Shown one piece after another: positions 1-64,000 of a stretch of 64,000 nt of DNA (its first letter is position 1; every line of letters begins with the position of its first letter). Both the position numbers and the translations under genes were made by a program. The stretch is taken from assembly GCF_033110285.1 (NCBI RefSeq), contig NZ_CP136995.1, positions 434,001 to 498,000 on the forward strand, in the 5' to 3' direction. The notes below the pieces were generated by a model. That model did no database searches. It saw nothing but the letters and a program-made list of their open reading frames with translations, and was not told the origin of the DNA. Origin of the DNA: Ottowia sp. SB7-C50 (lineage in GTDB: Bacteria; Pseudomonadota; Gammaproteobacteria; Burkholderiales; Burkholderiaceae_C).

Positions 1-1113
1 GGTTACACGCCTGCGGCCCGCGCGCCTGGGCCTCCGAGCGGCAAGGTTGCCGTCATCCCGATCCACGGCACGCTGGTGCGCCGAACCTCGGGCCTCGAGG
101 CCGAATCGGGTCTCGCCAGCTACACCGGTATCGCCGCGCAACTGGACGCCGCGCTCACCAGCCCCGAGGTCGCTGCGATCCTGCTCGACATCGACTCGCC
201 GGGTGGCGAGTCGGGCGGCGTGTTCGATCTGGCCGACCGTATCCGCGTGGCGTCGCAAGTGAAGCCCGTCTGGGCCGTGGCCAACGACATGGCGTTCTCT
301 GCAGCCTATGCGCTGGCGTCCGCCGCCACCCGCGTGTTCGTCGCGCGCACCGGCGGTGTCGGCTCGATTGGCGTCATCGCCATGCACATCGATCAATCCG
401 TCAAGGACGCCAAAGACGGTGTTCGTTACACCGCCGTGTTCGCGGGCGAGCGCAAGAACGACCTCAACCCGCACGAGCCGCTCTCCGACGCCGCGCACGC
501 GGTTCTCAAGGCCGAGGTGGATCGCGTCTACGAGCTGTTCGTCGAGACGGTCGCTCGACATCGCGGCCTCGATGCGGACGCCGTGCGCGCCACCGAAGCG
601 GGCCTGTTCTTCGGACCGGACGCCGTTGCCACCGGTCTTGCCGATGCCGTCGGCAGCCTCGACGACGCGCTCACGCAACTCACGCAATCGCTTTCCCCAC
701 TCCCGACTCAGGTGGCTCCGGCCAGCCAAGCGGGCTTTCTTCGCAACCACCAGATGGAGTCTTCCATGAATGATCGAACCGACCCCGCTGCTCCTGATCG
801 GCCTCTTGCTGATCCTGCTGGCAGTCCTCCTCAACCGTCCGCCGCCTCCACCGCCACCGCGCTGAGCGTGGCCGACGCCGTCGAAATCGCCCAGACCTGC
901 ACGTTGGCCGGGCGAACCGACCTGATTGCGGGCTTCCTCGACGCCCAGTCCTCGCCCGCCAAGGTGCGCAGCCAACTGCTTGCGGCGCAGGCCGAAGCCA
1001 GTCCCGAAATCACCAGCCGCATCGCCCCCGATGCCGCGCGCCCTGTGGCCAGCAATCCGCTGATCGACGCCGCCAAGCAGATCGCAGCGCAATCCACCAA
1101 GAAGGAGATCTGA
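1..1113 (+). CDS. Phage S49-family capsid protease (lambda gpC-like), 5' truncated
   Basis: Serine protease of the SppA/S49 family that matures the procapsid and whose C-terminal part carries the scaffold. The frame is open from base 1 (GKVAVIPIHGTL precedes the internal GTG at 76), so the start lies outside the window. Visible hallmarks are the LLDIDSPGGESGG strand-loop, the nucleophile-type motif NDMAFSAAYALAS and the GGVGSIGV segment typical of phage S49 proteases. After about residue 240 the sequence becomes a Pro/Ala-rich linker and a helical tail that coincides with a nested scaffold reading frame. The stop at 1113 is one base before the start of the decoration protein. The identification is firm from motif and gene order. 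Confidence 0.9.
   Translation, partial: GYTPAARAPGPPSGKVAVIPIHGTLVRRTSGLEAESGLASYTGIAAQLDAALTSPEVAAILLDIDSPGGESGGVFDLADRIRVASQVKPVWAVANDMAFSAAYALASAATRVFVARTGGVGSIGVIAMHIDQSVKDAKDGVRYTAVFAGERKNDLNPHEPLSDAAHAVLKAEVDRVYELFVETVARHRGLDADAVRATEAGLFFGPDAVATGLADAVGSLDDALTQLTQSLSPLPTQVAPASQAGFLRNHQMESSMNDRTDPAAPDRPLADPAGSPPQPSAASTATALSVADAVEIAQTCTLAGRTDLIAGFLDAQSSPAKVRSQLLAAQAEASPEITSRIAPDAARPVASNPLIDAAKQIAAQSTKKEI
766..1113 (+). CDS. Nested in-frame scaffold protein (Nu3-like internal start)
   Basis: An ATG at 766 lies in the same frame as the protease and is preceded by GGAG with six bases of spacing, an unusually good ribosome site for the interior of a gene. Translation from it would give a 115-residue protein: a Pro/Ala-rich N-terminus (DPAAPDRPLADPAG), then a helical Ala-rich segment ending in TKKEI. 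In lambda, scaffold protein Nu3 is made from an internal start in gene C, and this is the same arrangement. The site is seen in the sequence; that it is used is inferred from the lambda precedent. Confidence 0.6.
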   Translation: MNDRTDPAAPDRPLADPAGSPPQPSAASTATALSVADAVEIAQTCTLAGRTDLIAGFLDAQSSPAKVRSQLLAAQAEASPEITSRIAPDAARPVASNPLIDAAKQIAAQSTKKEI

Positions 1114-1114
1114 G

Positions 1115-1492
1115 ATGCCCGCTCTCGCCGAACCTCTGAACCTGGGCGACCTGCTCAAGTACGAAGCCCCCAACCTTTACTCGCGCGACCGCGTCACGGT
1201 CGCTTCGGGCCAGAACCTGCCGCTGGGCACGGTGGTCGGCATCGTCACCGCAACGGCCAAGTTCAAACAGCTCGATCCGTCCGCAGAAGACGGCACGCAG
1301 GTCGCCGCTGGCGTGCTGCTACAGGCCTGCGATGCCACCTTGATCGACCGTGACGACGGTCTCGTCGTCGCGCGCCACGCCATCGTCGCCCACCATGCGC
1401 TCGCGTGGCCCGACGCCATCACCACCGCCGAAAAACTCACCGCCATTGCGCAGCTTAAGGCGCTGGGCGTGCTCGTTCGCCAAGGAGCCTGA
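1115..1492 (+). CDS. Head decoration protein (lambda gpD family)
   Basis: A 125-residue protein that would trimerise on the outside of the expanded capsid and stabilise it against DNA pressure. The family signature is the central VTVASGQNLPLGTVVGIVTATAKFKQLDPSAEDGTQVAAGVL stretch (given here as the region around residues 27-70), typical of the HDPD fold. It lies between protease/scaffold and major capsid protein, the usual lambda order, and begins two bases after the previous stop with GAAGGAG as ribosome site. Length is normal for the family (about 110-130). Confidence 0.88.
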   Translation: MPALAEPLNLGDLLKYEAPNLYSRDRVTVASGQNLPLGTVVGIVTATAKFKQLDPSAEDGTQVAAGVLLQACDATLIDRDDGLVVARHAIVAHHALAWPDAITTAEKLTAIAQLKALGVLVRQGA

Positions 1493-1494
1493 CC

Positions 1495-2499
1495 ATGAAC
1501 AACCCCTTCAGCAACCCCGCCTTCTCGATGACGGCGCTGACCGCCGCCATCAACATCCTGCCCAACCGCTACGGGCGTCTGGAAGAACTGAACCTGATGC
1601 CGTCCAAGCCGGTACGGCAGCGCCAGATCGTCGTCGAGGAAATGAACGGCGTGCTCAACTTGCTGCCTACGCTGCCACCGGGTTCACCCGGCACGGTTGG
1701 CGTGCGTGGAAAACGCAAGCTGCGCTCTTTCGTCGTGCCGCACATCCCGCACGACGACGTGGTGCTGCCGGAGGAAGTCCAAGGCATCCGTGCCTTCGGC
1801 TCGGAAACCGAAACTGAGACGGTGGCAGGCGTGATTGCGCGCCATCTGGAGACGATGCGCAACAAGCATGCGATCACACTGGAGCACCTGCGCATGGGTG
1901 CGCTCAAGGGCGTGATCCTCGACGCGGACGGCTCGGTTCTCTACGACCTGTTCGATGCCTTCGATATCACCCAGCAGGCGGTGGCCTTCGAGCTCGGCAC
2001 GGCGGGCACCAATGTGAAAGCCAAGTGCACCACGGTGCTGGCAACCATCGAGGAGAACCTCAAAGGCGAGTTCATGAATGGTGTCCATTGCCTGTGCTCG
2101 CCGGAGTTCTTCGCCGCGCTCACCGGCCACGCCAAGGTCGAGAAGGCCTTCGAGAACTGGCAGAACGGGGCAATCCTCATCAACGACGTGCGTCGCGGCT
2201 TCACCTACGGCGGTATTACCTTCGAGGAGTACCGGGGTCAGGCCACCGATGCCAGCGGAACCGCACGCCGTTTCATCGCCGCTGGCGAGGCTCATGCCTT
2301 CCCGCTGGGCACCATCGACACCTTCGGCACCTACTTCGCACCGGCGGATTTCAACGAAACCGTCAACACGGTCGGCCAGCCGCTGTACGCCAAGCAGGAG
2401 CCGCGCAAGTTCGACCGGGGCACCGATCTGCACACGCAGTCCAACCCGCTGCCGATGTGCCATCGTCCGGGCGTGCTGGTGAAGTTGACGGTGGCGTGA
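1495..2499 (+). CDS. Major capsid protein (lambda gpE family)
   Basis: A 334-residue protein of the phage capsid E family, which forms the icosahedral shell. The N-terminal MNNPFSNPAFSMTALTAAINILPN and the RKLRSFVVPHIPHDDVVLPEEVQGIRAFG region are characteristic, as are the C-terminal TDLHTQSNPLPMCHRPGVLVKL residues. A GGAG ribosome site precedes the start. It follows the decoration gene directly and its stop overlaps the next start (TGATG), so translation is coupled. Confidence 0.92.
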   Translation: MNNPFSNPAFSMTALTAAINILPNRYGRLEELNLMPSKPVRQRQIVVEEMNGVLNLLPTLPPGSPGTVGVRGKRKLRSFVVPHIPHDDVVLPEEVQGIRAFGSETETETVAGVIARHLETMRNKHAITLEHLRMGALKGVILDADGSVLYDLFDAFDITQQAVAFELGTAGTNVKAKCTTVLATIEENLKGEFMNGVHCLCSPEFFAALTGHAKVEKAFENWQNGAILINDVRRGFTYGGITFEEYRGQATDASGTARRFIAAGEAHAFPLGTIDTFGTYFAPADFNETVNTVGQPLYAKQEPRKFDRGTDLHTQSNPLPMCHRPGVLVKLTVA

Positions 2500-2801
2500 T
2501 GAGTCTCGTCGAGCAGATCTACGAATCGGCCGCCAATGCCGGGCTCTTGAAGGACTGCCTCTGGCGTCCTTCGGACGGCACGACAGCGCAGCGCCACCCG
2601 GTTGGCTTCGCCGCTCCGGACGACACCGTGTTCGACGGCCTGGCCTCGACCACCGACTATCAGATGTCGTATCCGGCCTCGGTGTTCCTGGGGCTGGTTC
2701 CGCGCGAGGCGGTCGAGATCGATGGCGTGATCTATCAGGTGCGTAGCACCCGGGCCGTGGGCGACGGCTCGGAGATGCGCGCACAGCTCACCCGGGTGTA
2801 G
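2499..2801 (+). CDS. Head-tail joining protein (gpFII/Phage_attach-like)
   Basis: A 100-residue protein starting at an ATG that overlaps the capsid stop by one base (TGATG). The central DYQMSYPASVFLGLVPREAVEIDGVIYQVR region, a beta-rich stretch, resembles small head-completion proteins of the lambda FII type. The position immediately after the capsid gene also fits a neck protein that closes the portal and receives the tail. The family call is from size, position and partial resemblance and is moderately secure. Confidence 0.7.
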   Translation: MSLVEQIYESAANAGLLKDCLWRPSDGTTAQRHPVGFAAPDDTVFDGLASTTDYQMSYPASVFLGLVPREAVEIDGVIYQVRSTRAVGDGSEMRAQLTRV

Positions 2802-2805
2802 TGCC

Positions 2806-3252
2806 GTGTCCGGCAACTCGATCCGCGAACAGATTCTGCTCGCGGTGATGGCGGCTGTCCGCACGCCGGTGGAATCGCTCGGCGCCACGCTACACCGCTC
2901 GCCCACGGTGGCCATCAGCCGGGAGCAATGCCCGGCGCTGGTGGTGTTTCCCGAGTCCGAATCCATCACCGAGCGTGCCAACGACCGCGTGACGCGTGAG
3001 CTCACGGTGCGCCTCGTCGCGCTGGCCCGCGCGGTGCCTCCCGCAATTCCCGAGACAGAAGCCGACCGGCTGCTCACCGCCGCCCATGCTGCGCTGCTGG
3101 CTGACCGGAATCTGGGTGGCCTTGCCTTGGGTATCCGCGAGCAGGAATGCGAGTGGGACGTCGAGGACGCCGATGCGGTGGCCGCCACGATTCCGGCGCG
3201 CTATGCGATCACTTACCGGACGCTCGAAACCGATCTTTCAGCCAAAGGATGA
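2806..3252 (+). CDS. Tail terminator / minor tail protein (gpU/Z-like)
   Basis: A 148-residue protein with a GTG start (VSGNSIREQILLAVMAAV). It has an amphipathic N-terminal helix, then beta-strand-rich sequence (ELTVRLVALARAVPP) and a C-terminal ATIPARYAITYRT strand. This pattern, and the position between head-joining and tail-tube genes, fit the tail terminator fold used to stop tail polymerisation and connect to the head. Its stop overlaps the next frame's upstream ATG. The functional assignment is inference from position and fold pattern. Confidence 0.6.
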   Translation: MSGNSIREQILLAVMAAVRTPVESLGATLHRSPTVAISREQCPALVVFPESESITERANDRVTRELTVRLVALARAVPPAIPETEADRLLTAAHAALLADRNLGGLALGIREQECEWDVEDADAVAATIPARYAITYRTLETDLSAKG

Positions 3253-3257
3253 CCCCC

Positions 3258-3479
3258 ATGACTTCCATCGTTCTGACTCAGCCGCACACCCACGCGGGCC
3301 AAGCCTACAAGGCGGGCGAACGGCTCGATGTGGATGGCAGCACTGCCGACTGGCTCATCGCCAACGGCATCGCCCGCCACGACCGCCAGCCCGTACCCGA
3401 GCCCCAGCCGCAAGGCGACGGCACACCCATTGAGCCCATCCGACCCATCACCACCCAACGCAAGGAATCCAAATCATGA
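3258..3479 (+). CDS. Small phage protein (DUF7210-like)
   Basis: A 73-residue protein. The start at 3258 (MTSIVLTQPHTHAGQAYKAG) was chosen over the ATG at 3249, which overlaps the upstream stop, because AAAGGA sits eight bases before it. The pattern 'LTQPHTHAG..YKAGERLDVDGSTADWLIANGIA' matches small phage proteins found between tail terminator and tail tube genes; the tail end is Pro-rich. The role is unknown. Its stop overlaps the tail-tube start by four bases. Confidence 0.65.
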   Translation: MTSIVLTQPHTHAGQAYKAGERLDVDGSTADWLIANGIARHDRQPVPEPQPQGDGTPIEPIRPITTQRKESKS

Positions 3480-4228
3480 GCACCTACGCCAGTTTTCAGG
3501 GCCGTGTCTTCCTCGGCAAGCGCGACGAATCCGGCCTGCCCATCGAAGTGCGCTCGCCCGGCAACGTCGCCGAGCTCAAGCTCTCGCTCAAGACCGACGT
3601 GCTGGAGCATTACGAGAGCCAGACCGGCCAGCGCTCGCTCGACCACCGGATGGTCAAGCAAAAGTCGGCCACCGTGAACCTCACCATCGAGGAGTTCACC
3701 AAGGAAAACCTCGCGCTGGCGCTGTACGGCAACCACGTCACCGGCAGCACAGGCACTGTGACCGCCGAAACGATCGGCGGCGCTGCTCCGGTGGTCGGCG
3801 ACCGCTACTTCTTCGCCCATCCCAAGGTGTCGGCGCTGGTGGTGACCGACTCGGCGGGCACGCCCGCGACGCTGACCGCAGGCACGCACTACACCGCCGA
3901 CACCGACTTCGGTGCCCTCCAGTTTCTGGATATCACCGGCTTCACCGCACCGTTCAAGGCCGCCTACAGCTACGGCGTCGCCACCGAGATCGGCATCTTC
4001 ACGCAGGCGCTGCCCGAGCGCTACCTGCGCCTGGAAGGCATCAACACCGCGCAGGGCAACGCCAAGGTGCTGGTCGAGCTGTACCGCGTGGCCTTCGATC
4101 CCTTGAAGGAAATCTCCTTCATTTCGGACGAGTACAACAAGTTCGAGCTGGAAGGCTCGCTCCTGGCCGACACCACCAAGCCTTATGACGCGGTGCTTGG
4201 CCAGTTCGGCCGCATCGTGCAACTGTGA
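3476..4228 (+). CDS. Major tail tube protein
   Basis: A 250-residue protein that would polymerise into the inner tail tube around the tape measure. Evidence: it starts right before the G/GT chaperone pair, and begins MSTYASFQGRVFLGKRD, typical of tail-tube proteins. It has an Ig-like insertion (VGDRYFFAHPKVSALVVTDSAGTPA, about residues 105-130) and a conserved C-terminal 'EISFISDEYNKFELEGSLLAD'. The stop TGA overlaps the ATG of the next gene at 4228. Confidence 0.82.
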   Translation: MSTYASFQGRVFLGKRDESGLPIEVRSPGNVAELKLSLKTDVLEHYESQTGQRSLDHRMVKQKSATVNLTIEEFTKENLALALYGNHVTGSTGTVTAETIGGAAPVVGDRYFFAHPKVSALVVTDSAGTPATLTAGTHYTADTDFGALQFLDITGFTAPFKAAYSYGVATEIGIFTQALPERYLRLEGINTAQGNAKVLVELYRVAFDPLKEISFISDEYNKFELEGSLLADTTKPYDAVLGQFGRIVQL

Positions 4229-4638
4229 TGGGGACTGCCATGAGCGATCTGGAAACCCTCATCCCGCAAGCGGTGGAGCTGGTCATCGACGGGGAGCCGT
4301 TGGCTATCAAGCCACTCAAGGTCGGCCAGATGCCCGCCTTCCTGCGCGCGATCACGCCGGTGATGCAGCAGATCGGCGGCGATGGTATCGACTGGCTGGC
4401 CCTGTTCGGCGAGCGCGGCGACGACTTGCTGACGGCAGTGTCCATCGCCGTCGGCAAGCCCCGCGCGTGGGTCGACGCACTCGATGCCGACCAGGCCATC
4501 CTGTTGGCGGCCAAGGTGCTTGAGGTCAACGCCGATTTTTTTACCCGGACGGTGATGCCTCGGCTCGACGGGTTGATCGCGCAGACGAGCGCGGCGGTGG
4601 CAGTGACCACGGCTGGTTCGACACCGTCCAGCACCTGA
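4228..4638 (+). CDS. Tail assembly chaperone, short form (gpG-like)
   Basis: A 136-residue product in the unshifted frame. The start at 4228 overlaps the tail-tube stop; an alternative ATG at 4240 (MSDLETLIPQAVELVIDG) is also plausible. The N-terminal part 'EPLAIKPLKVGQMPAFLRAITPVM' and the following helical region resemble phage tail chaperones located between tail tube and tape measure. The final 30 or so residues (after the T7 run) look less structured, as expected when the shifted frame carries the conserved extension. It is expected to bind the tape measure during tail assembly. Confidence 0.75.
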   Translation: MGTAMSDLETLIPQAVELVIDGEPLAIKPLKVGQMPAFLRAITPVMQQIGGDGIDWLALFGERGDDLLTAVSIAVGKPRAWVDALDADQAILLAAKVLEVNADFFTRTVMPRLDGLIAQTSAAVAVTTAGSTPSST

Positions 4639-4844
4639 TCGAGCGCGGCCACCGGTTGCCCGACATCCTCGACTACACCCTTGCGCAGGTGCGCGGCTTC
4701 GCCGCCGCCACCGCGCGTGAGGACGCCGCACGCGATGCCCGGCTGCTCTCGCTGATCGCCATCGGCGCACGCGGCGACTCGCGTCACCTCGACCAGACCC
4801 TCGACAGGCTCCAAAACCATGCGCATCTCGGTTCGCATCGATAG
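4228..4844 (+). CDS. Tail assembly chaperone, -1 frameshift fusion (gpGT-like)
   Basis: If ribosomes slip back one base on the seven-T run at 4536-4542, the short chaperone is extended in the -1 frame. The shifted frame is closed upstream by TGA at 4521 and has no sensible start of its own before the conserved region. It reads ...GWFDTVQHLIERGHRLPDIL, DYTLAQVRGFAAATAREDAARDARL and ends at 4844. The fusion would be about 205 residues. G/GT pairs made by -1 slippage before the tape-measure gene are a general property of long-tailed phages. The sequence shows the slippery run and the open second frame; the event itself is inferred. Confidence 0.72.
4536..4542 (+). promoter_or_regulatory. Programmed -1 frameshift slippery site (T TTT TTT)
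   Basis: A run of seven T read as GAT TTT TTT ACC in the zero frame is the X XXY YYZ heptamer with X=Y=Z=T, allowing both tRNAs to re-pair after slipping to TTT TTT TAC. It lies inside the overlap of the two chaperone frames (4524-4638). ACCCG directly after it can pair with CGGGT at 4569-4573, a possible stimulatory stem. Confidence 0.65.
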
Positions 4845-5463
4845 CAAGGCCGCGCAGGCGCAGTTGCGCCGCTGGGGCGGCGAGTTCCGCGAGAAGGTCC
4901 AGAAGGTAGTCGCGCGCGGCATTGCCAGTGAGGCCGCCGAACTCAAGCAGGACGTGCGCAGCCACGTCGCGGGCCAGATGACGGTGGTCAAGAAGTCCTT
5001 CGTCAAGGGCTTCACTGCCAAGGTGCTCGACAAGGACAAGAACCGGCTGCCTGCGCTCTACGTCGGCTCGCGTATCCCGTGGTCGGGCATTCACGAGCGT
5101 GGCGGCTCTATTTCCGGCCGGATGCTGATCCCACTGCACGGTCGTGTCGGCCGCAAACGCTTCAAGGCGCAGATCGCCGAGTTGATGCGCGGTGGGAACG
5201 CCTACTTCATCAAGAACGCCAAGGGGAACATCGTGCTGATGGCCGAGAACATCAAGGAATACGACCGGCCACTGTCGGGCTTCAAGCGCCGCTACCGCAA
5301 GGCCGAGGGCATCAAGCGGCTCAAACGTGGAGCAGATGTACCCATCGCCGTGTTGGTGCCCCGGGTGCAGCTCAAGAAGCGCCTGAACGTCGAACGCATC
5401 GTCGCCGGTCGGATTCCGCGCCTCTCCGCACGGATCGAGAAGCAGTTGCGGCTGGTGGACTGA
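4819..5463 (+). CDS. Phage protein, DUF6441-like (minor tail region)
   Basis: A 214-residue basic protein beginning inside the end of the GT frame. Features are an N-terminal helical section (IDSKAAQAQLRRWGGEFREKVQKVVARGIASEAAELKQDV), a central 'YVGSRIPWSGIHERGGSISGRMLIPLHGR' motif and many Lys/Arg. It looks like the DUF6441 family, regularly found between tail chaperones and tape measure in siphoviruses of proteobacteria. The exact function is not established; a tail-assembly role is likely from position. Confidence 0.7.
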   Translation: MRISVRIDSKAAQAQLRRWGGEFREKVQKVVARGIASEAAELKQDVRSHVAGQMTVVKKSFVKGFTAKVLDKDKNRLPALYVGSRIPWSGIHERGGSISGRMLIPLHGRVGRKRFKAQIAELMRGGNAYFIKNAKGNIVLMAENIKEYDRPLSGFKRRYRKAEGIKRLKRGADVPIAVLVPRVQLKKRLNVERIVAGRIPRLSARIEKQLRLVD

Positions 5464-5464
5464 A

Positions 5465-8400
5465 ATGGCAAACCGCATTTCCATCCTTGTTGCGCTCGAA
5501 GGCGCTGACGAGGGGCTCAAACGCGCAATCAATTCGGCCGAGCGCAGTCTTGGCGAGTTCGGCGCAAACGCCAAGACCGCAGGCGATAAAGCTGCCGCCG
5601 GGATGGCCGAGGTCAAGGCCGGAATGAGCGCATTTGGCGATCAGGTCGCCAAGGCCAAGACGCAGTTGCTGGCTTTCCTCACCATCAACTGGGCCAGTGG
5701 CAAGGTGCAGGAGATCGTCCAGATCGCCGACGCCTGGAACATGATGTCTGCGCGGCTCAAGCTCGCCACCGCTGGCAGCCGCGAGTACACGGTCGCGCAG
5801 AAGGAACTGTTCGCCATCTCGCAGCGCATCGGCGTGCCGATCCAGGAGACCGCCACGCTTTACGGCAAGCTGCAACAGGCTGTGCGGATGCTGGGCGGAG
5901 AGCAGCAGGATGCCCTCTCGCTCACCGAAAGAATCTCGCAAGCACTGCGTATCTCAGGTGCATCGGCCACCGAGGCGCAGTCGTCCCTGCTGCAGTTCGG
6001 GCAGGCCCTGGCCTCGGGCGTGCTGCGCGGCGAGGAATTCAACTCTGTCGTCGAGAACAGCCCTCGTCTGGCCAAGGCGCTCGCCGATGGTCTGAACGTG
6101 CCCATCGGACGGCTGAGGAAGCTCGCCGAAGAAGGGCGGCTCACCGCCGACGTGGTGGTCAACGCGCTGATGAGTCAGAAGGACAAGCTGGCCGCCGAGT
6201 ACGCGCAGTTGCCCGTGACCGTCAGTCAGGCATTCACGCGCCTGTCGAACGTCTTCGGCCAGTGGATCAGCAAACTTGACGAATCGACCGGCTTCACCAA
6301 GAAGCTCGCCGAGGCGCTGACGTGGCTGTCGGAGAACCTGGACACGGTGATGAAGTGGCTGGGGCGCATCGCCGAGGTCGGCCTCGCGGTGCTGGTCTAC
6401 CGCCTGATCCCGGCGCTGATCATCGCGTGGCAGACGGCGGGGGCGGCAGCGGTGACAGCCGCCAGCACCACGGCGGCGGCGTGGGCAACGGCCAACCTGT
6501 CGTTGTCGAACGCCATCGCCACGGTCGGCAAGCTGCGCGTGGCCTTCGGCGTGCTCGGCGCGGCCATCATCGGCTGGGAGATTGGGACGTGGCTGTCAGA
6601 GAAGTTCGAGATCGTCCGCAAGGCGGGCATCTTCATGGTCGAGGTGCTGATGAAGGGCATCGAGCACCTGCGCTTCCAGTGGGAGGTGTTCGCCGCCATC
6701 TTCACGTCCGACACCATCGCGGAAGCCACGAAACGGCACGAACAGCGGCTCGCGGAGATGAATCGCATCTTCGCCGAGATGTACGCGGACGCCACCGAAG
6801 GCGCGAACGCCGCCAAGGGCGCGATGAACACCGCCGCGACCGCTGCCGAGGAGATCGCCAAGCGGCTCGAAGCCGTGCGCCAGGGCACGCAGGAAGCGGT
6901 CGGACGCGGCATCGAGGCGGTGCACGCCGCGCTGGAGAAGCTCAAGTCCCGGCTGGGCGAGGTCGAACAGGCCGTCGGCAAGGCCCAAGGCGTGGTCAAC
7001 GATGCCACCGCCAAGATGGCCGAAGCCTACAAGGGGCTGACGTCCATCGTCGAGGCCAGCCTCGCCCAGCAGGTGCAGGCGGTGAAGAACCGCTACGACC
7101 AGGAGAAGGCGGAACTGGATCGCACCCAGCAATCCGAAACCGCCAGGATCACCAAGTCTACGCAGCTGCTCGCCGAGGCACTGACGCAGCAGGCGACCCT
7201 GCGCCGTCAGGCCACGACCGAGACGCTCGGCCTGATCGATCAGGAAACGCAGGCGCGCAAGGACGCCGCCGCCCGGCAAGGCCAGACCGAGGACGAGCGC
7301 CGGGCCAACGTGCAGCGTGTCGAGAACGACATCCTCGCCACCAAGCGCCAGACCCTGGCGCAGGCGCTCTCCGAGTACCGCCAGCACATCGACGCCCTCA
7401 ACGCCGAAGCCAACCGGCATCTGGCGGAAGTGCAGCGCATCGAGGAAGCCAAGCGCCAGTTGTCGATGTCCACGGAGGAGCGCATCCGCGACATCCGCCG
7501 CCAGGGCATGACGGAGTATGAGGCGACTGAGGATCGCAAGCGCCAGATCGCGGAGATGCAGGAGCAGGCGCGCCGGGCGCTGGCCAACGGTGAATTGGAG
7601 CTTGCCCGCCAGCTTGCGCAGAAGGCGATGGACATGGCCGCGCAGGTGGCCACCAGCCAGACCAACGAGGCCAAGCGCGGCGAGGAAGCGCGCAAGCAGT
7701 CCGAGCAGGCGGTGTCGCAGGTCACGCAGCTCGAAGCGCAGTCGCGCGAGGCCTACCGCAGGCAGGAGTACCAGCAAGCAGCCGACCTGATGCGCCAAGC
7801 CGATCAGTTGCGCGCGGAACTGGCGCAGAAGGCCAAGGATGCCGACGTGCAGGCCGCGCAAGGAAAACAAGGGGTGCGTGACGCCATCGACCGCATCCGC
7901 CAGTCTGAGGAAATCCTCAACCAGGCGCTGGATGCCGAGGCCAAGGCGCACCAGACCGCTGCACGCGAAGCGCTCAGCGCGCGTGACCAGATTCGCCAGA
8001 CGCTGGAGCAGACGCAAACCCAGATCGACCAGGTCACCGCCAAGCTCAAGGACGGCCTGAAGGTCACGCTCGACGCCGACACCACGCGCTTCGACAAGGC
8101 CATCGCCGATCTGGACAAGGCGCTGGCCGAGAAGGAATACCTGCTGCAGATCCAGGCCGATCTGCAGGAAGCGGAGAAGAAGCTCAAGGAATACGAGCAG
8201 CTGCTCAAGGAAGGCAAGACGCTGCCGGTCGATGCCGATGTGTCCAAGGCCAAGGAGGCACTGGACAAGCTCAAGACCTACGCCGATCAGAACGCGCAGT
8301 TCGAGCTGAAGGTGGCGACCGAAAAGGCGCAGGCGGCAATCACCAATGTCGAGGGGATGATCAAGGCGCTGAATCGCATCCAGACCGAGTCGCAGCATCA

Positions 8401-9502
8401 GGTGGCCAGCAACGTCGGCGCGGTACGCGCGGAAATCGACAGCCTCAATGGGCGAAACACCTCCAGCACCCACACCATCTACGTGACCAAGGTGGAAACC
8501 AATGCCACCGGCGGTCTGGTTGGTGGTGTGCGGCGGTTTGCCGACGGCGGCGCGGTGGCTCCGGCCTTTCCTCGGATGAGCGGTGGCTCGGTGCCCGGCT
8601 CCGGCCACCACGACACCGTGCCGCGCACCTTGGACGCCGGAGCCTTCGTCATCCGCAAGGCGGCCGTGCAGAAGTACGGCAGCGGCGCGCTCTCGCGGCT
8701 GGCCAGCGGGGTCGCGCACTTTGCACGAGGCGGCTCGGTGGCGATGTTCGGCGGCGGCAAGGCGGCAGATGCCGATCCGAACGACAAGCCGAGCGGGCCC
8801 AAGAAGAACCGCGAAGCGTTCGAGGCGCTGAAGATGATCGACCTCGGCCTGCAGGGGATGAACGAATACACCAGCTGGCTGCAATGGAACTACGGCGCAT
8901 CGGTCAGTCTGGATATGCGCAGCAAGACGATGGACAACTACGGCAAGCAGGCGCAGCAGGATCGCCGCACGCTGGAAGAGTTCATGAGTCGCAAGACGCT
9001 GAGCGGAAACGAGCGCCAGAACCTCGAACGCATCAAGCAGACGTGGCGCTCGGCGATGGCGCAGCCCCTGCTCTGGGGCAAAGACCTGGAGCGCGAGCTG
9101 ATCGACTACATGGAGCAGAACCAGGGCGAGTTCTACCGGCGCGGCGGGCTGTCGAAGTCGGACACCGTCCCGGCGATGCTCACCCCCGGTGAGTTCGTCG
9201 TGAACCGGCAGGCCGTCTCTCGCTACGGCGCAGGCTTCTTCGAGGCCATCAACAACCTGAACGCTCCGGCGCAGGCACTGGCGGGACGCGCGCTGGCAGG
9301 CATTCAGGGCTTTGCCTCGGGCGGTCTGGTGCAGCCCGCAAGCCGCAGCCTGCCGCGTCCCTCGCTGCCCGACAGCGCGCCGACGCGCACCGTGCGCGTG
9401 GAGCTGTCCTCGGGACAACAGAAGGTCAACGCCACCGTCGATGCGCGCGACGAAGCGCGACTGCTGCAACTGCTGGACGCCGCCCGCGCCCGCACGGCTT
9501 GA
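5465..9502 (+). CDS. Tail tape measure protein
   Basis: At 1345 residues this is the longest gene of the prophage, and its length sets the tail length. Residues about 70-215 contain the conserved tape-measure domain ([65 protein letters not shown]). About residues 295-370 are hydrophobic and Ala-rich membrane-active segments ([31 protein letters not shown]). A very long coiled coil of Gln/Ala/Lys/Glu follows to about residue 1000. The C-terminus carries two copies of a 'GG..[19 protein letters not shown].RYG' type motif. It starts one base after the DUF6441 stop. The phage probably has a tail of roughly 200 nm at 0.15 nm per residue. Confidence 0.92.
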   Translation: [1345 protein letters not shown]

Positions 9503-9538
9503 CCGTGCGCTCCTGTTTCTCTGCCTGAGGGTTTCCCG

Positions 9539-9949
9539 ATGCAAATGAAGAACCTCGACACCGGGGTGGCTCTGCCATTGCCGGACGACTTGCTCTGGAG
9601 CGACGAGCACGCGTGGTCGCCTGCGGTTGCCAATGCGTCCTACCTGATCACCGGGGCCTTGCTGATCCAGTCGGCCACCCGGCAGGCAGGTCGGCCGATC
9701 ACTCTGGTGGCAGCACCCGATATGGCCTGGGTGACGCGTGCCGCCATCGAGCAGTTGCGCGCGTGGGCGGCGATTCCGGTGGGCGGCAGCACAGGCCGCT
9801 TCGAACTGACTTTCGCCGATGGCCGGGTCTTCACGGTCGCTTTCCGCCACCAGGAGGTCGCCATCGAGGCCGAACCCGTGCTGGGCATCCCGGCGCGATC
9901 CGGCAACGACTTCTACCGCCTGACCCTTCGATTTTTGGAGATTGCCTGA
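9539..9949 (+). CDS. Phage distal tail-region protein, unknown function
   Basis: A 136-residue protein just after the tape measure. ATG codons occur at 9539 and 9545; TGAGGG upstream favours 9539 or 9545 equally. Notable stretches are LPLPDDLLWSDEHAWSPAV and a C-terminal 'LTFADGRVFTVAFRHQEVAIEAEPVLGIPARSGNDFYRLTLRFLEI', which has the alternating pattern of a beta-rich tail component. The stop overlaps the next ATG. It occupies the slot where distal tail or tip proteins follow the tape measure. No firm family was recognised. Confidence 0.7.
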   Translation: MQMKNLDTGVALPLPDDLLWSDEHAWSPAVANASYLITGALLIQSATRQAGRPITLVAAPDMAWVTRAAIEQLRAWAAIPVGGSTGRFELTFADGRVFTVAFRHQEVAIEAEPVLGIPARSGNDFYRLTLRFLEIA

Positions 9950-12900
9950 TGCCAATTCAATCTGGCGACGTGAAGCTGCTCAAGTCCGCCGTGATGGCGG
10001 ACGTGCCCGAAGGCGGCGGCGCGCCCACGGGCCTCGTGATTGCCGATGGCGTATCGAACGCCATCTTCCCCGACATCTCCGAGCTGGATCGCGCCGGAGG
10101 CCGTGTCAACCTGCGCAAGAGCTTCGTGCAAGTGGCCACGGATGACACCGACACCTACTTCGGGGCCAACGTCATCGTGGCCGAGCCGCCGCAGGACGAG
10201 CGCGTCAGCGTCACGCTGTTTTCCACCCGCAAGACCTTCGACACCCGTGAGCAGGCGCAGACCCGCATCGAGGCCTACCTCAACAAGGGTCCTGAGTGGG
10301 CGGGCTACTTGTTTGAGAACCACATTGCGGGCCAGCGGGTGATCCAGCTCTTCCAGCGCCTGAGCGACGCCGTGCCCAACGTCGGCCAGACCCTCGTCCT
10401 GATCGAGAACGAAGGACTGCCCACGCAGAAGGAGCAGTACATCCGCGCCACCGCCGTGTCGGTGGTCGAACGCAGCTTCACTTACAACACTGACCAGGAC
10501 TACAAGGCGGCGGTCGTCACCGTCGCCATCAGCGACGCGCTGCGCTTTGATTTCACGGGCTCGCCCGCCAGCCGAACGTTCACGCGGGCAACCAACAGCA
10601 CGAAAACGCGCGACACGGTGGTGGCCGACGCGGGCACCTATGTCGGCGTCGTGCCGCTGACGCAGACTGCCAATGTGGGCGACTTCACCATCAAGGGCGC
10701 GTCCATCTACACGCAGCTCGTGCCCAGCGCCCAGACCGAGACGCCGATCTCCTTCGTGCCCCCCCTACGCCGCAGCAGGTTTGCCGGTGCCCGGCGCGGC
10801 ACCCGTGAGCTACACGGCCAGCCATGCCTGGAACACCAGCATCAAATTCAACCTGCCGGGTGGCTGCCTGCCCGGGTCGCTGTCCATCGTCACCGATGGC
10901 ATCACGATCTTCGACGATGCGGGCCTGCTCAAGACCGCCAGCGGCACGCTGGGCACCATCGACTACGCCAACGGCATCCTGAGCCTGAACTCCGGCTCGA
11001 TGTCCAACAGCAAGGCCATCACCTACACACCTGCTGCACAACTGCAGCGCGCGCCGCAAAGCGCGGAGATCGCGGTCACGCCGGAGTCGCGCAGCCAGTC
11101 CTACGTCGGCACCGTAAATCCGGTGCCGCAACCCGGCACGCTTGCCATCAGCTACATGGCGCAGGGCCGTTGGTACGTGCTTTCGGATGGCGGCAATGGC
11201 TCCCTCAAAGGGCTTGATGCCAGCTACGGCGCGGGCACTTTCAACAAGAACACCGGGGCCTTCGTCGTGACCTTGGGGGCACTGCCCGACGTGGGCTCGT
11301 CGCTGATCCTGACGTGGAACGTGCCGACCCAGGAAACGCAGCAGCCAACCGCCGCTCTGAAGGCATCGCAGGCCCTGCAGCTTGCCCCGCCCGAAGGCCA
11401 AAGCGTTCAGCCGGGCACGCTCACCATCACCTGGCTACACGAGAGCGGCACGGGCACGCGCACGGCGTCCGCCACCACGTCCGGCGAGCTCAGTGGTGCT
11501 GCCACCGGTAGTCTGAACGTCGCGCAGAACCTCTTGAGCTTCGCGCCGAATGTCCTGCCGCCAGTCGGCGCACTGCTGACCGTGGACTACGTTGCGGGCC
11601 CCAAGCAGGAGGACAGCTTCGCGCACCCCTCGCGCGATGGCCAGGGCAAGGTACCGGTGACTGCAACCCTGGGCTCCATCGAGCCGGGCTCATTGGAGAT
11701 CGAGTGGAACACCCTGACGGACACCGCCGTACTCGGGGTCTACACGCTGCAGCAGATTCAGGCGATGGGGCTGGGCCTGTGGAACGGGGTCGATCCCACG
11801 CAATACGCCCGCGACGATGGTGCGGGCAATGTGCTGCGCGCAGGCCAAGTCATCGGCACCGTCAACTACGCCACCGGCGCGGTGCAGTTTCAGCCCGACG
11901 TCACCCTCAAGATTCCAAGCCCCGTCTATGGCGCGCAGCGCCTTGGCTGGGCCTCGGGCGTGGGCCAGATGTTCCGCCTCAACTACGGTGGCATCAGCTA
12001 CGTGGATGCACCGTCGCTGTACCCGAACGACGAGTCCGGCTACGTCAAGCTGCGCTACAACAGCGCGGGCTCGACCAGCAACCACAGCGAAACGTTCGCG
12101 TTCAGCCCATCGTTTCGGCTGGTGCCCGGCGTCAACGCGCAGGTGGTGACGGGCACGGTGTTGCTGTCCATCGCGGGCAGCCAGCCCTGGGGCGACAACG
12201 GTCAGGGCACGCTCCGTGAATTCACGCCCAGCGGCTGGGTCACGCGCGGCAGCATCAACTACCTCTCGGGCGCGGTGACGCTCACCTCGTGGTCGGCGGG
12301 CGCGACCAACAGCATCACGCGCGCCAGTTGCGTGACCACTGTGGGCGAGAACATCTCCAGCGAGTACGTGTTCCGCACTGGTGCTGCGCCACTGCGCCCA
12401 GGATCGCTCTCCATCCAGTTCGCCCGTGCGGTGGGTGGAACCCAAACCGTGACTGCTGGCATCGACGGCGCGATCACTGCGTCTGGCGTCATCGGCAGCG
12501 TCGATTACGACACCGGCCTCGTGCGGGTGCGCTTTGGCACCGTGGTCACGGCGGCGGGCAACGAGAGCGAGCCGTGGTTCGACGCCGAGAACGTGCGGCC
12601 AGACGGCAAGATCTTCCGGCCGGAGCCGGTGGCGGCATCCAGCCTGCGCTACAGCGCCGTGGCCTACAGCTATTTGCCCCTGGATGCGGCGCTGCTGGGA
12701 ATCGATCCGGTGCGCCTGCCCAGCGACGGGCGTGTGCCGATCTTCCGGCCCGGCGGCTTTGCGGTGGTCGGCCACACCGGACGCATCACCGCGTCGGTCA
12801 GCAACGGCCAGACCATCGATACGGGCCGCGTGCGTCTGTCGCGCGTGCGCGTGGTCGGCCACGACGGCGTGGTGATCCACACCGGCTACATCACCGATCT

Positions 12901-13558
12901 GGAAGCAGGCACCGTCACCTTCACGAACGTGACCGGCTACAGCCAGCCCGTGACCATCGAGCACCGCATCGAGGACATGGCCGTGGTGCGCGACGTGCAG
13001 ATCAACGGCGAGATCAGCTTCACGCGCCCGCTGACCCACGCCTATCCGCTGGCCAGCCCCGGCGATCCCGTCTCCGGTAGTTTCGTCTCGAGTGCGCTGG
13101 TGGCCGGTGATCTGTTCGCCCGCGTGAACCTCGTGTTCGATCAGAGCACCTGGAACGGCAGCTGGTCGGATGAACTGACCGGCAGCGCCGCGACCGCCAC
13201 CTTCAACCACACCCAGTACCCGATCACGGTCACCAATCGCGGGGCGCTCACTGAGCGCTGGGTGGTTCGGATGACCAACAGCACCTCGTTCGAGGTCATC
13301 GGCGAGAACGTAGGTGTGATCGCCACCGGAAATACCAGCGCCGACTGCGCCCCCAACAACCCTGCGACGGGGGTGCCGTACTTTCGCTTGCCAGCGCTCG
13401 GCTGGGGCAATGGCTGGGCCACCGGCAACGTGCTGCGCTTCAACACCATCGGCAGCCAGTTCCCGGTCTGGGTGGTGCGCACTGTCCAGCAGGGGCCGGA
13501 GTCCGTGCCCGACGACAACTTCACGTTGCTGATTCGCGGGGATGTCGACACGCCCTGA
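9949..13558 (+). pseudogene. Large repetitive tail protein, one frameshift in a C7 run
   Basis: The reading frame starts at 9949 (GGAG eight bases upstream) and encodes MPIQSGDVKLLKSAVMADVPEGG... up to ETPISFVPP. The coding signal then moves to the +1 frame and continues without interruption to 13558. Dropping one C from the seven-C run at 10759-10765 joins them as FVPPYAAAGLPVPGAAP, giving about 1200 residues. The second part contains at least four copies of a roughly 90-residue beta-rich unit (PGTLAISY, PGTLTITW, PGSLEIEW, PGSLSIQF, each followed by 'G..DY.TG.V.'). It is a probable tail tip or host-recognition structural protein. The intact coding bias downstream suggests either a very recent mutation or a homopolymer sequencing error. 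Confidence 0.75.
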
Positions 13559-13605
13559 TGGCGTGGGTGCCCCCTGATCTTTGAACCCTTCTCGCAGGAA
13601 TTCCT

Positions 13606-14871
13606 ATGACCGACCTGACCGTCAAATACTTCAGCAGCGGCATGACTGGCGCGCCCCAGATCGCCAACAACTGGGGAGATCTGGTGACGATGCTCGATGC
13701 GTGCCTGATCAACGGCTTCGCCTTGAAGGCCATCGACACATTGACCTTCGCCGACGGCATCGCCACGGCGACCATTTCCTCGGGCCACGCCTATCGGCCA
13801 TTTCAGGTGGTCGAGATCGCTGGCGCTGAGCAGCTCGAGTACAACGGACAGTTCCGCGTACTGACGGCGACGATGACCACGTTCACCTATGCGGTGACCG
13901 GCACGCCCGTCTCGACCGCCACGACGGCGACGAGTCTCTCGGCCAAGGTTGCCCCGCTGGGGTGGGATAAGCCGTTCTCGGCGACTCACAAGGCCGCCTA
14001 CCGCAGCAAGAACCCGCAGTCCCCGCAAAACCTGCTGCTGATCGACAACAGCCTCAAGACGCCCAACTACACGACGGGCTGGGCCAAGTGGGCCAACGTC
14101 GGCATCGTCGAAGACCTGTCGGACATCGACACCATCGTCGGCGCGCAGGCTCCCTATGACCCGAACAACCCGGCGCAGAACTGGAAACAGGTCACCGCCA
14201 GCCAGTGGGGTTGGTACAAGTGGTTCCACGCGCGTGGCCCCCAGTACGAGAGCAATGGTGACAGCGGCGGCGGTGGGCGTAACTGGGTGCTGATCGGTGA
14301 CGACCGCCTGTTCTTCCTCTTCTGCACCAACGCGGCGGGCTATGGCTGGTATGGCCGCAACAGCTACTGCTTTGGCGACCTCATCAGCTTCAAGCCGGGT
14401 GACAACTACGCCACGGTGCTGGCTGCCGATGACAACTACTCGGGGATGAGCAACTACTGGAGCTATCCCGGCCAGTTCAGCGGCTACGGGTTGGTCTCGT
14501 CCCTGGACTTCACGGGCAAGGTGCTGCTGCGCAACCACACCCAACTCGGCAACCCGGTGCGGTTTGGGCTCACGTCCCTGAACACGAACAATGGCCAGCA
14601 GATCTGCGGCCGGGGCCCGACGCCGTTCCCGAATGGAGCCGACTACAGCTTGTGGCTGCTGCCCACCTACGTGCGGCAAGAGGATGGCCACATGCGCGGC
14701 ATCCTGCCTGGAATGCTGTGGATGCCACAGGATCGTCCGTACAGCGACCAGACCATCGTCGACAACGTCGTCGGCCAGGAAGGCAGAAGGTTCCTGTTGG
14801 TCAGGACGCAATACAGCTCGGAAACCGAAGGCGCACAGATCGCATTCGACATCACCGGGCCTTGGAGGTAA
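13606..14871 (+). CDS. Phage tail/virion protein, unknown fold
   Basis: A 421-residue protein with an AGGAATTCCT ribosome region before MTDLTVKYFSSGMTGAPQIANNWGDLV. The C-terminal two thirds are rich in Trp, Tyr, Gly and Asn (GPQYESNGDSGGGGRNWVLIGDDRLFFLF, NYWSYPGQFSGYGLV), a composition common in surface-exposed tail and receptor-binding proteins. It sits among distal tail genes with the same organisation as its neighbours. No enzymatic motif was seen. Virion protein is likely; receptor contact is only a guess. Confidence 0.65.
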   Translation: MTDLTVKYFSSGMTGAPQIANNWGDLVTMLDACLINGFALKAIDTLTFADGIATATISSGHAYRPFQVVEIAGAEQLEYNGQFRVLTATMTTFTYAVTGTPVSTATTATSLSAKVAPLGWDKPFSATHKAAYRSKNPQSPQNLLLIDNSLKTPNYTTGWAKWANVGIVEDLSDIDTIVGAQAPYDPNNPAQNWKQVTASQWGWYKWFHARGPQYESNGDSGGGGRNWVLIGDDRLFFLFCTNAAGYGWYGRNSYCFGDLISFKPGDNYATVLAADDNYSGMSNYWSYPGQFSGYGLVSSLDFTGKVLLRNHTQLGNPVRFGLTSLNTNNGQQICGRGPTPFPNGADYSLWLLPTYVRQEDGHMRGILPGMLWMPQDRPYSDQTIVDNVVGQEGRRFLLVRTQYSSETEGAQIAFDITGPWR

Positions 14872-14874
14872 GCG

Positions 14875-15960
14875 ATGAGCTACCCGTTGAGCGAGTCCTT
14901 CGCCACTGCGCCTGCCGCCGGTTACACCGCAGTTCTGGGCGGAATGTCCGCGATGCACAACAGCGCGCAGCAATCCATCGACATCTCGGCTCCCAACAGT
15001 CAGTCCATCCTGCGCTTCAATGAAGCCGCCCACGGCGATTTCTGGTTCGAGGCCGACGTCGAGTTGTTGACCGACCCAAGCGCCCGCAAACACATCGGCC
15101 TGTGGATGACCACTGGCAATGGCTCCGAAGGCTACCGGTTCGCACACCTCGACGGGGGGTGGAGTGTTTCCCGCTGGAACAGTGGTTTTGGTGACGGGGC
15201 CGGGGTGACGGGTGGCGTCAATGATGGGGCGAGGCCCATTGCTGGGCTGGCCGACGTGGCTCCGACCTTCAACGTCGGCCAGCGGATGACCCTGCGCTGC
15301 GAGGTCATCGTTGGCGCACTGGATGCCAACGGAGTGCCCTGGGCGCGATTGATCCAGTTCAAAGTGGACGGCGTACTGATGTTCCAGGTCGGCGATGCCG
15401 CCTACCGGGGCAAGCTGATTCCAGGTGTGTTCCTGTACGGGGCCACGGCCCGCGTCCACGCCATCTTTGGTGACACGCCTTCGGGCTTGCCTGCGTTTCC
15501 TGCGGCGGTGGGCGTGAACGCCGCCGACGATCTGCTGCCGTTGGCCGGTGGATCGACCTCGGTGCTGCCCGATCCCGCCGCCAACATCGGCGTCAACGCT
15601 GACTGTGACCTGATGCGCTTGAACAGTCCCAACTCGGAGTTGTGGAGCCGAGGTGGTGGCTACGACTGGCAATTCCATCCGATTCCGAACGGTCGCAAGA
15701 ACATCCACTTCAGCGGCCACGGATTCATCGCTGGAACGGTCAAGGAGAAGGGACAACCCGACCAACCGCTGGTGCGGAGGGTGCAGCTCATCAGCGAGAA
15801 CACCCGCATCCTGGTCGCCGAGACGTGGTCTGACACCGGCGGCAACTACCGATTCGAACTGGTGGACCCGGCGCAGCGATACACCGTGGTCAGCTACGAC
15901 CACAAGCAGATGTACCGCGCCGTGATCGCGGACAACCTACGCCCGGAGATGATGCCGTGA
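14875..15960 (+). CDS. Tail protein with lectin-like and carboxypeptidase-regulatory-like domains
   Basis: A 361-residue protein. The N-terminal about 200 residues (LRFNEAAHGDFWFEADVELLTD, GSEGYRFAHLDGGWSVSRW, TLRCEVIVGALDANGVPWARLIQFKVDGVLMFQVGD) have the strand pattern of a concanavalin/LamG-type jelly roll. The C-terminal about 80 residues (GFIAGTVKEKGQPDQPLVRRVQLI, ETWSDTGGNYRFELVDP, YTVVSYD) match the transthyretin-like carboxypeptidase regulatory fold. Such modules are used for carbohydrate or protein adhesion on phage tails. Domain assignments are from pattern reading and are inferences. The stop overlaps the next GTG start. Confidence 0.65.
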   Translation: MSYPLSESFATAPAAGYTAVLGGMSAMHNSAQQSIDISAPNSQSILRFNEAAHGDFWFEADVELLTDPSARKHIGLWMTTGNGSEGYRFAHLDGGWSVSRWNSGFGDGAGVTGGVNDGARPIAGLADVAPTFNVGQRMTLRCEVIVGALDANGVPWARLIQFKVDGVLMFQVGDAAYRGKLIPGVFLYGATARVHAIFGDTPSGLPAFPAAVGVNAADDLLPLAGGSTSVLPDPAANIGVNADCDLMRLNSPNSELWSRGGGYDWQFHPIPNGRKNIHFSGHGFIAGTVKEKGQPDQPLVRRVQLISENTRILVAETWSDTGGNYRFELVDPAQRYTVVSYDHKQMYRAVIADNLRPEMMP

Positions 15961-16352
15961 CCGTTGCCATCACTGTCGAACACAACGAGGCGCGGCTGGC
16001 AGGCACCTTGGCCTTCCTCGACGCAGGCACCAACCCGGCGCGCCTGCGCATTTACGGCGGTACGCGTCCCGCCACCCCGGCGACGACGCCCGCGAGCGCG
16101 ATGCTGGTCGAGATCAGGCTCACCAAGCCCGCAGGCACGATTGCGGGGGGACTACTCACCCTGACGCAACAGGAGGACGGTTTGATCACCAGCACCGGCG
16201 TTGCCACGTGGGCGCGGCTGGTCAACGGCAACGAAGTCACGGCTTTGGATCTGGATTGCAGCGGTACCGACGGCGATGGCGATGTGAAACTGGCCAGCAC
16301 CAACCTCTATCTGGGCGGTGACGCCCGGATGGTGTCGGCCATCCTGGGGTAA
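15957..16352 (+). CDS. Small distal-tail-region protein, unknown
   Basis: A 131-residue protein with a GTG start that overlaps the preceding stop by three bases. It is Thr/Ala/Gly-rich with short strands (LRIYGGTRPATPATTPASAMLVEIRL, NEVTALDLDCSGTDGDGDVKLASTNLYLGGDARM) and lacks signal peptide or catalytic motif. Operon position implies a structural or assembly role in the tail tip. Confidence 0.65.
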   Translation: MTVAITVEHNEARLAGTLAFLDAGTNPARLRIYGGTRPATPATTPASAMLVEIRLTKPAGTIAGGLLTLTQQEDGLITSTGVATWARLVNGNEVTALDLDCSGTDGDGDVKLASTNLYLGGDARMVSAILG

Positions 16353-16355
16353 GCC

Positions 16356-18385
16356 GTGCCTGCCGTGTCCAACGAGGTGACCTTGGTCGCCACGTTGCCC
16401 GCGCCCGCCGTCACCGTGGTGGTCGACCCGCCCTTGGTCGATCTGCTCTTCGATCAACCCGCTGCCACCGACGCCAATTTGGTGTTCGGGGCCAACTACA
16501 TCGCCCCGCGCGACGATGTGACGTTGCGGGCCACACTGCCGCTGCCGGTCGTCACGATCAAGTTCATCCCACCGGCACGGGCCGAGTTGTTAGCCCAGCT
16601 CCCGGGCCTGACGGTGCAGTCACTGGTCTTGCGCCCGAGCGTGCCCTTGAATGTGGGGGCTGGTGCAGGCGCAAGCCTGCCCGGCGTCGTGTTCACCGGA
16701 GAGGTCAGGTACGCGTCGCACACGCAGCGTCCCACGGTGGGTCGGACTTCGCACCTCTGGCAGGTGGCGAAGCAGACGGAGGACGGCGCGAAGCAGAGCC
16801 AGCAGGATGCGGCTGCAACGCCCGCAGGCTGGAAGACGTTCTGGCGGCGCACGATTGCCGCGCCTCAAGGCGTCGATCATCGGTTACCCCCCGGTCTTGG
16901 CCTCGCTGCCTGCGCAGCATCGCACCGGCCAGCAACAGGCTCGGCCCTTCCACGACTTGACGTGGTTCGCGCATCAGGATGGCACGTATCTCGAATTGGC
17001 TCGACTGAGCTTGTTTCAGAACGCGTCCCGCCTGCGCGATGCGACGGGGTTTCGTCATCAAGACGGCGACCGCACCAAGCGCGCGGGACGGGTGAGCCCT
17101 TGGCAAACCGCGCGGCAGCTCACCCAGCGCCAAGGGAGTGATTTTCAGAGCGCGAGTCCATCAGCGATGGGATGGCGTGGCCGGTATCAGGATGCCGTGC
17201 CGCCGCTGCCAGGGATCAGCATCTGGGTGATCCCAGAGCCGCCCGCGCCTCAACCTTGCTACGCGCCGAGCGCCCACCTGGTGTTCGCGGCATTGGCCCC
17301 TGCGGACAGCCACTTGCTGTTCGTTTGTGAAAACCACATCGACCCGCCACCTCCCGATGGGGAGCCGGTGGTCGTTCCCGTTCGGAGGGTGTATTTCGTG
17401 ATCAACAACGTGACACTGCACCGGCTGCCCGATGGATTGCCCGTGCCAGTGTTCAGCCTTTCACTGGCGCTCGATGCCGCCTCCTGGACGTGGGGCTTCG
17501 ATGCGCTGCTGCCCGCCGCCGCTACAAGCCTCGTCGCCCCCAGCAGCAACGGCGGCCCGGTCGAACTGGTAGCCAGCGTCAACGGCACGCCGTTTCGCGT
17601 GCTGGCTGAGAGCATCAGCCGCGAGCGGGTGTTCGGCGACGCGAGCATCCGCATCTCAGGAAGAGGGCGTAACGCCGTGCTGGCCGCACCCTACGCGCCG
17701 GTGATGAACTTCCAGCAACCGCAGGCGCGCACGGCACGGCAGTTGATGGACGATGTTCTCACGCTCAACGGTATCCCGTTGGGCTGGAGCATCGATTGGG
17801 GCCTGACCGACTGGAACGTCCCGTCCGGGGTATTCACCCAGCAGGGTACGTGGATGGAAGCCCTGATTGCCATTGCCAGTGCGGCCGGGGGGTTACCTGA
17901 TCCCGCACCCGTCCGACCAGAGCATCCGCGTGCGCCACCGTTATCCGGCTGCGCCCTGGGAGTGGAACACCGTCACGCCAGACTTCGTGCTGCCCGTCGA
18001 TGCGGTGGCCCGCGAGTCGCTACGCTGGGTAGAGAAGCCCGGCTACAACCGCGTGTTCGTGTCCGGCCAGGATGTCGGTGTGCTTGGGCAGGTGACCAGG
18101 GCGGGTACTGCCGGGGATGTGCTGGCTCCGATGGTGGTCGATGCGCTGATCACCGAAGCCGCTGCGGCGCGCCAGCGAGGCATCTCGGTTCTGGCCGATA
18201 CCGGGCAACAGATCGAGGTGAGCCTGCGCCTGCCGGTGCTGGCCGAGACGGGGATCATCGAGCCGGGTGCGTTCGTCGAGTACCAGGACGGCAGCGTGAC
18301 CCGGCTGGGCATCGTGCGCTCGACGCAAGTCGAGGCAGGAATGCCGGAGGTCTGGCAGACCTTGGGGGTGCAGAGCCATGCATAA
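16356..18385 (+). pseudogene. Tail protein split by two homopolymer frameshifts
   Basis: One gene read in three successive frames. The GTG start at 16356 (VPAVSNEVTLVATLPAPAVTVVVDPPL) stays open to about 16892. The coding frame then continues after a C6 run (16887-16892) as LPPVLASLPAQHRTGQQQARPFHDLTWFAHQDG. After a G6 run (17887-17892) it moves again to GGYLIPHPSDQSIRVRHRYPAAPWEWNTV and ends at 18385. Removing one base at each run restores a protein of about 675 residues. The central part has LNGIPLGWSIDWGLTDWNVPSG and ends in a hub-like domain. It probably belongs to the tail tip/baseplate. Both lesions have the same sense (+1) as the one at 10759. Confidence 0.72.
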
Positions 18386-18599
18386 CCTCTACGAGCAGTT
18401 CCGCCAGCTCATCCCTGAGCCGCCATTGCAGGCGGGCACGGTTGTGGGCGTCGGCTCCGGCGTCGTGACCGTCGCCTTGCCCGGCGGCGGCTTGATCCGC
18501 GCACGCGGCAGCGCTGCCATCGGCCAGAAGGTGTTCGTGCGTGATGACGTCATCGAAGGCGGCGCACCCAGCCTGACGCTGGAAATCATCGAAATCTGA
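18378..18599 (+). CDS. Small tail-associated protein (beta-barrel-like)
   Basis: A 73-residue protein overlapping the previous gene by eight bases. Sequence GTVVGVGSGVVTVALPGGGLIRARGSAAIGQKVFVRDDVIEG looks like a small OB/SH3-type barrel, as often seen for the last structural gene of this tail operon type. It is followed by a hairpin terminator and then the lysis genes. The function is unknown. Confidence 0.62.
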   Translation: MHNLYEQFRQLIPEPPLQAGTVVGVGSGVVTVALPGGGLIRARGSAAIGQKVFVRDDVIEGGAPSLTLEIIEI

Positions 18600-18623
18600 A
18601 ACCCATCTTCCTGATCACCCCTG

Positions 18624-18657
18624 AACCCGCCTTGGTGCCACGTGCATCAGGCGGGTT
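18624..18657 (+). terminator. Hairpin between tail and lysis modules
   Basis: AACCCGCCT at 18624-18632 pairs with AGGCGGGTT at 18649-18657, followed by a short T-containing stretch (TCGCATTTC). The T tract is weak, so termination may be partial and allow read-through into lysis genes. Confidence 0.5.
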
Positions 18658-18678
18658 TCGCATTTCTGGAGACCCGCA

Positions 18679-18984
18679 ATGACCGAACCCGAACAACAAC
18701 CCGCCGCCCTCGTGGAAAACATGCTCCTGCTGCGCCGCGAGGACTTTGACGATCTGCTCGACCGCGCCGCCGAACGCGGTGCAGAGCGTTGCCTGGCCCA
18801 CCTCGGGCTGGAGAACGGCAGTGCGGCGAAGGACATCCGCGAACTGCGCGATCTGCTGGAAGCGTGGCGCGATGCCCGCCGAACGGCGTGGCAGACCACC
18901 GTCAAGGTCGTGACCACCGGCATCCTGGCCGCGCTGCTGGTGGGGGCTGCCATCAAGTTGAAGCTGATGGGAGGCGTGCAATGA
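18679..18984 (+). CDS. Membrane-anchored phage protein (DUF6127-like)
   Basis: A 101-residue protein: a charged helical N-terminal part (REDFDDLLDRAAERGAERCLAHLGLENGSAAKDIRELRDLLEAWRDARRTAWQTTV) and one C-terminal membrane helix (VTTGILAALLVGAAIKL). This arrangement matches DUF6127-type proteins at the head of lysis cassettes, possibly a holin partner. Its stop overlaps the holin ATG (ATGA). A GGAG site lies upstream. Confidence 0.7.
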   Translation: MTEPEQQPAALVENMLLLRREDFDDLLDRAAERGAERCLAHLGLENGSAAKDIRELRDLLEAWRDARRTAWQTTVKVVTTGILAALLVGAAIKLKLMGGVQ

Positions 18985-19208
18985 CTGCCAAGCCGAAGAT
19001 CTGCCTACTGGACGACTGGCGGCGCGTGTTGCGACGGGCCTGGAGCATCCGCTTCTCGCTGCTGGCCGCTGCCTTCACGGCGGCGGAAGTCGCGGTGCCG
19101 CTGTTCGGGGACGTACTACCGCGCGGCGCGTTCGTGCTGCTGGCCTTTGCCGCCAGCATCGGCGCAACCGTAGCTCGCATCGTGGCTCAGCCGGAGATGC
19201 ACCGATGA
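18981..19208 (+). CDS. Putative holin
   Basis: A 75-residue protein with two hydrophobic segments (SIRFSLLAAAFTAAEVAVPLF and GAFVLLAFAASIGATVARIVA) and a short cytoplasmic N-terminus (LLDDWRRVLRRAW). It resembles the DUF7940/small holin type placed immediately before an endolysin. It starts within the ATGA overlap of the preceding gene, and its stop overlaps the lysozyme start. It would form membrane lesions or depolarise the membrane to time lysis. Confidence 0.75.
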   Translation: MTAKPKICLLDDWRRVLRRAWSIRFSLLAAAFTAAEVAVPLFGDVLPRGAFVLLAFAASIGATVARIVAQPEMHR

Positions 19209-19714
19209 CCCGGCCACCATCACCAGCGATACGCAGGACGGTGGCCGGACTGACGCTGTCCGCTGCCGCCCTGGTTGGCATCGTGCTGCACGAGGGCTAC
19301 ACCGACCGTGCAGTGATCCCCGTCAAGGGCGATGTACCGACCATTGGTTTCGGCACCACCACCGGGGTGAAGCTGGGCGACACCACCACGCCGCCAAAGG
19401 CGCTGGCTCGGGCTCTTACCGACGTGCAGCAATTCGAGGGGGCGCTCAAGCAATGCGTGACCGTGCCCCTGGCCCAGCACGAGTACGACGCGCTGGTGAG
19501 CTTTTCTTACAACGTCGGCAGCCGCGCGTTCTGCCAGTCCACGCTGGTCAGAAAACTCAACGCCGAGGACTACGCGGGAGCCTGTGCCGAGCTGCTGCGC
19601 TGGCGCTTCTTCCAGGGCAAAGACTGCGCACTGCCCACCAACGCGCGGCTGTGCGGCGGGCTGGCTACGCGGCGAGAAGCCGAATACCGGCAGTGCATCG
19701 GGGAGGCGTCGTGA
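19205..19714 (+). CDS. Phage lysozyme (GH24, SAR endolysin type)
   Basis: A 169-residue muramidase. The N-terminal residues 12-28 (TVAGLTLSAAALVGIVL) are weakly hydrophobic and Ala/Gly/Ser-rich, as in signal-anchor-release endolysins. The catalytic Glu is in HEG (Glu30), followed by KGDVPTIGFGTTTG with the conserved Thr46 region; 'SFSYNVGSRAFCQSTLVRKLN' and 'LRWRFFQGKDCALPTNARLCGGLATRREAEYRQC' are family signatures. SAR topology would let it cross by the Sec system and be released when the membrane depolarises, fitting the upstream holin. Confidence 0.9.
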   Translation: MTRPPSPAIRRTVAGLTLSAAALVGIVLHEGYTDRAVIPVKGDVPTIGFGTTTGVKLGDTTTPPKALARALTDVQQFEGALKQCVTVPLAQHEYDALVSFSYNVGSRAFCQSTLVRKLNAEDYAGACAELLRWRFFQGKDCALPTNARLCGGLATRREAEYRQCIGEAS

Positions 19715-20208
19715 GCGTGATTCCGTGGCCGTACCGGCTGCTGGCCCTGGCGGCGCTCGGCGTCGCTCTGGTTGGCTTTGGCTGGATCAAGGGGGCGAGC
19801 CACGTTCAAGCGCAATGGGATGCCGCCATCCAGCAGCAAGCCCTACAGACCGCCGCCGCCCGCGAGCGGCAGGCGCAAGCCACCGTCAAGGTCGTCACCC
19901 AGTACGTCGACCGTGTCCGCGTCGTCCGCGAGAAGGGCGACACCATCATCAAGGAGGTTCCCGTCTATGTGCCCGTTCAAGCCGATGCTGCTTGCACTAT
20001 CAACCGTGGCTTTGTGCGCCTGCACGACGCTGCCGCCGCCGGTGAACTGCCCGAGCCCGCCCGAGATGCTGATGCGGCCGCCACAGGCATTGCGATCTCT
20101 GCCGTCGCCGGAACCGTTGCTGCCAACTACCAGACCTGTCACGAGAACGCCGAGCAGCTGAGGGCGTTGCAGGCTTGGGTCAGCGAGATGGCATCCACCA
20201 CCAAGTAG
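19711..20208 (+). CDS. Rz-like inner-membrane spanin
   Basis: A 165-residue protein with a GTG start overlapping the lysozyme stop; GGGGAGG lies just upstream. Residues 5-23 (PYRLLALAALGVALVGFGWI) are a membrane anchor, followed by a long periplasmic coiled coil (QQQALQTAAARERQAQATVKVVTQYVDRVRVVREKGDTIIKEV). It would work with the nested Rz1 to fuse inner and outer membranes at the end of lysis. Confidence 0.82.
   Translation: MSVIPWPYRLLALAALGVALVGFGWIKGASHVQAQWDAAIQQQALQTAAARERQAQATVKVVTQYVDRVRVVREKGDTIIKEVPVYVPVQADAACTINRGFVRLHDAAAAGELPEPARDADAAATGIAISAVAGTVAANYQTCHENAEQLRALQAWVSEMASTTK
19967..20161 (+). CDS. Rz1-like outer-membrane lipoprotein spanin nested in Rz
   Basis: A 64-residue reading frame lies entirely inside Rz in another frame, starting at ATG 19967 with AAGGAGG nine bases upstream. 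It has a short signal (MLLALSTVALCAC) with lipobox LCAC, so the lipidated residue would be Cys19, then a Pro-rich mature part (TTLPPPVNCPSPPEMLMRPP). This is the classical lambda-type Rz1 architecture. It is too short and too embedded to be called by length alone; the lipobox, ribosome site and Pro-richness support it. Confidence 0.82.
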   Translation: MCPFKPMLLALSTVALCACTTLPPPVNCPSPPEMLMRPPQALRSLPSPEPLLPTTRPVTRTPSS

Positions 20209-20316
20209 TCAGCGCTTGACGACTTCGCAACATCTGATCGTTCCATCCCGAATGCGCTTGGCTTTCAGCCCGAACAGCGCGTTCATGACATCCGTACCCA
20301 CCACGGAGCATTGACC

Positions 20317-20607
20317 ATGAGTAACCGATTCAAGCACGCCGTCATTGACGACGTGACCTCGCGCAACATCGACGCCAGCCTGCAAGAACATCTGCTCGAC
20401 CTGTTCGAATCGGCCATGAAGTCGGTGGCCACGACGCTGGTGCGCGAGGCCAAATTCGACACCACCGACTTCGCCACCGCCAAAGGGCGCGGCTGCGAGG
20501 GGTTCACGCTGCTGGTGAGCCGCACCCGCAGCGACTCGCGTGACGGCTGGTTCGGCGCGTTTCAGCGCGGCGACGAACGCCTCGACGTCGTGGGCCACCT
20601 GGAATAG
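20317..20607 (+). CDS. Hypothetical protein after the lysis cassette
   Basis: A 96-residue protein with CGGAG eight bases before ATG 20317 (MSNRFKHAVIDDVTSRNIDASLQEHLLDLFESAM). Mixed helix/strand with 'GFTLLVSRTRSDSRDGWFGAFQRGDERLDVVGHLE' at the end. No family recognised. It ends four bases before the convergent hrgA-like stop, so the prophage and defence operons abut tail to tail. It may be a phage moron or belong to the neighbouring island. Confidence 0.55.
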   Translation: MSNRFKHAVIDDVTSRNIDASLQEHLLDLFESAMKSVATTLVREAKFDTTDFATAKGRGCEGFTLLVSRTRSDSRDGWFGAFQRGDERLDVVGHLE

Positions 20608-20611
20608 GCGG

Positions 20612-21559
20612 TCAATCGTCCAGTTCGGGAACGTCCCAGTCCGCTGGGCGCGCCTCGCCAGTCTGGTAGAACTGCTTAACCAGCTTCACGTATTCCAGAA
20701 AATCCCGGTTCTCCGTGGCCAGCCTGTTGGCCATGTCCCAATCGATCTCGTCGCGCTCGCGCGCCGGTATCAGCACTTGACTGTCGGCAGGGTTGTCCAC
20801 GTCCAGCTTGATGAAGCCGATGCCGTGGGCGGCGAACAGCATCCGCAGTTCCTTCAGCGTATCGGTGCCGCCGATTTCCGCCGCGACCAGATAGCCGAAA
20901 TTGGCCCACGACGAATTCGACACCGCCTGGAAAAAGCATTCACGCACGTTCGAACGGTTGATCAGCAGCTTGGCCTCGAACGACCACAACTTGGTGCGCT
21001 TGTCGGAATACTGCGTCACGCAATCGCGCACTTCGCGGTGCCATTCCTTGCTCAAATCCTCCATGCCGACCACATCCGGATACAGCCAGCGGTTGCCATT
21101 GGGCCCGCGCTTGTTCGATGAGCGCTTTTCGTCGATGCGCTTGGAGAAAACCCCGAACTCCTCCCACAGATATTGCGACAGCAGCGGGTAGAGCGCGTGT
21201 TCGTCGATCTTGGGCGACCCTGAGTCCTCCGCTGACGTGACCGTAGTGCCTTCACTCTCGACCGCTGCCACCTCGGCGCTGTCCGACCGCTCCGAGTAGT
21301 AATGCTTGCGCGGCCGCCCCTCGGTCGTCTTCAGCTCCAGATGCTTCCTTTGCAGGCGCGGCAACTGGGAACTGATCTCGCGCACGATCTGCTGCAACAG
21401 ATCGGCATCCGTTTCGAGGCGTTGGCTGCTCTGTTTCTTGGCCTGACACTGCTCGGGATAGGTGGCAAACACCCACTCGGCGATCTGACGCGCGGTGAAT
21501 TTCTCATCCGGGTGCGCCTTGAGGTAGCCGACGACGGTTTTCGCCAGATTCAATTCCAT
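20612..21559 (-). CDS. COG2958/HrgA-like protein with HARE-HTH-type N-terminus
   Basis: A 315-residue protein. The start MELNLAKTVVGYLKAHPDEKFTARQIAEWVFATYP is used because AGAGGA lies six bases upstream. The first about 70 residues have the HARE-HTH winged-helix look, and the rest (LYPLLSQYLWEEFGVFSKRIDE, WLYPDVVGMEDLS, KLWSFEAKLLINRSNVRECFFQAVSNSSWANFGYLV) resembles the COG2958 family. That family accompanies restriction systems and includes HrgA of Helicobacter. The 'VVG.ED' and 'SFEAK' residues could form a PD-(D/E)xK-like site. It is the last gene of the defence operon, 25 bases after hsdR. Role: possible accessory nuclease or DNA sensor (inference). Confidence 0.75.
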   Translation of the reverse strand: MELNLAKTVVGYLKAHPDEKFTARQIAEWVFATYPEQCQAKKQSSQRLETDADLLQQIVREISSQLPRLQRKHLELKTTEGRPRKHYYSERSDSAEVAAVESEGTTVTSAEDSGSPKIDEHALYPLLSQYLWEEFGVFSKRIDEKRSSNKRGPNGNRWLYPDVVGMEDLSKEWHREVRDCVTQYSDKRTKLWSFEAKLLINRSNVRECFFQAVSNSSWANFGYLVAAEIGGTDTLKELRMLFAAHGIGFIKLDVDNPADSQVLIPARERDEIDWDMANRLATENRDFLEYVKLVKQFYQTGEARPADWDVPELDD

Positions 21560-21584
21560 ACCCATTCCTCTCTCGTCCCGGTCA

Positions 21585-24500
21585 TCACGCCGACGCACCG
21601 GTCTGCGGCGGGGCCTTCGGCGGCACCACGCCCGGCTGATAGGTCGCATCGAACACCGTGTCCGTCAGCCAACGCTTGAAATTGGGGTTGTCGCTGAACT
21701 GCTTGAACAGTTCGGTGTGGTCGGACAGCAGCTCCAGCACCACGCGGTTGAGTGCCTTGTCGTGCTCCAGCTTGGCGTTTTGCTTGTCGGAGTTCGCCTG
21801 CGCGTTCTGGTAGGCCTTGTCCTGCGCTACCCGCGCTGGGATTTCCTCGGCGATGACCTTGCGGATCTTGTCCTCGTCCTTCCACTCGATGTTGCCGAAG
21901 AGGTCGTTGAAGGTCTTGATGATCGCGGAGAGCCTGTCGATGTCGGCTTCGCCTTTGCCGCCTCCACCACCGGGCGGCACCGGATCGACGGTGGCGTCGG
22001 CATCGTCCATCGCCATCTTCAGCGCTGCTTTGGCCTCAACCCGGTAGCTGTCCATGTCGATGGTCTCCAGCACCCCTTTGGAGAGGTCTTCCTCCTTGGG
22101 CGCGGGCAACTTGGGGATGAGGAAGTTCAGGAAGATCGACAGCTTCTCCCACGTCGGGTGACCGTAACTCAGGATCGCGGCGAGGAAACCGTAGCTGCGC
22201 ACGAAGGCCTTGGCCTTCCCCTTGAACTTGACCTGATCGTCCTCGCCGAGCTGGTCGGTGTATTCGACCACGCACGCATCGAGGATCGGATCGAGTTTGT
22301 CCCGGTCAGCGCCGCTCAAGTACAGCGACACCAAGTCTTCCACCTGCTGCCAGCTATACACCTGCTGCCCGTCGAGTTCAGCCTTCAGGTCGTGCAGCTT
22401 GTTGGCGTCGGTTTCGCCGGTCTGGATGGTGGCGCGGTAGTAGTCCTGGAACGCCGCCTTCACTGCCTCGGCGTTGTCGGCGAAGTCGAGCACGAAGGTG
22501 TCGTGCTTTTGCGGATGTGCCCGGTTCAAACGTGACAGGGTCTGCACCGCCAGCACGCCCGCCAACGGCTTGTCCACGTACATCGTGTGCAGCAAGGGCT
22601 CATCGAAGCCGGTGACGAACTTGTTGGCAACGATCAGGAAGCGATACGGGTCTTGCTTGAGATTCGCCGGAATGTCCTTACTCGGAAACCCATTGAGATC
22701 GGCCTCGGTCTTCTTCTGACCACCGATCTCGAAGTCGCCCGAGTACGCCACGATGGCCTTGTACGGGCTCTTGATCTGGGTGAGGTAGTCCGACACCTCG
22801 CGCCAGTAGTCGATGGCCCGCGCGATGCCGTTGCACACGATCATCGCCCGCGCCTTGCCGCCGATCTTCTGTTTGCCCGCAACCTGTGCGATGAAGTGAT
22901 CGACCATGATCTCGGCCTTGCGACGGATGGCCTTGTCGTGCGATTCGACGTAGTGGCGGATCTTCTTCAGCGCCTTCACCTTGTCGAATTCCGGGTCGTC
23001 CGCCACCGTCTTGGCCACTTGGTAGAAGCTGTCGTAGGTGGTGTAGTTCTCCACCACGTCGAGGATGAACTTCTCCTGGATCGCCTGCTTGGTTGTGTAG
23101 GTAAGCTCTTCCGGCGAGCGGAACTGCACCTTGTCGCCGACCAGGGTTTTCTCGCCGAACAACTCCAGCGTCTTGTTCTTGGGCGTGGCAGTGAATGCGA
23201 AGTAGCTGGCGTTGGCGAGCAGCTTGCGCGAGGCGATGCGTTTCTCGATTTCCGCGTTCACCGCATCCTGCGTGCTGTCCTCCTCGAACTCCTCCTCGGC
23301 AACCTTGCCGCCGAGGGCTTCGTGCATCCGCGCCGTGGTTTTGCCGCCTTGGCTGGAATGCGCCTCGTCGATCAGTAGCGCGAACTTCTTGTCGCTGAGG
23401 TCGCCCAGCTCATCGAGGATGAACGGGAACTTCTGCACCGTGGTGACGATGATCTTCTTGCCTCGGCGCAGGTACTCGCGCAGTTCCTGCGCGTTGTCGG
23501 AGTGGCCGAAGATGGCCGCCACATGGTCGTAACCCTTGATGGTGCGGGCAATCTGTGTGTCCAGCGCGCGCCGGTCGGTGATGACGACGATGGAGTCGAA
23601 CTGCGCCGTCATCGGGTCGTCCTTGCGACGCAACTCCACCAACTGGTGCGCCAGCCAGGCAATGGTGTTGCTCTTGCCGCTGCCCGCCGAATGCTGGATC
23701 AGATATCGCTTGCCCACCCCGTCGGCGTGGGCCCGGCGCAGCAGGGCGCGCACCGTGCGCAACTGATGGAAGCGCGGGAAGATCTGCTTGCGCTTCTTGC
23801 GTTTCTTTCCGCTGGTGTCCGCTTCTTCCTCTTCCACTACCTGCGCGTAACTCTCGATGATGTTGGCCAGCGACTCGCGGGTCAGCACCTGTTTCCACAG
23901 GTAGTCGGTCTTCAGGCCATCCGGGTTGGGCGGGTTGCCCGCGCCACTGTTCCAGCCCTGGTTGAACGGCAGGAACCACGAGGCTTTGCCCTTCAGCTCG
24001 GTGCAGAACGCAGCCTCCGCGTCATCGACCGCGATGTGCGCAACGCAACGGCCCAACTGGAACAGCAGCTCCTGCGGGCTGCGCGTGGTTTGGTACTGGA
24101 CGATGGCGTCGGCCAGGGTCTGCTTGGTCAGCGAGTTCTTCAACTCGAAAGTCAGCACCGGCAGGCCGTTGATGAAGATCGCCAAGTCCAGTTCGTTGCC
24201 GGAATCGTTGCTGTAGCGCAGCTGCCGGGTGACGCTGAAGATGTTCTTGCCGAAGGCATCCGCTGCGGCGGCGTTGCCCGGCGTCGGCAGCAGCTTGTAC
24301 AGATCGACGTGTACCGGCCCGTGGCTCACGCCCTTGCGCAGCACGTCCACAACGCCGCGCTTGGTGATCTCGCCCTGCAGCCGGTGCAGGAACTGGGTGC
24401 GCTTGATGCCGTCCGCCGCCAGTTCCAGCGTTTCCACCGCCTTGGGCTGGGTGGCCTGCAAGAAGGCCAGCAACTGCGCCACATCCAGCGCTACATCGCG

Positions 24501-24656
24501 GTTGTAGTCGGTGGGCTTGCCCTGCACGTAGCCGTTGTGGGTGGCGGCAAAGTCGGTGGGAGCCAGCGCATGGCTGTACTCGGGCTGCGGCACACCGGTC
24601 AAGCCGCGTACCACGCGCGCCTCGAACCAACGCTCGCTGGTGTCAGTCTTCGCCAT
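21585..24656 (-). CDS. hsdR: Type I restriction enzyme R subunit
   Basis: A 1023-residue translocase/nuclease. The N-terminal nuclease domain shows ELDLAIFINGLPVLTFELKNS (D...ELK, PD-(D/E)xK type). SF2 helicase motifs follow: HSAGSGKSNTIAWLA (Walker A), LLIDEAHSSQGG (DEAH box), FTATPKNKT (motif III) and LAVQTLSRLNRAHPQKHDTFVLDF (motif VI). A long helical C-terminus for HsdM/HsdS contact ends in PPKAPPQTGASA. The start MAKTDTSERW has AGGAGG six bases upstream and overlaps the HsdS stop by 14 bases. Length is normal for the family. It cuts unmethylated DNA after ATP-driven translocation. Confidence 0.93.
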   Translation of the reverse strand: MAKTDTSERWFEARVVRGLTGVPQPEYSHALAPTDFAATHNGYVQGKPTDYNRDVALDVAQLLAFLQATQPKAVETLELAADGIKRTQFLHRLQGEITKRGVVDVLRKGVSHGPVHVDLYKLLPTPGNAAAADAFGKNIFSVTRQLRYSNDSGNELDLAIFINGLPVLTFELKNSLTKQTLADAIVQYQTTRSPQELLFQLGRCVAHIAVDDAEAAFCTELKGKASWFLPFNQGWNSGAGNPPNPDGLKTDYLWKQVLTRESLANIIESYAQVVEEEEADTSGKKRKKRKQIFPRFHQLRTVRALLRRAHADGVGKRYLIQHSAGSGKSNTIAWLAHQLVELRRKDDPMTAQFDSIVVITDRRALDTQIARTIKGYDHVAAIFGHSDNAQELREYLRRGKKIIVTTVQKFPFILDELGDLSDKKFALLIDEAHSSQGGKTTARMHEALGGKVAEEEFEEDSTQDAVNAEIEKRIASRKLLANASYFAFTATPKNKTLELFGEKTLVGDKVQFRSPEELTYTTKQAIQEKFILDVVENYTTYDSFYQVAKTVADDPEFDKVKALKKIRHYVESHDKAIRRKAEIMVDHFIAQVAGKQKIGGKARAMIVCNGIARAIDYWREVSDYLTQIKSPYKAIVAYSGDFEIGGQKKTEADLNGFPSKDIPANLKQDPYRFLIVANKFVTGFDEPLLHTMYVDKPLAGVLAVQTLSRLNRAHPQKHDTFVLDFADNAEAVKAAFQDYYRATIQTGETDANKLHDLKAELDGQQVYSWQQVEDLVSLYLSGADRDKLDPILDACVVEYTDQLGEDDQVKFKGKAKAFVRSYGFLAAILSYGHPTWEKLSIFLNFLIPKLPAPKEEDLSKGVLETIDMDSYRVEAKAALKMAMDDADATVDPVPPGGGGGKGEADIDRLSAIIKTFNDLFGNIEWKDEDKIRKVIAEEIPARVAQDKAYQNAQANSDKQNAKLEHDKALNRVVLELLSDHTELFKQFSDNPNFKRWLTDTVFDATYQPGVVPPKAPPQTGASA

Positions 24657-26739
24657 CACCATCCTCCTCTTCGGTCACATCTTCGTTTTCATCGCCCAGC
24701 GCGGCCAGCGCCGCGTCGTCCACCACGTCGTCCGGGCCGGGTTGCCAGCCGCGCACGTCCACTTGACCGGTGACCACATCGGCAATCTGACGGTCGCGGT
24801 ATTCGCGGATTAGCTTGATTTCTTCTTCGGTGCGGGCAATCGCGTCATCCAGCGGCTTGCATTCGTCGGTGATCCAGCGGCAGATGGTTTTTTGCTCTTC
24901 GACGGGTGGTAACGCGATGACTGCGTTCTTCACATCGTGTTTGCCGAGTGCAAAGCGCGTGACGCCGGTGGCGAGAACGTGGAACTGCTGCGCCGTGCGC
25001 GCCGAGCCGATGGCGCGAAACAGGAACTCTCCCAACACGCGATCCGGTACGGGGCGCAGCAAGCCGAGGTGATACGCGCAAACCACGCCGGGCAAATCCT
25101 CCGGCACCCACGCGGGTACACCGATGTCGTCCGGCGTTTCGGAATCTTTCGTCAGAATGACATCGCCCGCTTTCAACGTCAGGCGGGCGATCTCTGCCGC
25201 CGTCGCTGTGGCGCGCATCAAGTCCATATCGTCGGTGATGCGGTCATTCTTGTAGACGTCGGTGTAATTGCACAGGCGCACCGGTGTTTCGAGGTCGTGT
25301 GAATGTTTGTCCACCCCGCTGAAGCGCACGTCCGCGACGTGCTTAATGAGGGCTACTTCCCAATGCTCCGGCACCTCGCCCAGCCATTCGATGCCGGACG
25401 GCTTCAGCGAGACCGCAGCGTCGAGGCCGCGCGTGACGGCGTGGTCGATGATGCGCAGTTTCTTTTCGGTGAGCAGCCTGATGAGATCGCGCTTGGCCTT
25501 GATGAAGCGGGCGATGTGAGCGTCCTGCGCTCGTAGGTAGGCGACGATCTGGTCTTGCTCGGGGCGCGGGGGCACGAGCGAGGGCATCTGCTTAAAGGAC
25601 TCCCAATACAGCCGGTTGCGATCCGCCACGATGCCGCGCGAGAACTTGTTGACCTCCTGCATGTACGCCGCCGTGCGGAACAGGTAGCTGTAGTAGCTGC
25701 TGTTGGCCTCGTCGTAGGGTTTCACCACGACATAGGCCGGGCTGACCAGCCCGTCAACTGGCGCGGGGCCGACCGCGCCTTGCCACATCCGCATCATGTT
25801 GTAGGCGATGTCGCCTTTGGCTGCGCGTTTGTACTTCTCCTTCTGGCTCATCACCTGCTTGCGCTTCAGGTTTTCCATGTCACGCACACGTACGCCGGTG
25901 CGCAGCGACACTTCCAGAATGGGTAGATCGGGGAAGCCCGTTTCGACGCGATGACCGAATAGGCGGCCATTGCGCAGCACTTGCCAGCTTTCAGGTATAT
26001 GCGGTACCCAAGGAAGACCCGATGCGCGAAAGGCTTGATTTACCGTCTTGGCTGGAACAACCGGTGCCGGATCAGCTACAGCCTCGACTGCGATGGCTGT
26101 GTCCGCACCGAATAGGGAGCCCTGCTCCTGTACTTCGGCGGCCTGCGGCGTTGGCAGTCCCACTGCCACTTCAATCGCCTGCCCGAACAGCAGGAACTGT
26201 GGAATGTCCGGCGGTGCGATGTCCAGGGCTGCGTCGCGCCCCTGCTGCTTCACCTGCTCGCGCAACTCCATCAGCAGCCTGCCCAAAACGTTCATGCCAA
26301 CCAGCGTGTCGCCGTCGTCAACGACCTTGGCTCCCCAAAAATCGTCCTTGCGCGATTCCTCGACGATGGGTCGCTCGCCAGTCTTCAGCAGCAACGTACT
26401 GAAGGCGTTCCAGTTGTTGGCCAGCTTCATGCGCAGGCTCCAGCGCATAATGCGCACGCGCACCTGATCCCAATCCGGGCGCGAATCCTTACGGTAGGGC
26501 TTGCTCCGCATTTTGGCCGTCATAGGGCTGATCTGGCCGATGATCAGCTTCTGCACGTCGGGAAGATGCGGAAAGCGGCAGGCCTGATACAGCGCCTCGG
26601 AGGTTAGTATCCGTACCCCATTAACATGGATCGGGTAGCCCCCCGCCATGTTGGATAGGCCACCAAACGGTTCGTCGGTCTTGAGGAAGACGACGCTGTC
26701 CTTGCGGCTGTAAGTGCGACTCTGATCTCTTCCGCTCAT
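24643..26739 (-). CDS. hsdS: NADAR-domain / HsdS fusion: type I specificity subunit
   Basis: A 698-residue protein made of two parts. Residues about 15-165 form a NADAR (YbiA/DUF1768) domain: PFGGLSNMAGGYPIHVNG, SEALYQACRFP (Glu48, Tyr51-Gln52), a KMR...W..VRVRIMRWSLRMKLANNW helix, and IVEESRKDDFWGAK, then GMNVLGRLLMELREQ. After a linker (170-225) come two target-recognition halves of HsdS, beginning WVPHIPESWQVLR and IEWLGEVPEHWEVALIKHVADV, each followed by a helix (FIKAKRDLIRLLTEKK; IKLIREYRDRQIADVVTG). HsdS normally has 400-460 residues without the N-terminal domain. NADAR enzymes cleave N-glycosidic bonds or remove ADP-ribose; its role here is unknown. Its start overlaps the PRTase stop by one base (TGATG). 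Confidence 0.88.
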   Translation of the reverse strand: MSGRDQSRTYSRKDSVVFLKTDEPFGGLSNMAGGYPIHVNGVRILTSEALYQACRFPHLPDVQKLIIGQISPMTAKMRSKPYRKDSRPDWDQVRVRIMRWSLRMKLANNWNAFSTLLLKTGERPIVEESRKDDFWGAKVVDDGDTLVGMNVLGRLLMELREQVKQQGRDAALDIAPPDIPQFLLFGQAIEVAVGLPTPQAAEVQEQGSLFGADTAIAVEAVADPAPVVPAKTVNQAFRASGLPWVPHIPESWQVLRNGRLFGHRVETGFPDLPILEVSLRTGVRVRDMENLKRKQVMSQKEKYKRAAKGDIAYNMMRMWQGAVGPAPVDGLVSPAYVVVKPYDEANSSYYSYLFRTAAYMQEVNKFSRGIVADRNRLYWESFKQMPSLVPPRPEQDQIVAYLRAQDAHIARFIKAKRDLIRLLTEKKLRIIDHAVTRGLDAAVSLKPSGIEWLGEVPEHWEVALIKHVADVRFSGVDKHSHDLETPVRLCNYTDVYKNDRITDDMDLMRATATAAEIARLTLKAGDVILTKDSETPDDIGVPAWVPEDLPGVVCAYHLGLLRPVPDRVLGEFLFRAIGSARTAQQFHVLATGVTRFALGKHDVKNAVIALPPVEEQKTICRWITDECKPLDDAIARTEEEIKLIREYRDRQIADVVTGQVDVRGWQPGPDDVVDDAALAALGDENEDVTEEEDGDGED

Positions 26740-27773
26740 CAGAGATCGCCTCCGGTCAGATCGGCAAACATCCTTCTCATCGCCGTCTGCGTGTTCGTGG
26801 TTCGCGGGAAAAGCGGATACCACGGCGCATCCACCCAGAACGCCAGCGGCGCGTTGTTGGGGCAATTGCGGTAGGTGACGATGAGCGAGCCGAAGCCCAG
26901 CGTTTCCAGCGTCATGTGCCCCAGGGGGCGCTGGACGGCACTGAGGTTGGGGCAAATCTGCCGAATGTGGACACCGGCTTTCAGGAACTCCTGTTCCAGC
27001 AGAATTTTGGCCGCGTCGCTGGAGAACAGACCCGCAGCGCCGGGGTTGCCAGCGGCTCTGAGCGTGGGCGGGTACCGCATGGCAGCCACATGGGCTTGCA
27101 CCGCAGGATCGTTCGGGATCGCCGTCGGGCGCAGCACGTCCGACGTTGCGCTGTAGGTCTTTCTGTCCTCGAGCTCGATGGCGTGCCACCACGTGATATC
27201 TATATTCTTTCCCGAACCTCGGATGACTTCTTGAATCTTGGTGTTCGCGTAATACCGTCCGCCACTGTGCTCTGCGATGCAGATCACATGCACCTTAGCC
27301 TGCGCGGGCGCGTTGCCACCAATCCATCCTTCCAGATCACGTCGCACGCGGTTGCCGGTGAAAATGCCGTCATCCAAATAGATGAAGACTTCGTCACCTT
27401 GCCCGCAGTCGGCGATGCCGAATCCGTGCTCATCTTCCAGTTGCTCGGAGAACAGGGCGAGCATGTCGGTTTGGCTGCTGCCACCGCCCTGAATATCGAG
27501 GAAGCTGGCAGATCGCCAGAACCTGTCGGGTCTGTCGCCGGTGAGCTTCTGAGTGCGCATCGCACCACGGAGGAACTTGGCCACGTCCTCTTTCGAGAAG
27601 TAGATCTTCTTGAGTACGTGGTCGATCTCTTGGAGGATGGGCAGCTGCACAGCAGCGTCGAATTGCTGCACCCAATGCTCGACGTGGTCGGGGATGGGCT
27701 GCGGGAGCGAGCCGCCCCGATAGTCCTGAATCGTGTTGGCGATGGACGCCACAAGGTCGATACGTTGGCTCAT
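26739..27773 (-). CDS. Phosphoribosyltransferase-like protein in the restriction operon
   Basis: A 344-residue protein. Residues 129-143 read VFIYLDDGIFTGNRV, matching the PRPP-binding loop of type I phosphoribosyltransferases (hydrophobic strand, D-D, x3, T-G). An N-terminal helical region (IPDHVEHWVQQFDAAVQLPILQEIDHVLKKIYFS) precedes it and a C-terminal alpha/beta extension (LGHMTLETLGFGSLIVTYRNCPNNAPLAFWVDAPWYPLFPR) follows. PRTase-like domains of this size have been predicted in prokaryotic conflict systems, but the substrate is not known. It overlaps hsdM by four bases (ATGA) and NADAR-hsdS by one, so it is made with the restriction subunits. Confidence 0.75.
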   Translation of the reverse strand: MSQRIDLVASIANTIQDYRGGSLPQPIPDHVEHWVQQFDAAVQLPILQEIDHVLKKIYFSKEDVAKFLRGAMRTQKLTGDRPDRFWRSASFLDIQGGGSSQTDMLALFSEQLEDEHGFGIADCGQGDEVFIYLDDGIFTGNRVRRDLEGWIGGNAPAQAKVHVICIAEHSGGRYYANTKIQEVIRGSGKNIDITWWHAIELEDRKTYSATSDVLRPTAIPNDPAVQAHVAAMRYPPTLRAAGNPGAAGLFSSDAAKILLEQEFLKAGVHIRQICPNLSAVQRPLGHMTLETLGFGSLIVTYRNCPNNAPLAFWVDAPWYPLFPRTTNTQTAMRRMFADLTGGDL

Positions 27774-30160
27774 GCGGGCACGCCTCCCACGATCTTGTCC
27801 AGCAAGCCTTCGGTCTGCTGCTCCAGCTTCAGGATGTCGGCGCGGATTTCTGCCAGCGTGCGCAGCGGCGCGGGCTTGTAGAAGTAGCGGGCGAACGAAA
27901 TCTCGTAGCCGATCTGGGTCTTGTCGGTGGCAATCCAGGCATCCGGTGCGTGCGGCAGCACCTCGCGGGCGAAGAAGGCATCGATACCGCCCGGCTCCTT
28001 CAACGGCACCTGCTCGGTGTCGCGCAGATCACTGTCGGGCTCGTACTCGACCATGAAGCGATCTTTGCCCACGATCTCCAGGTACGCGCCATCGAAACCG
28101 GGCTCGAAGTGTTCTCCTGCCTTGAGCTTGCTGCGCCTGGCGATGACCGGCGGCGCGGTTTCGTCGCGCCAGCTCACCGCCTTGTAGATGGTCTTCTTCT
28201 CCGGCGCGCCGAGCTTGTCACCCTGCGCCTTGAGCGCAGCATCGAAGCGGGCGCGGAATTCGTTGTGGTCGTCGAACACGGCGCTGCCCAGTGCCTTCTG
28301 CGCCCGTTGCGCCACCTCCATCAGCCCCTTGTCGCGCTGCCACGTCGAAGCATCGAGCAGCTTCTTGCGGCGCTTGGCGGGCACGGCCTTGCGGGTTGTG
28401 GTGGCTTCGCCGTCATCACTGCTCTCGCTGTCTTCGCTGTCGTCGTCTTCGTTCTCGTCCTCGCCCTTCAGCCACGCCTCGATGGCTGGCTTGCGCTTGG
28501 CGAACTCGCTGTAGAGCGTCTCACCGTGGGTGGCGTATATCTCGGCGCGCAGCGCCTCGTCGCCGGTGGCAAACCGCAGGGGCTCGATGCGTTCGTCTGA
28601 GAGCTGACTTTTCAGGCGCAGCGGGCGCTCGACGGTGATCTTCCAGTAGCCGAAGTCCTGGGTGTCGAACCATTTCGACTCGGCGGTTTCCTGCGCCTCG
28701 CCGAGGTAGAGGTCGAGGATTCGTTGGATGTCTCCGTCCGAGAGCTCGCAGTTCTTCTTGCCGAGATTACGGCGCAGCGGCTGGAACCAGCCGCTGGCGT
28801 CGATCAACTGCACCTTGCCACGGCGTGCTTCGGCCTTCTTGTTGGCCAGCACCCAGATGTAGGTGGCGATGCCCGTGTTGTAGAAGATGTTGAGCGGCAG
28901 GGCGATGATGGATTCGAGCCAGTCGTTCTCCAGCACCCAGCGGCGGATGTTGCTCTCGCCCTGGCCTGCGTCCCCGGTGAACAGCGCCGAGCCGTTATGC
29001 ACCAGCGCAATACGGCTGCCCAGCGGCGTGTTGTGCTTCATCTTCTGCAGCTTGTTCACCTGGAACATGAGCTGCCCGTCGCTGGAGCGGGTGAGGAGCT
29101 TGAACTCGTTGTTGCCCGCGTGGCTGACAATGAAACGCGGGTCGTTGAACTCCTTCTTGCCGCCCATGCGCTCCAGATCGGTCTTCCAACTTTTCCCGTA
29201 GGGCGGGTTGGAGATCATGAAATCGAATTCGCGGCTGCGGAACTGGTCGGCAGACAGGGTGGATTTGTCTGCGCCACCGACGATGTTCTCGGCTTCCGCT
29301 CCTTCCCCCTTCAAGAGCAGGTCGGCCTTGCAGATGGCGTAGGTTTCGTCGCTGATTTCCTGGCCAAACAGGTGGATTGACACTTCCTTGCCGTGCTGCT
29401 CGGCCAGTTCGTGTAGCGCTTCCTCGGCCACGGTGAGCATGCCGCCGGTGCCGCAGGAGCCGTCGTAGAGCGAATAGGTGCTGGATTCGATCCGGTCGGC
29501 CACTGGCAGAAACAGCAGCTTGGCCATGAGCTGCACCACGTCGCGCGGGGTGAAGTGCTCGCCTGCCTCTTCGTTGTTGTCTTCGTTGAAGCGGCGGATC
29601 AGCTCCTCAAACACCGTGCCCATGCCATGGTTGTCCAGGGCGGGCAGCTTGATGCGGCCGTCGGCATCCTTCACCGGCAGCGGCGCGAGATTGACCTCAG
29701 GGTCGAGGAAGTCGTCGATCAGGTAGCCAAGGACGTGGGAATCCACCAGCTTCTGGATCTGGTTGCGGAAGTTGAACTTGGTGAGGATTTCCTGCACGTT
29801 GGGCGAAAAGCCGTCCAAATACGCAATGAAGTCATCGCGTAAGCGCTGGCCTGCTGCGCTGGCCTTGAGCTTGGCCAGCGTGAATTCCGAGACGTTGTAG
29901 AAGGCTTGGCCTGCCGCCATGCGCAGCGCGCCGTCCTGCTCGGCCACTTTGTGGGTGTCCAGGAACTTCTTGCGCTCGAGCACCGCGTCTTTCGTCGCTT
30001 CGAGCACGGCATCGAGCCGCCGCAATACGGTGAAGGGCAGGATCACATCGCGGTACTTGCCGCGCACGTAGACGTCGCGCAGGCGGTCGTCAGCGATGTT
30101 CCAGATGAAGTCGGAAATCCACTTGATCTGGCTTTGGTCTTGTTGTTGTTTCTTCTGCAT
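27770..30160 (-). CDS. hsdM: Type I restriction enzyme M subunit (N6-adenine methyltransferase)
   Basis: A 796-residue methyltransferase. Start MQKKQQQDQSQIKWISDFIW has GAGGAACG upstream. The N-terminal helical bundle is followed by GEHFTPRDVVQLMAKLL, the SAM-binding loop YDGSCGTGGML and the catalytic NPPYGKSW motif (D/NPPY). It is longer than usual HsdM (about 500-530): the C-terminal 280 residues contain an acidic linker (EDENEDDDSEDSESSDDGE) and a further helical domain ending IRADILKLEQQTEGLLDKIVGG, as in the long-HsdM subgroup. It protects host sites and is the core of the HsdMS complex. Confidence 0.93.
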   Translation of the reverse strand: MQKKQQQDQSQIKWISDFIWNIADDRLRDVYVRGKYRDVILPFTVLRRLDAVLEATKDAVLERKKFLDTHKVAEQDGALRMAAGQAFYNVSEFTLAKLKASAAGQRLRDDFIAYLDGFSPNVQEILTKFNFRNQIQKLVDSHVLGYLIDDFLDPEVNLAPLPVKDADGRIKLPALDNHGMGTVFEELIRRFNEDNNEEAGEHFTPRDVVQLMAKLLFLPVADRIESSTYSLYDGSCGTGGMLTVAEEALHELAEQHGKEVSIHLFGQEISDETYAICKADLLLKGEGAEAENIVGGADKSTLSADQFRSREFDFMISNPPYGKSWKTDLERMGGKKEFNDPRFIVSHAGNNEFKLLTRSSDGQLMFQVNKLQKMKHNTPLGSRIALVHNGSALFTGDAGQGESNIRRWVLENDWLESIIALPLNIFYNTGIATYIWVLANKKAEARRGKVQLIDASGWFQPLRRNLGKKNCELSDGDIQRILDLYLGEAQETAESKWFDTQDFGYWKITVERPLRLKSQLSDERIEPLRFATGDEALRAEIYATHGETLYSEFAKRKPAIEAWLKGEDENEDDDSEDSESSDDGEATTTRKAVPAKRRKKLLDASTWQRDKGLMEVAQRAQKALGSAVFDDHNEFRARFDAALKAQGDKLGAPEKKTIYKAVSWRDETAPPVIARRSKLKAGEHFEPGFDGAYLEIVGKDRFMVEYEPDSDLRDTEQVPLKEPGGIDAFFAREVLPHAPDAWIATDKTQIGYEISFARYFYKPAPLRTLAEIRADILKLEQQTEGLLDKIVGGVPA

Positions 30161-30171
30161 TGATACGTTCC

Positions 30172-31890
30172 TCAGCTCGCCGCCGTGCCTGTGGAGACTG
30201 CGAGATTCCAATGGTCTTTGAGGACGCCCACAAGGCGTTTCTGGCGTTCGGCCAGAAGCGTGGGCGTCCACTCGTTCTCTGATCTGACTTCCTGCGTCAG
30301 CACGAAGGGAGACGCCTTGCCTTTGCCCCTGAAGTAGGCGTCCTTCTTCTTGGCAAAGTCGTAGTTGCTTGCAGACGAGTTCTTGTTCCTATCCAGCGGA
30401 ACCAGATTGGCCAGGCGGTGCGTCCAGCCATCGCGCTCGTCTTCATCCGGGAACCACTTGATCCAGTCCGAACCGTCGGGCGGGGTTTGCGGCAGAACGT
30501 GCTCCAGAGACACTGCATCTTGGAGCTGCACGCCGGGGGCGCGCACCAAGGACTCAAGGCGCAAGACCAGCGCCATCCGTGCCTTGGGCAGATCGTCGTA
30601 AACGTCTCCATCGAGTGCCGCGACGAACTTGCGCTTTTGCGCGTCTGTCAGTGTCAGCGTGGTGAGCGCAGCCAGATCTCCCTTGAAGGCCTCCGGTTCA
30701 ATTTCCTTGGTGAGCGCAGCGTAGGTTTCTATGCGCTCATTGATGCCCACCTTTGTGACCAACAGGAAATAGGTCAGGCGTTCCAGTGACTGGAAAAACT
30801 CTGCGAGTAGTTTGGGTTGCTGCCGGAAACGCTTGAAGTAGACCAGTGCCGGGGGCACCCAGTCCTTGAAGTCCACGCGGTTGAGCCAGGACAGGTGTTC
30901 GTTGATCGTCTCGGCGTGTTCGGTGGCCTCGAAGTCGGCATCGCGCACGAAGTCCCACACTTCGGCGTAGGGTTTGATGACCTTGTCGACGAGGTCGATG
31001 GGGGTCTTGTACTCGGTGACGTGCTCCTGGAACTCCTTGACCAGGATGTACTTCTGCTTCTTCTTGGCGTAAATGCTGCGGATGTGGCCAAACAGGTCAC
31101 CGAAGGCGTCGCGGCCCAGCGAACTTTCGATCCGGCTCCACTCTTTTGCGTAGGCGCGGCTCTTGATGTCGCCTGCCGTAGTGCGGATCAGGCCAAGGAC
31201 CTGCGCCTTGATGATGTCGATAGGCGCGAGGTCGAGTCCCCGGTTGTTGAGTACGGAGAAGATGCGGTATGCGGCTTCGAGGTCGGGCGTGGAGATGACA
31301 ACCAGCGAGCAGTCGTTGGCGAGGAACTGCCACAGCGCAATGAGGTCGGCAGGCGGAAGCGCCTTGGCCTTTTCGAGCAGCAGCGTGGCGTTTTCACGGT
31401 AACGCAGACGGCTGTCTTTCAGCTTGTCCGTACTGGCGACCAGCTGTGCGATGCCACCCGGTTCCTGAATGTTGGTGCGGAAGAAGTCGGCATCCTCTTC
31501 GCGAGCTGTCAGGCGGTACTCGTTCTTCTCGCCCAGACTGACCTTGCCCTTTTTATAGAGGAAGTCGGTGATGTCATCTGCCGCATCCGGCATCACGGTG
31601 CGCAGCACAGCAAAAAGCATCGTGAGCGTGGACAAGCGCTGCTGGCCATCGACCACCGATGACTTCGGGTCACGGTCATTTTTGATCAGAACAATGCTAC
31701 CGAGGAAGTATTGGCTGCTGGCTCCGGAGACGCGCGCGTCCTGCATCGCCGAATACAGATCATCGAACAACTCTGTGGCCTGCTCGGTTGTCCAGGCGTA
31801 GGGGCGCTGGTAGTCCGGAATCTCGAACTGGTAGCTGCCTTCGAAGATCTCCCGGATCAGTTTGTCGTGAGCTTCAAGTGTCTTGGCCAT
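30172..31890 (-). CDS. DUF262/DUF1524 protein (GmrSD-like nuclease)
   Basis: A 572-residue protein. The N-terminal DUF262 half shows IPDYQRPYAWTTEQA and the family hallmark SSVVDGQQRLSTLTML (DGQQR, a ParB/Srx-like nucleotide-dependent site), plus FSVLNNRGLDLAPIDIIKAQVL. The C-terminal DUF1524 half has the HNH-type SLEHVLPQT and 'NLVPLDRNKNSSASNYDFAKKKDAYF'. Such proteins act as type IV restriction enzymes against modified phage DNA (GmrSD, BrxU) or as nickases. It lies between the WYL regulator and hsdM, eleven bases before hsdM. Together they could attack both unmodified (type I) and hypermodified (type IV) DNA. Confidence 0.87.
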   Translation of the reverse strand: MAKTLEAHDKLIREIFEGSYQFEIPDYQRPYAWTTEQATELFDDLYSAMQDARVSGASSQYFLGSIVLIKNDRDPKSSVVDGQQRLSTLTMLFAVLRTVMPDAADDITDFLYKKGKVSLGEKNEYRLTAREEDADFFRTNIQEPGGIAQLVASTDKLKDSRLRYRENATLLLEKAKALPPADLIALWQFLANDCSLVVISTPDLEAAYRIFSVLNNRGLDLAPIDIIKAQVLGLIRTTAGDIKSRAYAKEWSRIESSLGRDAFGDLFGHIRSIYAKKKQKYILVKEFQEHVTEYKTPIDLVDKVIKPYAEVWDFVRDADFEATEHAETINEHLSWLNRVDFKDWVPPALVYFKRFRQQPKLLAEFFQSLERLTYFLLVTKVGINERIETYAALTKEIEPEAFKGDLAALTTLTLTDAQKRKFVAALDGDVYDDLPKARMALVLRLESLVRAPGVQLQDAVSLEHVLPQTPPDGSDWIKWFPDEDERDGWTHRLANLVPLDRNKNSSASNYDFAKKKDAYFRGKGKASPFVLTQEVRSENEWTPTLLAERQKRLVGVLKDHWNLAVSTGTAAS

Positions 31891-31905
31891 TGGCGTTCTT
31901 CTTTC

Positions 31906-32826
31906 CTATCGCTTCTTTGGGCTGCTCGGGGCTTGGTAACCCGGAGCCAGCTTGGCGTTCTCGACGCCGTACAGCGCCAGCGGATCGCTGAGCCACAGGC
32001 GGTACTGTTCTTCCTTTAGACGGTGGTCGGGCGAGCAGTCCACGCTCCAGCGCAGCAGCATGTAGCCAGCTACCGCTGCGCGCACACGCATCCGGATCGA
32101 GCCGTCGGTCATCCCGTAGTCCATCTTGATGATCTCGGGGCGCTCAAGGCGCGGGTGCGGCACGAAGTCCAGCTCGACGATGCGCGTCCACTGGATGTCG
32201 TTGTCCGGCCGCTCAAAGGCCTGTGGCTCCTCGTCGAGCAGCGTTGGCGCTTCGATACGGGTAACGACGAAGTCCCGAAACTCTCCGCTCTTGCGATCAA
32301 AGGCTCGGACGTGCCAACGCGGACCGGTGTCCACCAGGGCAAAGGGCACGATGACCCGCTCGGACTCTCCGCTGCTCATCGAGTGGTAGCGGATGGCGAC
32401 GGGTCGCTTGGCGTGGATCGCCCGGCAGACCGGGGCCAACACATCCATCCTGGGATTGCTCAGGGCGGTGGGTGACTCGCACGGCAGCAGCGGCTGCGTT
32501 GCGCCGTTCACGCCATCGCCGAAGCCCAGAGCCAGCGCCGACAGCACGCGCTGCGATGCGTGATCGAACAGAGGGGAGAACGCCTGCCCGATGCGGTAGA
32601 TCTTGTTGCTGCCGTCGAAGGTGATGTTCTGCGGCGCGATTTCTCGGTACAGCGCCAAATCGCGTGTCGCCCCTGCCGGAGCCACGCCGAAGCGCTCAAT
32701 CAGGTCTGGGCGACCGATCTCACCGAAGAAGTAGAGCCGGAAGTCGATGTAGGCCAGCCGCTCGCGCTGGGCGTGGCTCAAGCTCTCGACGCGCTGGGGT
32801 TGAGTCACCGAAGGCTCCTCATCCAA
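31906..32826 (-). CDS. WYL-domain transcriptional regulator (CapW/BrxR-like)
   Basis: A 306-residue protein with an N-terminal winged helix (RERLAYIDFRLYFFGEIGRPDLIERFGVAPAGATRDLALYREIAP). A WYL domain follows in the middle (KRPVAIRYHSMSSGESERVIVPFALVDTGPRWHVRAFDRKSGEFRDFVVTRI), then a C-terminal dimerisation/WCX domain (VAGYMLLRWSVD). Architecture and position at the head of a defence operon match CapW/BrxR repressors, which bind inverted repeats in their own promoter and respond to a ligand through WYL. It is the first gene; its stop is 15 bases before the DUF262 start. Confidence 0.88.
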   Translation of the reverse strand: MDEEPSVTQPQRVESLSHAQRERLAYIDFRLYFFGEIGRPDLIERFGVAPAGATRDLALYREIAPQNITFDGSNKIYRIGQAFSPLFDHASQRVLSALALGFGDGVNGATQPLLPCESPTALSNPRMDVLAPVCRAIHAKRPVAIRYHSMSSGESERVIVPFALVDTGPRWHVRAFDRKSGEFRDFVVTRIEAPTLLDEEPQAFERPDNDIQWTRIVELDFVPHPRLERPEIIKMDYGMTDGSIRMRVRAAVAGYMLLRWSVDCSPDHRLKEEQYRLWLSDPLALYGVENAKLAPGYQAPSSPKKR

Positions 32827-33145
32827 GGCGGACGACCGAAAGACTGCGATTGGTTTTATATTGGCGCATTGGTAAGCGGTTTACATCATCAAACTGATGA
32901 CATTATGCGCGGCAAACCGACTTCCAACAACCCAAGCGTGCCCCTGCCGCCGGTTGCCAGTTCGATTCCGTGTTTGGGGATTGAACCGGTGCCCGTAGAT
33001 TCACTGCTGGCCGAGCACGCTACCTATACGGCAAATATCCGCGTGTTCCGAATTCAGAACCCTGCTGGTCATGCACGGACGTTCACGTTTGACCGAGGGT
33101 GGCGTGAAATTGCCTTGAGAGCCCCGTGCTGATTGAAATCTGCCG
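32827..33145. other. Intergenic region with a doubtful small frame
   Basis: This gap holds the defence-operon promoter at its left. A possible 75-codon + strand frame from ATG 32905 to 33132 (MRGKPTSNNPSVPLPPVASS..., ending REIALRAPC) has no recognised family and its start falls inside the operator, so it is not called a gene. No terminator hairpin for the efflux operon was seen. Confidence 0.4.
32855..32910 (-). promoter_or_regulatory. Promoter and palindromic operator of the defence operon
   Basis: On the minus strand a TATAAA -10 box lies at 32855-32860, about 30 bases before the regulator ATG. Upstream of it, TCATCA-AAC-TGATGA (32886-32900) is a perfect inverted repeat, nested inside GCGCA (32864-32868) and TGCGC (32906-32910). 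It occupies the -35/upstream region, as expected for an autorepressed CapW/BrxR promoter. No good -35 hexamer is visible. Confidence 0.6.
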
Positions 33146-34678
33146 TTATTTTCGTGACGCCACTTCCTTGATCCCTGCATTGCCCCCACCGAGGGATTGA
33201 TACAGAGCAACGCTATCGGCTAGGCGCTGTGCTTGTGCGGCCACCAGGCCGATTCGGCTCTGCTGCGCCTGCTGTTGCGCAATCAGCAGCTGCGTGTAAT
33301 TGGCTGCACCGAGCGCATACTGGCGTTTCACGGATTCGAGCGACGATTGCGCGTATGTGTCGGCAGCAGCAAGGGATGCCAGTGATTGCGCATCGTGATC
33401 CAGTGCACGCAAGGTATCGGCCACGTTGCGCAATGCGTCAAGGACTACACCTTGATATTGTGCGGCAGCCGCATCCAGTGCCGCCAGTGAAGCGCGCTTT
33501 TCAGCAGGTAAGCCCGGATTGAATAGTGGTTGCGTCAATTGCCCCAGCACGCTCCACACGGCCGAGCCACCGCCAAACAACGCCCCAGTCGTTAGTGCCT
33601 GAGAGCCGAGGTTGGCGCTGAGATTGATTTGCGGGTAGAGCTTGGCCACAGCAACGCCATAGTCGGCATTCGCGGCGTGCAGCAGCGCCTCAGCGGCCTG
33701 AATGTCGGGCCGACGGCGCACCAGCTCTGACGGCAATACCACGGGCAGATCAACAGGCAGTTTGAATTCGTCCAGCGTGAAACCGGGAACGTCTGCCGAG
33801 CCCGGCGCTTGCCCGCTGAGCGTAGCCAACAGATGCTCGCTCTGATCGAGTTGCTTGCGCAGCAAAGGCAAACCAGCCCGCGTCTGCTCGGCTTGGGTCT
33901 GCAATGACAACAACTCATCCGGGGCAGCTTGCCCCAAGCGCACTCGCGTTCGAGTGACGGTAATCTGTTCTTCCTGCGCATCGATCATGGCTTGGGTGGC
34001 GCTGATTTGCGCCGTCAACCGAGCTCGCAAAATAGCCGTGGTGGTAATGTTTGCCGCAAGCGTCAGGCGCGCCCCATCCAATTCGTAGCGACGATAATCG
34101 GTGCGGGCAGCCAAAGCCTCCAGCGCACGCCGATTGCCACCTGCCAGATCCAATCGATAATGCACTCCAACGCTGGCGTTGTAGAGGCTGAATTCCCTTG
34201 CATCACCTGTCTGCCCGAGAGCGCTGGGACTCATTCGTTGGCGCTGCGCTCCGAGCCCCGCATCAACTTGCGGATAGAGGGTTGAACCCGCCTGGGCAGA
34301 GTGCAGTTCCTGTGCCTGACGCAGGGTGGCTCTGGCGGCCACCAAGGTTGGACTGCTCTCAAAGGCGTTCTCGATCAGCACATCGAGCCGGGGTGATCCC
34401 AGTTTTTTCCACCACTGCGCATCCACATCTTCACTCAGTCGGAATTGCTGTGCCTCTCCCAATGGTGTTTTTGCTGAGACAGTTTTCGCAGGTAATGACG
34501 CAACCGTGTAGCGTGATGCTTCGGGCGGTTCCGGACGAGTGAATTCCGGGCCGACAGCACAACCAGTAACCAGTCCGACGAGCATCAATGAAATGAGCGT
34601 TCTGGCAGGCAACCAGCAAGGGCGAGTAGGACAACCTTGCATGGCTTCGCCGCCAAAATCGAGATTAACGGCTTCCAT
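33146..34678 (-). CDS. Efflux outer membrane lipoprotein (NodT/OprM family)
   Basis: A 510-residue TolC-like channel. The start MEAVNLDFGGEAMQGCPTRP has GGAG seven bases upstream; a shorter form from ATG 34642 is possible. The signal ends in the lipobox LVTGC (LMLVGLVTGCAVGPEF), then two OEP repeats (WWKKLGSPRLDVLIENAFESSPTLVAARATLRQA; RRRPDIQAAEALLHAANADYGVAVAKLYPQINL) typical of NodT proteins. It ends the export operon and overlaps the cytochrome gene by 14 bases. It would carry the substrate across the outer membrane. Confidence 0.9.
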   Translation of the reverse strand: MEAVNLDFGGEAMQGCPTRPCWLPARTLISLMLVGLVTGCAVGPEFTRPEPPEASRYTVASLPAKTVSAKTPLGEAQQFRLSEDVDAQWWKKLGSPRLDVLIENAFESSPTLVAARATLRQAQELHSAQAGSTLYPQVDAGLGAQRQRMSPSALGQTGDAREFSLYNASVGVHYRLDLAGGNRRALEALAARTDYRRYELDGARLTLAANITTTAILRARLTAQISATQAMIDAQEEQITVTRTRVRLGQAAPDELLSLQTQAEQTRAGLPLLRKQLDQSEHLLATLSGQAPGSADVPGFTLDEFKLPVDLPVVLPSELVRRRPDIQAAEALLHAANADYGVAVAKLYPQINLSANLGSQALTTGALFGGGSAVWSVLGQLTQPLFNPGLPAEKRASLAALDAAAAQYQGVVLDALRNVADTLRALDHDAQSLASLAAADTYAQSSLESVKRQYALGAANYTQLLIAQQQAQQSRIGLVAAQAQRLADSVALYQSLGGGNAGIKEVASRK

Positions 34679-35126
34679 AGAAATGCTCCACGAAAGGTTG
34701 GCGGAAGCTCTGATGACAGCCGAGGCAGCTTTGCTGCACTTTGGCAAAGGCGGCAATTACGGCCTGGCCGTCACGACGCTTGGCGGCTTCTCCCATTGCC
34801 GTCGCCGCGTCGTGAGCCTGTCCATCAAAACCACGAAACCTTCCAGCATCGCTGCCAAGCCACGAGAGGATGCGTACCTTTTCTGGCAAGGGCGGTTCGG
34901 CGTGACTGGCGATCTTGGGCGCAAGCGCTGCAACCAGCACCCAGTCCTCCTTCGATATCGCTCCCGTGGCGGCTTGCATATCTCGCCCAAGTCTTTCCAT
35001 GACGCCGCGTAGCGCCAAGGGCTTTGTCGCCTCGGTAGACAATCCACTGTCTGCCATCGCGGAACCGGCCAGCACCATGATCGCCGCCGCCGCAATCGTT
35101 GAGATGGTTTGTTGGAAGTTGTTCAT
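34665..35126 (-). CDS. Periplasmic cytochrome c'-like protein
   Basis: A 153-residue protein with a signal peptide (TISTIAAAAIMVLAGSAMA-DS), four predicted helices, and a single heme-binding CLGCH near the C-terminus (QQSCLGCHQSFRQPF). The order, with CxxCH on the last helix, is that of cytochrome c'/c556-type four-helix bundles, often involved in NO handling or electron transfer. It sits inside an export operon between the ABC ATPase and the outer membrane factor. Its role there is not known. Confidence 0.82.
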   Translation of the reverse strand: MNNFQQTISTIAAAAIMVLAGSAMADSGLSTEATKPLALRGVMERLGRDMQAATGAISKEDWVLVAALAPKIASHAEPPLPEKVRILSWLGSDAGRFRGFDGQAHDAATAMGEAAKRRDGQAVIAAFAKVQQSCLGCHQSFRQPFVEHFYGSR

Positions 35127-35137
35127 GAAGTCTCCAT

Positions 35138-35857
35138 TCAGTCGAAACTGCGCCCCTCACCTGCTTCCTCGTGGGTGATGCCGTCGCGGATGTGGTAAAT
35201 GCGCTTGAAGGTTGGGATGATTTTTTCATCGTGGGTCACGACGATGACAGCGGTCTCGAAGCGCTTGGCCATGTCGTTAAGGATGCGAATCACCGCCATT
35301 GCACGTACCGAATCCAATGGCGCGGTGGGTTCATCGGCCAAAATCACTGGCGGCCGATTGACCAACCCGCGCGCAATGGCGACGCGCTGCTGCTCGCCGC
35401 CGGAGAGCTGGGACGGCATGGCTTTGGCGCGATGTTGCACGTCCAACGCCGTCAGCAGCTCCAACGCCCGGACGCGCGCCTCCTCATTAGGAAGGCCCGC
35501 CAACATCGGCAGCAGCGCGACGTTGTCGGTGACATCCAGAAACGGGATCAGATACGGTGCCTGAAATACGAAGCCAATCTTGTCGCGGCGCAGCGCCCGC
35601 AAATCGCGCACTTTCCAGCCATTGTCAAAGATGGTTTCATCACCCAACACCATGCGACCGGCGGTCGGGTCGATCACCGCACCAAGGCATTTGAGCAGGG
35701 TGCTTTTGCCTGAACCCGAAGGCCCGATCAGGCCGACGACTTCGCCGGGAGCGACGTGCATATTCACGTCCTTCAAGGCCAGAACTGCCGTATCGCCTTC
35801 GCCGTAGCGCTTGGATAGCCCCTCGATGTGAATGCCCTTTCCAGTATTTTCTACCAT
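35138..35857 (-). CDS. ABC exporter ATPase (DevA/MacB-NBD/LolD-like)
   Basis: A 239-residue nucleotide-binding domain with Walker A GPSGSGKST, Q-loop VFQAPYLIPF, signature LSGGEQQRVAIARGL, Walker B VILADEPT and the H-loop VVTHDEKII. The DEPTAPLDS D-loop has Pro where Ala/Ser is usual. It pairs with the FtsX-type permease two bases upstream and the HlyD adaptor, as in DevBCA and MacAB exporters. Confidence 0.92.
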   Translation of the reverse strand: MVENTGKGIHIEGLSKRYGEGDTAVLALKDVNMHVAPGEVVGLIGPSGSGKSTLLKCLGAVIDPTAGRMVLGDETIFDNGWKVRDLRALRRDKIGFVFQAPYLIPFLDVTDNVALLPMLAGLPNEEARVRALELLTALDVQHRAKAMPSQLSGGEQQRVAIARGLVNRPPVILADEPTAPLDSVRAMAVIRILNDMAKRFETAVIVVTHDEKIIPTFKRIYHIRDGITHEEAGEGRSFD

Positions 35858-35859
35858 CG

Positions 35860-37074
35860 TCAGCCTCCGATCGCTTCGGCCGGATCGACCTTGAGCGCCA
35901 TGCGGATGGCAACGATGCTGGACAGTACGCAGATGACCAACACGGCGAAAAATCCCAAGACTGAATCGACCGGTGTTAACAACACATACTTGGGGAACAG
36001 CGGGGCGGCAAAGGTGGCGCTGATTTTTCCGACCACAAAGCCGATCACACCCAGCACCAAGGCTTGCTGCAGAATCATCCCAGCGATGGTGCGGTTACGC
36101 GTACCGATGAGCTTCAGTACCGCAATTTCTCGTATCTTGTCCATCGTCAGCGTGTAGATGATGAAAGCAACAATGGCGGCGCTGACCAATGCCAGAATCA
36201 CCAGAAACATGCCGATCTGCTTGGCCGATGTGGCAATCAATTTGCCCACCAATATGGATTCCATCTGGGCGCGGTCATACACGGTGAGTCGCTTCCAGCG
36301 GCGGATCGGTTCGGCCACTTCTTCCTGTGAGAATTCGGGCTGGATACGCACCAACACGGCGTTGACCGAGCTGTTGCTGGTCTGTGAGGCGATCACGGCA
36401 TCGAGCAGCCCCGGCACACCGGGGCGGTTGAAAGCCGGGTTGGCTTCGGTGCGCCGACGTTGCATCAGAATCGCATCGTTGTCCTTGAGAAACTGGGCTT
36501 CCTGTGCATCCTTGAGCGGGATGAACACCATCGGGTCACCGCTTGATGACACCATACGGCGCGTGAGGCCAACCACCGTGTAGTGGTTGCGGCGAATTTT
36601 CAGAACATCTCCCAACTGAAAGCCGGCAGCGATATCCGCGACCGCCTCATAATGGCCACGCGTGATCTGCCGACCGGCGACAAGCTGTGGCGGCCACCCT
36701 GGTGTTCCTGCCTCACCGGCGGTGATGCCGACCACCATCGCACGCACATCCTGGTCGCCTGCATTCGATTGTCTTGCGACCTGCATCGTGAGATAGGTGA
36801 CATTGGCTGCTTCTGCCACGCCCGGCATGGTGCGGATGCTGCGCCACACATCATCGGGAATGCTGGAAGATTCGGCGTAGGGGCCGAGCGTGTCTTTTTG
36901 CACTACCCACAGATCCGCGCCACTGTTGTCGAGCAGTACCTTGCCGTCGTCGACCATGCCGCGATACACACCCGCCATCGTGAGGGTCACGCCGATCAAG
37001 AGCCCCAATCCGACGCCGGTAAAGATGAACTTTCCCCATGCATGGAGAATGTCGCGCCCGGCGAGGCTGATCAT
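35860..37074 (-). CDS. ABC exporter permease (DevC/FtsX family)
   Basis: A 404-residue permease with one N-terminal membrane helix (GKFIFTGVGLGLLIGVTLTMAGVY) and a periplasmic MacB-PCD-like domain (residues about 40-265). Three C-terminal helices follow (IGMFLVILALVSAAIVAFIIYTL; VLGVIGFVVGKISATFAAPLF; LGFFAVLVICVLSSIVAIRMALK). This is the DevC type with one FtsX core, so a dimer would work with the DevA-like ATPase. It overlaps the adaptor gene by four bases. Confidence 0.9.
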   Translation of the reverse strand: MISLAGRDILHAWGKFIFTGVGLGLLIGVTLTMAGVYRGMVDDGKVLLDNSGADLWVVQKDTLGPYAESSSIPDDVWRSIRTMPGVAEAANVTYLTMQVARQSNAGDQDVRAMVVGITAGEAGTPGWPPQLVAGRQITRGHYEAVADIAAGFQLGDVLKIRRNHYTVVGLTRRMVSSSGDPMVFIPLKDAQEAQFLKDNDAILMQRRRTEANPAFNRPGVPGLLDAVIASQTSNSSVNAVLVRIQPEFSQEEVAEPIRRWKRLTVYDRAQMESILVGKLIATSAKQIGMFLVILALVSAAIVAFIIYTLTMDKIREIAVLKLIGTRNRTIAGMILQQALVLGVIGFVVGKISATFAAPLFPKYVLLTPVDSVLGFFAVLVICVLSSIVAIRMALKVDPAEAIGG

Positions 37075-38222
37075 GGCGAAACTCCAGCCAAGCGCTCGAC
37101 GATGTGAATTCGGCTCTTCGCGCTGAGGATTTTGTCGCTGTAGACGACGACACGATCACCCGCCGCCAATCCATTGGCTACCTGCACATGGCCGTCGAGA
37201 TCAGCACGTCCCAGTGTGAGTGGCACAAATGTCAGATCGCCATTTACCAGTTTCCATACGCCACGCTTGCCATTGACGGTGCGCAAGGAGGCATTGGGAA
37301 TCGTCGGCGCTGCGGGCAATTCATCCAGTCGCACAGTGATCTCGGCCAACTCGCCCAAAGGAGGGAGGGGAGTTGGTGGCGTATCGAAAATGATTTTCGC
37401 CAGCGTTTCTTCCGTCACTGCGTCAGCACGCGGCTCGATGCGCATCACCCGGCCAGCAAGAACGTTTGACTGGCGTGAACGCAGAGTAATCTTGGTAGGC
37501 AAGCCCGGTGCCAACCCATTGGCACTGATTTGATCGAACCGCGTCTCTATCCACAGACTGGTCGGATCAATGACTTCAACCACTGCTTGCCCCGCGACCA
37601 CCGTGGTGCCCGGATCGGCATCGCGGGTGGCCACCAGCCCGGCCACCGGGGCAATCAAACGCAGATTGCCGCGCTGCGCGCGCAATGCCTCCAAATCTGC
37701 ACGCAAGCGAACAGCATCTTCACGCGCAGCAGTTAGGGCAGCATTTGCAATGGCCAATTCCTGACGCTTGATTGCGGTGCTTTCTTCACTGGTGCCGCGT
37801 ACCGCCAGCAACTGCTCATAACGGCTTGCTTGCGTCTGCGCAAAATCCTGCTTGGCCGAAGCCTGCTTCAAAGCGGCTTCTGAGCTCTTGATCGCTGCCT
37901 GCTGTGCGACGATGCGATCATCCAGATCCACCGCGTCCATCTCTCCGAGTACCTGACCGGCCTTGACCACATCGCCGACATGCACATCCAGTCGCTTGAG
38001 GCGCCCGGCAAAGGTAGGGCCGATTTTGTAGGTGTAGCGTGCTTGTACCGTGCCGATACCGAACAGCGCCGGGGAGACCGTCCGGGACTCGACCGTGCTG
38101 ACTGTGACTTCGGTCGGAGCCAACGGCCCGGATCGCGCGGCCACATAAATGAATAGCAACAGGAGCGGCACGATGACAGCGATAAGTGCCAGTGTGCGGC
38201 GTTGCAGGCGTGGAAATTTCAT
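37071..38222 (-). CDS. HlyD-family membrane fusion protein (DevB-like)
   Basis: A 383-residue adaptor. An N-terminal anchor helix (LALIAVIVPLLLLFIYVAA) is followed by a biotinyl-lipoyl half-motif (GRLKRLDVHVGDVVKAGQVLGEMDAVDLD). A coiled-coil hairpin comes next (about residues 105-190), then the second lipoyl half (APVAGLVATRDADPGTTVVAGQAVVEVIDP) and a C-terminal beta-barrel. It would bridge the permease and the outer membrane factor. It overlaps tetR by four bases and the permease by four. Confidence 0.9.
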   Translation of the reverse strand: MKFPRLQRRTLALIAVIVPLLLLFIYVAARSGPLAPTEVTVSTVESRTVSPALFGIGTVQARYTYKIGPTFAGRLKRLDVHVGDVVKAGQVLGEMDAVDLDDRIVAQQAAIKSSEAALKQASAKQDFAQTQASRYEQLLAVRGTSEESTAIKRQELAIANAALTAAREDAVRLRADLEALRAQRGNLRLIAPVAGLVATRDADPGTTVVAGQAVVEVIDPTSLWIETRFDQISANGLAPGLPTKITLRSRQSNVLAGRVMRIEPRADAVTEETLAKIIFDTPPTPLPPLGELAEITVRLDELPAAPTIPNASLRTVNGKRGVWKLVNGDLTFVPLTLGRADLDGHVQVANGLAAGDRVVVYSDKILSAKSRIHIVERLAGVSP

Positions 38223-38836
38223 GATGCGCTCCCGACGTGGCCGATTCCTCGCCGATAAATCGCAAATACACCCACTGCGTCACGACGCATGCGCGTGACG
38301 TCACCGGCTAACAAAGACTGCATCACCAGGCCCTGAATCGATCCGATGAACGACACCGAGGCTGCCTCGATGTCCAGTTGTGCATGCAACTCCCCTTGTG
38401 TCTTGCCTGCCTCGAGCAGGTGCTGCAGCCGCTCGCCGTAGCGGCGAATCAATGCCTGCACCATCTTCTTGGGCAAGGTATCGCCCGGGCGCTGCAATTC
38501 GCCAAAGAGCATCCGTGGTACGCCTGGATGTTCGGCAACAAAGTCGATGTGCGCCATAAACACAGCTTCCAGCGCCGCCATCGGCGATGTCGCACTTGCC
38601 GCTGCTTTGTCGACACGGGCGAGCAGACGCTCGGCCACCCAGTCCATCACGGATTCCAGAATCGCGTCCTTGGTCGGAAAATGACGAAATAGCGCGCCTT
38701 GGGTCAGCCCCATGCGTTGTGCAATGGCAGTGGTCGTGATGTCGCTCGGATTCTGTTCGGCGGCAAGTTCGACAACCGCCTCAACCGTGGCCGCTCGACG
38801 CTCTTCGGCAGGGAGATGCTTGGAATGACTGCTCAT
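38219..38836 (-). CDS. TetR-family repressor of the export operon
   Basis: A 205-residue regulator, start MSSHSKHLPAEERRAAT with AGG six bases upstream (a further ATG at 38848 lies upstream). The N-terminal HTH reads DITTTAIAQRMGLTQGALFRHFPTKDAILESVMDW, the TetR signature; the C-terminal half is a helical ligand-binding domain. It is the first gene of the operon and would repress from the palindrome immediately upstream until an inducer binds. Confidence 0.9.
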   Translation of the reverse strand: MSSHSKHLPAEERRAATVEAVVELAAEQNPSDITTTAIAQRMGLTQGALFRHFPTKDAILESVMDWVAERLLARVDKAAASATSPMAALEAVFMAHIDFVAEHPGVPRMLFGELQRPGDTLPKKMVQALIRRYGERLQHLLEAGKTQGELHAQLDIEAASVSFIGSIQGLVMQSLLAGDVTRMRRDAVGVFAIYRRGIGHVGSAS

Positions 38837-38850
38837 GGATCGCCTCATAA

Positions 38851-38876
38851 AGTAAGTAATCCATTACTATCTTACT
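38851..38876 (-). promoter_or_regulatory. Nested palindrome, likely TetR operator
   Basis: AGTAAG (38851-38856) and CTTACT (38871-38876) are inverted repeats enclosing a perfect inner palindrome GTAAT-CC-ATTAC (38856-38867). It lies fifteen bases before the tetR start, overlapping the expected promoter, as is typical for autorepressing TetR genes. Confidence 0.6.
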
Positions 38877-38935
38877 GGAGGAATCGATCAGTAGCAAGTC
38901 AGGGGGCCGTGTTTCCTTCATCGCCAAGGCGTGCG

Positions 38936-39026
38936 GCGAAATGAGCGAAAGCAGCGAAATGAGTGGATCAACAATAACTTACGAACGTTTTGACAGCGCG
39001 AAAAGAGCGAAATGAGCTTTCGCGCT
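38936..39026. repeat. Three GCGAAATGAG repeats and a hairpin at the island edge
   Basis: GCGAAATGAG occurs at 38936-38945, 38954-38963 and 39007-39016. The last copy is the loop of a hairpin whose arms are AGCGCGAAA (38995-39003) and TTTCGCGCT (39018-39026). The hairpin abuts the stop of the DUF3987 gene, so it may act as its terminator, although no T tract follows. Confidence 0.45.
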
Positions 39027-40389
39027 ACATGAGCCGATACACCCGCGTCGGCGTGCCCGGCGCGTCGACGGGGCGCTCGACCCACTGCACGGTGATCTTC
39101 GGCGGCGTGGCCACCAGCAGATGCTCCAGACTGGCGTCGATCCGCGCCTTGGGCACCTTGCCACGGAAGCACTCGGCGCTGATCTGGCTGCGCGTGGCCT
39201 GACCGCGCTCACGCAGAAAGGTCAGAATTCGGTTCGACAGTTCCTGCACCTTCGCCAGCTTGGCTTCCTCGGCGGCACTGACAAACACGAAGCGCACGGA
39301 TGCCGTGGCATACCGAATCCACGCCATCGCCGCGTCTATGTGCTGGACGTCGATCCGGGTTTGCAGGTCGGTCAGTGCCATCAGCATCGCCAGCCGCAGC
39401 AGTATCGGGGCTCGGCGCTCCAGTAGTGCGCCGACGATGCCATCACCGAGGTCGTCGTCCAGTTCACCCCGGTAGAGCTGGGCGTAGCGCCACTGCGCCT
39501 GTGGCGACAATTCCATCCGCAGGTGGTCGCGCTCCTCGTATCGGTCGGCGCGGACGAAGGCCAGCACACCGAGTGTCCGGCGCGCCAACTGCTCGACCAC
39601 GGCCTGCGGGGTTTCCTCTGGAAACGGCAGCATCCGCGTGCGCTCGGCCCAGGTCATCAGGAAGCGGTTGGCGAAACCGTTGGTGAGTTCGCGGGCACTC
39701 ATCAGGCTGGTCAGTTCGCCCGGAGAAATCGCGCCGCTCAGGCAGACGTGCGGGTCACTGGCGTAGAGCCTATTCGACTTGGTGGCGGGTTTGAGGTCGA
39801 TGCCATCCCAACAGTCGCGCAGGGCCGCCGACAAGGTGTTGCCGTCGCGCCGCCCTTGATGCAGCACGTTGGCGAACTCGGACTCGACCACCCACAGCCG
39901 CTTGTCCTCGATGGCAGGTACGTCCTGCCGATTTTGCCGGTAGCCGTCGTGCATCAATGCCACCAATCCCTCGCGCGTGGACAGGCCGCCACGGTGAATC
40001 TGCGGCGCGAAGGTGTTGTCCATCGCCCGCAACGCCTGATCGATGCGCAGCACCAGCGACACTGCGTCGCCCTTGCGGCCCCGGCCCGAACGCCCAATGT
40101 GCAGGCAGAACAGTCGCGCGTGGTGCCGGGTGTTGCCGATGGGCAGGTACACGCCGCGCCCAACCGCGCAGGACAGGTAGGCCATGAAGTTGGCGGCGAT
40201 GGCGTAGGCGTTGGTCTCCGTGCCGTCACTGCCCGCGCGAGCAACATCACCGATCAGACCGTAGAGGCAAGCGGGATCAGCGTCCGGGGCATTGCGATGG
40301 GCGACCACGGTTGCACCGTCGTCGTCATCGAAGACGTCAAGCGACGACTCGGCGTGAGATGCCGGAGTGGTATTGACGATACGGCGCAT
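39025..40389 (-). CDS. DUF3987 (YfjI-like) protein
   Basis: A 454-residue protein with the DUF3987 core: FMAYLSCAVGRGVYLPIGNTRHHARLFCLHIGRSGRGRKGD (P-loop-like GRSGRGRKG), KRLWVVESEFANVLHQGRRDGNTLSAALRDCWDG and PHVCLSGAISPGELTSLMSARELTNGFANRFLMTWAERT. These are AAA/helicase-like proteins from prophages and islands, often linked to replication. A C-terminal winged helix (RSQISAECFRGKVPKARIDASLEHLL) could bind DNA. It is the last gene of the recombinase operon, three bases after parB. Confidence 0.78.
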   Translation of the reverse strand: MRRIVNTTPASHAESSLDVFDDDDGATVVAHRNAPDADPACLYGLIGDVARAGSDGTETNAYAIAANFMAYLSCAVGRGVYLPIGNTRHHARLFCLHIGRSGRGRKGDAVSLVLRIDQALRAMDNTFAPQIHRGGLSTREGLVALMHDGYRQNRQDVPAIEDKRLWVVESEFANVLHQGRRDGNTLSAALRDCWDGIDLKPATKSNRLYASDPHVCLSGAISPGELTSLMSARELTNGFANRFLMTWAERTRMLPFPEETPQAVVEQLARRTLGVLAFVRADRYEERDHLRMELSPQAQWRYAQLYRGELDDDLGDGIVGALLERRAPILLRLAMLMALTDLQTRIDVQHIDAAMAWIRYATASVRFVFVSAAEEAKLAKVQELSNRILTFLRERGQATRSQISAECFRGKVPKARIDASLEHLLVATPPKITVQWVERPVDAPGTPTRVYRLM

Positions 40390-40392
40390 TCG

Positions 40393-41277
40393 TCATTTGC
40401 CGTCCAGCGCTACGGTCTGGACGATGTTCTCGAACTCGGCCAGCACGTCCGGTTGGCGCTTGGACAGAAAACGGAGCACTGCTTTGTTGCCGATCAGCTT
40501 GCCGAGGTAGCCGCGCGCCAGCACCAAAAGCAACACGTCCTGACCGTAGGACTTCTCAACCAGCTTCAGTTGGTTTTGGATGTTTCCCATTTCGCGCTCC
40601 ATCTTGACCATCTGTTCCGCTGTCACACCGGAGAGCTTGCGGGGCCGCTTTTCGTTGACCAGCAGATTCGGCGGTGTCGCGGCCAGCAATGCCTCGGCGT
40701 AGGCGACGGTCATGTTGTTGGCCGTGAGCATCAGTTCCACGCACTCGACCTGCCGCGTGGGCTTCATCTTGCGCAGCACCGAGCCGAGGTTGGCCGAGAA
40801 ATGTTGATCCTTCAGCATCTCGACCGCTTCCGGGCAGATGCCGTCGAGCAGGCTCACTTTCTTGTGGATCTGGCTGATGTCCACATTCAACGCCTTGGCC
40901 AGGCGGTCTTGCGTGACGCCACGCTCGACGGCGCGCCGGAGCATGTGGTGTTCCTGAATGGACGTGATGCGGTTTATCCGGTTGTTGTAGGTGTAGCTTT
41001 CATCGTCGGTGGCGATCAGGCACGGCGCGTCGGTATAGCCGATCTGCTGCAGCGCCAGCAGGCGCATGTGCCCGTCGAGCAGAATGTGCTGACCGGTTGC
41101 CTTGTCGGCCTTACCCACGCTCAAGGGTTCGATCAATCCGACGGACTCCATCGAGGCCACGATCTGCTTGAACTTGCGCGACGCCTGCAGGCCTTCCGGC
41201 GGCCTGCGCGAAGGAAGAATCCGATCCAGCGTCAGGATGATCGGCTCCGGGATGAAGCCCAGCGGTGGCTTGTTCAT
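40393..41277 (-). CDS. ParB/RepB-like partition protein (distal copy)
   Basis: A 294-residue protein with a ParB N-terminal nuclease-like fold (FKQIVASMESVGLIEPLSVGKAD, HILLDGHMRLLALQQIG, with the GH.R motif) and an HTH (VTQDRLAKALNVDISQIHKKVSLLDGI). The C-terminal region (NEKRPRKLSGVTAEQMVKMEREMGNIQNQLKLVEKSYGQDVL) has the RepB C-terminal look. A second, divergent ParB is encoded directly upstream with a four-base overlap. No ParA is nearby, so the pair may act in recombination control rather than partition. Confidence 0.82.
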   Translation of the reverse strand: MNKPPLGFIPEPIILTLDRILPSRRPPEGLQASRKFKQIVASMESVGLIEPLSVGKADKATGQHILLDGHMRLLALQQIGYTDAPCLIATDDESYTYNNRINRITSIQEHHMLRRAVERGVTQDRLAKALNVDISQIHKKVSLLDGICPEAVEMLKDQHFSANLGSVLRKMKPTRQVECVELMLTANNMTVAYAEALLAATPPNLLVNEKRPRKLSGVTAEQMVKMEREMGNIQNQLKLVEKSYGQDVLLLVLARGYLGKLIGNKAVLRFLSKRQPDVLAEFENIVQTVALDGK

Positions 41278-42173
41278 GCCGCGTGACCTCCGCCCCAGAC
41301 GCGTTCTGCCAGCTGCTTGGGCAAGGTGTCCAAGCCTTCGGCTCGCAGCAGATTGGAAAAATGCTCGTCAGCCAGCAGCTGGCGTAGCGCTTCGATCACG
41401 AACAGCAGGCGCTGCTGCGTGAACTCGGCTTTCTTGATGGTCAGTTTCTGCCGCTCGACCTCGTTCTGATAGTTGCGCACCAGACTGGTGGTCGTGACAG
41501 GCGCCCCCTTGCGCGTGGGTCGGTTTTTCAGCGTCTTGCCAAGGGTGCTGCGCCGCTGCAATACACGCCGCGCCTGCATCAGTTGCCCGCCGCGCAGCTG
41601 ACCGCTTTCGTAAGCATCCTGCAATGCGGCTTGCACAGACTCTTCATCGCCCGCGCCTGCGATGGTGATGGCGACATTGAGTGGAACCCGTCCCGACTCC
41701 ACAGCGGCCAGCAGGCGCTCCTCGCCGTTCTCGAAGAGAAGCAGAATACCCTTGATGTAGTCGAGACTCAGGCCGGTCTTCTGGGCAATGACCCGCTTGT
41801 CGTAACCCTGTTGGCTCAACTGCTCGATGCTCATCAGCAGTTCCAGCGCGCTGTATTTTCGGCGGGCGATGTTCTCGGTCAGGCTCATGATGAAAGCGTC
41901 CTCATCGTTGACCGCGACGACCAGTGCCGGAATTTCCTTCTCGCCAAGTGATATGAACGCCTTGAGCCTGCCTTCGCCGCAGATCAGCAGGTAGCGTTTG
42001 CCGTCCTCCAGGCCGTCGCGCGGCGTGACTGTGACCGGTTTTTTCAGGCCGATGTTCTTGATGTTGCCAACGATCTCCTCGAACACACGGCCATTGCGGT
42101 CGCGTGGGTTGAGCACCGCGATCTGATCGACCGGAATCATTTGCAGGTCGGTGGTTTGATGTTGTCTGCTCAT
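41274..42173 (-). CDS. ParB/RepB-like partition protein (proximal copy)
   Basis: A 299-residue ParB: MIPVDQIAVLNPRDRNGRVFEEIVGNIKNIGLKKPVTVTPR, LLICGEGRLKAFISLGEKEIPALVV (GEGRLKA, the GxxR nucleotide motif), ENIARRKYSALELLMSIEQL, and HTH KRVIAQKTGLSLDYIKGILLLFENGEERLL. The C-terminal VRNYQNEVERQKLTIKKAEFTQQRLLFVIEALRQLL segment is a RepB-like helix. It overlaps the recombinase stop and the second parB start by four bases each. Confidence 0.84.
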   Translation of the reverse strand: MSRQHQTTDLQMIPVDQIAVLNPRDRNGRVFEEIVGNIKNIGLKKPVTVTPRDGLEDGKRYLLICGEGRLKAFISLGEKEIPALVVAVNDEDAFIMSLTENIARRKYSALELLMSIEQLSQQGYDKRVIAQKTGLSLDYIKGILLLFENGEERLLAAVESGRVPLNVAITIAGAGDEESVQAALQDAYESGQLRGGQLMQARRVLQRRSTLGKTLKNRPTRKGAPVTTTSLVRNYQNEVERQKLTIKKAEFTQQRLLFVIEALRQLLADEHFSNLLRAEGLDTLPKQLAERVWGGGHAA

Positions 42174-43786
42174 GCTGCCCTCCGGATACGGCTGCGCTCG
42201 GCCATCGCATAGAGGTAATCCAGGCTGTCGAAGCGATAGCTCTCGAACTCGATACCGTTGTGATCGGCCAGATGGATACGTGGCTGGCCAAAGTCCAGGC
42301 GCGGCAACAGGTAATAGTCCAGCGGGGCCTGATTGGTTTCATCGAGCCGGACGGCGACCGTGATGTCCGGCGTCAGGCTCGTGTCGAAGCGCACCTTCCA
42401 GCGGTGGCGACCGTTGTCCAGCAACTGGCAGCGTGACAGCACCAGTGAGACGGTGAACTCGCGGTTGACGGTGAGCAGGTCGTTCACCGGATCGCGCACG
42501 ACCGCGCCGCCGACCTCGGAGATCATCCGCTCGGTCTGGCCGACGACCTCCGGGTGCAGGCGACGCAGAAACTGGTTGACTTCCAGATACTGGTAGTCCC
42601 GATCCGGCGTGAAGCCAACCGTCTGGTAGGCGCGGATCAGGCTGCCGAAGCGGTGCGCGTAGGCCGCCGACGATGGCATGCCTTCCGCTTCGTCGATGAT
42701 CAGGCCGGAGAGGTAGCCGTGCTGCTGGAACAGTCGGCGCAGCTTCTCGATCAGTTCGTCGTTGCTGAAGCGATGCGCCCGTGCGCGCAGGATGCCCTGA
42801 GCCGTGTAGAACAGATCCGGCGGCACGATGCCATCGAATGCACCTTCCTTCTTGATCCACATCTCGGGGCTGTTCACCACGCGCGTTTTCTTGAGCTTGA
42901 AGGAGCGGCGGTTGTAGATGTTGTTGCCGATGTATTTCTCGTTGGACAGTACTTCGCGTACCGTGGCCCGCGTCCAGTCGCGCCCGAGGTCGGTCTGGAT
43001 GCCTTTGGCATTGAGCCGCTCGGCGATTTCCGATTCGAACAGCGCGTCCTCGATGAACCAGCGGTAGATCTGGTTGACGATGGCGACTTCGGCGTCCGGG
43101 CCGGGCTGCAAGATCACGCGGTCGGTTTGCAGGCTCTTGTGCTCGCCGCGAGCCAATTCACCTTTGAGCGTGCCGGACTGATCGATCAGCACACGTCGCA
43201 GTCCATAGCCAGCCGGGCCACCCTGGCGGAAACCCAACTCAATCAGGCGGCACTGCCCGGCAAACACTTTGGCCGACAATTCGCGGCTGTATTCGCCTGC
43301 CATCGCACGCTTGACGCCCTTGACGATGGTCGACACAGGCGAGCCGTCGTTTTCGAACTGCTCGGCACAGTAGGCCACCTGGATGCCCGCACGGCGGCAG
43401 ATGTATTCGTAATAGGCGCTCTCATCGGCGTCCTGGAACCGGCCCCAGCGGCTGACGTCATAGACCAGAATGATCTGGAAGTCCGCGCTGCCTGTCTCGA
43501 CGTCCTTGATCAGCTGCTGCAGCGCCCGCCGCCCATCGATGCGCAAGCCGCTCTTGCCCTCGTCGGCATAGGTGCGAACGATTTCTATGTTGCGCCGAGC
43601 CGCGTACTCGCGGATTTTGTCGGCTTGGTTTTCCGTCGAATACTGCTGGTGCTCGGTCGACATCCGCACGTACTCGGCGGCCCGAAATGTCGGTGGCTGA
43701 TCCGCCCCCGGAATGGAGAACTCTTCTGCCTGCATAGACCCGATCACTTTATGTTGTGTGAACTTGCTCTCGGGCCTGCCTTTCAC
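42170..43786 (-). CDS. Large serine recombinase
   Basis: A 538-residue recombinase. The N-terminal resolvase domain has AAEYVRMSTEHQQYSTENQADKIREYA (catalytic Ser in RMST), YADEGKSGLRIDGRRALQQLI, ILVYDVSRWGRFQDADESAYYEYIC and AGEYSRELSAKVFAGQ. A recombinase domain (GYGLRRVL..., EIAERLNAKGIQTDLGRDWTRATVREVLSNEKYIGNNIYNRRSFK) and a coiled C-terminal part follow. The start could be at 43786 or at the Met at 43735 (MQAEEFSIPG). It likely integrates or excises the island. No zinc ribbon is evident in it; a separate zinc-ribbon protein lies upstream. Confidence 0.9.
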   Translation of the reverse strand: MKGRPESKFTQHKVIGSMQAEEFSIPGADQPPTFRAAEYVRMSTEHQQYSTENQADKIREYAARRNIEIVRTYADEGKSGLRIDGRRALQQLIKDVETGSADFQIILVYDVSRWGRFQDADESAYYEYICRRAGIQVAYCAEQFENDGSPVSTIVKGVKRAMAGEYSRELSAKVFAGQCRLIELGFRQGGPAGYGLRRVLIDQSGTLKGELARGEHKSLQTDRVILQPGPDAEVAIVNQIYRWFIEDALFESEIAERLNAKGIQTDLGRDWTRATVREVLSNEKYIGNNIYNRRSFKLKKTRVVNSPEMWIKKEGAFDGIVPPDLFYTAQGILRARAHRFSNDELIEKLRRLFQQHGYLSGLIIDEAEGMPSSAAYAHRFGSLIRAYQTVGFTPDRDYQYLEVNQFLRRLHPEVVGQTERMISEVGGAVVRDPVNDLLTVNREFTVSLVLSRCQLLDNGRHRWKVRFDTSLTPDITVAVRLDETNQAPLDYYLLPRLDFGQPRIHLADHNGIEFESYRFDSLDYLYAMAERSRIRRAA

Positions 43787-43883
43787 CTCATTGGCATAAC
43801 CGTGACCTGCACTGCGCGGCCGGAATGCACATGGTTGAAATTGTTGCCATCCAGGATGATCGAGAGCCCATTTGGGCTTGAAG

Positions 43884-44351
43884 TTAAGGCTGGATTCCCC
43901 GGGTGTCGATCAAGTCATCTCTTGACGCATCCATCTTGCATGCGCAGGTTTCGCACAGCAGCGTGATTTCAACTACCCAAGAGCCCGGCGTTCCATTGGG
44001 AAACTCCGGACGTCTTGTGATCCGGTAGATGCCGGAAGGCAGCGCTGACAAGTCCATCTTTACAGGATCGATGACTACCTGCCGATCGGCGGCGGTAGGT
44101 TGTTCCCCTTGATCGCCGTTGGCCTGTTGTTCGTCTCGGTGATTGCGCCAATAGTCGTGATTGCGCTGTGACCACGCGCGCTGGGCCGCCTGCTGGTTGA
44201 TGCGGTAGTCAGGATCGGATTGGAGTTTTGCCCGCTGCCATTCGCGCTTGCGAGCCCGCTGGCATTCAGGGGCGGAGCAGAACGCTTGGTCGGGAACCTG
44301 TGGGCGGGGTTCGAAGGGGTGGCCGCAGTGTGCGCAAAGTCGAGTAGTCAT
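43884..44351 (-). CDS. Zinc-ribbon protein, unknown function
   Basis: A 155-residue protein starting MTTRLCAHCGHPFEPRPQVPDQAFCSAPECQRARKREWQRAK, with C-x2-C and C-x4-C pairs forming a likely zinc site followed by a basic helix. The C-terminal half (VVIDPVKMDLSALPSGIYRITRRPEFPNGTPGSWVVEITLLCETCACKMDAS) has another C-x-C/C pair. GGAG lies six bases before ATG 44351. It may be a DNA-binding accessory of the recombinase operon (inference). Confidence 0.62.
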   Translation of the reverse strand: MTTRLCAHCGHPFEPRPQVPDQAFCSAPECQRARKREWQRAKLQSDPDYRINQQAAQRAWSQRNHDYWRNHRDEQQANGDQGEQPTAADRQVVIDPVKMDLSALPSGIYRITRRPEFPNGTPGSWVVEITLLCETCACKMDASRDDLIDTRGIQP

Positions 44352-44433
44352 CGTGGTCTCCATGCAAAGTCCGTATGGAGACCGCCACTGACCGTGGCGA
44401 AGGGCGCGAAGCAGCTGCCCTATGAAGGGATAT

Positions 44434-45297
44434 TCAACGAGCGACGGTGTTCAACGCGGGGGCCAATGCCACGCTCAAGCGGCCAACGATGGCGGGCAAG
44501 GGTTCTGGCGGAAGTTCGTTCTTCTTGAGAAATGCCAGCCACAGCGCCTGGCGCGAAGCGTCGTGCGCAAACTCGTCCGTCAGGCCGACTGGCAGCGCGT
44601 CAGGAACCGCCATGCCGCGTCTTTCGAATGTGGCCTTGATCGCTTGGGCCAGCAGATCAGTGTCCAGAGTTTCTCGTTCCAACAGCACCGACAGATCGAA
44701 GTAGTCCTTCAGGCGGCTGTTGGTCATGCCCAGCAATGCGATGGCGTGGAGCTTTTCCGCGATGACGGTGTACGTTGGGTAGGCCCGCAGCCGTGGCGCG
44801 GGCATTTCCTCCAGCAGTACTGGGTAGACCGAATCAACAGGCGCCGGGGTGACGGCGTCGCCGAAGCCGACATCGATTTGGGTCTTGCAGCGTGCTCTGG
44901 CCAGATCGCCTGCAATCATCACGCGAACGCCACCGTAGCCAGCTTCCTTGCGGATCTCCTCGACCGCGACGGAGGCTGGGTCGAACATAATGCCGTCGTC
45001 GACCGGTACAGCTGCGATGTCCCGGAATACTTGGGCCACTGACTCCAGATCACTGGCACCGAAACCCAATAGATCGGCATCGCGTGTGGCCCGGTGTGGC
45101 ATGTCGTACCAGAGCGTGAACAGCAGCGCACCCTTAAGCAGAAAACGGTCCGCGTGCGGCGACTGGGTCAGCCGATAGAGGATGCGCTCCAAGGCATAGC
45201 GCACCAGCACCTGATTGAAATCCACGCCTTGCGCCTTGGCGACATTGAGCAGACGCGCACGGACGGATGCCGCGACATTTGGGGTGGCCGCACTCAT
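44434..45297 (-). CDS. AbiEii-family nucleotidyltransferase toxin
   Basis: A 287-residue toxin of type IV toxin-antitoxin systems. Motif I is FLLKGALLFTLWYDMPHRATRDADLLGFG (G-x..RxTxDxD), motif II is CKTQIDVGFGDAV, and AEKLHAIALLGMTNSRLKDYFDLSVLL is the conserved C-terminal region of MenT/AbiEii enzymes, which nucleotidylate tRNA or other targets. The start MSAATPNVAASV overlaps the AbiEi stop by four bases. The DxD pair is intact, so the enzyme should be active. Confidence 0.9.
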   Translation of the reverse strand: MSAATPNVAASVRARLLNVAKAQGVDFNQVLVRYALERILYRLTQSPHADRFLLKGALLFTLWYDMPHRATRDADLLGFGASDLESVAQVFRDIAAVPVDDGIMFDPASVAVEEIRKEAGYGGVRVMIAGDLARARCKTQIDVGFGDAVTPAPVDSVYPVLLEEMPAPRLRAYPTYTVIAEKLHAIALLGMTNSRLKDYFDLSVLLERETLDTDLLAQAIKATFERRGMAVPDALPVGLTDEFAHDASRQALWLAFLKKNELPPEPLPAIVGRLSVALAPALNTVAR

Positions 45298-45899
45298 CCG
45301 ACACTCTCCAGATAGGGTCGCATCACATTGGTCACGCGGCATATCTTGGCGAAACGCCAGATGTCGTCGACGGAGGCTTTGCTGCGCGCCCGGGCGTCCT
45401 TCAGCGCCTCAAGCGCCACATCCAGCCCGATCTTGTTGCGGTGCTTGAAGCAGTCCGCCACGGTCTTGGCCACGCCGTACACCCGGAGCCTGACACCGTC
45501 GCGTTCGACTTCCTCAATCCCTGCCGAGTAGGCATCACCCGTGAACTGCACCATCTTGACGGGCGGGTAGTCGACCCGGGGCGGGTGGCTGCCCCGAGGC
45601 ATGGCGATCCAGATCTGACGCGGCAGCTGTGTGGTCAGCTCATGAAACTGCAGCGCTGTAAGCAGGCAGAACACCGCTTGAGGTACCTTGGTGGCGATGG
45701 TGCCAAGGCTCTCGAATTCCGAAACCTGTGCATCCGGCAGACGGTACAGGCCACGCCCCACCTTCTCTAGTAGACCCGCAGCGGTCAGGCGCGTCAGAAC
45801 GACCCGAGGCGCACTGATGGCGTCCAGATCGCTGGCGCGCAGTAGCCCCTTCTGGCTGGCCAGATCGAGGACGCGTTGATTGTGGGTACTGGAGAGCAT
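45294..45899 (-). CDS. AbiEi-family antitoxin / repressor
   Basis: A 201-residue antitoxin with an N-terminal winged helix (RVLDLASQKGLLRASDLDAISAPRVVLTRLTAAGLLEKVGRGLYRLPDA) and a C-terminal AbiEi domain (VFCLLTALQFHELTTQLPRQIWIAMPRG, GVRLRVYGVAKTVADCFKHRNKIGLDVALEALKDA). AbiEi proteins repress their operon by binding inverted repeats and counter the toxin without direct contact. Stop and toxin start overlap (ATGA). Confidence 0.9.
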   Translation of the reverse strand: MLSSTHNQRVLDLASQKGLLRASDLDAISAPRVVLTRLTAAGLLEKVGRGLYRLPDAQVSEFESLGTIATKVPQAVFCLLTALQFHELTTQLPRQIWIAMPRGSHPPRVDYPPVKMVQFTGDAYSAGIEEVERDGVRLRVYGVAKTVADCFKHRNKIGLDVALEALKDARARSKASVDDIWRFAKICRVTNVMRPYLESVG

Positions 45900-46125
45900 G
45901 GGTGGAGTATGTTCCGTTATTTCGTCGAATGCAACTTCTGGGAGATAAAACGAAACATTTAGCCCACGTTCTCCCGGTATCGCTGCTGGCAGACGATGCG
46001 CTGGGCGCGCTACAAATCGGGGGGTGTTACCGCCTCAATCGCAGCATCCCCTACACGAAAACCTTTTAAGCGAAATTATTTGATGATAGAATCCGCTTGA
46101 ACGAAATCCGATGACGGAGTTGCCA
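45900..46125. promoter_or_regulatory. Divergent promoter region between abiE and the ImmA-linked pair
   Basis: No gene is seen in these 226 bases. TTTCGT (45920-45925) and ACGAAA (45950-45955) form a spaced inverted repeat just upstream of abiEi, a candidate AbiEi operator. Toward the right the sequence is AT-rich (AAATTATTTGATGATAGAAT near 46072-46092), fitting a promoter for the + strand gene, but hexamers are not convincing. Confidence 0.4.
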
Positions 46126-46782
46126 ATGGCCCAGCCGAACCAAGAAACGATCCATGACCTGCTTGTGAGGAATATCCCGCGTGAGCTTGTCATGGGCCTC
46201 GAAGAAGCCAAGCTGGTCGGCGCTCAACGTGCCTATGCTGCGGCGCGAGGGATGGATGACGGGCACTTGCCCAGCGTGGTGGGGCAGTTGCGCCACTTTC
46301 ATATGAACGAGTCCTTCCATCGCGCTCTCGCCGTTGCAGACGCATCTCCCTCACCGCTACGCGGCAATCAGATCGTCACAGGCCGGTCTGGGATCTTCAC
46401 CTTGGCACGGTTCAACACCAAGTATGGGGTCTGGAACAGCGGGCGGCGTAGCGAAACCCGAAAACAGATGTCCCTGGCGAACGCAGCCATCGAGCCACTG
46501 GTTCAACCCGGACTCTTTTCAGGCTACGTGGAGCCATCCCAAGCGGTTGTGTTCGTCGTGGCCTGCTTTGCAGGATCGCTGCACAGCCAGCCGGACACAC
46601 CCGTCTCCATCGAAATCGCGGTTCCAGATCGCCACATGCAAGGCTGGCTTTTCCGGGAACCCATTGACGCATTCATCAAGCGCTACGACCAGCAGCCGAC
46701 AGCAGGCCAGGACGATTTGGCTGTGCCGAAGCTGAAGAAGAACATTGGCAAACAACAAGACAAAGACGGAACAGGCTCATGA
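46126..46782 (+). CDS. Unknown protein translationally coupled to an XRE-ImmA protease
   Basis: A 218-residue protein, start MAQPNQETIHDLLVRNIPREL with GGAG six bases upstream. It has an alpha/beta pattern (LRGNQIVTGRSGIFTLARFNTKYGVWNSGRRSETRKQMSLANAAIEPLVQPGLF; AVVFVVACFAGSLH; VSIEIAVPDRHMQGWLFREPIDAFIKRYD) and a basic tail (KLKKNIGKQQDKDG). I do not recognise the family. Its stop overlaps the next start (ATGA), so it is co-produced with the ImmA/IrrE gene, as toxin or target proteins often are. Confidence 0.65.
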   Translation: MAQPNQETIHDLLVRNIPRELVMGLEEAKLVGAQRAYAAARGMDDGHLPSVVGQLRHFHMNESFHRALAVADASPSPLRGNQIVTGRSGIFTLARFNTKYGVWNSGRRSETRKQMSLANAAIEPLVQPGLFSGYVEPSQAVVFVVACFAGSLHSQPDTPVSIEIAVPDRHMQGWLFREPIDAFIKRYDQQPTAGQDDLAVPKLKKNIGKQQDKDGTGS

Positions 46783-47987
46783 GCAGGGGTGGTGTACAAG
46801 GATTTCAGAAAGATCGACTTAGCCAAATTCTTGCGGCCCGTCGTCTGACTCAAGTCCAGCTGGCCTCGATGGTCGACGTGTCTCCGGCGACCATCAGTAA
46901 GTGGCGCGCAGGAACGCAAGCGCCCGAGCGTGATGCGCTTGAACGCCTTGCTGGCGTGGTCAACGTCACGCCGGAGTGGTTTACGCGTGCGCCCGGGGCG
47001 AAGTTGTCGTTGCCGCTTTTTCGCAGCAACGCGTCAGCGCACGTCGCTGCACGAGCCATGCTGGAGGCCCGCCTTGAGTGGGCCCAGGACGTGGCGGCTG
47101 CCCTGATGGAGTACGTTGACTACCCCGATGTCAATTTGCCCTCTCGTGATTACACCGAGCCGGAGCAGATCACTAACGAGGACATCGAGAAGGCTGCCTG
47201 CGAATGCCGGGATCTGTGGCGTTTGGGCCGCTCGGCGATTCAAGACTTGGCGCTGGCCGTGGAAGGCGCTGGGGTCATCCTCGTTCGGGAAGAAACCGGC
47301 GTTGCCCAGATTGAAGGGCTGTCGGCTTGGAGCGAGGTATTGGGCCGACCGTTGATCCTCCTGTCCGCCGACAAGGACAATGGTTACCGCAGTCGCTTCG
47401 ACCTTGCCCACGAAATCGGGCATCTTGTTCTGCATCGTCACATTCAGCGCACGACTGACAGCGCCCGCCACAAACTGATGGAGCAACAGGCACACCGCTT
47501 CGCAGGCGCATTTTTGCTGCCCGCCGAAACGTTCGCCAGCGAAGTTCGTGTGCCACCGACTCTGGATGACTTGTTGCTGCTGAAGCGCCGTTGGGGCGTG
47601 TCGGCGGCGGCGATCATCATGCGGCTCAAGGCACTTGAGATGCTGGATGAAGATGGTGCTTTGATGCTTTTCAAGCGTCGCTCTGCTCGGTGGGGTGCGA
47701 AATCAGAGCCCGGAGACGAGGATCGTCGCCCAGAGCAGCCACGTCTGCTTCGTCGCACCATCGATCTGTTGGTCGAAGAGAAGGTCATGCCTTTGGACGC
47801 CATCCCGAGACACATCGGACTGGCTGCGGGCGACGTGGAAGCACTCGCCGGATTGCCTGAAGGCTACTTCCAGGGCAAAACCAATATCGTGGAGTTTGCG
47901 CGACTGAAAGCAACCCAGAAGCCGGTTGATGACCAACCAGCCCAAGGCAATAAGGTGGTGCCATTCCGGCCCGTCTCCAAATCCTAA
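46779..47987 (+). CDS. XRE HTH - ImmA/IrrE metalloprotease
   Basis: A 402-residue protein. Residues about 12-66 are an XRE helix-turn-helix (LSQILAARRLTQVQLASMVDVSPATISKWRAGTQAPERDALERLAGV). Residues about 150-260 hold the ImmA/IrrE zinc protease with HEIGH at 211-215 and a downstream helix EQQAHRFAGAFLLP carrying the third ligand region. A C-terminal helical extension (RTIDLLVEEKVMPLDAIPRHIGLAAGDVEALAGLPEGYFQG) resembles a second HTH. It probably represses its operon and cleaves itself or its partner under stress. Confidence 0.88.
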   Translation: MSRGGVQGFQKDRLSQILAARRLTQVQLASMVDVSPATISKWRAGTQAPERDALERLAGVVNVTPEWFTRAPGAKLSLPLFRSNASAHVAARAMLEARLEWAQDVAAALMEYVDYPDVNLPSRDYTEPEQITNEDIEKAACECRDLWRLGRSAIQDLALAVEGAGVILVREETGVAQIEGLSAWSEVLGRPLILLSADKDNGYRSRFDLAHEIGHLVLHRHIQRTTDSARHKLMEQQAHRFAGAFLLPAETFASEVRVPPTLDDLLLLKRRWGVSAAAIIMRLKALEMLDEDGALMLFKRRSARWGAKSEPGDEDRRPEQPRLLRRTIDLLVEEKVMPLDAIPRHIGLAAGDVEALAGLPEGYFQGKTNIVEFARLKATQKPVDDQPAQGNKVVPFRPVSKS

Positions 47988-48003
47988 TGTGAAAGGAGCA
48001 GCG

Positions 48004-48252
48004 ATGTCCAAGAACACAAAGCAGACGTCCTCACGAATTGGTCGGCTGGCGTCGGAAACGCTGCAAAGCAGCAGTTCGTCGCAAGTGGCCAAGAGTCTGG
48101 CCGCCTCGGCACTGTCTCAGCGCAGCGGCGACAAACAGACCGGTGCCCAGATGGAAGACAAGGCCGCACGCGTTTTGGCCAGCGACCGGTACGCCAAAGA
48201 GACGAAAGAACTGGCGGCTTCGGTTCTGTCCCAAGCCAACAAGCAGCGCTGA
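48004..48252 (+). CDS. Small Ser/Ala-rich protein
   Basis: An 82-residue protein with AAAGGAG before ATG 48004. It is composed of repeated 'ASxxLxS/AxxxKQ' style helices (LASETLQSSSSSQVAKSLAASALSQRSGDKQTGAQMEDKAARVLASDRYAKETKELAASVLSQANKQR), in which a SLAASALSQ unit recurs as ELAASVLSQ. It is reminiscent of small island proteins of unknown role that follow ImmA/IrrE genes. It is the third gene of this operon. Confidence 0.65.
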   Translation: MSKNTKQTSSRIGRLASETLQSSSSSQVAKSLAASALSQRSGDKQTGAQMEDKAARVLASDRYAKETKELAASVLSQANKQR

Positions 48253-48272
48253 GCCAGGGAGTCGAGTCCCTC

Positions 48273-48734
48273 ATGTCACACGATCTGAGCGACTCGCAAC
48301 TGAAGGATCTCTGGCGTCAGGGAAAAATCCCGGTCGTCTTCAAGCGCAATAAGCCACTTCCGGTCCTGGCGCGCATTCCGTTCGCCGAAGGGAACATGGA
48401 GTGGCTGCGGGATGGCCGGCGCTTGAAGCCCGATTGGTGTGCGCAGTTCAAAGCCTGGGAAATTCCGACGGCGTGGTTCGACAGCGTGATCAAACTTGCG
48501 CTGAGGCGACACCAAGAGGTCTACGTGATCCAGTTGTACCGGGAGCACCAGAAATGCGCTCCAGCATGCTGGAACGCGGAGGGCTTTCACTGCGAATGCT
48601 CCTGCATGGGGGAGAACCACGGCGGTGGTCATCCAGGCGGCAACTGGTACGAGGTTTCCGAAACCTTTGCCGTGTCCTGGGGGCAGCAGCGCTATTCATG
48701 CCGCCATCTGAAGGTCAAGAACCCCGGGCGCTGA
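48273..48734 (+). CDS. Cys-rich unknown protein
   Basis: A 153-residue protein. The N-terminal part is MSHDLSDSQLKDLWRQGKIPVVFKRNKPLPVLARIPFAEGN, then WCAQFKAWEIPTAWFDSVIKLALRRHQEVYVIQLYREHQ. A cluster CAPACWNAEGFHCECSCMGENHGGG follows with five Cys and nearby His that could bind zinc. No family is recognised. It ends the + strand operon that starts at 46126, and a candidate ncRNA follows. Confidence 0.65.
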   Translation: MSHDLSDSQLKDLWRQGKIPVVFKRNKPLPVLARIPFAEGNMEWLRDGRRLKPDWCAQFKAWEIPTAWFDSVIKLALRRHQEVYVIQLYREHQKCAPACWNAEGFHCECSCMGENHGGGHPGGNWYEVSETFAVSWGQQRYSCRHLKVKNPGR

Positions 48735-48814
48735 CCTTGGCAGCGCAAGCTATCGAAGGTCGGAAATGCGCGGAGACAGCCAAAGTCCACCCGGACCTCC
48801 GCATCGTATATAAT

Positions 48815-48957
48815 CTCGCCTACGGTGTCCTCGCCGGTGAGGCAGGAAGGTTCTCTCTAGTAGGGGACTACACCACCAAATCACTGTTTTGGGTAGTCCA
48901 GTAGCGTCTATCTTAAACACTAAGCCCTAGGTGTATCAAGCACTTAGGGCTTTTTTT
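48815..48957 (+). ncRNA. Candidate structured small RNA
   Basis: A perfect TATAAT box at 48809-48814 is followed by about 140 bases with no plausible gene but with dense pairing. CCTC/GAGG forms a small hairpin, GGACTAC (48865-48871) pairs with GTAGTCC (48893-48899), and a GGTGT/ACACC outer helix is possible. The region ends in a strong intrinsic terminator. The -35 region (around 48785-48791) is weak. It does not match a small-RNA family that I recognise. Confidence 0.5.
48922..48957 (+). terminator. Intrinsic terminator
   Basis: AAGCCCTA (48922-48929) pairs perfectly with TAGGGCTT (48945-48952), continuing into seven T (48951-48957). It ends the candidate ncRNA and the island's + strand operon. 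Confidence 0.85.
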
Positions 48958-49043
48958 CGTCCGAAGGTGTCCAGGAACGGCCAGCGACAGCCGGCCCATT
49001 AGCGGGGTAAGAAAGCGGGGAACTCGGCGATTACCCTGCCGAT

Positions 49044-49111
49044 GGGGTAATTTTTACCCCGTTCACGCCACCTCCCCTGCATACCCTCAGGAAATTTTTC
49101 CTGAGGGTATG
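49044..49111. repeat. Two adjacent inverted repeats at the satellite's structural-gene end
   Basis: GGGGTAA (49044-49050) with TTACCCC (49054-49060) and a 15-base arm pair (49080-49094 with 49097-49111; arms CATACCCTCAGGAAA and its complement). The second is nearly a continuous palindrome with T5 in the centre. They could terminate the satellite's late transcript or belong to an attachment region. Confidence 0.6.
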
Positions 49112-49120
49112 GCGACCTCG

Positions 49121-49207
49121 CGTCTGTGCACCTACTGCACCAAAAGTGTTCCCACATCGGAACAGTTTTGAGGTCTGGCACCCTGCCGTCTGTGCACCTA
49201 CTGCACC
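49121..49207. repeat. 21-base direct repeat flanking the last connector stop
   Basis: The same 21 bases, beginning CGTCTGTG and ending CTGCACC, occur at 49121-49141 and 49187-49207. The second copy contains the stop codon of the head-tail adaptor gene, so the first looks like a duplicated gene end. Att-site duplication or a small recombination scar are both possible. Confidence 0.6.
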
Positions 49208-49515
49208 CGCTTGCACATCAAGTGCAGCTCACGCCCGGCGCTGCGCACGTCTGCCACATGCGTGATGCCGTAGAGCGTGCCCGAGTGGTTCACGCGCATC
49301 GCTGACGTGACGCCCGGGCGATACCGCAGCCGCACGCGCGCAGTCACTTCGCTGACGGCGGCCATTGCCGCGATGAATTCCCGGCCCGCCATCGGCTCCA
49401 CGGCGGCCCAGGCGGTCAGGAACGGCGCCCAGGTGTCGACCGGCTGACCGAACTCGTCCTGTCCCTGCACGCGCTGTTCCAGCGTGATGCGCTGGTCTAG
49501 CTGGCCGGCCCTCAT
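49198..49515 (-). CDS. Head-tail adaptor (SPP1 gp16/HK97 gp7-like)
   Basis: A 105-residue neck protein, start MRAGQLDQRITLEQRVQGQDEFGQPVDTWAPFLTAWAAVEPMAG, the standard beginning of phage head-tail joining proteins. REFIAAMAAVSEVTARVRLRYRPGVTSAMRV and ITHVADV follow. It overlaps the upstream connector stop by four bases and is the last gene of the satellite block. It would provide the interface for a tail supplied by a helper phage. Confidence 0.85.
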   Translation of the reverse strand: MRAGQLDQRITLEQRVQGQDEFGQPVDTWAPFLTAWAAVEPMAGREFIAAMAAVSEVTARVRLRYRPGVTSAMRVNHSGTLYGITHVADVRSAGRELHLMCKRVQ

Positions 49516-49790
49516 AGGCTCATGCCCCGGTGCGGGTTCCACAATTGCCGCGCGGCCTCCAGGTGCTGGCTGCGCTTCACCGGGTCGCCGTCGAAGTCAG
49601 CCTGCACCATCAAGATGATGCCGGTCGCCACGTCTTCACTGACCATGACGGTCTCGCCTGCCGCTGGGATGGGCAGGTCTGCGAATTGCAGGTATTCCAG
49701 CACCGCGCTGTCGATAAGCCGCTGAATCAGCGCATCGCTGTCGGTGCCGTCGATTCGCAGGTGTTGCTTTGCTTGCTCAAGGATAGGCAT
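49512..49790 (-). CDS. Head-tail connector (gp6-like)
   Basis: A 92-residue helical protein: MPILEQAKQHLRIDGTDSDALIQRLIDSAVLEYLQFADLPIP and a C-terminal ATGIILMVQADFDGDPVKRSQHLEAARQLWNPHR. This matches the small connector family that sits on the portal ring. The 132 bases upstream (49791-49922) hold no gene. Confidence 0.85.
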   Translation of the reverse strand: MPILEQAKQHLRIDGTDSDALIQRLIDSAVLEYLQFADLPIPAAGETVMVSEDVATGIILMVQADFDGDPVKRSQHLEAARQLWNPHRGMSL

Positions 49791-49922
49791 TCACAGTCCT
49801 TCTGAATGGGTGCCGGTCGCGCCATTTCCACGTAGGCCACCGGCTTTCGGGGTTTTCCAAGGCGCGGCACTCACCGACTAATCCGCGTCCGGAACCGCCT
49901 TGCGGCGCCCACCGGCAGGGGG

Positions 49923-51422
49923 TCAGACGAAACAGAACTCATTGGCCACATGGCCCGCGTTCTCACCAGCGGCCACGGCGGCGCCAATGGCCATTGCCAG
50001 CGCCTGCATGCCGTCTATGCGGCCCGTGGCGCGGCTCTTGTCCAGCTTGCGCGCGCCGGTCGGGTCTTTCGTCACCACGGCATTGGCGGCGCACATCGTC
50101 AGCACCGGGTGCATGCCGTGGGCAATGCGCTGGTTCAGCAGCTCGGCTTCCAGCGCATCCAACGCGGGCGCCATGTCCTTGTAGCCCTGGCCCCACGGCA
50201 CCAGCGGCAGGTCGCAGCCCACGCGCTCCAATTCCCTGCGCAGCAGGTCGATGCGCCAGCGGTCGTAGGCAATCGCCTGCACGTCCAGTCCCGACAGCAT
50301 CGCGGCCATGTCCTGCGCGACGATCTCGTAATCGACGGTGGCGCCTGGCGTGGTGCGCAGGTGGCCCTGGCGTGCCCACACGTCATAGGGCGCCCGGTCG
50401 CGGCGCGCGCGCTCGAGCAGCCCTTGCTCGGGCGTCCAGAAGTGCGGTTGAACGTGCCACACGCCATCGGCCTTGCCGACGATCACCAGCGCGGTCAGGT
50501 CGGTGCGGGCGCTCAGGTCAAGCCCAGCCCACACGGGGCCATCAAACGGCTGCACAGCGGCGCCGCACGCCTTCCACACGTCAGGCGCCACGAACGGCGA
50601 CTCGGTGCTGACGCGCTGATTCAGCAGCAGATTGCGGGCGCTGTTTTCCATGCTCGGCATGCGCTGCGCCTGCGTCAGTTGGTCGCGCAGGTCGTCCAGG
50701 CTGCGGAACACGCCCAGCGCGGGATTGGCGGCCTGCCATGCGCTTTCGTCCATCAGCTCGCAGCCCTCGGGCGCGGCGTACACGCGGCAGACGATGCGCG
50801 GGTCGTTGCTGGTCTGCGCATCGTCAATCCAGATGCTCAACAGGTCGGCATCGCTGGCGGCCTGCGTGCTGATGGCGATCAGCAGCGGTTCGGCATGCGC
50901 GCCCTGGCTGGTGGTGATGGCGTCCACGAAGTCGGATTGCGGCCCGCGCACCTGGCCCACTTCGTCCAGGATGGCCAGCACCGGGGACAGCCCGTGCGCG
51001 GTCTTGCCGTCAGCGGCCAGCGCGCGGTATTCGGTGTTCATCGGCAGGCCGATCAGGCGCTTGCCGCTGGGGATGATCCGCACCAGCTCCGACAGCTCGG
51101 GCGACAGCCGCACCATGTCGCTGGCCAGCTTGAACACCAGCGCGGCTTGATCGCGGCTCATGGCGCCGGATACCAGTTGCGCATTCAGCTTCGCCTCGGG
51201 GCCGACCAGGTGCGCCAGTAGCAGGCCGGCAATCAAGGCGGTCTTTCCGTTCTTCCTGGCCAGGCTCAGGATGGCGCGGCGGGTGCCGTGTTCGTTGTCG
51301 TAGATCGAGCGGATGAAGTCGCGCTGGAAGTCGGCCAGCACCAGCGGCTTGCCCACATGCTCGCCATCGGGCGTGCGGCAATAGCGCTCGATGAAGGTGA
51401 CGATGCGGGCGGCGCGGGTCAT
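49923..51422 (-). CDS. Terminase large subunit
   Basis: A 499-residue DNA-packaging motor. Walker A-type LARKNGKT (54-61), Walker B SPVLAILDEVGQV (Asp153-Glu154), and a C-terminal nuclease domain with AGLDLSARTDLTALVIVGKADGVWHV, IAYDRWRIDLLRRELERVG and DKSRATGRIDGMQALAMAIGAA. It overlaps the small subunit by four bases. In cf-PICIs this enzyme packages the island into its own capsid. Confidence 0.92.
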   Translation of the reverse strand: MTRAARIVTFIERYCRTPDGEHVGKPLVLADFQRDFIRSIYDNEHGTRRAILSLARKNGKTALIAGLLLAHLVGPEAKLNAQLVSGAMSRDQAALVFKLASDMVRLSPELSELVRIIPSGKRLIGLPMNTEYRALAADGKTAHGLSPVLAILDEVGQVRGPQSDFVDAITTSQGAHAEPLLIAISTQAASDADLLSIWIDDAQTSNDPRIVCRVYAAPEGCELMDESAWQAANPALGVFRSLDDLRDQLTQAQRMPSMENSARNLLLNQRVSTESPFVAPDVWKACGAAVQPFDGPVWAGLDLSARTDLTALVIVGKADGVWHVQPHFWTPEQGLLERARRDRAPYDVWARQGHLRTTPGATVDYEIVAQDMAAMLSGLDVQAIAYDRWRIDLLRRELERVGCDLPLVPWGQGYKDMAPALDALEAELLNQRIAHGMHPVLTMCAANAVVTKDPTGARKLDKSRATGRIDGMQALAMAIGAAVAAGENAGHVANEFCFV

Positions 51423-51832
51423 ACCGCCCGCAGCCTCGGGATCAGGTCGTCCTCATCCTGGCTGCGCACGTCGCGTTCCAGCGTGGCAGCGTTCACCATG
51501 TCGGCAGCACGGCCCACGGTTGCAGTCGGATGCACGGCAACGGCACGCGCCAGGGCCATGGCCAGCCGCGTCAGCTTGGCGTGTTCGTCGCTGCCGACGG
51601 GCGCCGATTCGATGGCGTGCTGGGTGCGCGCCAGATTGGCGGCCAGCACCAGGTCGCTGTCCGTCCAGGTGTCACGCGGGCGGCTGGTCACGATGGCCCG
51701 CCAGAACGGTTTGCACGGCTCGGGCAGGGTGACGTAGCCCGGCGGCTCCAGCGGGCCTTGTGCGGCGTTCTGGTGCGCCTGAACAGCGGCCTTGGCGCTG
51801 TCCGATCGGTGACGGCGGGGCGTGGGCTTCAT
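51419..51832 (-). CDS. Terminase small subunit (P27-like)
   Basis: A 137-residue protein; basic start MKPTPRRHRSDSAKAAVQAHQNAAQGPLEPPGYVTLPEPCKPFWRAIVTSRPRDTWTDSDLVLAANLARTQH, the P27-family pattern, with a helical C-terminus. It would select the packaging site. It lies between HNH and the large subunit, an order common to HK97-type systems and cf-PICIs. Confidence 0.8.
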   Translation of the reverse strand: MKPTPRRHRSDSAKAAVQAHQNAAQGPLEPPGYVTLPEPCKPFWRAIVTSRPRDTWTDSDLVLAANLARTQHAIESAPVGSDEHAKLTRLAMALARAVAVHPTATVGRAADMVNAATLERDVRSQDEDDLIPRLRAV

Positions 51833-51835
51833 TGC

Positions 51836-52243
51836 CTATTTTTTAAGCAGGTAGCGATGATTCGATGGACAGGGGGCGGTCTGGTCCTGGCGGTTGCTGG
51901 TGATTTTTCGCAGCAGCGCGGGCAGCGGCTCGCTGTTCCACGGATGATTCGGGTCAAGCGGCATGCCGTGCGCGTCGCAGCCCATCGGCACGCGCTTGCC
52001 TTCATCGGCGGCGGTCTTGCGCGAGTGGCATTCGTGGCACAGAGGTTGCAGTGACTCGCGCCGGTTGTCATCGGCGCCATTCATGTGGTCAACGTCCGTC
52101 GCCCGCACGATCAACCCACGGGCCTTGCAATGCCTGCACAGCGGTTCATCGGCCAGCACGGACGCGCGCAGTCGCTGCCAGGCTGCGCCATTCAAGGGCA
52201 GCGTGCGGCGCGGGTCTGCATCGCGTCCGCTGCGCTTGCTCAT
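51836..52243 (-). CDS. HNH endonuclease
   Basis: A 135-residue HNH protein: CRHCKARGLIVRATDVDHMNGADDNRRESLQPLCHECHSRKTA shows the C-x2-C, the DH of motif 1, the central Asn and the C-x2-CH of the zinc-bound betabetaalpha-Me fold. HNH enzymes next to terminases are needed for specific terminase activity and packaging in HK97-like phages and cf-PICIs. It overlaps the portal by four bases. Confidence 0.9.
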   Translation of the reverse strand: MSKRSGRDADPRRTLPLNGAAWQRLRASVLADEPLCRHCKARGLIVRATDVDHMNGADDNRRESLQPLCHECHSRKTAADEGKRVPMGCDAHGMPLDPNHPWNSEPLPALLRKITSNRQDQTAPCPSNHRYLLKK

Positions 52244-53418
52244 GCCGCGCCCTTGGGTGGCGGATTGGGCCGGTAGTGGGTGGCCTTGATGGCGGGCAGG
52301 TTTTCCAGCTTGCGGGCCTCGGCAGGCAGCAGCCAGCCGGCCCCGATGCCGGATGCGTAGAACGCGGCGCGCACTTCGCTGTCACCCCGCAGCAGCCCCT
52401 CCGCGCTGAACTCGGGGTAATACAGGCGCTTGCCCGCATCGGTCAGCAACTGGCGGCTGATGGCGCCTTCCCATGCGGCCATGTGGCGGCCCAGGCAGTG
52501 CGTGACGAACCAGCGATTCACCTGCACGGCGTTGCTGTAGTTGGCCTCGCCCAGGTCGGCCAGCAGCGGCGGCGGCACCTTGAAGATGCGGGCCACTTCC
52601 TGCACGCTGAACTGTCGGGCGGCGATGTACTCGGCATCCTCAAGGCTCATGCTCAAGGGCACGAAGTCGGCGCCTTCCTCAAGCACGGGCGTGCGGCCCG
52701 CATTGGATGCGCCCGCGTACTGCGTCTGCCAGGATTGCTTCAGGCTCTCGCGCTGTTCGGCCTTCAGCTTGCCGGGCATCTTGATGATGCCGCTCAGCTT
52801 GGTGCCATTGGTGAAGTTGGCCACACCGTGCTGCGATTCGGCCAGCGCCAGCTCGATCACGCTGCGCGCAGCCTGAATAGGTGACTGGCCGATCAGGGGA
52901 TCAGGCCCAGCGCGGTGGCGCAGGTGAAACACTTCATCAGGCAGCAGGCGCTCGCGCTTGCCGTCGCGGTCGGTGTAGTCGAACCCGCCGATGGCGTCCC
53001 CCTTGCGCAGCACGTTGACGCGCTCGGGCGCCAGCGGGATCAGCGCACGCACCTGGCCATCGTTGCCCCGGATCACGCGCGCGTAACTGTTGCCGTGCAG
53101 CAGCATGGCAGCGGTCATCCATTCGATGAACTCCTGCGAACTCTGGTGCTCGTTCGGCTCGCGGTGCAGGCACTTGTGCAAGGCGTGGTCATCGGCGGGC
53201 GTGCGGCTGTCATCGCCGCGCTTGTACAGGCGCAGCGGTAGGGTGCCGATGGCCTCGGATATGACGGCGACGGCACCATAGACGGCGGCCACGGACTGCG
53301 CCGACTCGGGCGTGATGCTGGCCGTGCGCAGGGCCTGGAAGGCGGCCCAGGTGTCGTTCGGATTGGTGGCCCGGCGTTCAAAGCCCAGGGCGCGGGCGGT
53401 GCGTTCGATCAGTCCCAT
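52240..53418 (-). CDS. HK97-family portal protein
   Basis: A 392-residue portal, start MGLIERTARALGFERRATN. Motifs: SAQSVAAVYGAVAVISEAIGTLPLRLYKR, DHALHKCLHREPNEHQSSQEFIEWMTAAMLLHGNSYARVIRGNDG, EVFHLRHRAGPDPLIGQSPIQAARSVIELALA and VQEVARIFKVPPPLLADLGEANYSNAVQVNRWFVTHCLGRHMAAWEGAISRQLL, all typical of HK97 gp3. The start lies within the end of the protease gene. Confidence 0.92.
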   Translation of the reverse strand: MGLIERTARALGFERRATNPNDTWAAFQALRTASITPESAQSVAAVYGAVAVISEAIGTLPLRLYKRGDDSRTPADDHALHKCLHREPNEHQSSQEFIEWMTAAMLLHGNSYARVIRGNDGQVRALIPLAPERVNVLRKGDAIGGFDYTDRDGKRERLLPDEVFHLRHRAGPDPLIGQSPIQAARSVIELALAESQHGVANFTNGTKLSGIIKMPGKLKAEQRESLKQSWQTQYAGASNAGRTPVLEEGADFVPLSMSLEDAEYIAARQFSVQEVARIFKVPPPLLADLGEANYSNAVQVNRWFVTHCLGRHMAAWEGAISRQLLTDAGKRLYYPEFSAEGLLRGDSEVRAAFYASGIGAGWLLPAEARKLENLPAIKATHYRPNPPPKGAA

Positions 53419-53942
53419 ACACAGGTTTCCAGCCAAAGGGCGCGCGTGTCGTTGCTGCGGATGGCCTGGCGCGAGCGCAGGGCGACCGTGGTGTCGGCAT
53501 AGGCCGGGTCTGCCGTCAGGGTGATTTCCACCAGGTCAACGTCGAGCAGCTCGCGCACCAGTTGCGCGCCGCGCTGTTCCCAGCGGTCGCCGCCATCGCG
53601 CACGCGAAAGCCGAATGAACAGCCCGCCACGTCGCCGCGATCCACCAGAATGGCCAGGTCGCGGCCATGCGTGGTGTCGGGCAGGGCCAGCTCGAAGGCC
53701 AGCCCCTTGGTGTCTTCGCGCAGTTGCAGCGTGCCCCCGCGCGTGGTGCCCAGCAGGGCATCGCCCTGATGGTGGTACAGGGCGCGAATGTTGGTGCCGC
53801 TTTGCAGGGAATTGCGAAAGGCGCCATTGCGGATCACCTCGACGAAGTCGCCCAGAACGGCCTCGCTGTTGAAGATCGCGGCGTAGCCGGTCAGCGTCTT
53901 GCCGTTGCTGCGCAGCTCGCCAGTGGAGCGGACTTCCAACAT
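53409..53942 (-). CDS. HK97-family prohead protease
   Basis: A 177-residue S78/U35 protease, start MLEVRSTGELRSNGKTLTGYAAIFNSEAVLGDFVEVIRNGAF. The His motif is ALYHHQGDALLGTTRGGTLQLRED and the Ser motif GDVAGCSFGFRVR; ELLDVDLVEITLTADPAYADTTVALR closes the domain. It processes the capsid protein N-terminal delta domain. It starts ten bases after the capsid stop. Confidence 0.92.
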   Translation of the reverse strand: MLEVRSTGELRSNGKTLTGYAAIFNSEAVLGDFVEVIRNGAFRNSLQSGTNIRALYHHQGDALLGTTRGGTLQLREDTKGLAFELALPDTTHGRDLAILVDRGDVAGCSFGFRVRDGGDRWEQRGAQLVRELLDVDLVEITLTADPAYADTTVALRSRQAIRSNDTRALWLETCVWD

Positions 53943-53952
53943 TCGCAGCCCC

Positions 53953-55194
53953 TTAGGCGATGGCCAGGTCTTCCACCACCACGAACGCTTCGGGGCGGCG
54001 CACCACGGCATCCATCGTGTGCAGGATGCGCAGTTGAACGTCGCCTTTTTCGTAGTAGCCAGCGGCGTAGGGGTTGGCCAGCACTTCGGTGGCGCCCCAT
54101 TCGCCGATCACCATTTCGCTGAAGTCGCCGACGATCATGCGGCCCTTGGCAGGACTGCCTGCCTTGGCATCCAGCTGGTTGGTGACGTGCGCGGCCAGGC
54201 CGTTGACGGTGCCGCCTTGCAGGATGTATTCGGCGCCTGCGGTGGTGCTCTTGAGCGTGGCGCCCAGCTTGGTGGCCACCTTGGCGTGCGTCAGGATGGC
54301 ATTGGGCGTGACGTTGACCAGCGCCAGCTTTTCGAACACGGCCAGCACGGCGGCCCAGTCGAGCGTCGCCAGGGATGCGGTCTGCACGCCCGACACGTTC
54401 AGGATGCCCACCGGCTGCTTGGCGGCGGCGGTGCCGTGAATCAGCGCCTTGTCCACGGCCAGGCCGATCACGGCGGCGATATCGTCGCGCAGCAGTTGCT
54501 CGATGGCCGGATTGCTTTGCAGCGCCAGTTGGCGGCTGAACGCGGTCAGCGCACCTACGTGCTTCGGTTCCATGCGGATGCTGGCGTAGCCCGGATTGCT
54601 TTCCGTCAGCGGGTCGCCCTCGTTCAGCCAGTACGCGGTGCTGGCGCTGGCCGCCTTGGGGATCACCACGTCGCCACGCAGGCCGGACAGCACACGGGCG
54701 CCCAGGCTGCGCACGATGGTCGAATTGCGCAGCAGGCCGATGAATTGGTCGGCGCGGTTGTCGTCGGGCACGATGGCGGCATTTGCCGTGGTGGTCATCG
54801 TGGCGCGCTTTTCAAACACGCTCGACGGGATCAGCACGCCACCGTGGCGCGCCTCGATGCCCTGGCGCTTGGCCTCTTGCTGGAACTCGGCCAGTGCGCC
54901 CGTGACGGCGCGTTGCTCGATCTGCGCGCGGATGGCGTCGGTGACGTTGACGGCGCCTTCCATGTCGGCGCGCGGCTTGTCGGCAGGCTGGCCCAGGCTG
55001 CGGCGCTCGGCATCTTCCAGGAACTGCGCGCGTTGCTCTTGCGCCTCCAAGCCCTGAATCTCGCCCTTCAGCTTGTCGAAGGCGGCGGTTTCGTCGGCAG
55101 ACAGCGGGCGGTTCTCGCCCTGGGCCTTGGCCAGCACGGCGCGCATCTCGGTCACTTTCAGGGCGCGGGCTTCGCGCAGGTCGTTCAGTTTCAT
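53953..55194 (-). CDS. HK97-family major capsid protein
   Basis: A 413-residue capsid precursor, start MKLNDLREARALKVTEMRAVLAKAQGENRPLSADETAAFDKLKGEIQGLEAQEQRA. This is the coiled delta domain to be removed by the protease, followed by GGVLIPSSVFEKRATMTTTANAAIVPDDNRADQFIGLLRNSTIVRSLGARVLSGLRGDVVIPK and a conserved C-terminal RMIVGDFSEMVIGEWGATEVLANPYAAGYYEKGDVQLRILHTMDAVVRRPEAFV. This fold is distinct from the gpE-type capsid of the first prophage, so two unrelated head systems lie in the window. Confidence 0.93.
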   Translation of the reverse strand: MKLNDLREARALKVTEMRAVLAKAQGENRPLSADETAAFDKLKGEIQGLEAQEQRAQFLEDAERRSLGQPADKPRADMEGAVNVTDAIRAQIEQRAVTGALAEFQQEAKRQGIEARHGGVLIPSSVFEKRATMTTTANAAIVPDDNRADQFIGLLRNSTIVRSLGARVLSGLRGDVVIPKAASASTAYWLNEGDPLTESNPGYASIRMEPKHVGALTAFSRQLALQSNPAIEQLLRDDIAAVIGLAVDKALIHGTAAAKQPVGILNVSGVQTASLATLDWAAVLAVFEKLALVNVTPNAILTHAKVATKLGATLKSTTAGAEYILQGGTVNGLAAHVTNQLDAKAGSPAKGRMIVGDFSEMVIGEWGATEVLANPYAAGYYEKGDVQLRILHTMDAVVRRPEAFVVVEDLAIA

Positions 55195-55354
55195 CGTGGT
55201 CTTTCTTTGCAAAGAATGAAGATGAACTGAGATGTAGCGCACTTCAGAAACAGTAGCAAGCTACAAAAAATCTAGCGGACGTGCCAGGACTGAGCAGGAC
55301 TATTGCTGTTGGGCGGGCGCAAAAAAGCCCGCACTGGGCGGGCTGGTGTTCATG
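55195..55354. other. Gap between rep and capsid genes
   Basis: No gene is seen in about 160 bases. The segment 55326-55345 contains GCCCGCACTGGGCGGGC, a small hairpin after the rep stop that could be a terminator or a processing site separating replication from capsid genes. Confidence 0.45.
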
Positions 55355-56641
55355 TCAGTGCGGCCCTGCCGGTGTCACTTCGATGAACTCAATATCGATC
55401 ACATCCGCCGGCCTTCGTCGCGTTCTAGGTCTCCGCGTGGCTTCCAAAGATTCCAAAGATTCCAAAGATTCCGTTTCCCGTGAGAGGGAATCTTTGGAAT
55501 CTTTGGGCGGTCTAGTGGAATCTTTGGGCGGCTCGGTCGGCAGCTCGGGGTCGGTGCCGCCGGGCAGGCGCAGATACCAAGCGCCTTGGTAGCCGCCCTT
55601 CTTGCGGATCACTCCCAGTTTGTTGCCGGCGCGCCAAATCTGCTTCTTGTTGAAACCGTGGCGCGCAACCGCCTTGGTTGCCACGTCTGATGGCGTCCAG
55701 CAATCGGCAGTCAATTCCGCGCGAAGCAGCGTACTGGCGTCGGTCTCGGCTTCCGCTGCCATGTCGTCCGGGTCGGTCAGCAGCTCGCGCGCTGTGCCGT
55801 CCACTGCATTTCCCCAGGCGACATGCGAAGCGAATACATCGGTTTGAATCTCGGTCTGTTCCAGGTGGTATTCAAAGCCGCCATCGTCCGGCCCGATGTT
55901 TGACTTTGCCCGCGCCAGCACGCGCAACGGCTTGTCATCTTCACTCTGCACCTTCGCGGCCACCATCACCACCCGCGCCAGCGCAGTGAAGGCGATGGAG
56001 CCGATCACGCGCATGGAAGGATCGGTGCCTTGCCCACCCTTCTGAAAGTGCGTGATGCCGATCAATGCGCACCGGCATTCAGCGGCCAGATCAACCAGCG
56101 GTTGCAGCCCGCGCCGGGTTTCCGTGTTCTTGTGGCTGTCGCCCGTCACGGCTCCCACGATGGGATCAACGATCAGTAGATCGATGCCGCCGGGCATGCT
56201 GGCGATGCACTTGCGCAGTTTCTCCATGTCGCGTGCCGGATCGAACGCCTGCTCCTCGCCGTCAACGCGCGTGCCCTTCACAAAGTAACAGCGGGCCATG
56301 TCGGCGCCGGATGCGAGCAGGCGCGGCGCCAGCGTGTCGCTGGGATCATCCTCGCCGCTGTAGATCAGGACGTTGCCCGGTTTACAGCCAGCGCCGTCAG
56401 GCCAGTGTCCGCCACTGGTGACGGTGGCAGCGAAGGCCAGTGCAATGGTGGTCTTGCCCTGTCCCGGTGCGCCGGCCAGCAAGTGCAACTTGCCCCGCGC
56501 CAGCCAATTCCGCCACAGCCAACTTACCGGGACGATGCGCAGGTCGGAACCACGCTCGATCACTACTCCGTCAGGTTGCGGCGGGCGCACTCGCTCGGCG
56601 TTCTGTAGCACATGCTCGATTGCTTCACGCTCTTTGCTCAT
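55355..56641 (-). CDS. RepA-like AAA replicative helicase
   Basis: A 428-residue RecA-fold ATPase, start MSKEREAIEHVLQNAERV overlapping the primase stop. Walker A is LLAGAPGQGKTTIALAFA, Walker B IDLLIVDPIVGA, and ALIGITHFQKGG is the sensor strand of RepA-type hexameric helicases. The C-terminus is Ser/Glu/Pro-rich with repeating 'KDSKDS' and 'ESLESLE' units encoded by an iteron-like DNA cluster. It probably starts satellite replication with the primase and AlpA. Confidence 0.85.
   Translation of the reverse strand: MSKEREAIEHVLQNAERVRPPQPDGVVIERGSDLRIVPVSWLWRNWLARGKLHLLAGAPGQGKTTIALAFAATVTSGGHWPDGAGCKPGNVLIYSGEDDPSDTLAPRLLASGADMARCYFVKGTRVDGEEQAFDPARDMEKLRKCIASMPGGIDLLIVDPIVGAVTGDSHKNTETRRGLQPLVDLAAECRCALIGITHFQKGGQGTDPSMRVIGSIAFTALARVVMVAAKVQSEDDKPLRVLARAKSNIGPDDGGFEYHLEQTEIQTDVFASHVAWGNAVDGTARELLTDPDDMAAEAETDASTLLRAELTADCWTPSDVATKAVARHGFNKKQIWRAGNKLGVIRKKGGYQGAWYLRLPGGTDPELPTEPPKDSTRPPKDSKDSLSRETESLESLESLEATRRPRTRRRPADVIDIEFIEVTPAGPH
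55442..55527. repeat. Iteron-like cluster with 20-bp inverted arms inside the helicase gene
   Basis: Three direct copies of TTCCAAAGA (55442-55450, 55451-55459, 55460-55468) face three inverted copies ending in TCTTTGG (55491-55497, 55500-55506, 55521-55527). Positions 55453-55472 and 55487-55506 are perfect inverted repeats of 20 bases around a 14-base loop. The cluster is coding but has the form of a replication-origin iteron set, placed where PICI origins usually sit (near rep). Confidence 0.65.
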
Positions 56642-57460
56642 GCCACCCCCTGCACCACGTCGTTCAGGTCGTTCAGTTCCTGGCGGGTAACCCAAACATC
56701 TACGCCCAGCTCGGCCCAACGGGTGGAACAGGCGTGTGCAGCGGCGATGCCGGCCGGGTCGTTGTCGCAGGCAATGACAAGCGTCTCGATGCCAGCGAGC
56801 GGGGGAAACTTGGCCAAGTGACCGGCGTCGATCAGTGCCCATACAGGTGCATGGCCCCATGCCAGCGACAGCGCGGTTTCGATGCCCTCTGCGATGCCAA
56901 GGCCGTAGGTCACGGCTTCGTCGGGCCACAAGCGAATCACGCCATTGCGCAGTTCGTGGCCGGCCAGCGGCAGACGCGCCGGATTGGCGGCCTTGGTGCC
57001 GTCAGCATTGATCCAGGTGCGATGCAGCGACTTCGCTTTGCGGGTGTGTACATCCGTCACCAGCGCCACCAGCGCGGGGCCGGTGTGGCCGCTGGGATGC
57101 TTCACGGCAGGGTGCCAGCGTAGATCACCGTCCGAAGGGGGGGATCACGCAACGTCGAGCGTTCAAGTAATCCACCGCAACCCCGGAAAGGGTCTTGCAC
57201 TGGTGCCAGAAACCGATGCCCCAGTCGGCCAGTACCGTGGCTTTCGCGGGCTTAGGTTTTTTTACACAACGTCGAAGCGAATCCGGTGTCCTATGGGTGC
57301 CTACGAACCCACACCGAAAGCAATGAGCCACCATGCCGCCTTCAGGCTTCACAGTGACGCTCAGGGCGGTGTCGCGCGGCCCACGGTCGCAGACGGGGCA
57401 GGGCAGGCGATGGTCGCCCACGGCCAAGCCCGGCGCGATGGCCTCTTTCCAAGCGATCAT
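56638..57460 (-). pseudogene. Satellite primase, frameshifted in a G7/C7 run
   Basis: The N-terminal frame (57460 down) begins MIAWKEAIAPGLAVGDHRLPCPVCDRGPRDTALSVTVKPEGGMVAHCFRCGFVG, a CPVC...HCFRCG zinc ribbon, and stops after RRCVIPPFGR. The next frame continues RRCVIPPSDGDLRWHPAVKHPSGHTGPALVALVTD if one base is removed from the seven-base run at 57137-57143. The C-terminal part has the Toprim core GLGIAEGIETALSL and VIACDNDPAGIAAA. The joined protein is about 273 residues. The lesion is identical in kind to the three in the first prophage. Confidence 0.8.
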
Positions 57461-57470
57461 GCTGACCCCC

Positions 57471-57680
57471 TTACTTGGCGGCCAGTTCGGCGATCAGGCG
57501 GTTAACGTCGCTCTCGCGCCATGCGCTGGTTTTCGGCCCCAGCTTGATCGGCGGTGGGAATTTGCCGTCCTTGACGCCCTGATACCAGGCGCTTCGGCTG
57601 ATGGGCACGCGCGACAGAACTACGTTCAGGCGCAGGAGTTTCTCCGGCGATGCCGGGAAGGTGGTCGTTGCAGTTGCCAT
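57471..57680 (-). CDS. AlpA-family excisionase/regulator
   Basis: A 69-residue winged-helix protein (MATATTTFPASPEKLLRLNVVLSRVPISRSAWYQGVKDGKFPPPIKLGPKTSAWRESDVNRLIAELAAK) with the MerR-like 'S.S..Y..V..G.FP.P.KLG...AW..S.V..WI' AlpA signature. AlpA is the usual regulator of Gram-negative PICIs and P4-like satellites, activating integrase and/or early transcription. It directly precedes the primase. Confidence 0.9.
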   Translation of the reverse strand: MATATTTFPASPEKLLRLNVVLSRVPISRSAWYQGVKDGKFPPPIKLGPKTSAWRESDVNRLIAELAAK

Positions 57681-57925
57681 ATGGCCCTCATGAAAGACTG
57701 ACAAGGGCTTACGGCTACCGATTGCCGCGTTACGCGCGTAGTCGGTATGATGCATCTCTCTGCCCAGAGGCTGCATTGCCGTAAGGTGATGTGGCGGATT
57801 GCCCCGGTCGCCTGCCAGCTTCCGGGGCTTTCCTTTTGGATGTGTTTATGTCCAGCCACGCAATCTATTGTGCATTGTGTTTAAAGCGCCGTCATGGAAT
57901 AAACCTGTGGATAACGGGTACGAAC
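57681..57925. promoter_or_regulatory. AlpA upstream regulatory region
   Basis: A 245-base gap between alpA and the next early gene. It holds an inverted repeat GCCCCGG (57812-57818) / CCGGGGC (57833-57839) followed on the + strand by a pyrimidine-rich stretch, and a second pair CGTTACGCGCGTA near 57728-57740. No gene or clear promoter hexamers were found. It is a likely regulatory hub of the satellite. Confidence 0.4.
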
Positions 57926-58348
57926 TCAGCCAGTTCGTTCCCGCCTAAGTTGAGCTAGCGCGTGCTTGAAGTGCTTTTCGACGGTGTCCCAAGTTCTGCC
58001 GTATCGCGTGGCAAGGTCACCTATGGCGGCTTTTCGCTCTCGGATCAGATCGGCCCTGCTATCGCCCCGTTGCTGTCGTTTGTGGTGTGAAATGGCCGCA
58101 ATACGGATGGCTTGATGCTCCCAAAAGTCTAGCGTGCTTCGCTTGCGTCGAGCAGGCGGGGCCTTAACAGTGCCTGCTAGGACGCCAGCTATAAAGTCTC
58201 GAATCTTGGCCGGCAGCGGAAAATCGTATTCGCGCAGCCGCTCACAGAATTCGTAGGGGTGGCCACGATACAGATTGACCAGCGCGGTCGTCCATATTGT
58301 TTCCAATTCAAACCGTTCTTCGTCAGGATCAATCGAGCTCATTGCCAT
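57926..58348 (-). CDS. Early satellite protein, HTH-like, unknown
   Basis: A 140-residue basic protein (MAMSSIDPDEERFELETIWTTALVNLYRGHPYEFCERLREYDFPLPAKIRDFIAGVLAGTVKAP). Its C-terminal region GDLATRYGRTWDTVEKHFKHALAQLRRERTG reads like a sigma-70 region 4/HTH. Such small DNA-binding proteins occur in satellite early operons. It overlaps the upstream small gene by twenty bases. Confidence 0.6.
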   Translation of the reverse strand: MAMSSIDPDEERFELETIWTTALVNLYRGHPYEFCERLREYDFPLPAKIRDFIAGVLAGTVKAPPARRKRSTLDFWEHQAIRIAAISHHKRQQRGDSRADLIRERKAAIGDLATRYGRTWDTVEKHFKHALAQLRRERTG

Positions 58349-58517
58349 GCATCCAGTATTGGGACGGGTTGCGGTACATGTCGGCGACCTTGATCTTGTA
58401 GTAGTCGTGCACGGTGCGCCAGCATCTGCATGTGGTCGGCGCGGATGTCGTTGTCCTTGTGGTCGAAGCTGGCGAACAGGATGTGGTGCCGGCGACGTTG
58501 ATTGGCGTGGTCTGCAT
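58329..58517 (-). CDS. Small early gene with a probable internal shifted segment
   Basis: The open frame (62 residues) starts MQTTPINVAGTTSCSP and ends WRTVHDYYKIKVADMYRNPSQYWMHGNELD. Between about 58482 and 58421 the -1 frame reads ILFASFDHKDNDIRADHMQM, which looks more protein-like than the Thr/Ser-rich product of the main frame. This suggests two compensating indels. Function unknown. Confidence 0.45.
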   Translation of the reverse strand: MQTTPINVAGTTSCSPASTTRTTTSAPTTCRCWRTVHDYYKIKVADMYRNPSQYWMHGNELD

Positions 58518-58555
58518 GTGGGTGCCAGCCCCGGCGTGCAGGGCTGGCGGATGGG

Positions 58556-59029
58556 TTAATACAAACCTAGACGGTGTTCGTCGTGCCAGCGACCAAGCAT
58601 CCTGTTCACCTTGTCGATACAGTCTCGGTAATGATCGCCCTCCTTGGTGCCCGACTTAATCCAGGTACGTGCTGCCGACAGGCCGAACTTCACCTCGCCG
58701 CGCAGTGAGTCCATCTGGCAGAGGAACGCGCGCACTATCTCGAACGCCTGCCACAGCTCCGGCTTCTCGGCCACGATGGCATTCAGCATGTCGTTGATTT
58801 GGTCGCGCGACATGTAGATGATCTTCACATCGTAGTTTTTGCCGTTGCACGGTTGGACGCCACGCCAGATAGGCGGCAGCTTGTAGCCCGATATCGTCAG
58901 GTTTTCTTCGGTGACGGTTGACGGGATCAGGTACGGGTCAGACGGCGGCGCCTTCCGCCCTCGGTTGCCGATCACCGGCACCATGACGATATCGTCGTCA
59001 CTCTCCTCCACGGTCTTTTTCTTGGCCAT
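58556..59029 (-). CDS. Early satellite protein, unknown
   Basis: A 157-residue protein, start MAKKKTVEESDDDIVMVPVIGNRGRKAPPSDPYLIPSTVTEENLTISGYKLPPIWRGV, then helical (IVAEKPELWQAFEIVRAFLCQMDSLRGEVKFGLSAARTWIKSGTKEGDHYRDCIDKVNRMLGRWHDEHRLGLY). No known family recognised. It lies three bases after the next upstream gene in the same direction, so it belongs to the early operon with integrase. Confidence 0.65.
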   Translation of the reverse strand: MAKKKTVEESDDDIVMVPVIGNRGRKAPPSDPYLIPSTVTEENLTISGYKLPPIWRGVQPCNGKNYDVKIIYMSRDQINDMLNAIVAEKPELWQAFEIVRAFLCQMDSLRGEVKFGLSAARTWIKSGTKEGDHYRDCIDKVNRMLGRWHDEHRLGLY

Positions 59030-59032
59030 GGT

Positions 59033-59236
59033 TCAGCCCTCCTTCGCCAGCCGCATGCAGTCCCGATCCAGGCGCATGCCAATGTTCAACAGATTGCCTT
59101 CCAAGCGCACCAGGGCGGCGCGCAGCGGGCTATCGGTGACGCCCCCGATCAAACGCCCCAGCGCCATGATCTCGTCTTGCAGTCGGCCTATTCCGGCCTC
59201 TACGTCCCGCAACGGGATAGCATTCACATCAGCCAT
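59033..59236 (-). CDS. Small coiled early protein
   Basis: A 67-residue helical protein (MADVNAIPLRDVEAGIGRLQDEIMALGRLIGGVTDSPLRAALVRLEGNLLNIGMRLDRDCMRLAKEG) with GGAG eight bases before the ATG at 59236. It has coiled-coil heptads but no recognised family. Partner genes on both sides suggest a role in satellite control. Confidence 0.6.
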   Translation of the reverse strand: MADVNAIPLRDVEAGIGRLQDEIMALGRLIGGVTDSPLRAALVRLEGNLLNIGMRLDRDCMRLAKEG

Positions 59237-59284
59237 TCTCAAACTCCTGTTTTGATAGTGGTCAGGGGCCGAAGTGACCTTCCT

Positions 59285-60544
59285 TCACTTCGGCCCCGCC
59301 TGTTGCCCCGCATGATCCGGCGCAGGGCTTGCCGGTTTCTCTCTCAGTCGGTCAAGGTAGTCCGCCCACGCTTGCAGCATGGTGCGACGTTGATCCAGGA
59401 ATTCCGTGCGGTTGTAGGCGCGGCCTAGGCTGTCGCTGACGGTGTGCGCCAGTTGCGCTTCGATCACCGCGCGGTCAAAGCCCAGGCGCTCGTCAAGGAT
59501 CGTCCTCGCGGTGGCCCGGAACCCGTGGCCGGTCATATCTTTCTGTGTGTCGAAGCCCATGCGGCGTAGCGCAGCGTTGACGGTGTTTTCAGACATGGCA
59601 CGTTCGTGGTCGCGCTCGCCTCGGAACACGTACCCGCCTGGCCCGGTCAGCGGGTGCAGATCGCGCAGCAGTGCAACGGCCTGGCGCGGCAACGGCACGA
59701 TGTGCGGATCGCCGTGCATCTTCCCGGCTTTCTGTCGCTTCATGCGCTCGGGTGGAATAGCCCAGGTGGCGGCATCAAGATCGAACTCAGGCCACTGAGC
59801 AAACCGCAGCTCGCCCGGCCGCAGCATCAGCATGGGCGCCAGTTGAAGGGCGGTACGCACGATGTGCGTGCCGGCATAGCCATCAATGGCGCGCAACAGG
59901 CCCGCCAGTTCGTCGGGGTTGACGATGGCAGCCATGTGCTTCACCACGGGCTTGCGCAGGGCGCCGCGCAGGTCGCGGGATGGGTCGCTCAACACACGGC
60001 CAGTTGCCACGCCGTAGCGGAACACCTGCCCGCAGTTTTCCATTGCACGGTGCGCTGTCTCGATGGCTCCCCGGCGCTCGATCCGGCGCAGCACGCTAAG
60101 GAGCGTGGGCGGGTCAATCTCTGCGATGGGCATGTCGCCCATGTGCGGGAACACATCCACTTCAAAGCGCCGCATGATCTTTGCGCCGTAGCTGTCGGCC
60201 CATTCGCCGCGCTTCACGTCGTACCACTCGCGGGCTACCGCTTCAAAGGTAGTGGCGGCAGCATGGTCGCGCTTCAGCTTGGCCTGGCGCTTGGCGTCGT
60301 TCGGGTTGACGCCCTCGCGTACCTGCTTGCGTGTGGCCATGTGCTTCTCTCGCGCCTCGGCCAGTGTGACTTCGGGATACTTGCCGTAGCTGACGGTGGT
60401 TTCGCCGCGTGGCGTGCGGATGCGCCATTGCCAGTACATGCCGCCAGCAGCAGTGACGCGGATGAAAAGGCCGTCCCGGTCGCCGTACTTTCCCGGCAAC
60501 GGTTTGGAGCGAAGATGACGTAACTTGGTGTCTGTGAGTGACAT
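59285..60544 (-). CDS. Tyrosine integrase (P4/IntS type)
   Basis: A 419-residue integrase. N-terminal arm-binding DUF4102 domain (KLRHLRSKPLPGKYGDRDGLFIRVTAAGGMYWQWRIRTPRG), SAM-like core-binding domain (TFEAVAREWYDVKRGEWADSYGAKIMRRFEVDVFPHMGDMPIAEI) and catalytic domain. The active-site set is Arg242 (LRPGELR), His340/Arg343 (GHGFRATARTIL), His367 (AHTVSD) and Tyr377 (RAYNRT), all present. It starts the satellite; an integration site should lie just beyond 60545. Confidence 0.93.
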   Translation of the reverse strand: MSLTDTKLRHLRSKPLPGKYGDRDGLFIRVTAAGGMYWQWRIRTPRGETTVSYGKYPEVTLAEAREKHMATRKQVREGVNPNDAKRQAKLKRDHAAATTFEAVAREWYDVKRGEWADSYGAKIMRRFEVDVFPHMGDMPIAEIDPPTLLSVLRRIERRGAIETAHRAMENCGQVFRYGVATGRVLSDPSRDLRGALRKPVVKHMAAIVNPDELAGLLRAIDGYAGTHIVRTALQLAPMLMLRPGELRFAQWPEFDLDAATWAIPPERMKRQKAGKMHGDPHIVPLPRQAVALLRDLHPLTGPGGYVFRGERDHERAMSENTVNAALRRMGFDTQKDMTGHGFRATARTILDERLGFDRAVIEAQLAHTVSDSLGRAYNRTEFLDQRRTMLQAWADYLDRLREKPASPAPDHAGQQAGPK

Positions 60545-60660
60545 AAAACCCCCTGCACAGTGTAGGGGGTAAAGCTGGGGTAACGCTGCTTTCCGAACTC
60601 AAGAAACCTAGGTTTCATGCGGGTCACAGCCTATCTTTCGATAGAGCCCCAGCCACCAGT

Positions 60661-60709
60661 CAATAAAAGAAAGCCCGCTACGTTAGTCGTAGCGGGCTTT
60701 CTTTTATTG
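60661..60709. terminator. Perfect 22-bp inverted repeat near the integrase (bidirectional terminator/att candidate)
   Basis: Arms 60661-60682 and 60688-60709 are exact complements, separated by TTAGT. Outer AT-rich ends (CAATAAAAG and CTTTTATTG) and GC core (AAGCCCGCTACG) make a classical bidirectional terminator. It lies 117 bases upstream of the integrase, at the junction between satellite and host gene, and could be the chromosomal target. Confidence 0.8.
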
Positions 60710-60855
60710 GCTCCAATGTCATGGCTGGTGTAAGCACAATTTCACGCAGCGCCGGGTTTCCCTGTCGTCCAAGACGCCGCAGACAACCAACTTAAAGCGG
60801 CCGCCGACCGGTAGTGATCGGGCGTTCTCGGGGCCCGCCCTCCCGGCGGTGCGCA

Positions 60856-61215
60856 TCAAGGCACGTTCCCGCTCGCGCCCTTGTGCGGGTCGTACAGCAC
60901 GGTGCCTGTGCCCACGCCCGCACCGACGCGCGCGCCGCCCACCGGCACGCTGGCGCCCACGCCGGCGCCTGCCGAAACCTGGCCGTGCTGGTTGACGCCG
61001 ACGCCCACGCCGACCGGGCCTATGCCCGTCCCCAGGCCGACGTTGACATTGCCGCCGGAGCCGACGCCCACGCCCAGCGATAGGCCCGGCAGGATGGGCA
61101 CCCCAATGCCGACGCCCGCCGCGCAGGCGTTCAGCAGCCACGCGGTGCTCAGGACCAGCACCAAGTGGGCGCCGCGCCTGAAAGGGTTGGCTTGTGGCTT
61201 CAACGAATCATTCAT
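60856..61215 (-). CDS. Gly/Val-rich lipoprotein
   Basis: A 119-residue protein, ATG at 61215 with AGGTG seven bases upstream (an upstream GTG at 61224 is less likely). The signal (MNDSLKPQANPFRRGAHLVLVLSTAWLLNAC) has lipobox LNAC. The mature part is built from 'GVGVG' and 'GxGIGPVGVGVGVN' repeats without catalytic motif. It is a host gene of the kind common in Comamonadaceae; a surface or envelope role is likely but unspecified. Confidence 0.75.
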   Translation of the reverse strand: MNDSLKPQANPFRRGAHLVLVLSTAWLLNACAAGVGIGVPILPGLSLGVGVGSGGNVNVGLGTGIGPVGVGVGVNQHGQVSAGAGVGASVPVGGARVGAGVGTGTVLYDPHKGASGNVP

Positions 61216-61277
61216 GTTTCGCACCTAGTGGGTGAGGGCGGCCGTGCGCTCATGCGAGGCTGGGCCGCCCGCGGCGC

Positions 61278-63245
61278 TCAGGCCAGCAAGGCGTTGACCC
61301 GTCGCACATACGCGGCCGGGTCCGCCGGCAGACCGCCTTCGGCCAACAGCGCCTGATCGAACAGGATGTGGGCCAGGTCGTCAAAGTGCGCGCTGGTGTC
61401 GAGCTTTTTCACCAGCGGATGCTCGGGGTTGATTTCAAGCACGGGCTTGTTGTCGGGCACAGGCTGGCCAGCCTGCTTGAGCATGCGGGCCAGCTGCATG
61501 CTCATGCCGGCGTCCTTGACCACCAGGCAAGCCGGTGAATCGACCAGGCGCGTGGTGACGCGCACGTCCTCGGCCTCGTCCTTCAGCGCCGCTTTCAGGC
61601 GCTCGAGCAACGGCTTGACGGCTTCGGCAGCGGCTTCGGCGGCTTTCTTTTCAGCTTCGTCCTGCAAGTCCCCTAGGTCAACGGCGCCCTTGGCCACCGA
61701 CTGCAGCGGCGTGCCGTCGAAGTCGCGCAGGTACGACAGCGACCATTCGTCGACGCGGTCGGTCATCAGCAGCACCTCGATGCCCTTCTTGCGGAACACT
61801 TCGAGCTGCGGGCTGTGCTTGGCGGCGGCCAGTGTGTCGGCGGTGATGTAGTAGATAGACTTCTGGCCTTCCTTCATGCGCGCCTTGTAGTCGGCCAGGC
61901 TCACCGTGGGCGTGTCGCTGGTGGTCGACGCGTAGCGCAGCAGCTTGGCGATGCGCTCGCGGTTGGCGTGGTCTTCGCCCAGGCCTTCCTTCAGCACGGC
62001 GCCGAATTCGCGCCAGAAGGTGGCGTACTTGTCGGTGGCTGGCGTATCGGCGGTCGCCGTATCGTTCTTGTCCTGCACGTCGGTCACGCCGTCGGCGTCC
62101 GTGCTGGCGGCGCCAGCGGCTTCGGCCTTGGCCATGTCTTCCAGCATGCTCAGCACGCGGCGCGTGTTGCCGTCGCGAATGGCGCGCACGTCGCGGCTTT
62201 CCTGCAGCAGCTCGCGGCTCACGTTGAGTGGCAGGTCGGCCGAATCGACCACGCCCTTGATGAAGCGCAGATAGCGCGGAATCAGCTGCTCGGCGTCGTC
62301 CATGATGAACACGCGCCGCACGTACAGCTTGATGCCGGCCTTCTTGTCGCGGTCCCAAAGGTCAAACGGCGCGTGGCTGGGGATGTACAGCAGCTGCGTG
62401 TATTCGGTGCTGCCCTCGACGCGGTTGTGGCTCCACGCCAGCGGCGGCTGCCAGTCGTGCGCCAGCTGTTCGTAGAAGCCGACGTACTGCTCTTCGGTCA
62501 CGTCCTTCTTGGGTCGCGTCCACAGCGCCGTGGCCTGGTTGATGGTGTCCCATTCGCCGGTCTTCACCATCTGGCCGGGTTGGCCTTCTTCCTTGCCTTC
62601 TTCCCACTTCTCGCCCTCCATCTTGATGGGCAGGGCGATGTGGTCGGAGTATTTGCCGATCAGCTCCTTCAGCTTCCAGCCGTCGGCGAATTCGAGCGCA
62701 TCGTCGCGCAGGTGCAGTGTCACGCTGGTGCCGCGCTCGGCGCGCGTGATCGGCTCGACTTCAAATTCGCCCGCGCCTTTGCTGACCCAACGCACGCCCT
62801 GGTCGGCGGCCAGGCCGGCGCGGCGCGATTCGACGGTGATCTTGTCGGCCACGATGAAGCCGGAATAGAAGCCCACGCCGAACTGGCCGATGAGCTGCGC
62901 GTCGGCCTTCTGGTCGCCCGACAGCTTGGAGAAGAAGTCCTTGGTGCCGCTCTTGGCGATGGTGCCCAGGTGCTCGATGGCTTCGGCCTCGCTCATGCCG
63001 ATGCCGGTGTCGGTCACCGTCAGCGTCTTGCCGGCCTTGTCGAAGGTGATGCGCACTTCCAGCTCGGGCTGGTCGCCGTACAGCGACGGGTCGGCCAGCG
63101 CCTCGAAGCGCAGCTTGTCGCAGGCGTCGGACGCGTTGGAGATCAGCTCTCGCAGGAAGATTTCGGGGTTGGAATACAGCGAATGGGTGACCAGGTGCAG
63201 CAGCTGTGCCACCTCGGCCTGGAAGGCGTGTTTCTGGGTGCTCAT
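61278..63245 (-). CDS. htpG: Molecular chaperone HtpG (bacterial Hsp90)
   Basis: A 655-residue protein. GHKL ATPase motifs: [53 protein letters not shown] (motif N box and G1), [19 protein letters not shown]. Middle domain: [20 protein letters not shown]-terminal dimer domain: [53 protein letters not shown] Thr/Asp/Ala-rich insert ([24 protein letters not shown]) lengthens it slightly relative to E. coli (624). It helps refold stress-damaged proteins. Confidence 0.97.
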
Positions 63246-63372
63246 GGGTGTGGAAAGAAAAAAGAAGAATCTCCGGCGGCCACGCGCCGCCGGCCATCCG
63301 CTCAGATGCGGCCAGCCGCCGCCGATTCAAGGCGGGGCCGATGCGCTTGGGCGCAGGCGGGAGCCGGGCTGC

Positions 63373-64000
63373 TTACTTGGGCTGTGCCTCGACTTCCTTC
63401 GTCCATCGTTCCACCAGGCGCCGGCGCTCGGCCGCCTTGCCGTATTTCTCAAAGTCGTATTTCACCAGCCGCACGCCGTCCAGGGGAGGGATGCGCGGGT
63501 CGGGCTTGAAGGTCTTGTTGGCTGGCACCTGCAGGCTGCCCACGGTGGCGCCGATCTTCTGGCCGTCGGCGCTCATCAGCCAGTCGTAGTACTTCTTCGC
63601 GTTGTCGGCGTTGCGCGCGCCCTTGACCAGCGCGATGCCGCCAATTTCGTAGCCCGTGCCCTCGCACGGCGCAGCCGACGACACCGGGAACTTGTTGGTC
63701 AGCCGCTCGTTGTCAAAGCCGAAGATGAAGCTCACGCCAATGGCCACCTCGCCCTTGGCCACGTTGCGCGCCTGTGCCTGGCCGCTGCGCGTGTAGGTGG
63801 TGACGTTTTTGTGCAGCTTTTTCAGGTAGTCGAAGGCGGCGTCCTCGCCCATCAGCTGCACCAGCCCAGCCAGGATGGTGTAGCCGGTGCCGCTGGAGCC
63901 CGGGTGCGAGGTTTCGATCTCGCCCTTGTAACGCGGGTCGAGCAAGTCCTTCCAGCACTTGGGCGGCGGCAGCTTTTTCTTCTTCATCACCTCGTCGTTC
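63373..64000 (-). CDS. ABC transporter substrate-binding protein (Fe3+/FbpA-like), 5' end outside window
   Basis: The frame is open through 64000 (NDEVMKKKKLPPPKCWKDLLDPRYKGEIETSHPGSSGTGYTILAGLVQLMGEDAAFDYLKKLHKNVTTYTRSGQAQARNVAKGEVAIGVSF), so the start and signal peptide are missing. SHPGSSGTGYT and the later 'GIALVKGARNADNAKKYYDWLMSADGQK' are conserved in iron(III)/AfuA-type binding proteins. It ends at 63373. The 127 bases to htpG (63246-63372) hold no gene. Confidence 0.85.
   Translation of the reverse strand, partial: NDEVMKKKKLPPPKCWKDLLDPRYKGEIETSHPGSSGTGYTILAGLVQLMGEDAAFDYLKKLHKNVTTYTRSGQAQARNVAKGEVAIGVSFIFGFDNERLTNKFPVSSAAPCEGTGYEIGGIALVKGARNADNAKKYYDWLMSADGQKIGATVGSLQVPANKTFKPDPRIPPLDGVRLVKYDFEKYGKAAERRRLVERWTKEVEAQPK

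Follow-up and report, generated by a model that had tools for sequence, protein, structure and literature searches.

Gene content of the locus

The window (the whole analysed stretch of 64,000 nucleotides from Ottowia sp. SB7-C50) carries on its minus strand an operon in the order WYL regulator, DUF262/GmrSD-type gene, hsdM, PRTase, NADAR-hsdS, hsdR and an unclassified ORF, which belongs to a type I restriction-modification (RM) system as hsdM, hsdS and hsdR lie within it. All features described below are on this strand. The WYL-domain regulator at the operon head (31906..32826; PF13280) is also found upstream in five related loci (L023, L029, L032, L068 and L103). It is followed by the DUF262/GmrSD-type gene (30172..31890; GmrSD_N and GmrSD_C, PADLOC Orf5/HEC-06) and by hsdM (27770..30160; N6_Mtase and HsdM_N, PADLOC MTase_I with 845 bits), for which the likely start at 30160 was picked by eye in a frame open from 30271. 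The hsdR gene (21585..24662, 1025 aa) matches HSDR_N and SWI2_SNF2, with TIGR00348 below its cut-off, and overlaps the end of the fusion gene by 20 nt. The ORF downstream of it (20612..21649, 315-345 aa depending on the choice of start) has no PADLOC or PHROG match and no Pfam match above cut-off, and has a 78% relative in one of the related loci (L162). No tRNA was found in the window, and the promoter scan, which returned none, was uninformative.

The NADAR-HsdS fusion gene (24643..26739) is a single open frame of 698 aa with its ATG at 26739 and its stop at 24643-24645; the plus-strand frame of these coordinates contains several stops. The initial annotation, an uninterrupted 698-residue frame with a NADAR/YbiA-like domain followed by two HsdS halves, had coordinates and length right, although the strand had gone unstated, and profiles for both parts score above their cut-offs. 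Pfam NADAR (PF08719) covers residues 18-163 (26251..26688; E 5.1e-23, 82.5 bits vs a cut-off of 35.1), NCBIfam DS32_2_antiphage (NF053876) covers residues 8-189 (277.3 vs 240 bits), and Methylase_S (PF01420) matches two stretches (37.4 vs a cut-off of 22). The HsdS moiety with its two TRD halves, residues 236-669 (24733..26034), scores 348 bits with PADLOC Specificity_I. The AlphaFold2 model (mean pLDDT 82, pTM 0.58) has well-formed parts around a disordered linker of about 43 residues (192-234, 26038..26166; pLDDT <50). Foldseek matched the HsdS part to 1yf2, 7vru and 2y7c, as a full-length HsdS fold with two TRDs, and the N-terminal part to the NADAR structure 8bau (TMt 0.68) and to YbiA (2b3w, TMt 0.71), which bears out the structural likeness to YbiA proposed initially. 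PADLOC also picks up the NADAR part weakly, as PDC-M42C.

A survey of the domain pair had been suggested as well, and the pair does recur: a search restricted to proteins of similar length returned 983 NADAR proteins, and among the 120 listed PF08719 is present in all 120, with 117 reaching 640 aa or more. The fusion is confirmed as real, and 983 proteins of similar length make a sequencing artefact, a missed stop or a faulty assembly very improbable. That it is an isolated oddity is ruled out by a survey of 17 loci from a viral collection and 80 genome loci, the latter being the top 80 of 235 by similarity to the window and hence a set biased towards it, since 45 of the 80 genome loci carry an HsdS fusion, defined as a BLAST match (E 1e-4) to the window HsdS inside the NADAR frame.

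The fusion had been presented as undescribed, and this holds in the literature searched. The terms "NADAR" and "specificity subunit" do not occur together there (preprints being outside its scope), and in the paper checked among the matches listed for "NADAR" with "HsdS", hsdS appears only in strain genotypes. The passages retrieved with "PRTase" and "NADAR" likewise describe no such fusion. Embedded defences are reportedly the subject of a 2024 preprint by Payne et al.

The PRTase partner and its assignment to DS-32

The gene directly upstream of the fusion (26739..27773, 344 aa) encodes a PRTase-CE protein (PF24390, E 4.9e-59), whose stop overlaps the ATG of the fusion (ATGA at 26739). It matches DS32_1_antiphage (NF053875, PRTase-like) with 414.8 vs 250 bits. 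Its AlphaFold2 model (pLDDT 92) has a putative type I PRTase-like fold. Profile matches in the PDB were weak, ten in number with E up to 1 (the best an EF-hand protein, one xylanase and eight PyrR). The putative PRPP loop, D134-D135-x4-G140 with its acidic pair, is conserved in 88 of 88 sequences. The protein resembles the PRTase effector of type III retrons through a weak match to the PADLOC profile PRTase_III-A, but no reverse transcriptase is present among the seven operon proteins scanned, and the partner here is a NADAR. A PRTase peculiar to this window was considered and rejected, as it generally accompanies the NADAR.

With both proteins above the NCBI cut-offs, encoded by adjacent genes and with the PRTase first, the pair belongs to DS-32, a module already known as an anti-phage pair of PRTase and NADAR. 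The DS32 names are taken to follow the DS series of DefensePredictor; in the main-text passages of that paper (PMC13092281), NADAR domains are mentioned once, PRTase is found in the legend of Fig. 4, and DS-32 does not appear by name. In E. coli, the one pair inspected lies beside lambdoid prophage replication genes with no RM genes, and it passes both cut-offs. The window shares with it the gene order and the catalytic residues; it differs in that the E. coli pair stands alone in its prophage, whereas here the pair lies in a type I RM operon with the NADAR fused to HsdS. Among 5,426 E. coli genomes, a related NADAR gene is matched in 62, and each of the matches listed extends over 22% of the query.

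Relatives of the RM operon without the PRTase-NADAR cassette were found in L160 (HsdM 86%, HsdS 67% and HsdR 87% identical to the window) and L161 (83%, 62% and 78%, respectively). In both, an unfused hsdS directly follows hsdM and starts approximately where the fused HsdS begins. A third relative without the cassette, L162 (81%, 41% and 81%), is similar, except that its hsdS and hsdR are separated by two other ORFs. Since these relatives show a plain hsdM-hsdS-hsdR arrangement, the cassette sits at the hsdM-hsdS junction. The locus is thus a type I RM operon into which a DS-32 cassette has been inserted, between hsdM and hsdS, with the NADAR joined in frame to HsdS.

Genomic contexts of related loci

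Besides the 45 HsdS fusions, the 80 genome loci comprise six NADAR-HmaB fusions, three unfused NADARs in Hma operons, 25 other loci, and one (L091) with a helicase upstream and no HmaB. In 41 of the 45 HsdS-fusion loci both hsdM and hsdR are present on the same strand, the other four lying at contig ends. The unfused NADARs of L069, L078 and L097 precede the same methyltransferase in Hma operons (L120 and L121 duplicate L097 and L078, respectively, exactly or almost so, and are not counted separately). Seven NADAR fusions with DUF1156 were confirmed by Pfam, one of them (L107) from the viral set, and representatives of the families neighbouring them match HmaA (helicase), HmaB and HmaC (DUF499). 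A parallel fusion of NADAR, to the methyltransferase HmaB, occurs in Hma systems; the main text of a paper on DUF499-centred systems (PMC12839542) contains neither "NADAR" nor "PRTase". Among the 25 other loci, L079 has relatives of hsdM and hsdR nearby on the other strand.

Loci of all kinds are spread over Pseudomonadota, Chloroflexota, Planctomycetota, Acidobacteriota, Thermodesulfobacteriota, Cyanobacteriota and others; a number of the loci come from metagenome bins. Their prevalence is low, the PRTase cut-off being passed in 3 of 398 genomes of the phylum and the NADAR cut-off in 3 of 274 genomes of the class (the genome of the window included in both). The plasmid collection yielded three PRTase records, all below 60% identity. 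A tree of concatenated PRTase and NADAR sequences cannot be relied on, as the histories of the two genes differ. In separate trees, the starred branches force only two (NADAR) or three (PRTase) changes of HsdS context, the point estimates being nine and seven, respectively. NADARs that are 90-96% identical can be paired with PRTases of only 45-53% identity. Between the two Magnetococcales loci (L097/L120 and L078/L121), likeness is about 95% in the flanks and the NADAR but 50% in the PRTases.

In 28 proteins with a NADAR 97-100% identical to that of the window, the second TRD half is only 24-48% identical in 22 and the first half 36-42% in two. As the TRDs are swapped under nearly unchanged NADARs, the NADAR is indifferent to the DNA sequence recognised, and a demodification targeted to particular sequences is unlikely.

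The association between the two DS-32 genes is one-sided. With the PRTase as query, a NADAR was found directly downstream in 34 of 34 loci of the viral collection (many of them near-identical prophages), as it was in the three genomes passing the cut-off (that of the window included) and in the three plasmid records; for a distant PRTase below the cut-off (L122), no NADAR was found within the 3.5 kb examined. With the NADAR as query, most contigs being common to both searches, a PRTase was present in 35 of 44 loci (contigs of 4-90.3 kb) and one locus was cut off, while in the remaining eight no PRTase was found in flanks of up to 8 kb per side. These eight lie on contigs of 98-500 kb, of which two probably represent a single phage. 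Four of the solo NADARs score 190-232 bits with DS32_2 (below the cut-off of 240) and 57-65 with the general TIGR02464, which marks these four as kin of DS-32. A set of 50,697 phage records yielded no PRTase; it includes a 485-kb phage that carries a NADAR 51% identical to that of the window. In L092, an intact NADAR lies beside a PRTase remnant. One-sided occurrence is the pattern expected of a toxin and its antitoxin, and supports the NADAR as the antitoxin. A phage-borne antitoxin mimic directed against DarTG is known, according to passages of PMC11481870, although large phages often carry NADARs that may serve other uses (passages of PMC9503650), which tempers this argument.

The active site of the NADAR

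The known chemistry of YbiA is cleavage of phosphoribosylated pyrimidines that arise as intermediates in riboflavin synthesis. In the NADAR alignment, E48, W135 and E127 are conserved in 94 of 94 sequences and D132 in 90 of 94. Because KDDFWGA and FGGLSNMA served as search words to collect the loci, the conservation seen within them, that of D132 and W135 included, partly reflects this selection; E48, R55 and E127 are outside both words. The candidates Glu48, Asp132 and Trp135 put forward initially can be retained, with R55 and E127 to be added. In the NADAR of P. nicotianae, the catalytic glutamate is E125, as described in part of PMC11543638, and by its spacing to D132 and W135, E127 occupies the place expected of the catalytic glutamate of the YbiA family. 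The fusion NADAR is thus of the YbiA type by its Pfam match, its fold and E127, and the aspartate type associated with DarT1 is not seen in it. Its score with TIGR02464 (riboflavin-intermediate N-glycosidase) is just under the cut-off (72.9 vs 73.7 bits), and we therefore do not claim it as a riboflavin enzyme.

Comparison with known systems

The nearest printed precedent in the literature searched, going by passages of PMC12255303, is DarTG2 embedded in a type I RM system in the RRDM island of enteropathogenic E. coli. There, as proposed here, an hsd operon contains a toxin-antitoxin pair that acts through base modification and its removal, but the toxin DarT is an ADP-ribosyltransferase with a macrodomain as antitoxin, and the pair lies unfused between hsdS and hsdR. 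In DarT1-NADAR and YarT-YbiA, NADAR serves as an enzymatic antitoxin (parts of PMC11543638 and PMC11125620), but the toxin is an ADP-ribosyltransferase (ART) and not a PRTase, the NADAR is not fused to HsdS, and the catalytic residue set of DarT1-NADAR differs from that of the window. No DarT ART gene adjoins the fusion, the seven operon proteins being RM subunits, the PRTase, DUF262, WYL and one unclassified protein.

An abortive effector within a type I RM operon is also found in PrrC-EcoprrI, where an anticodon nuclease is coded inside the operon and held by the RM complex. Together with DarTG2 it is the closest precedent for the function proposed below; PrrC is an RNase with no enzymatic antitoxin and no fusion to HsdS.

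Proposed function and alternatives

The gene content, the fusion, the cassette-free relatives, the conserved catalytic residues, the predicted folds and the repeated and one-sided occurrence are what the analysis shows; the chemistry, the toxicity of the PRTase and a guard role of the RM complex are inferred. The reading we favour, to which we give about an even chance, takes the PRTase for a toxin-like effector whose product is a phosphoribosyl N-glycoside, and the NADAR for an enzymatic antitoxin that cleaves this product while tethered to the restriction complex. It is supported by the catalytic residues conserved in both proteins, the constant company of a NADAR in the 34 PRTase loci of the viral collection, and the solo NADARs on eight large contigs. 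The PRTase would use PRPP to attach a 5-phosphoribosyl group to a base, whether free or part of a nucleotide or nucleic acid, and the NADAR would hydrolyse the resulting N-glycosidic bond, much as in the chemistry of YbiA. Fusion to HsdS would tie the amount and place of the antitoxin to the M2S/R2M2S complex, and a phage that disables or titrates the complex, or overwhelms the antitoxin, would leave the PRTase activity uncancelled, whereupon the infection would abort. This suggests that a restriction machine may hold a suicide switch in check. A wider version is more speculative: with NADAR on the DNA-recognising subunits of two methylation-based defences (HsdS and HmaB), the methylating complex itself could be the antitoxin, anti-restriction or loss of RM genes could unleash a new kind of phosphoribosyl-transferring toxin, and large phages could answer with NADARs of their own. 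If the favoured reading is right, restriction systems can be booby-trapped such that a phage beating restriction triggers a second line, DS-32 gains a concrete chemical proposal in which the PRTase makes a phosphoribosyl N-glycoside and the NADAR removes it, and candidate counter-defence genes of phages are named, all three points being directly testable.

About half as probable is that DS-32 is an independent cassette lodging in RM operons, the fusion securing co-expression and co-inheritance with no functional coupling. Instances of DS-32 by itself include one in a prophage, others on plasmids and the 25 genome loci outside recognised RM or Hma operons, and the flexible linker, the full-length HsdS and a context that changed more than once on the trees all fit such a cassette. 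Mere linkage needs no fusion, yet it is the NADAR, not the PRTase, that is fused to a DNA-recognising subunit, and in two different systems.

It is rather improbable that the PRTase and the NADAR instead act one after the other in an offensive pathway, for instance by exchanging or removing bases of phage DNA or nucleotides, with HsdS bringing the NADAR to unmodified phage DNA. The strict gene pairing, the two intact active sites and the DNA-recognising nature of the fusion partners could be explained in this way, but the pair exists without HsdS, the TRDs are swapped under near-identical NADARs, and large phage contigs carrying a NADAR with no PRTase nearby would be aiding the attack of the host.

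The function first proposed for the fusion, that HsdS confines base cleavage or de-ADP-ribosylation to the sites it recognises or that the NADAR senses ADP-ribosylated DNA, is very improbable: NADARs do reverse guanine ADP-ribosylation (passages of PMC11543638) and one is fused to HsdS here, but the proposal had missed the PRTase partner, sensing finds no support, none of the seven operon proteins that were scanned being an ART, the residue set is of the YbiA type, target sequence is irrelevant to NADAR conservation, the DS-32 module also exists away from RM genes, and the same NADAR is fused to HmaB as well.

Genes fused to or embedded with the NADAR and PRTase

The DUF1156 methyltransferase HmaB is joined to a NADAR domain in the Hma operons of L054, L057, L059, L072, L090, L099 and L107, which parallels the fusion of NADAR to HsdS in the window. 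In the RM operons, the interval between hsdM and the PRTase gene is filled by a gene coding for 607–642 aa in L033, L041 and 14 further loci. These genes form one family, the representative of which is a GmrSD_N protein (HEC-05-like according to PADLOC), and since it occupies this position in many loci, a second embedded gene is often present in these RM operons. Another insert at the same interval is the Schlafen AlbA_2 protein of L047 (3955–5385).

Variation and absence of the PRTase

Two Magnetococcales loci, L078/L121 and L097/L120, are both Hma operons with flanks and NADARs that are approximately 95% identical, while their PRTases share just 50% identity, a sequence divergence which suggests that the PRTase has either undergone allele exchange or diversified strongly. 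In the cyanobacterial locus L092, the NADAR is intact and the adjoining PRTase is reduced to a remnant of approximately 70 residues (9735–9977). No PRTase was found near the DS-32-like NADAR in the fetched flanks of the large phage contigs L209, L220, L230, L238, L239, L244, L245 and L246, nor near that of Dolichospermum phage Dfl-JY45 (L127), also a large phage contig. All of these phage NADARs are candidate antitoxin mimics.

Flanks of the RM operon in the window

The conserved ORF following hsdR (20612–21649) had no match in PADLOC or PHROG, and none above the cut-off in Pfam; a relative with 78% identity occurs with an RM operon without the DS-32 cassette (PRTase and NADAR). The RM operon may be prophage cargo; prophage tail and endolysin genes on the plus strand (13606–20208) end right beside it.
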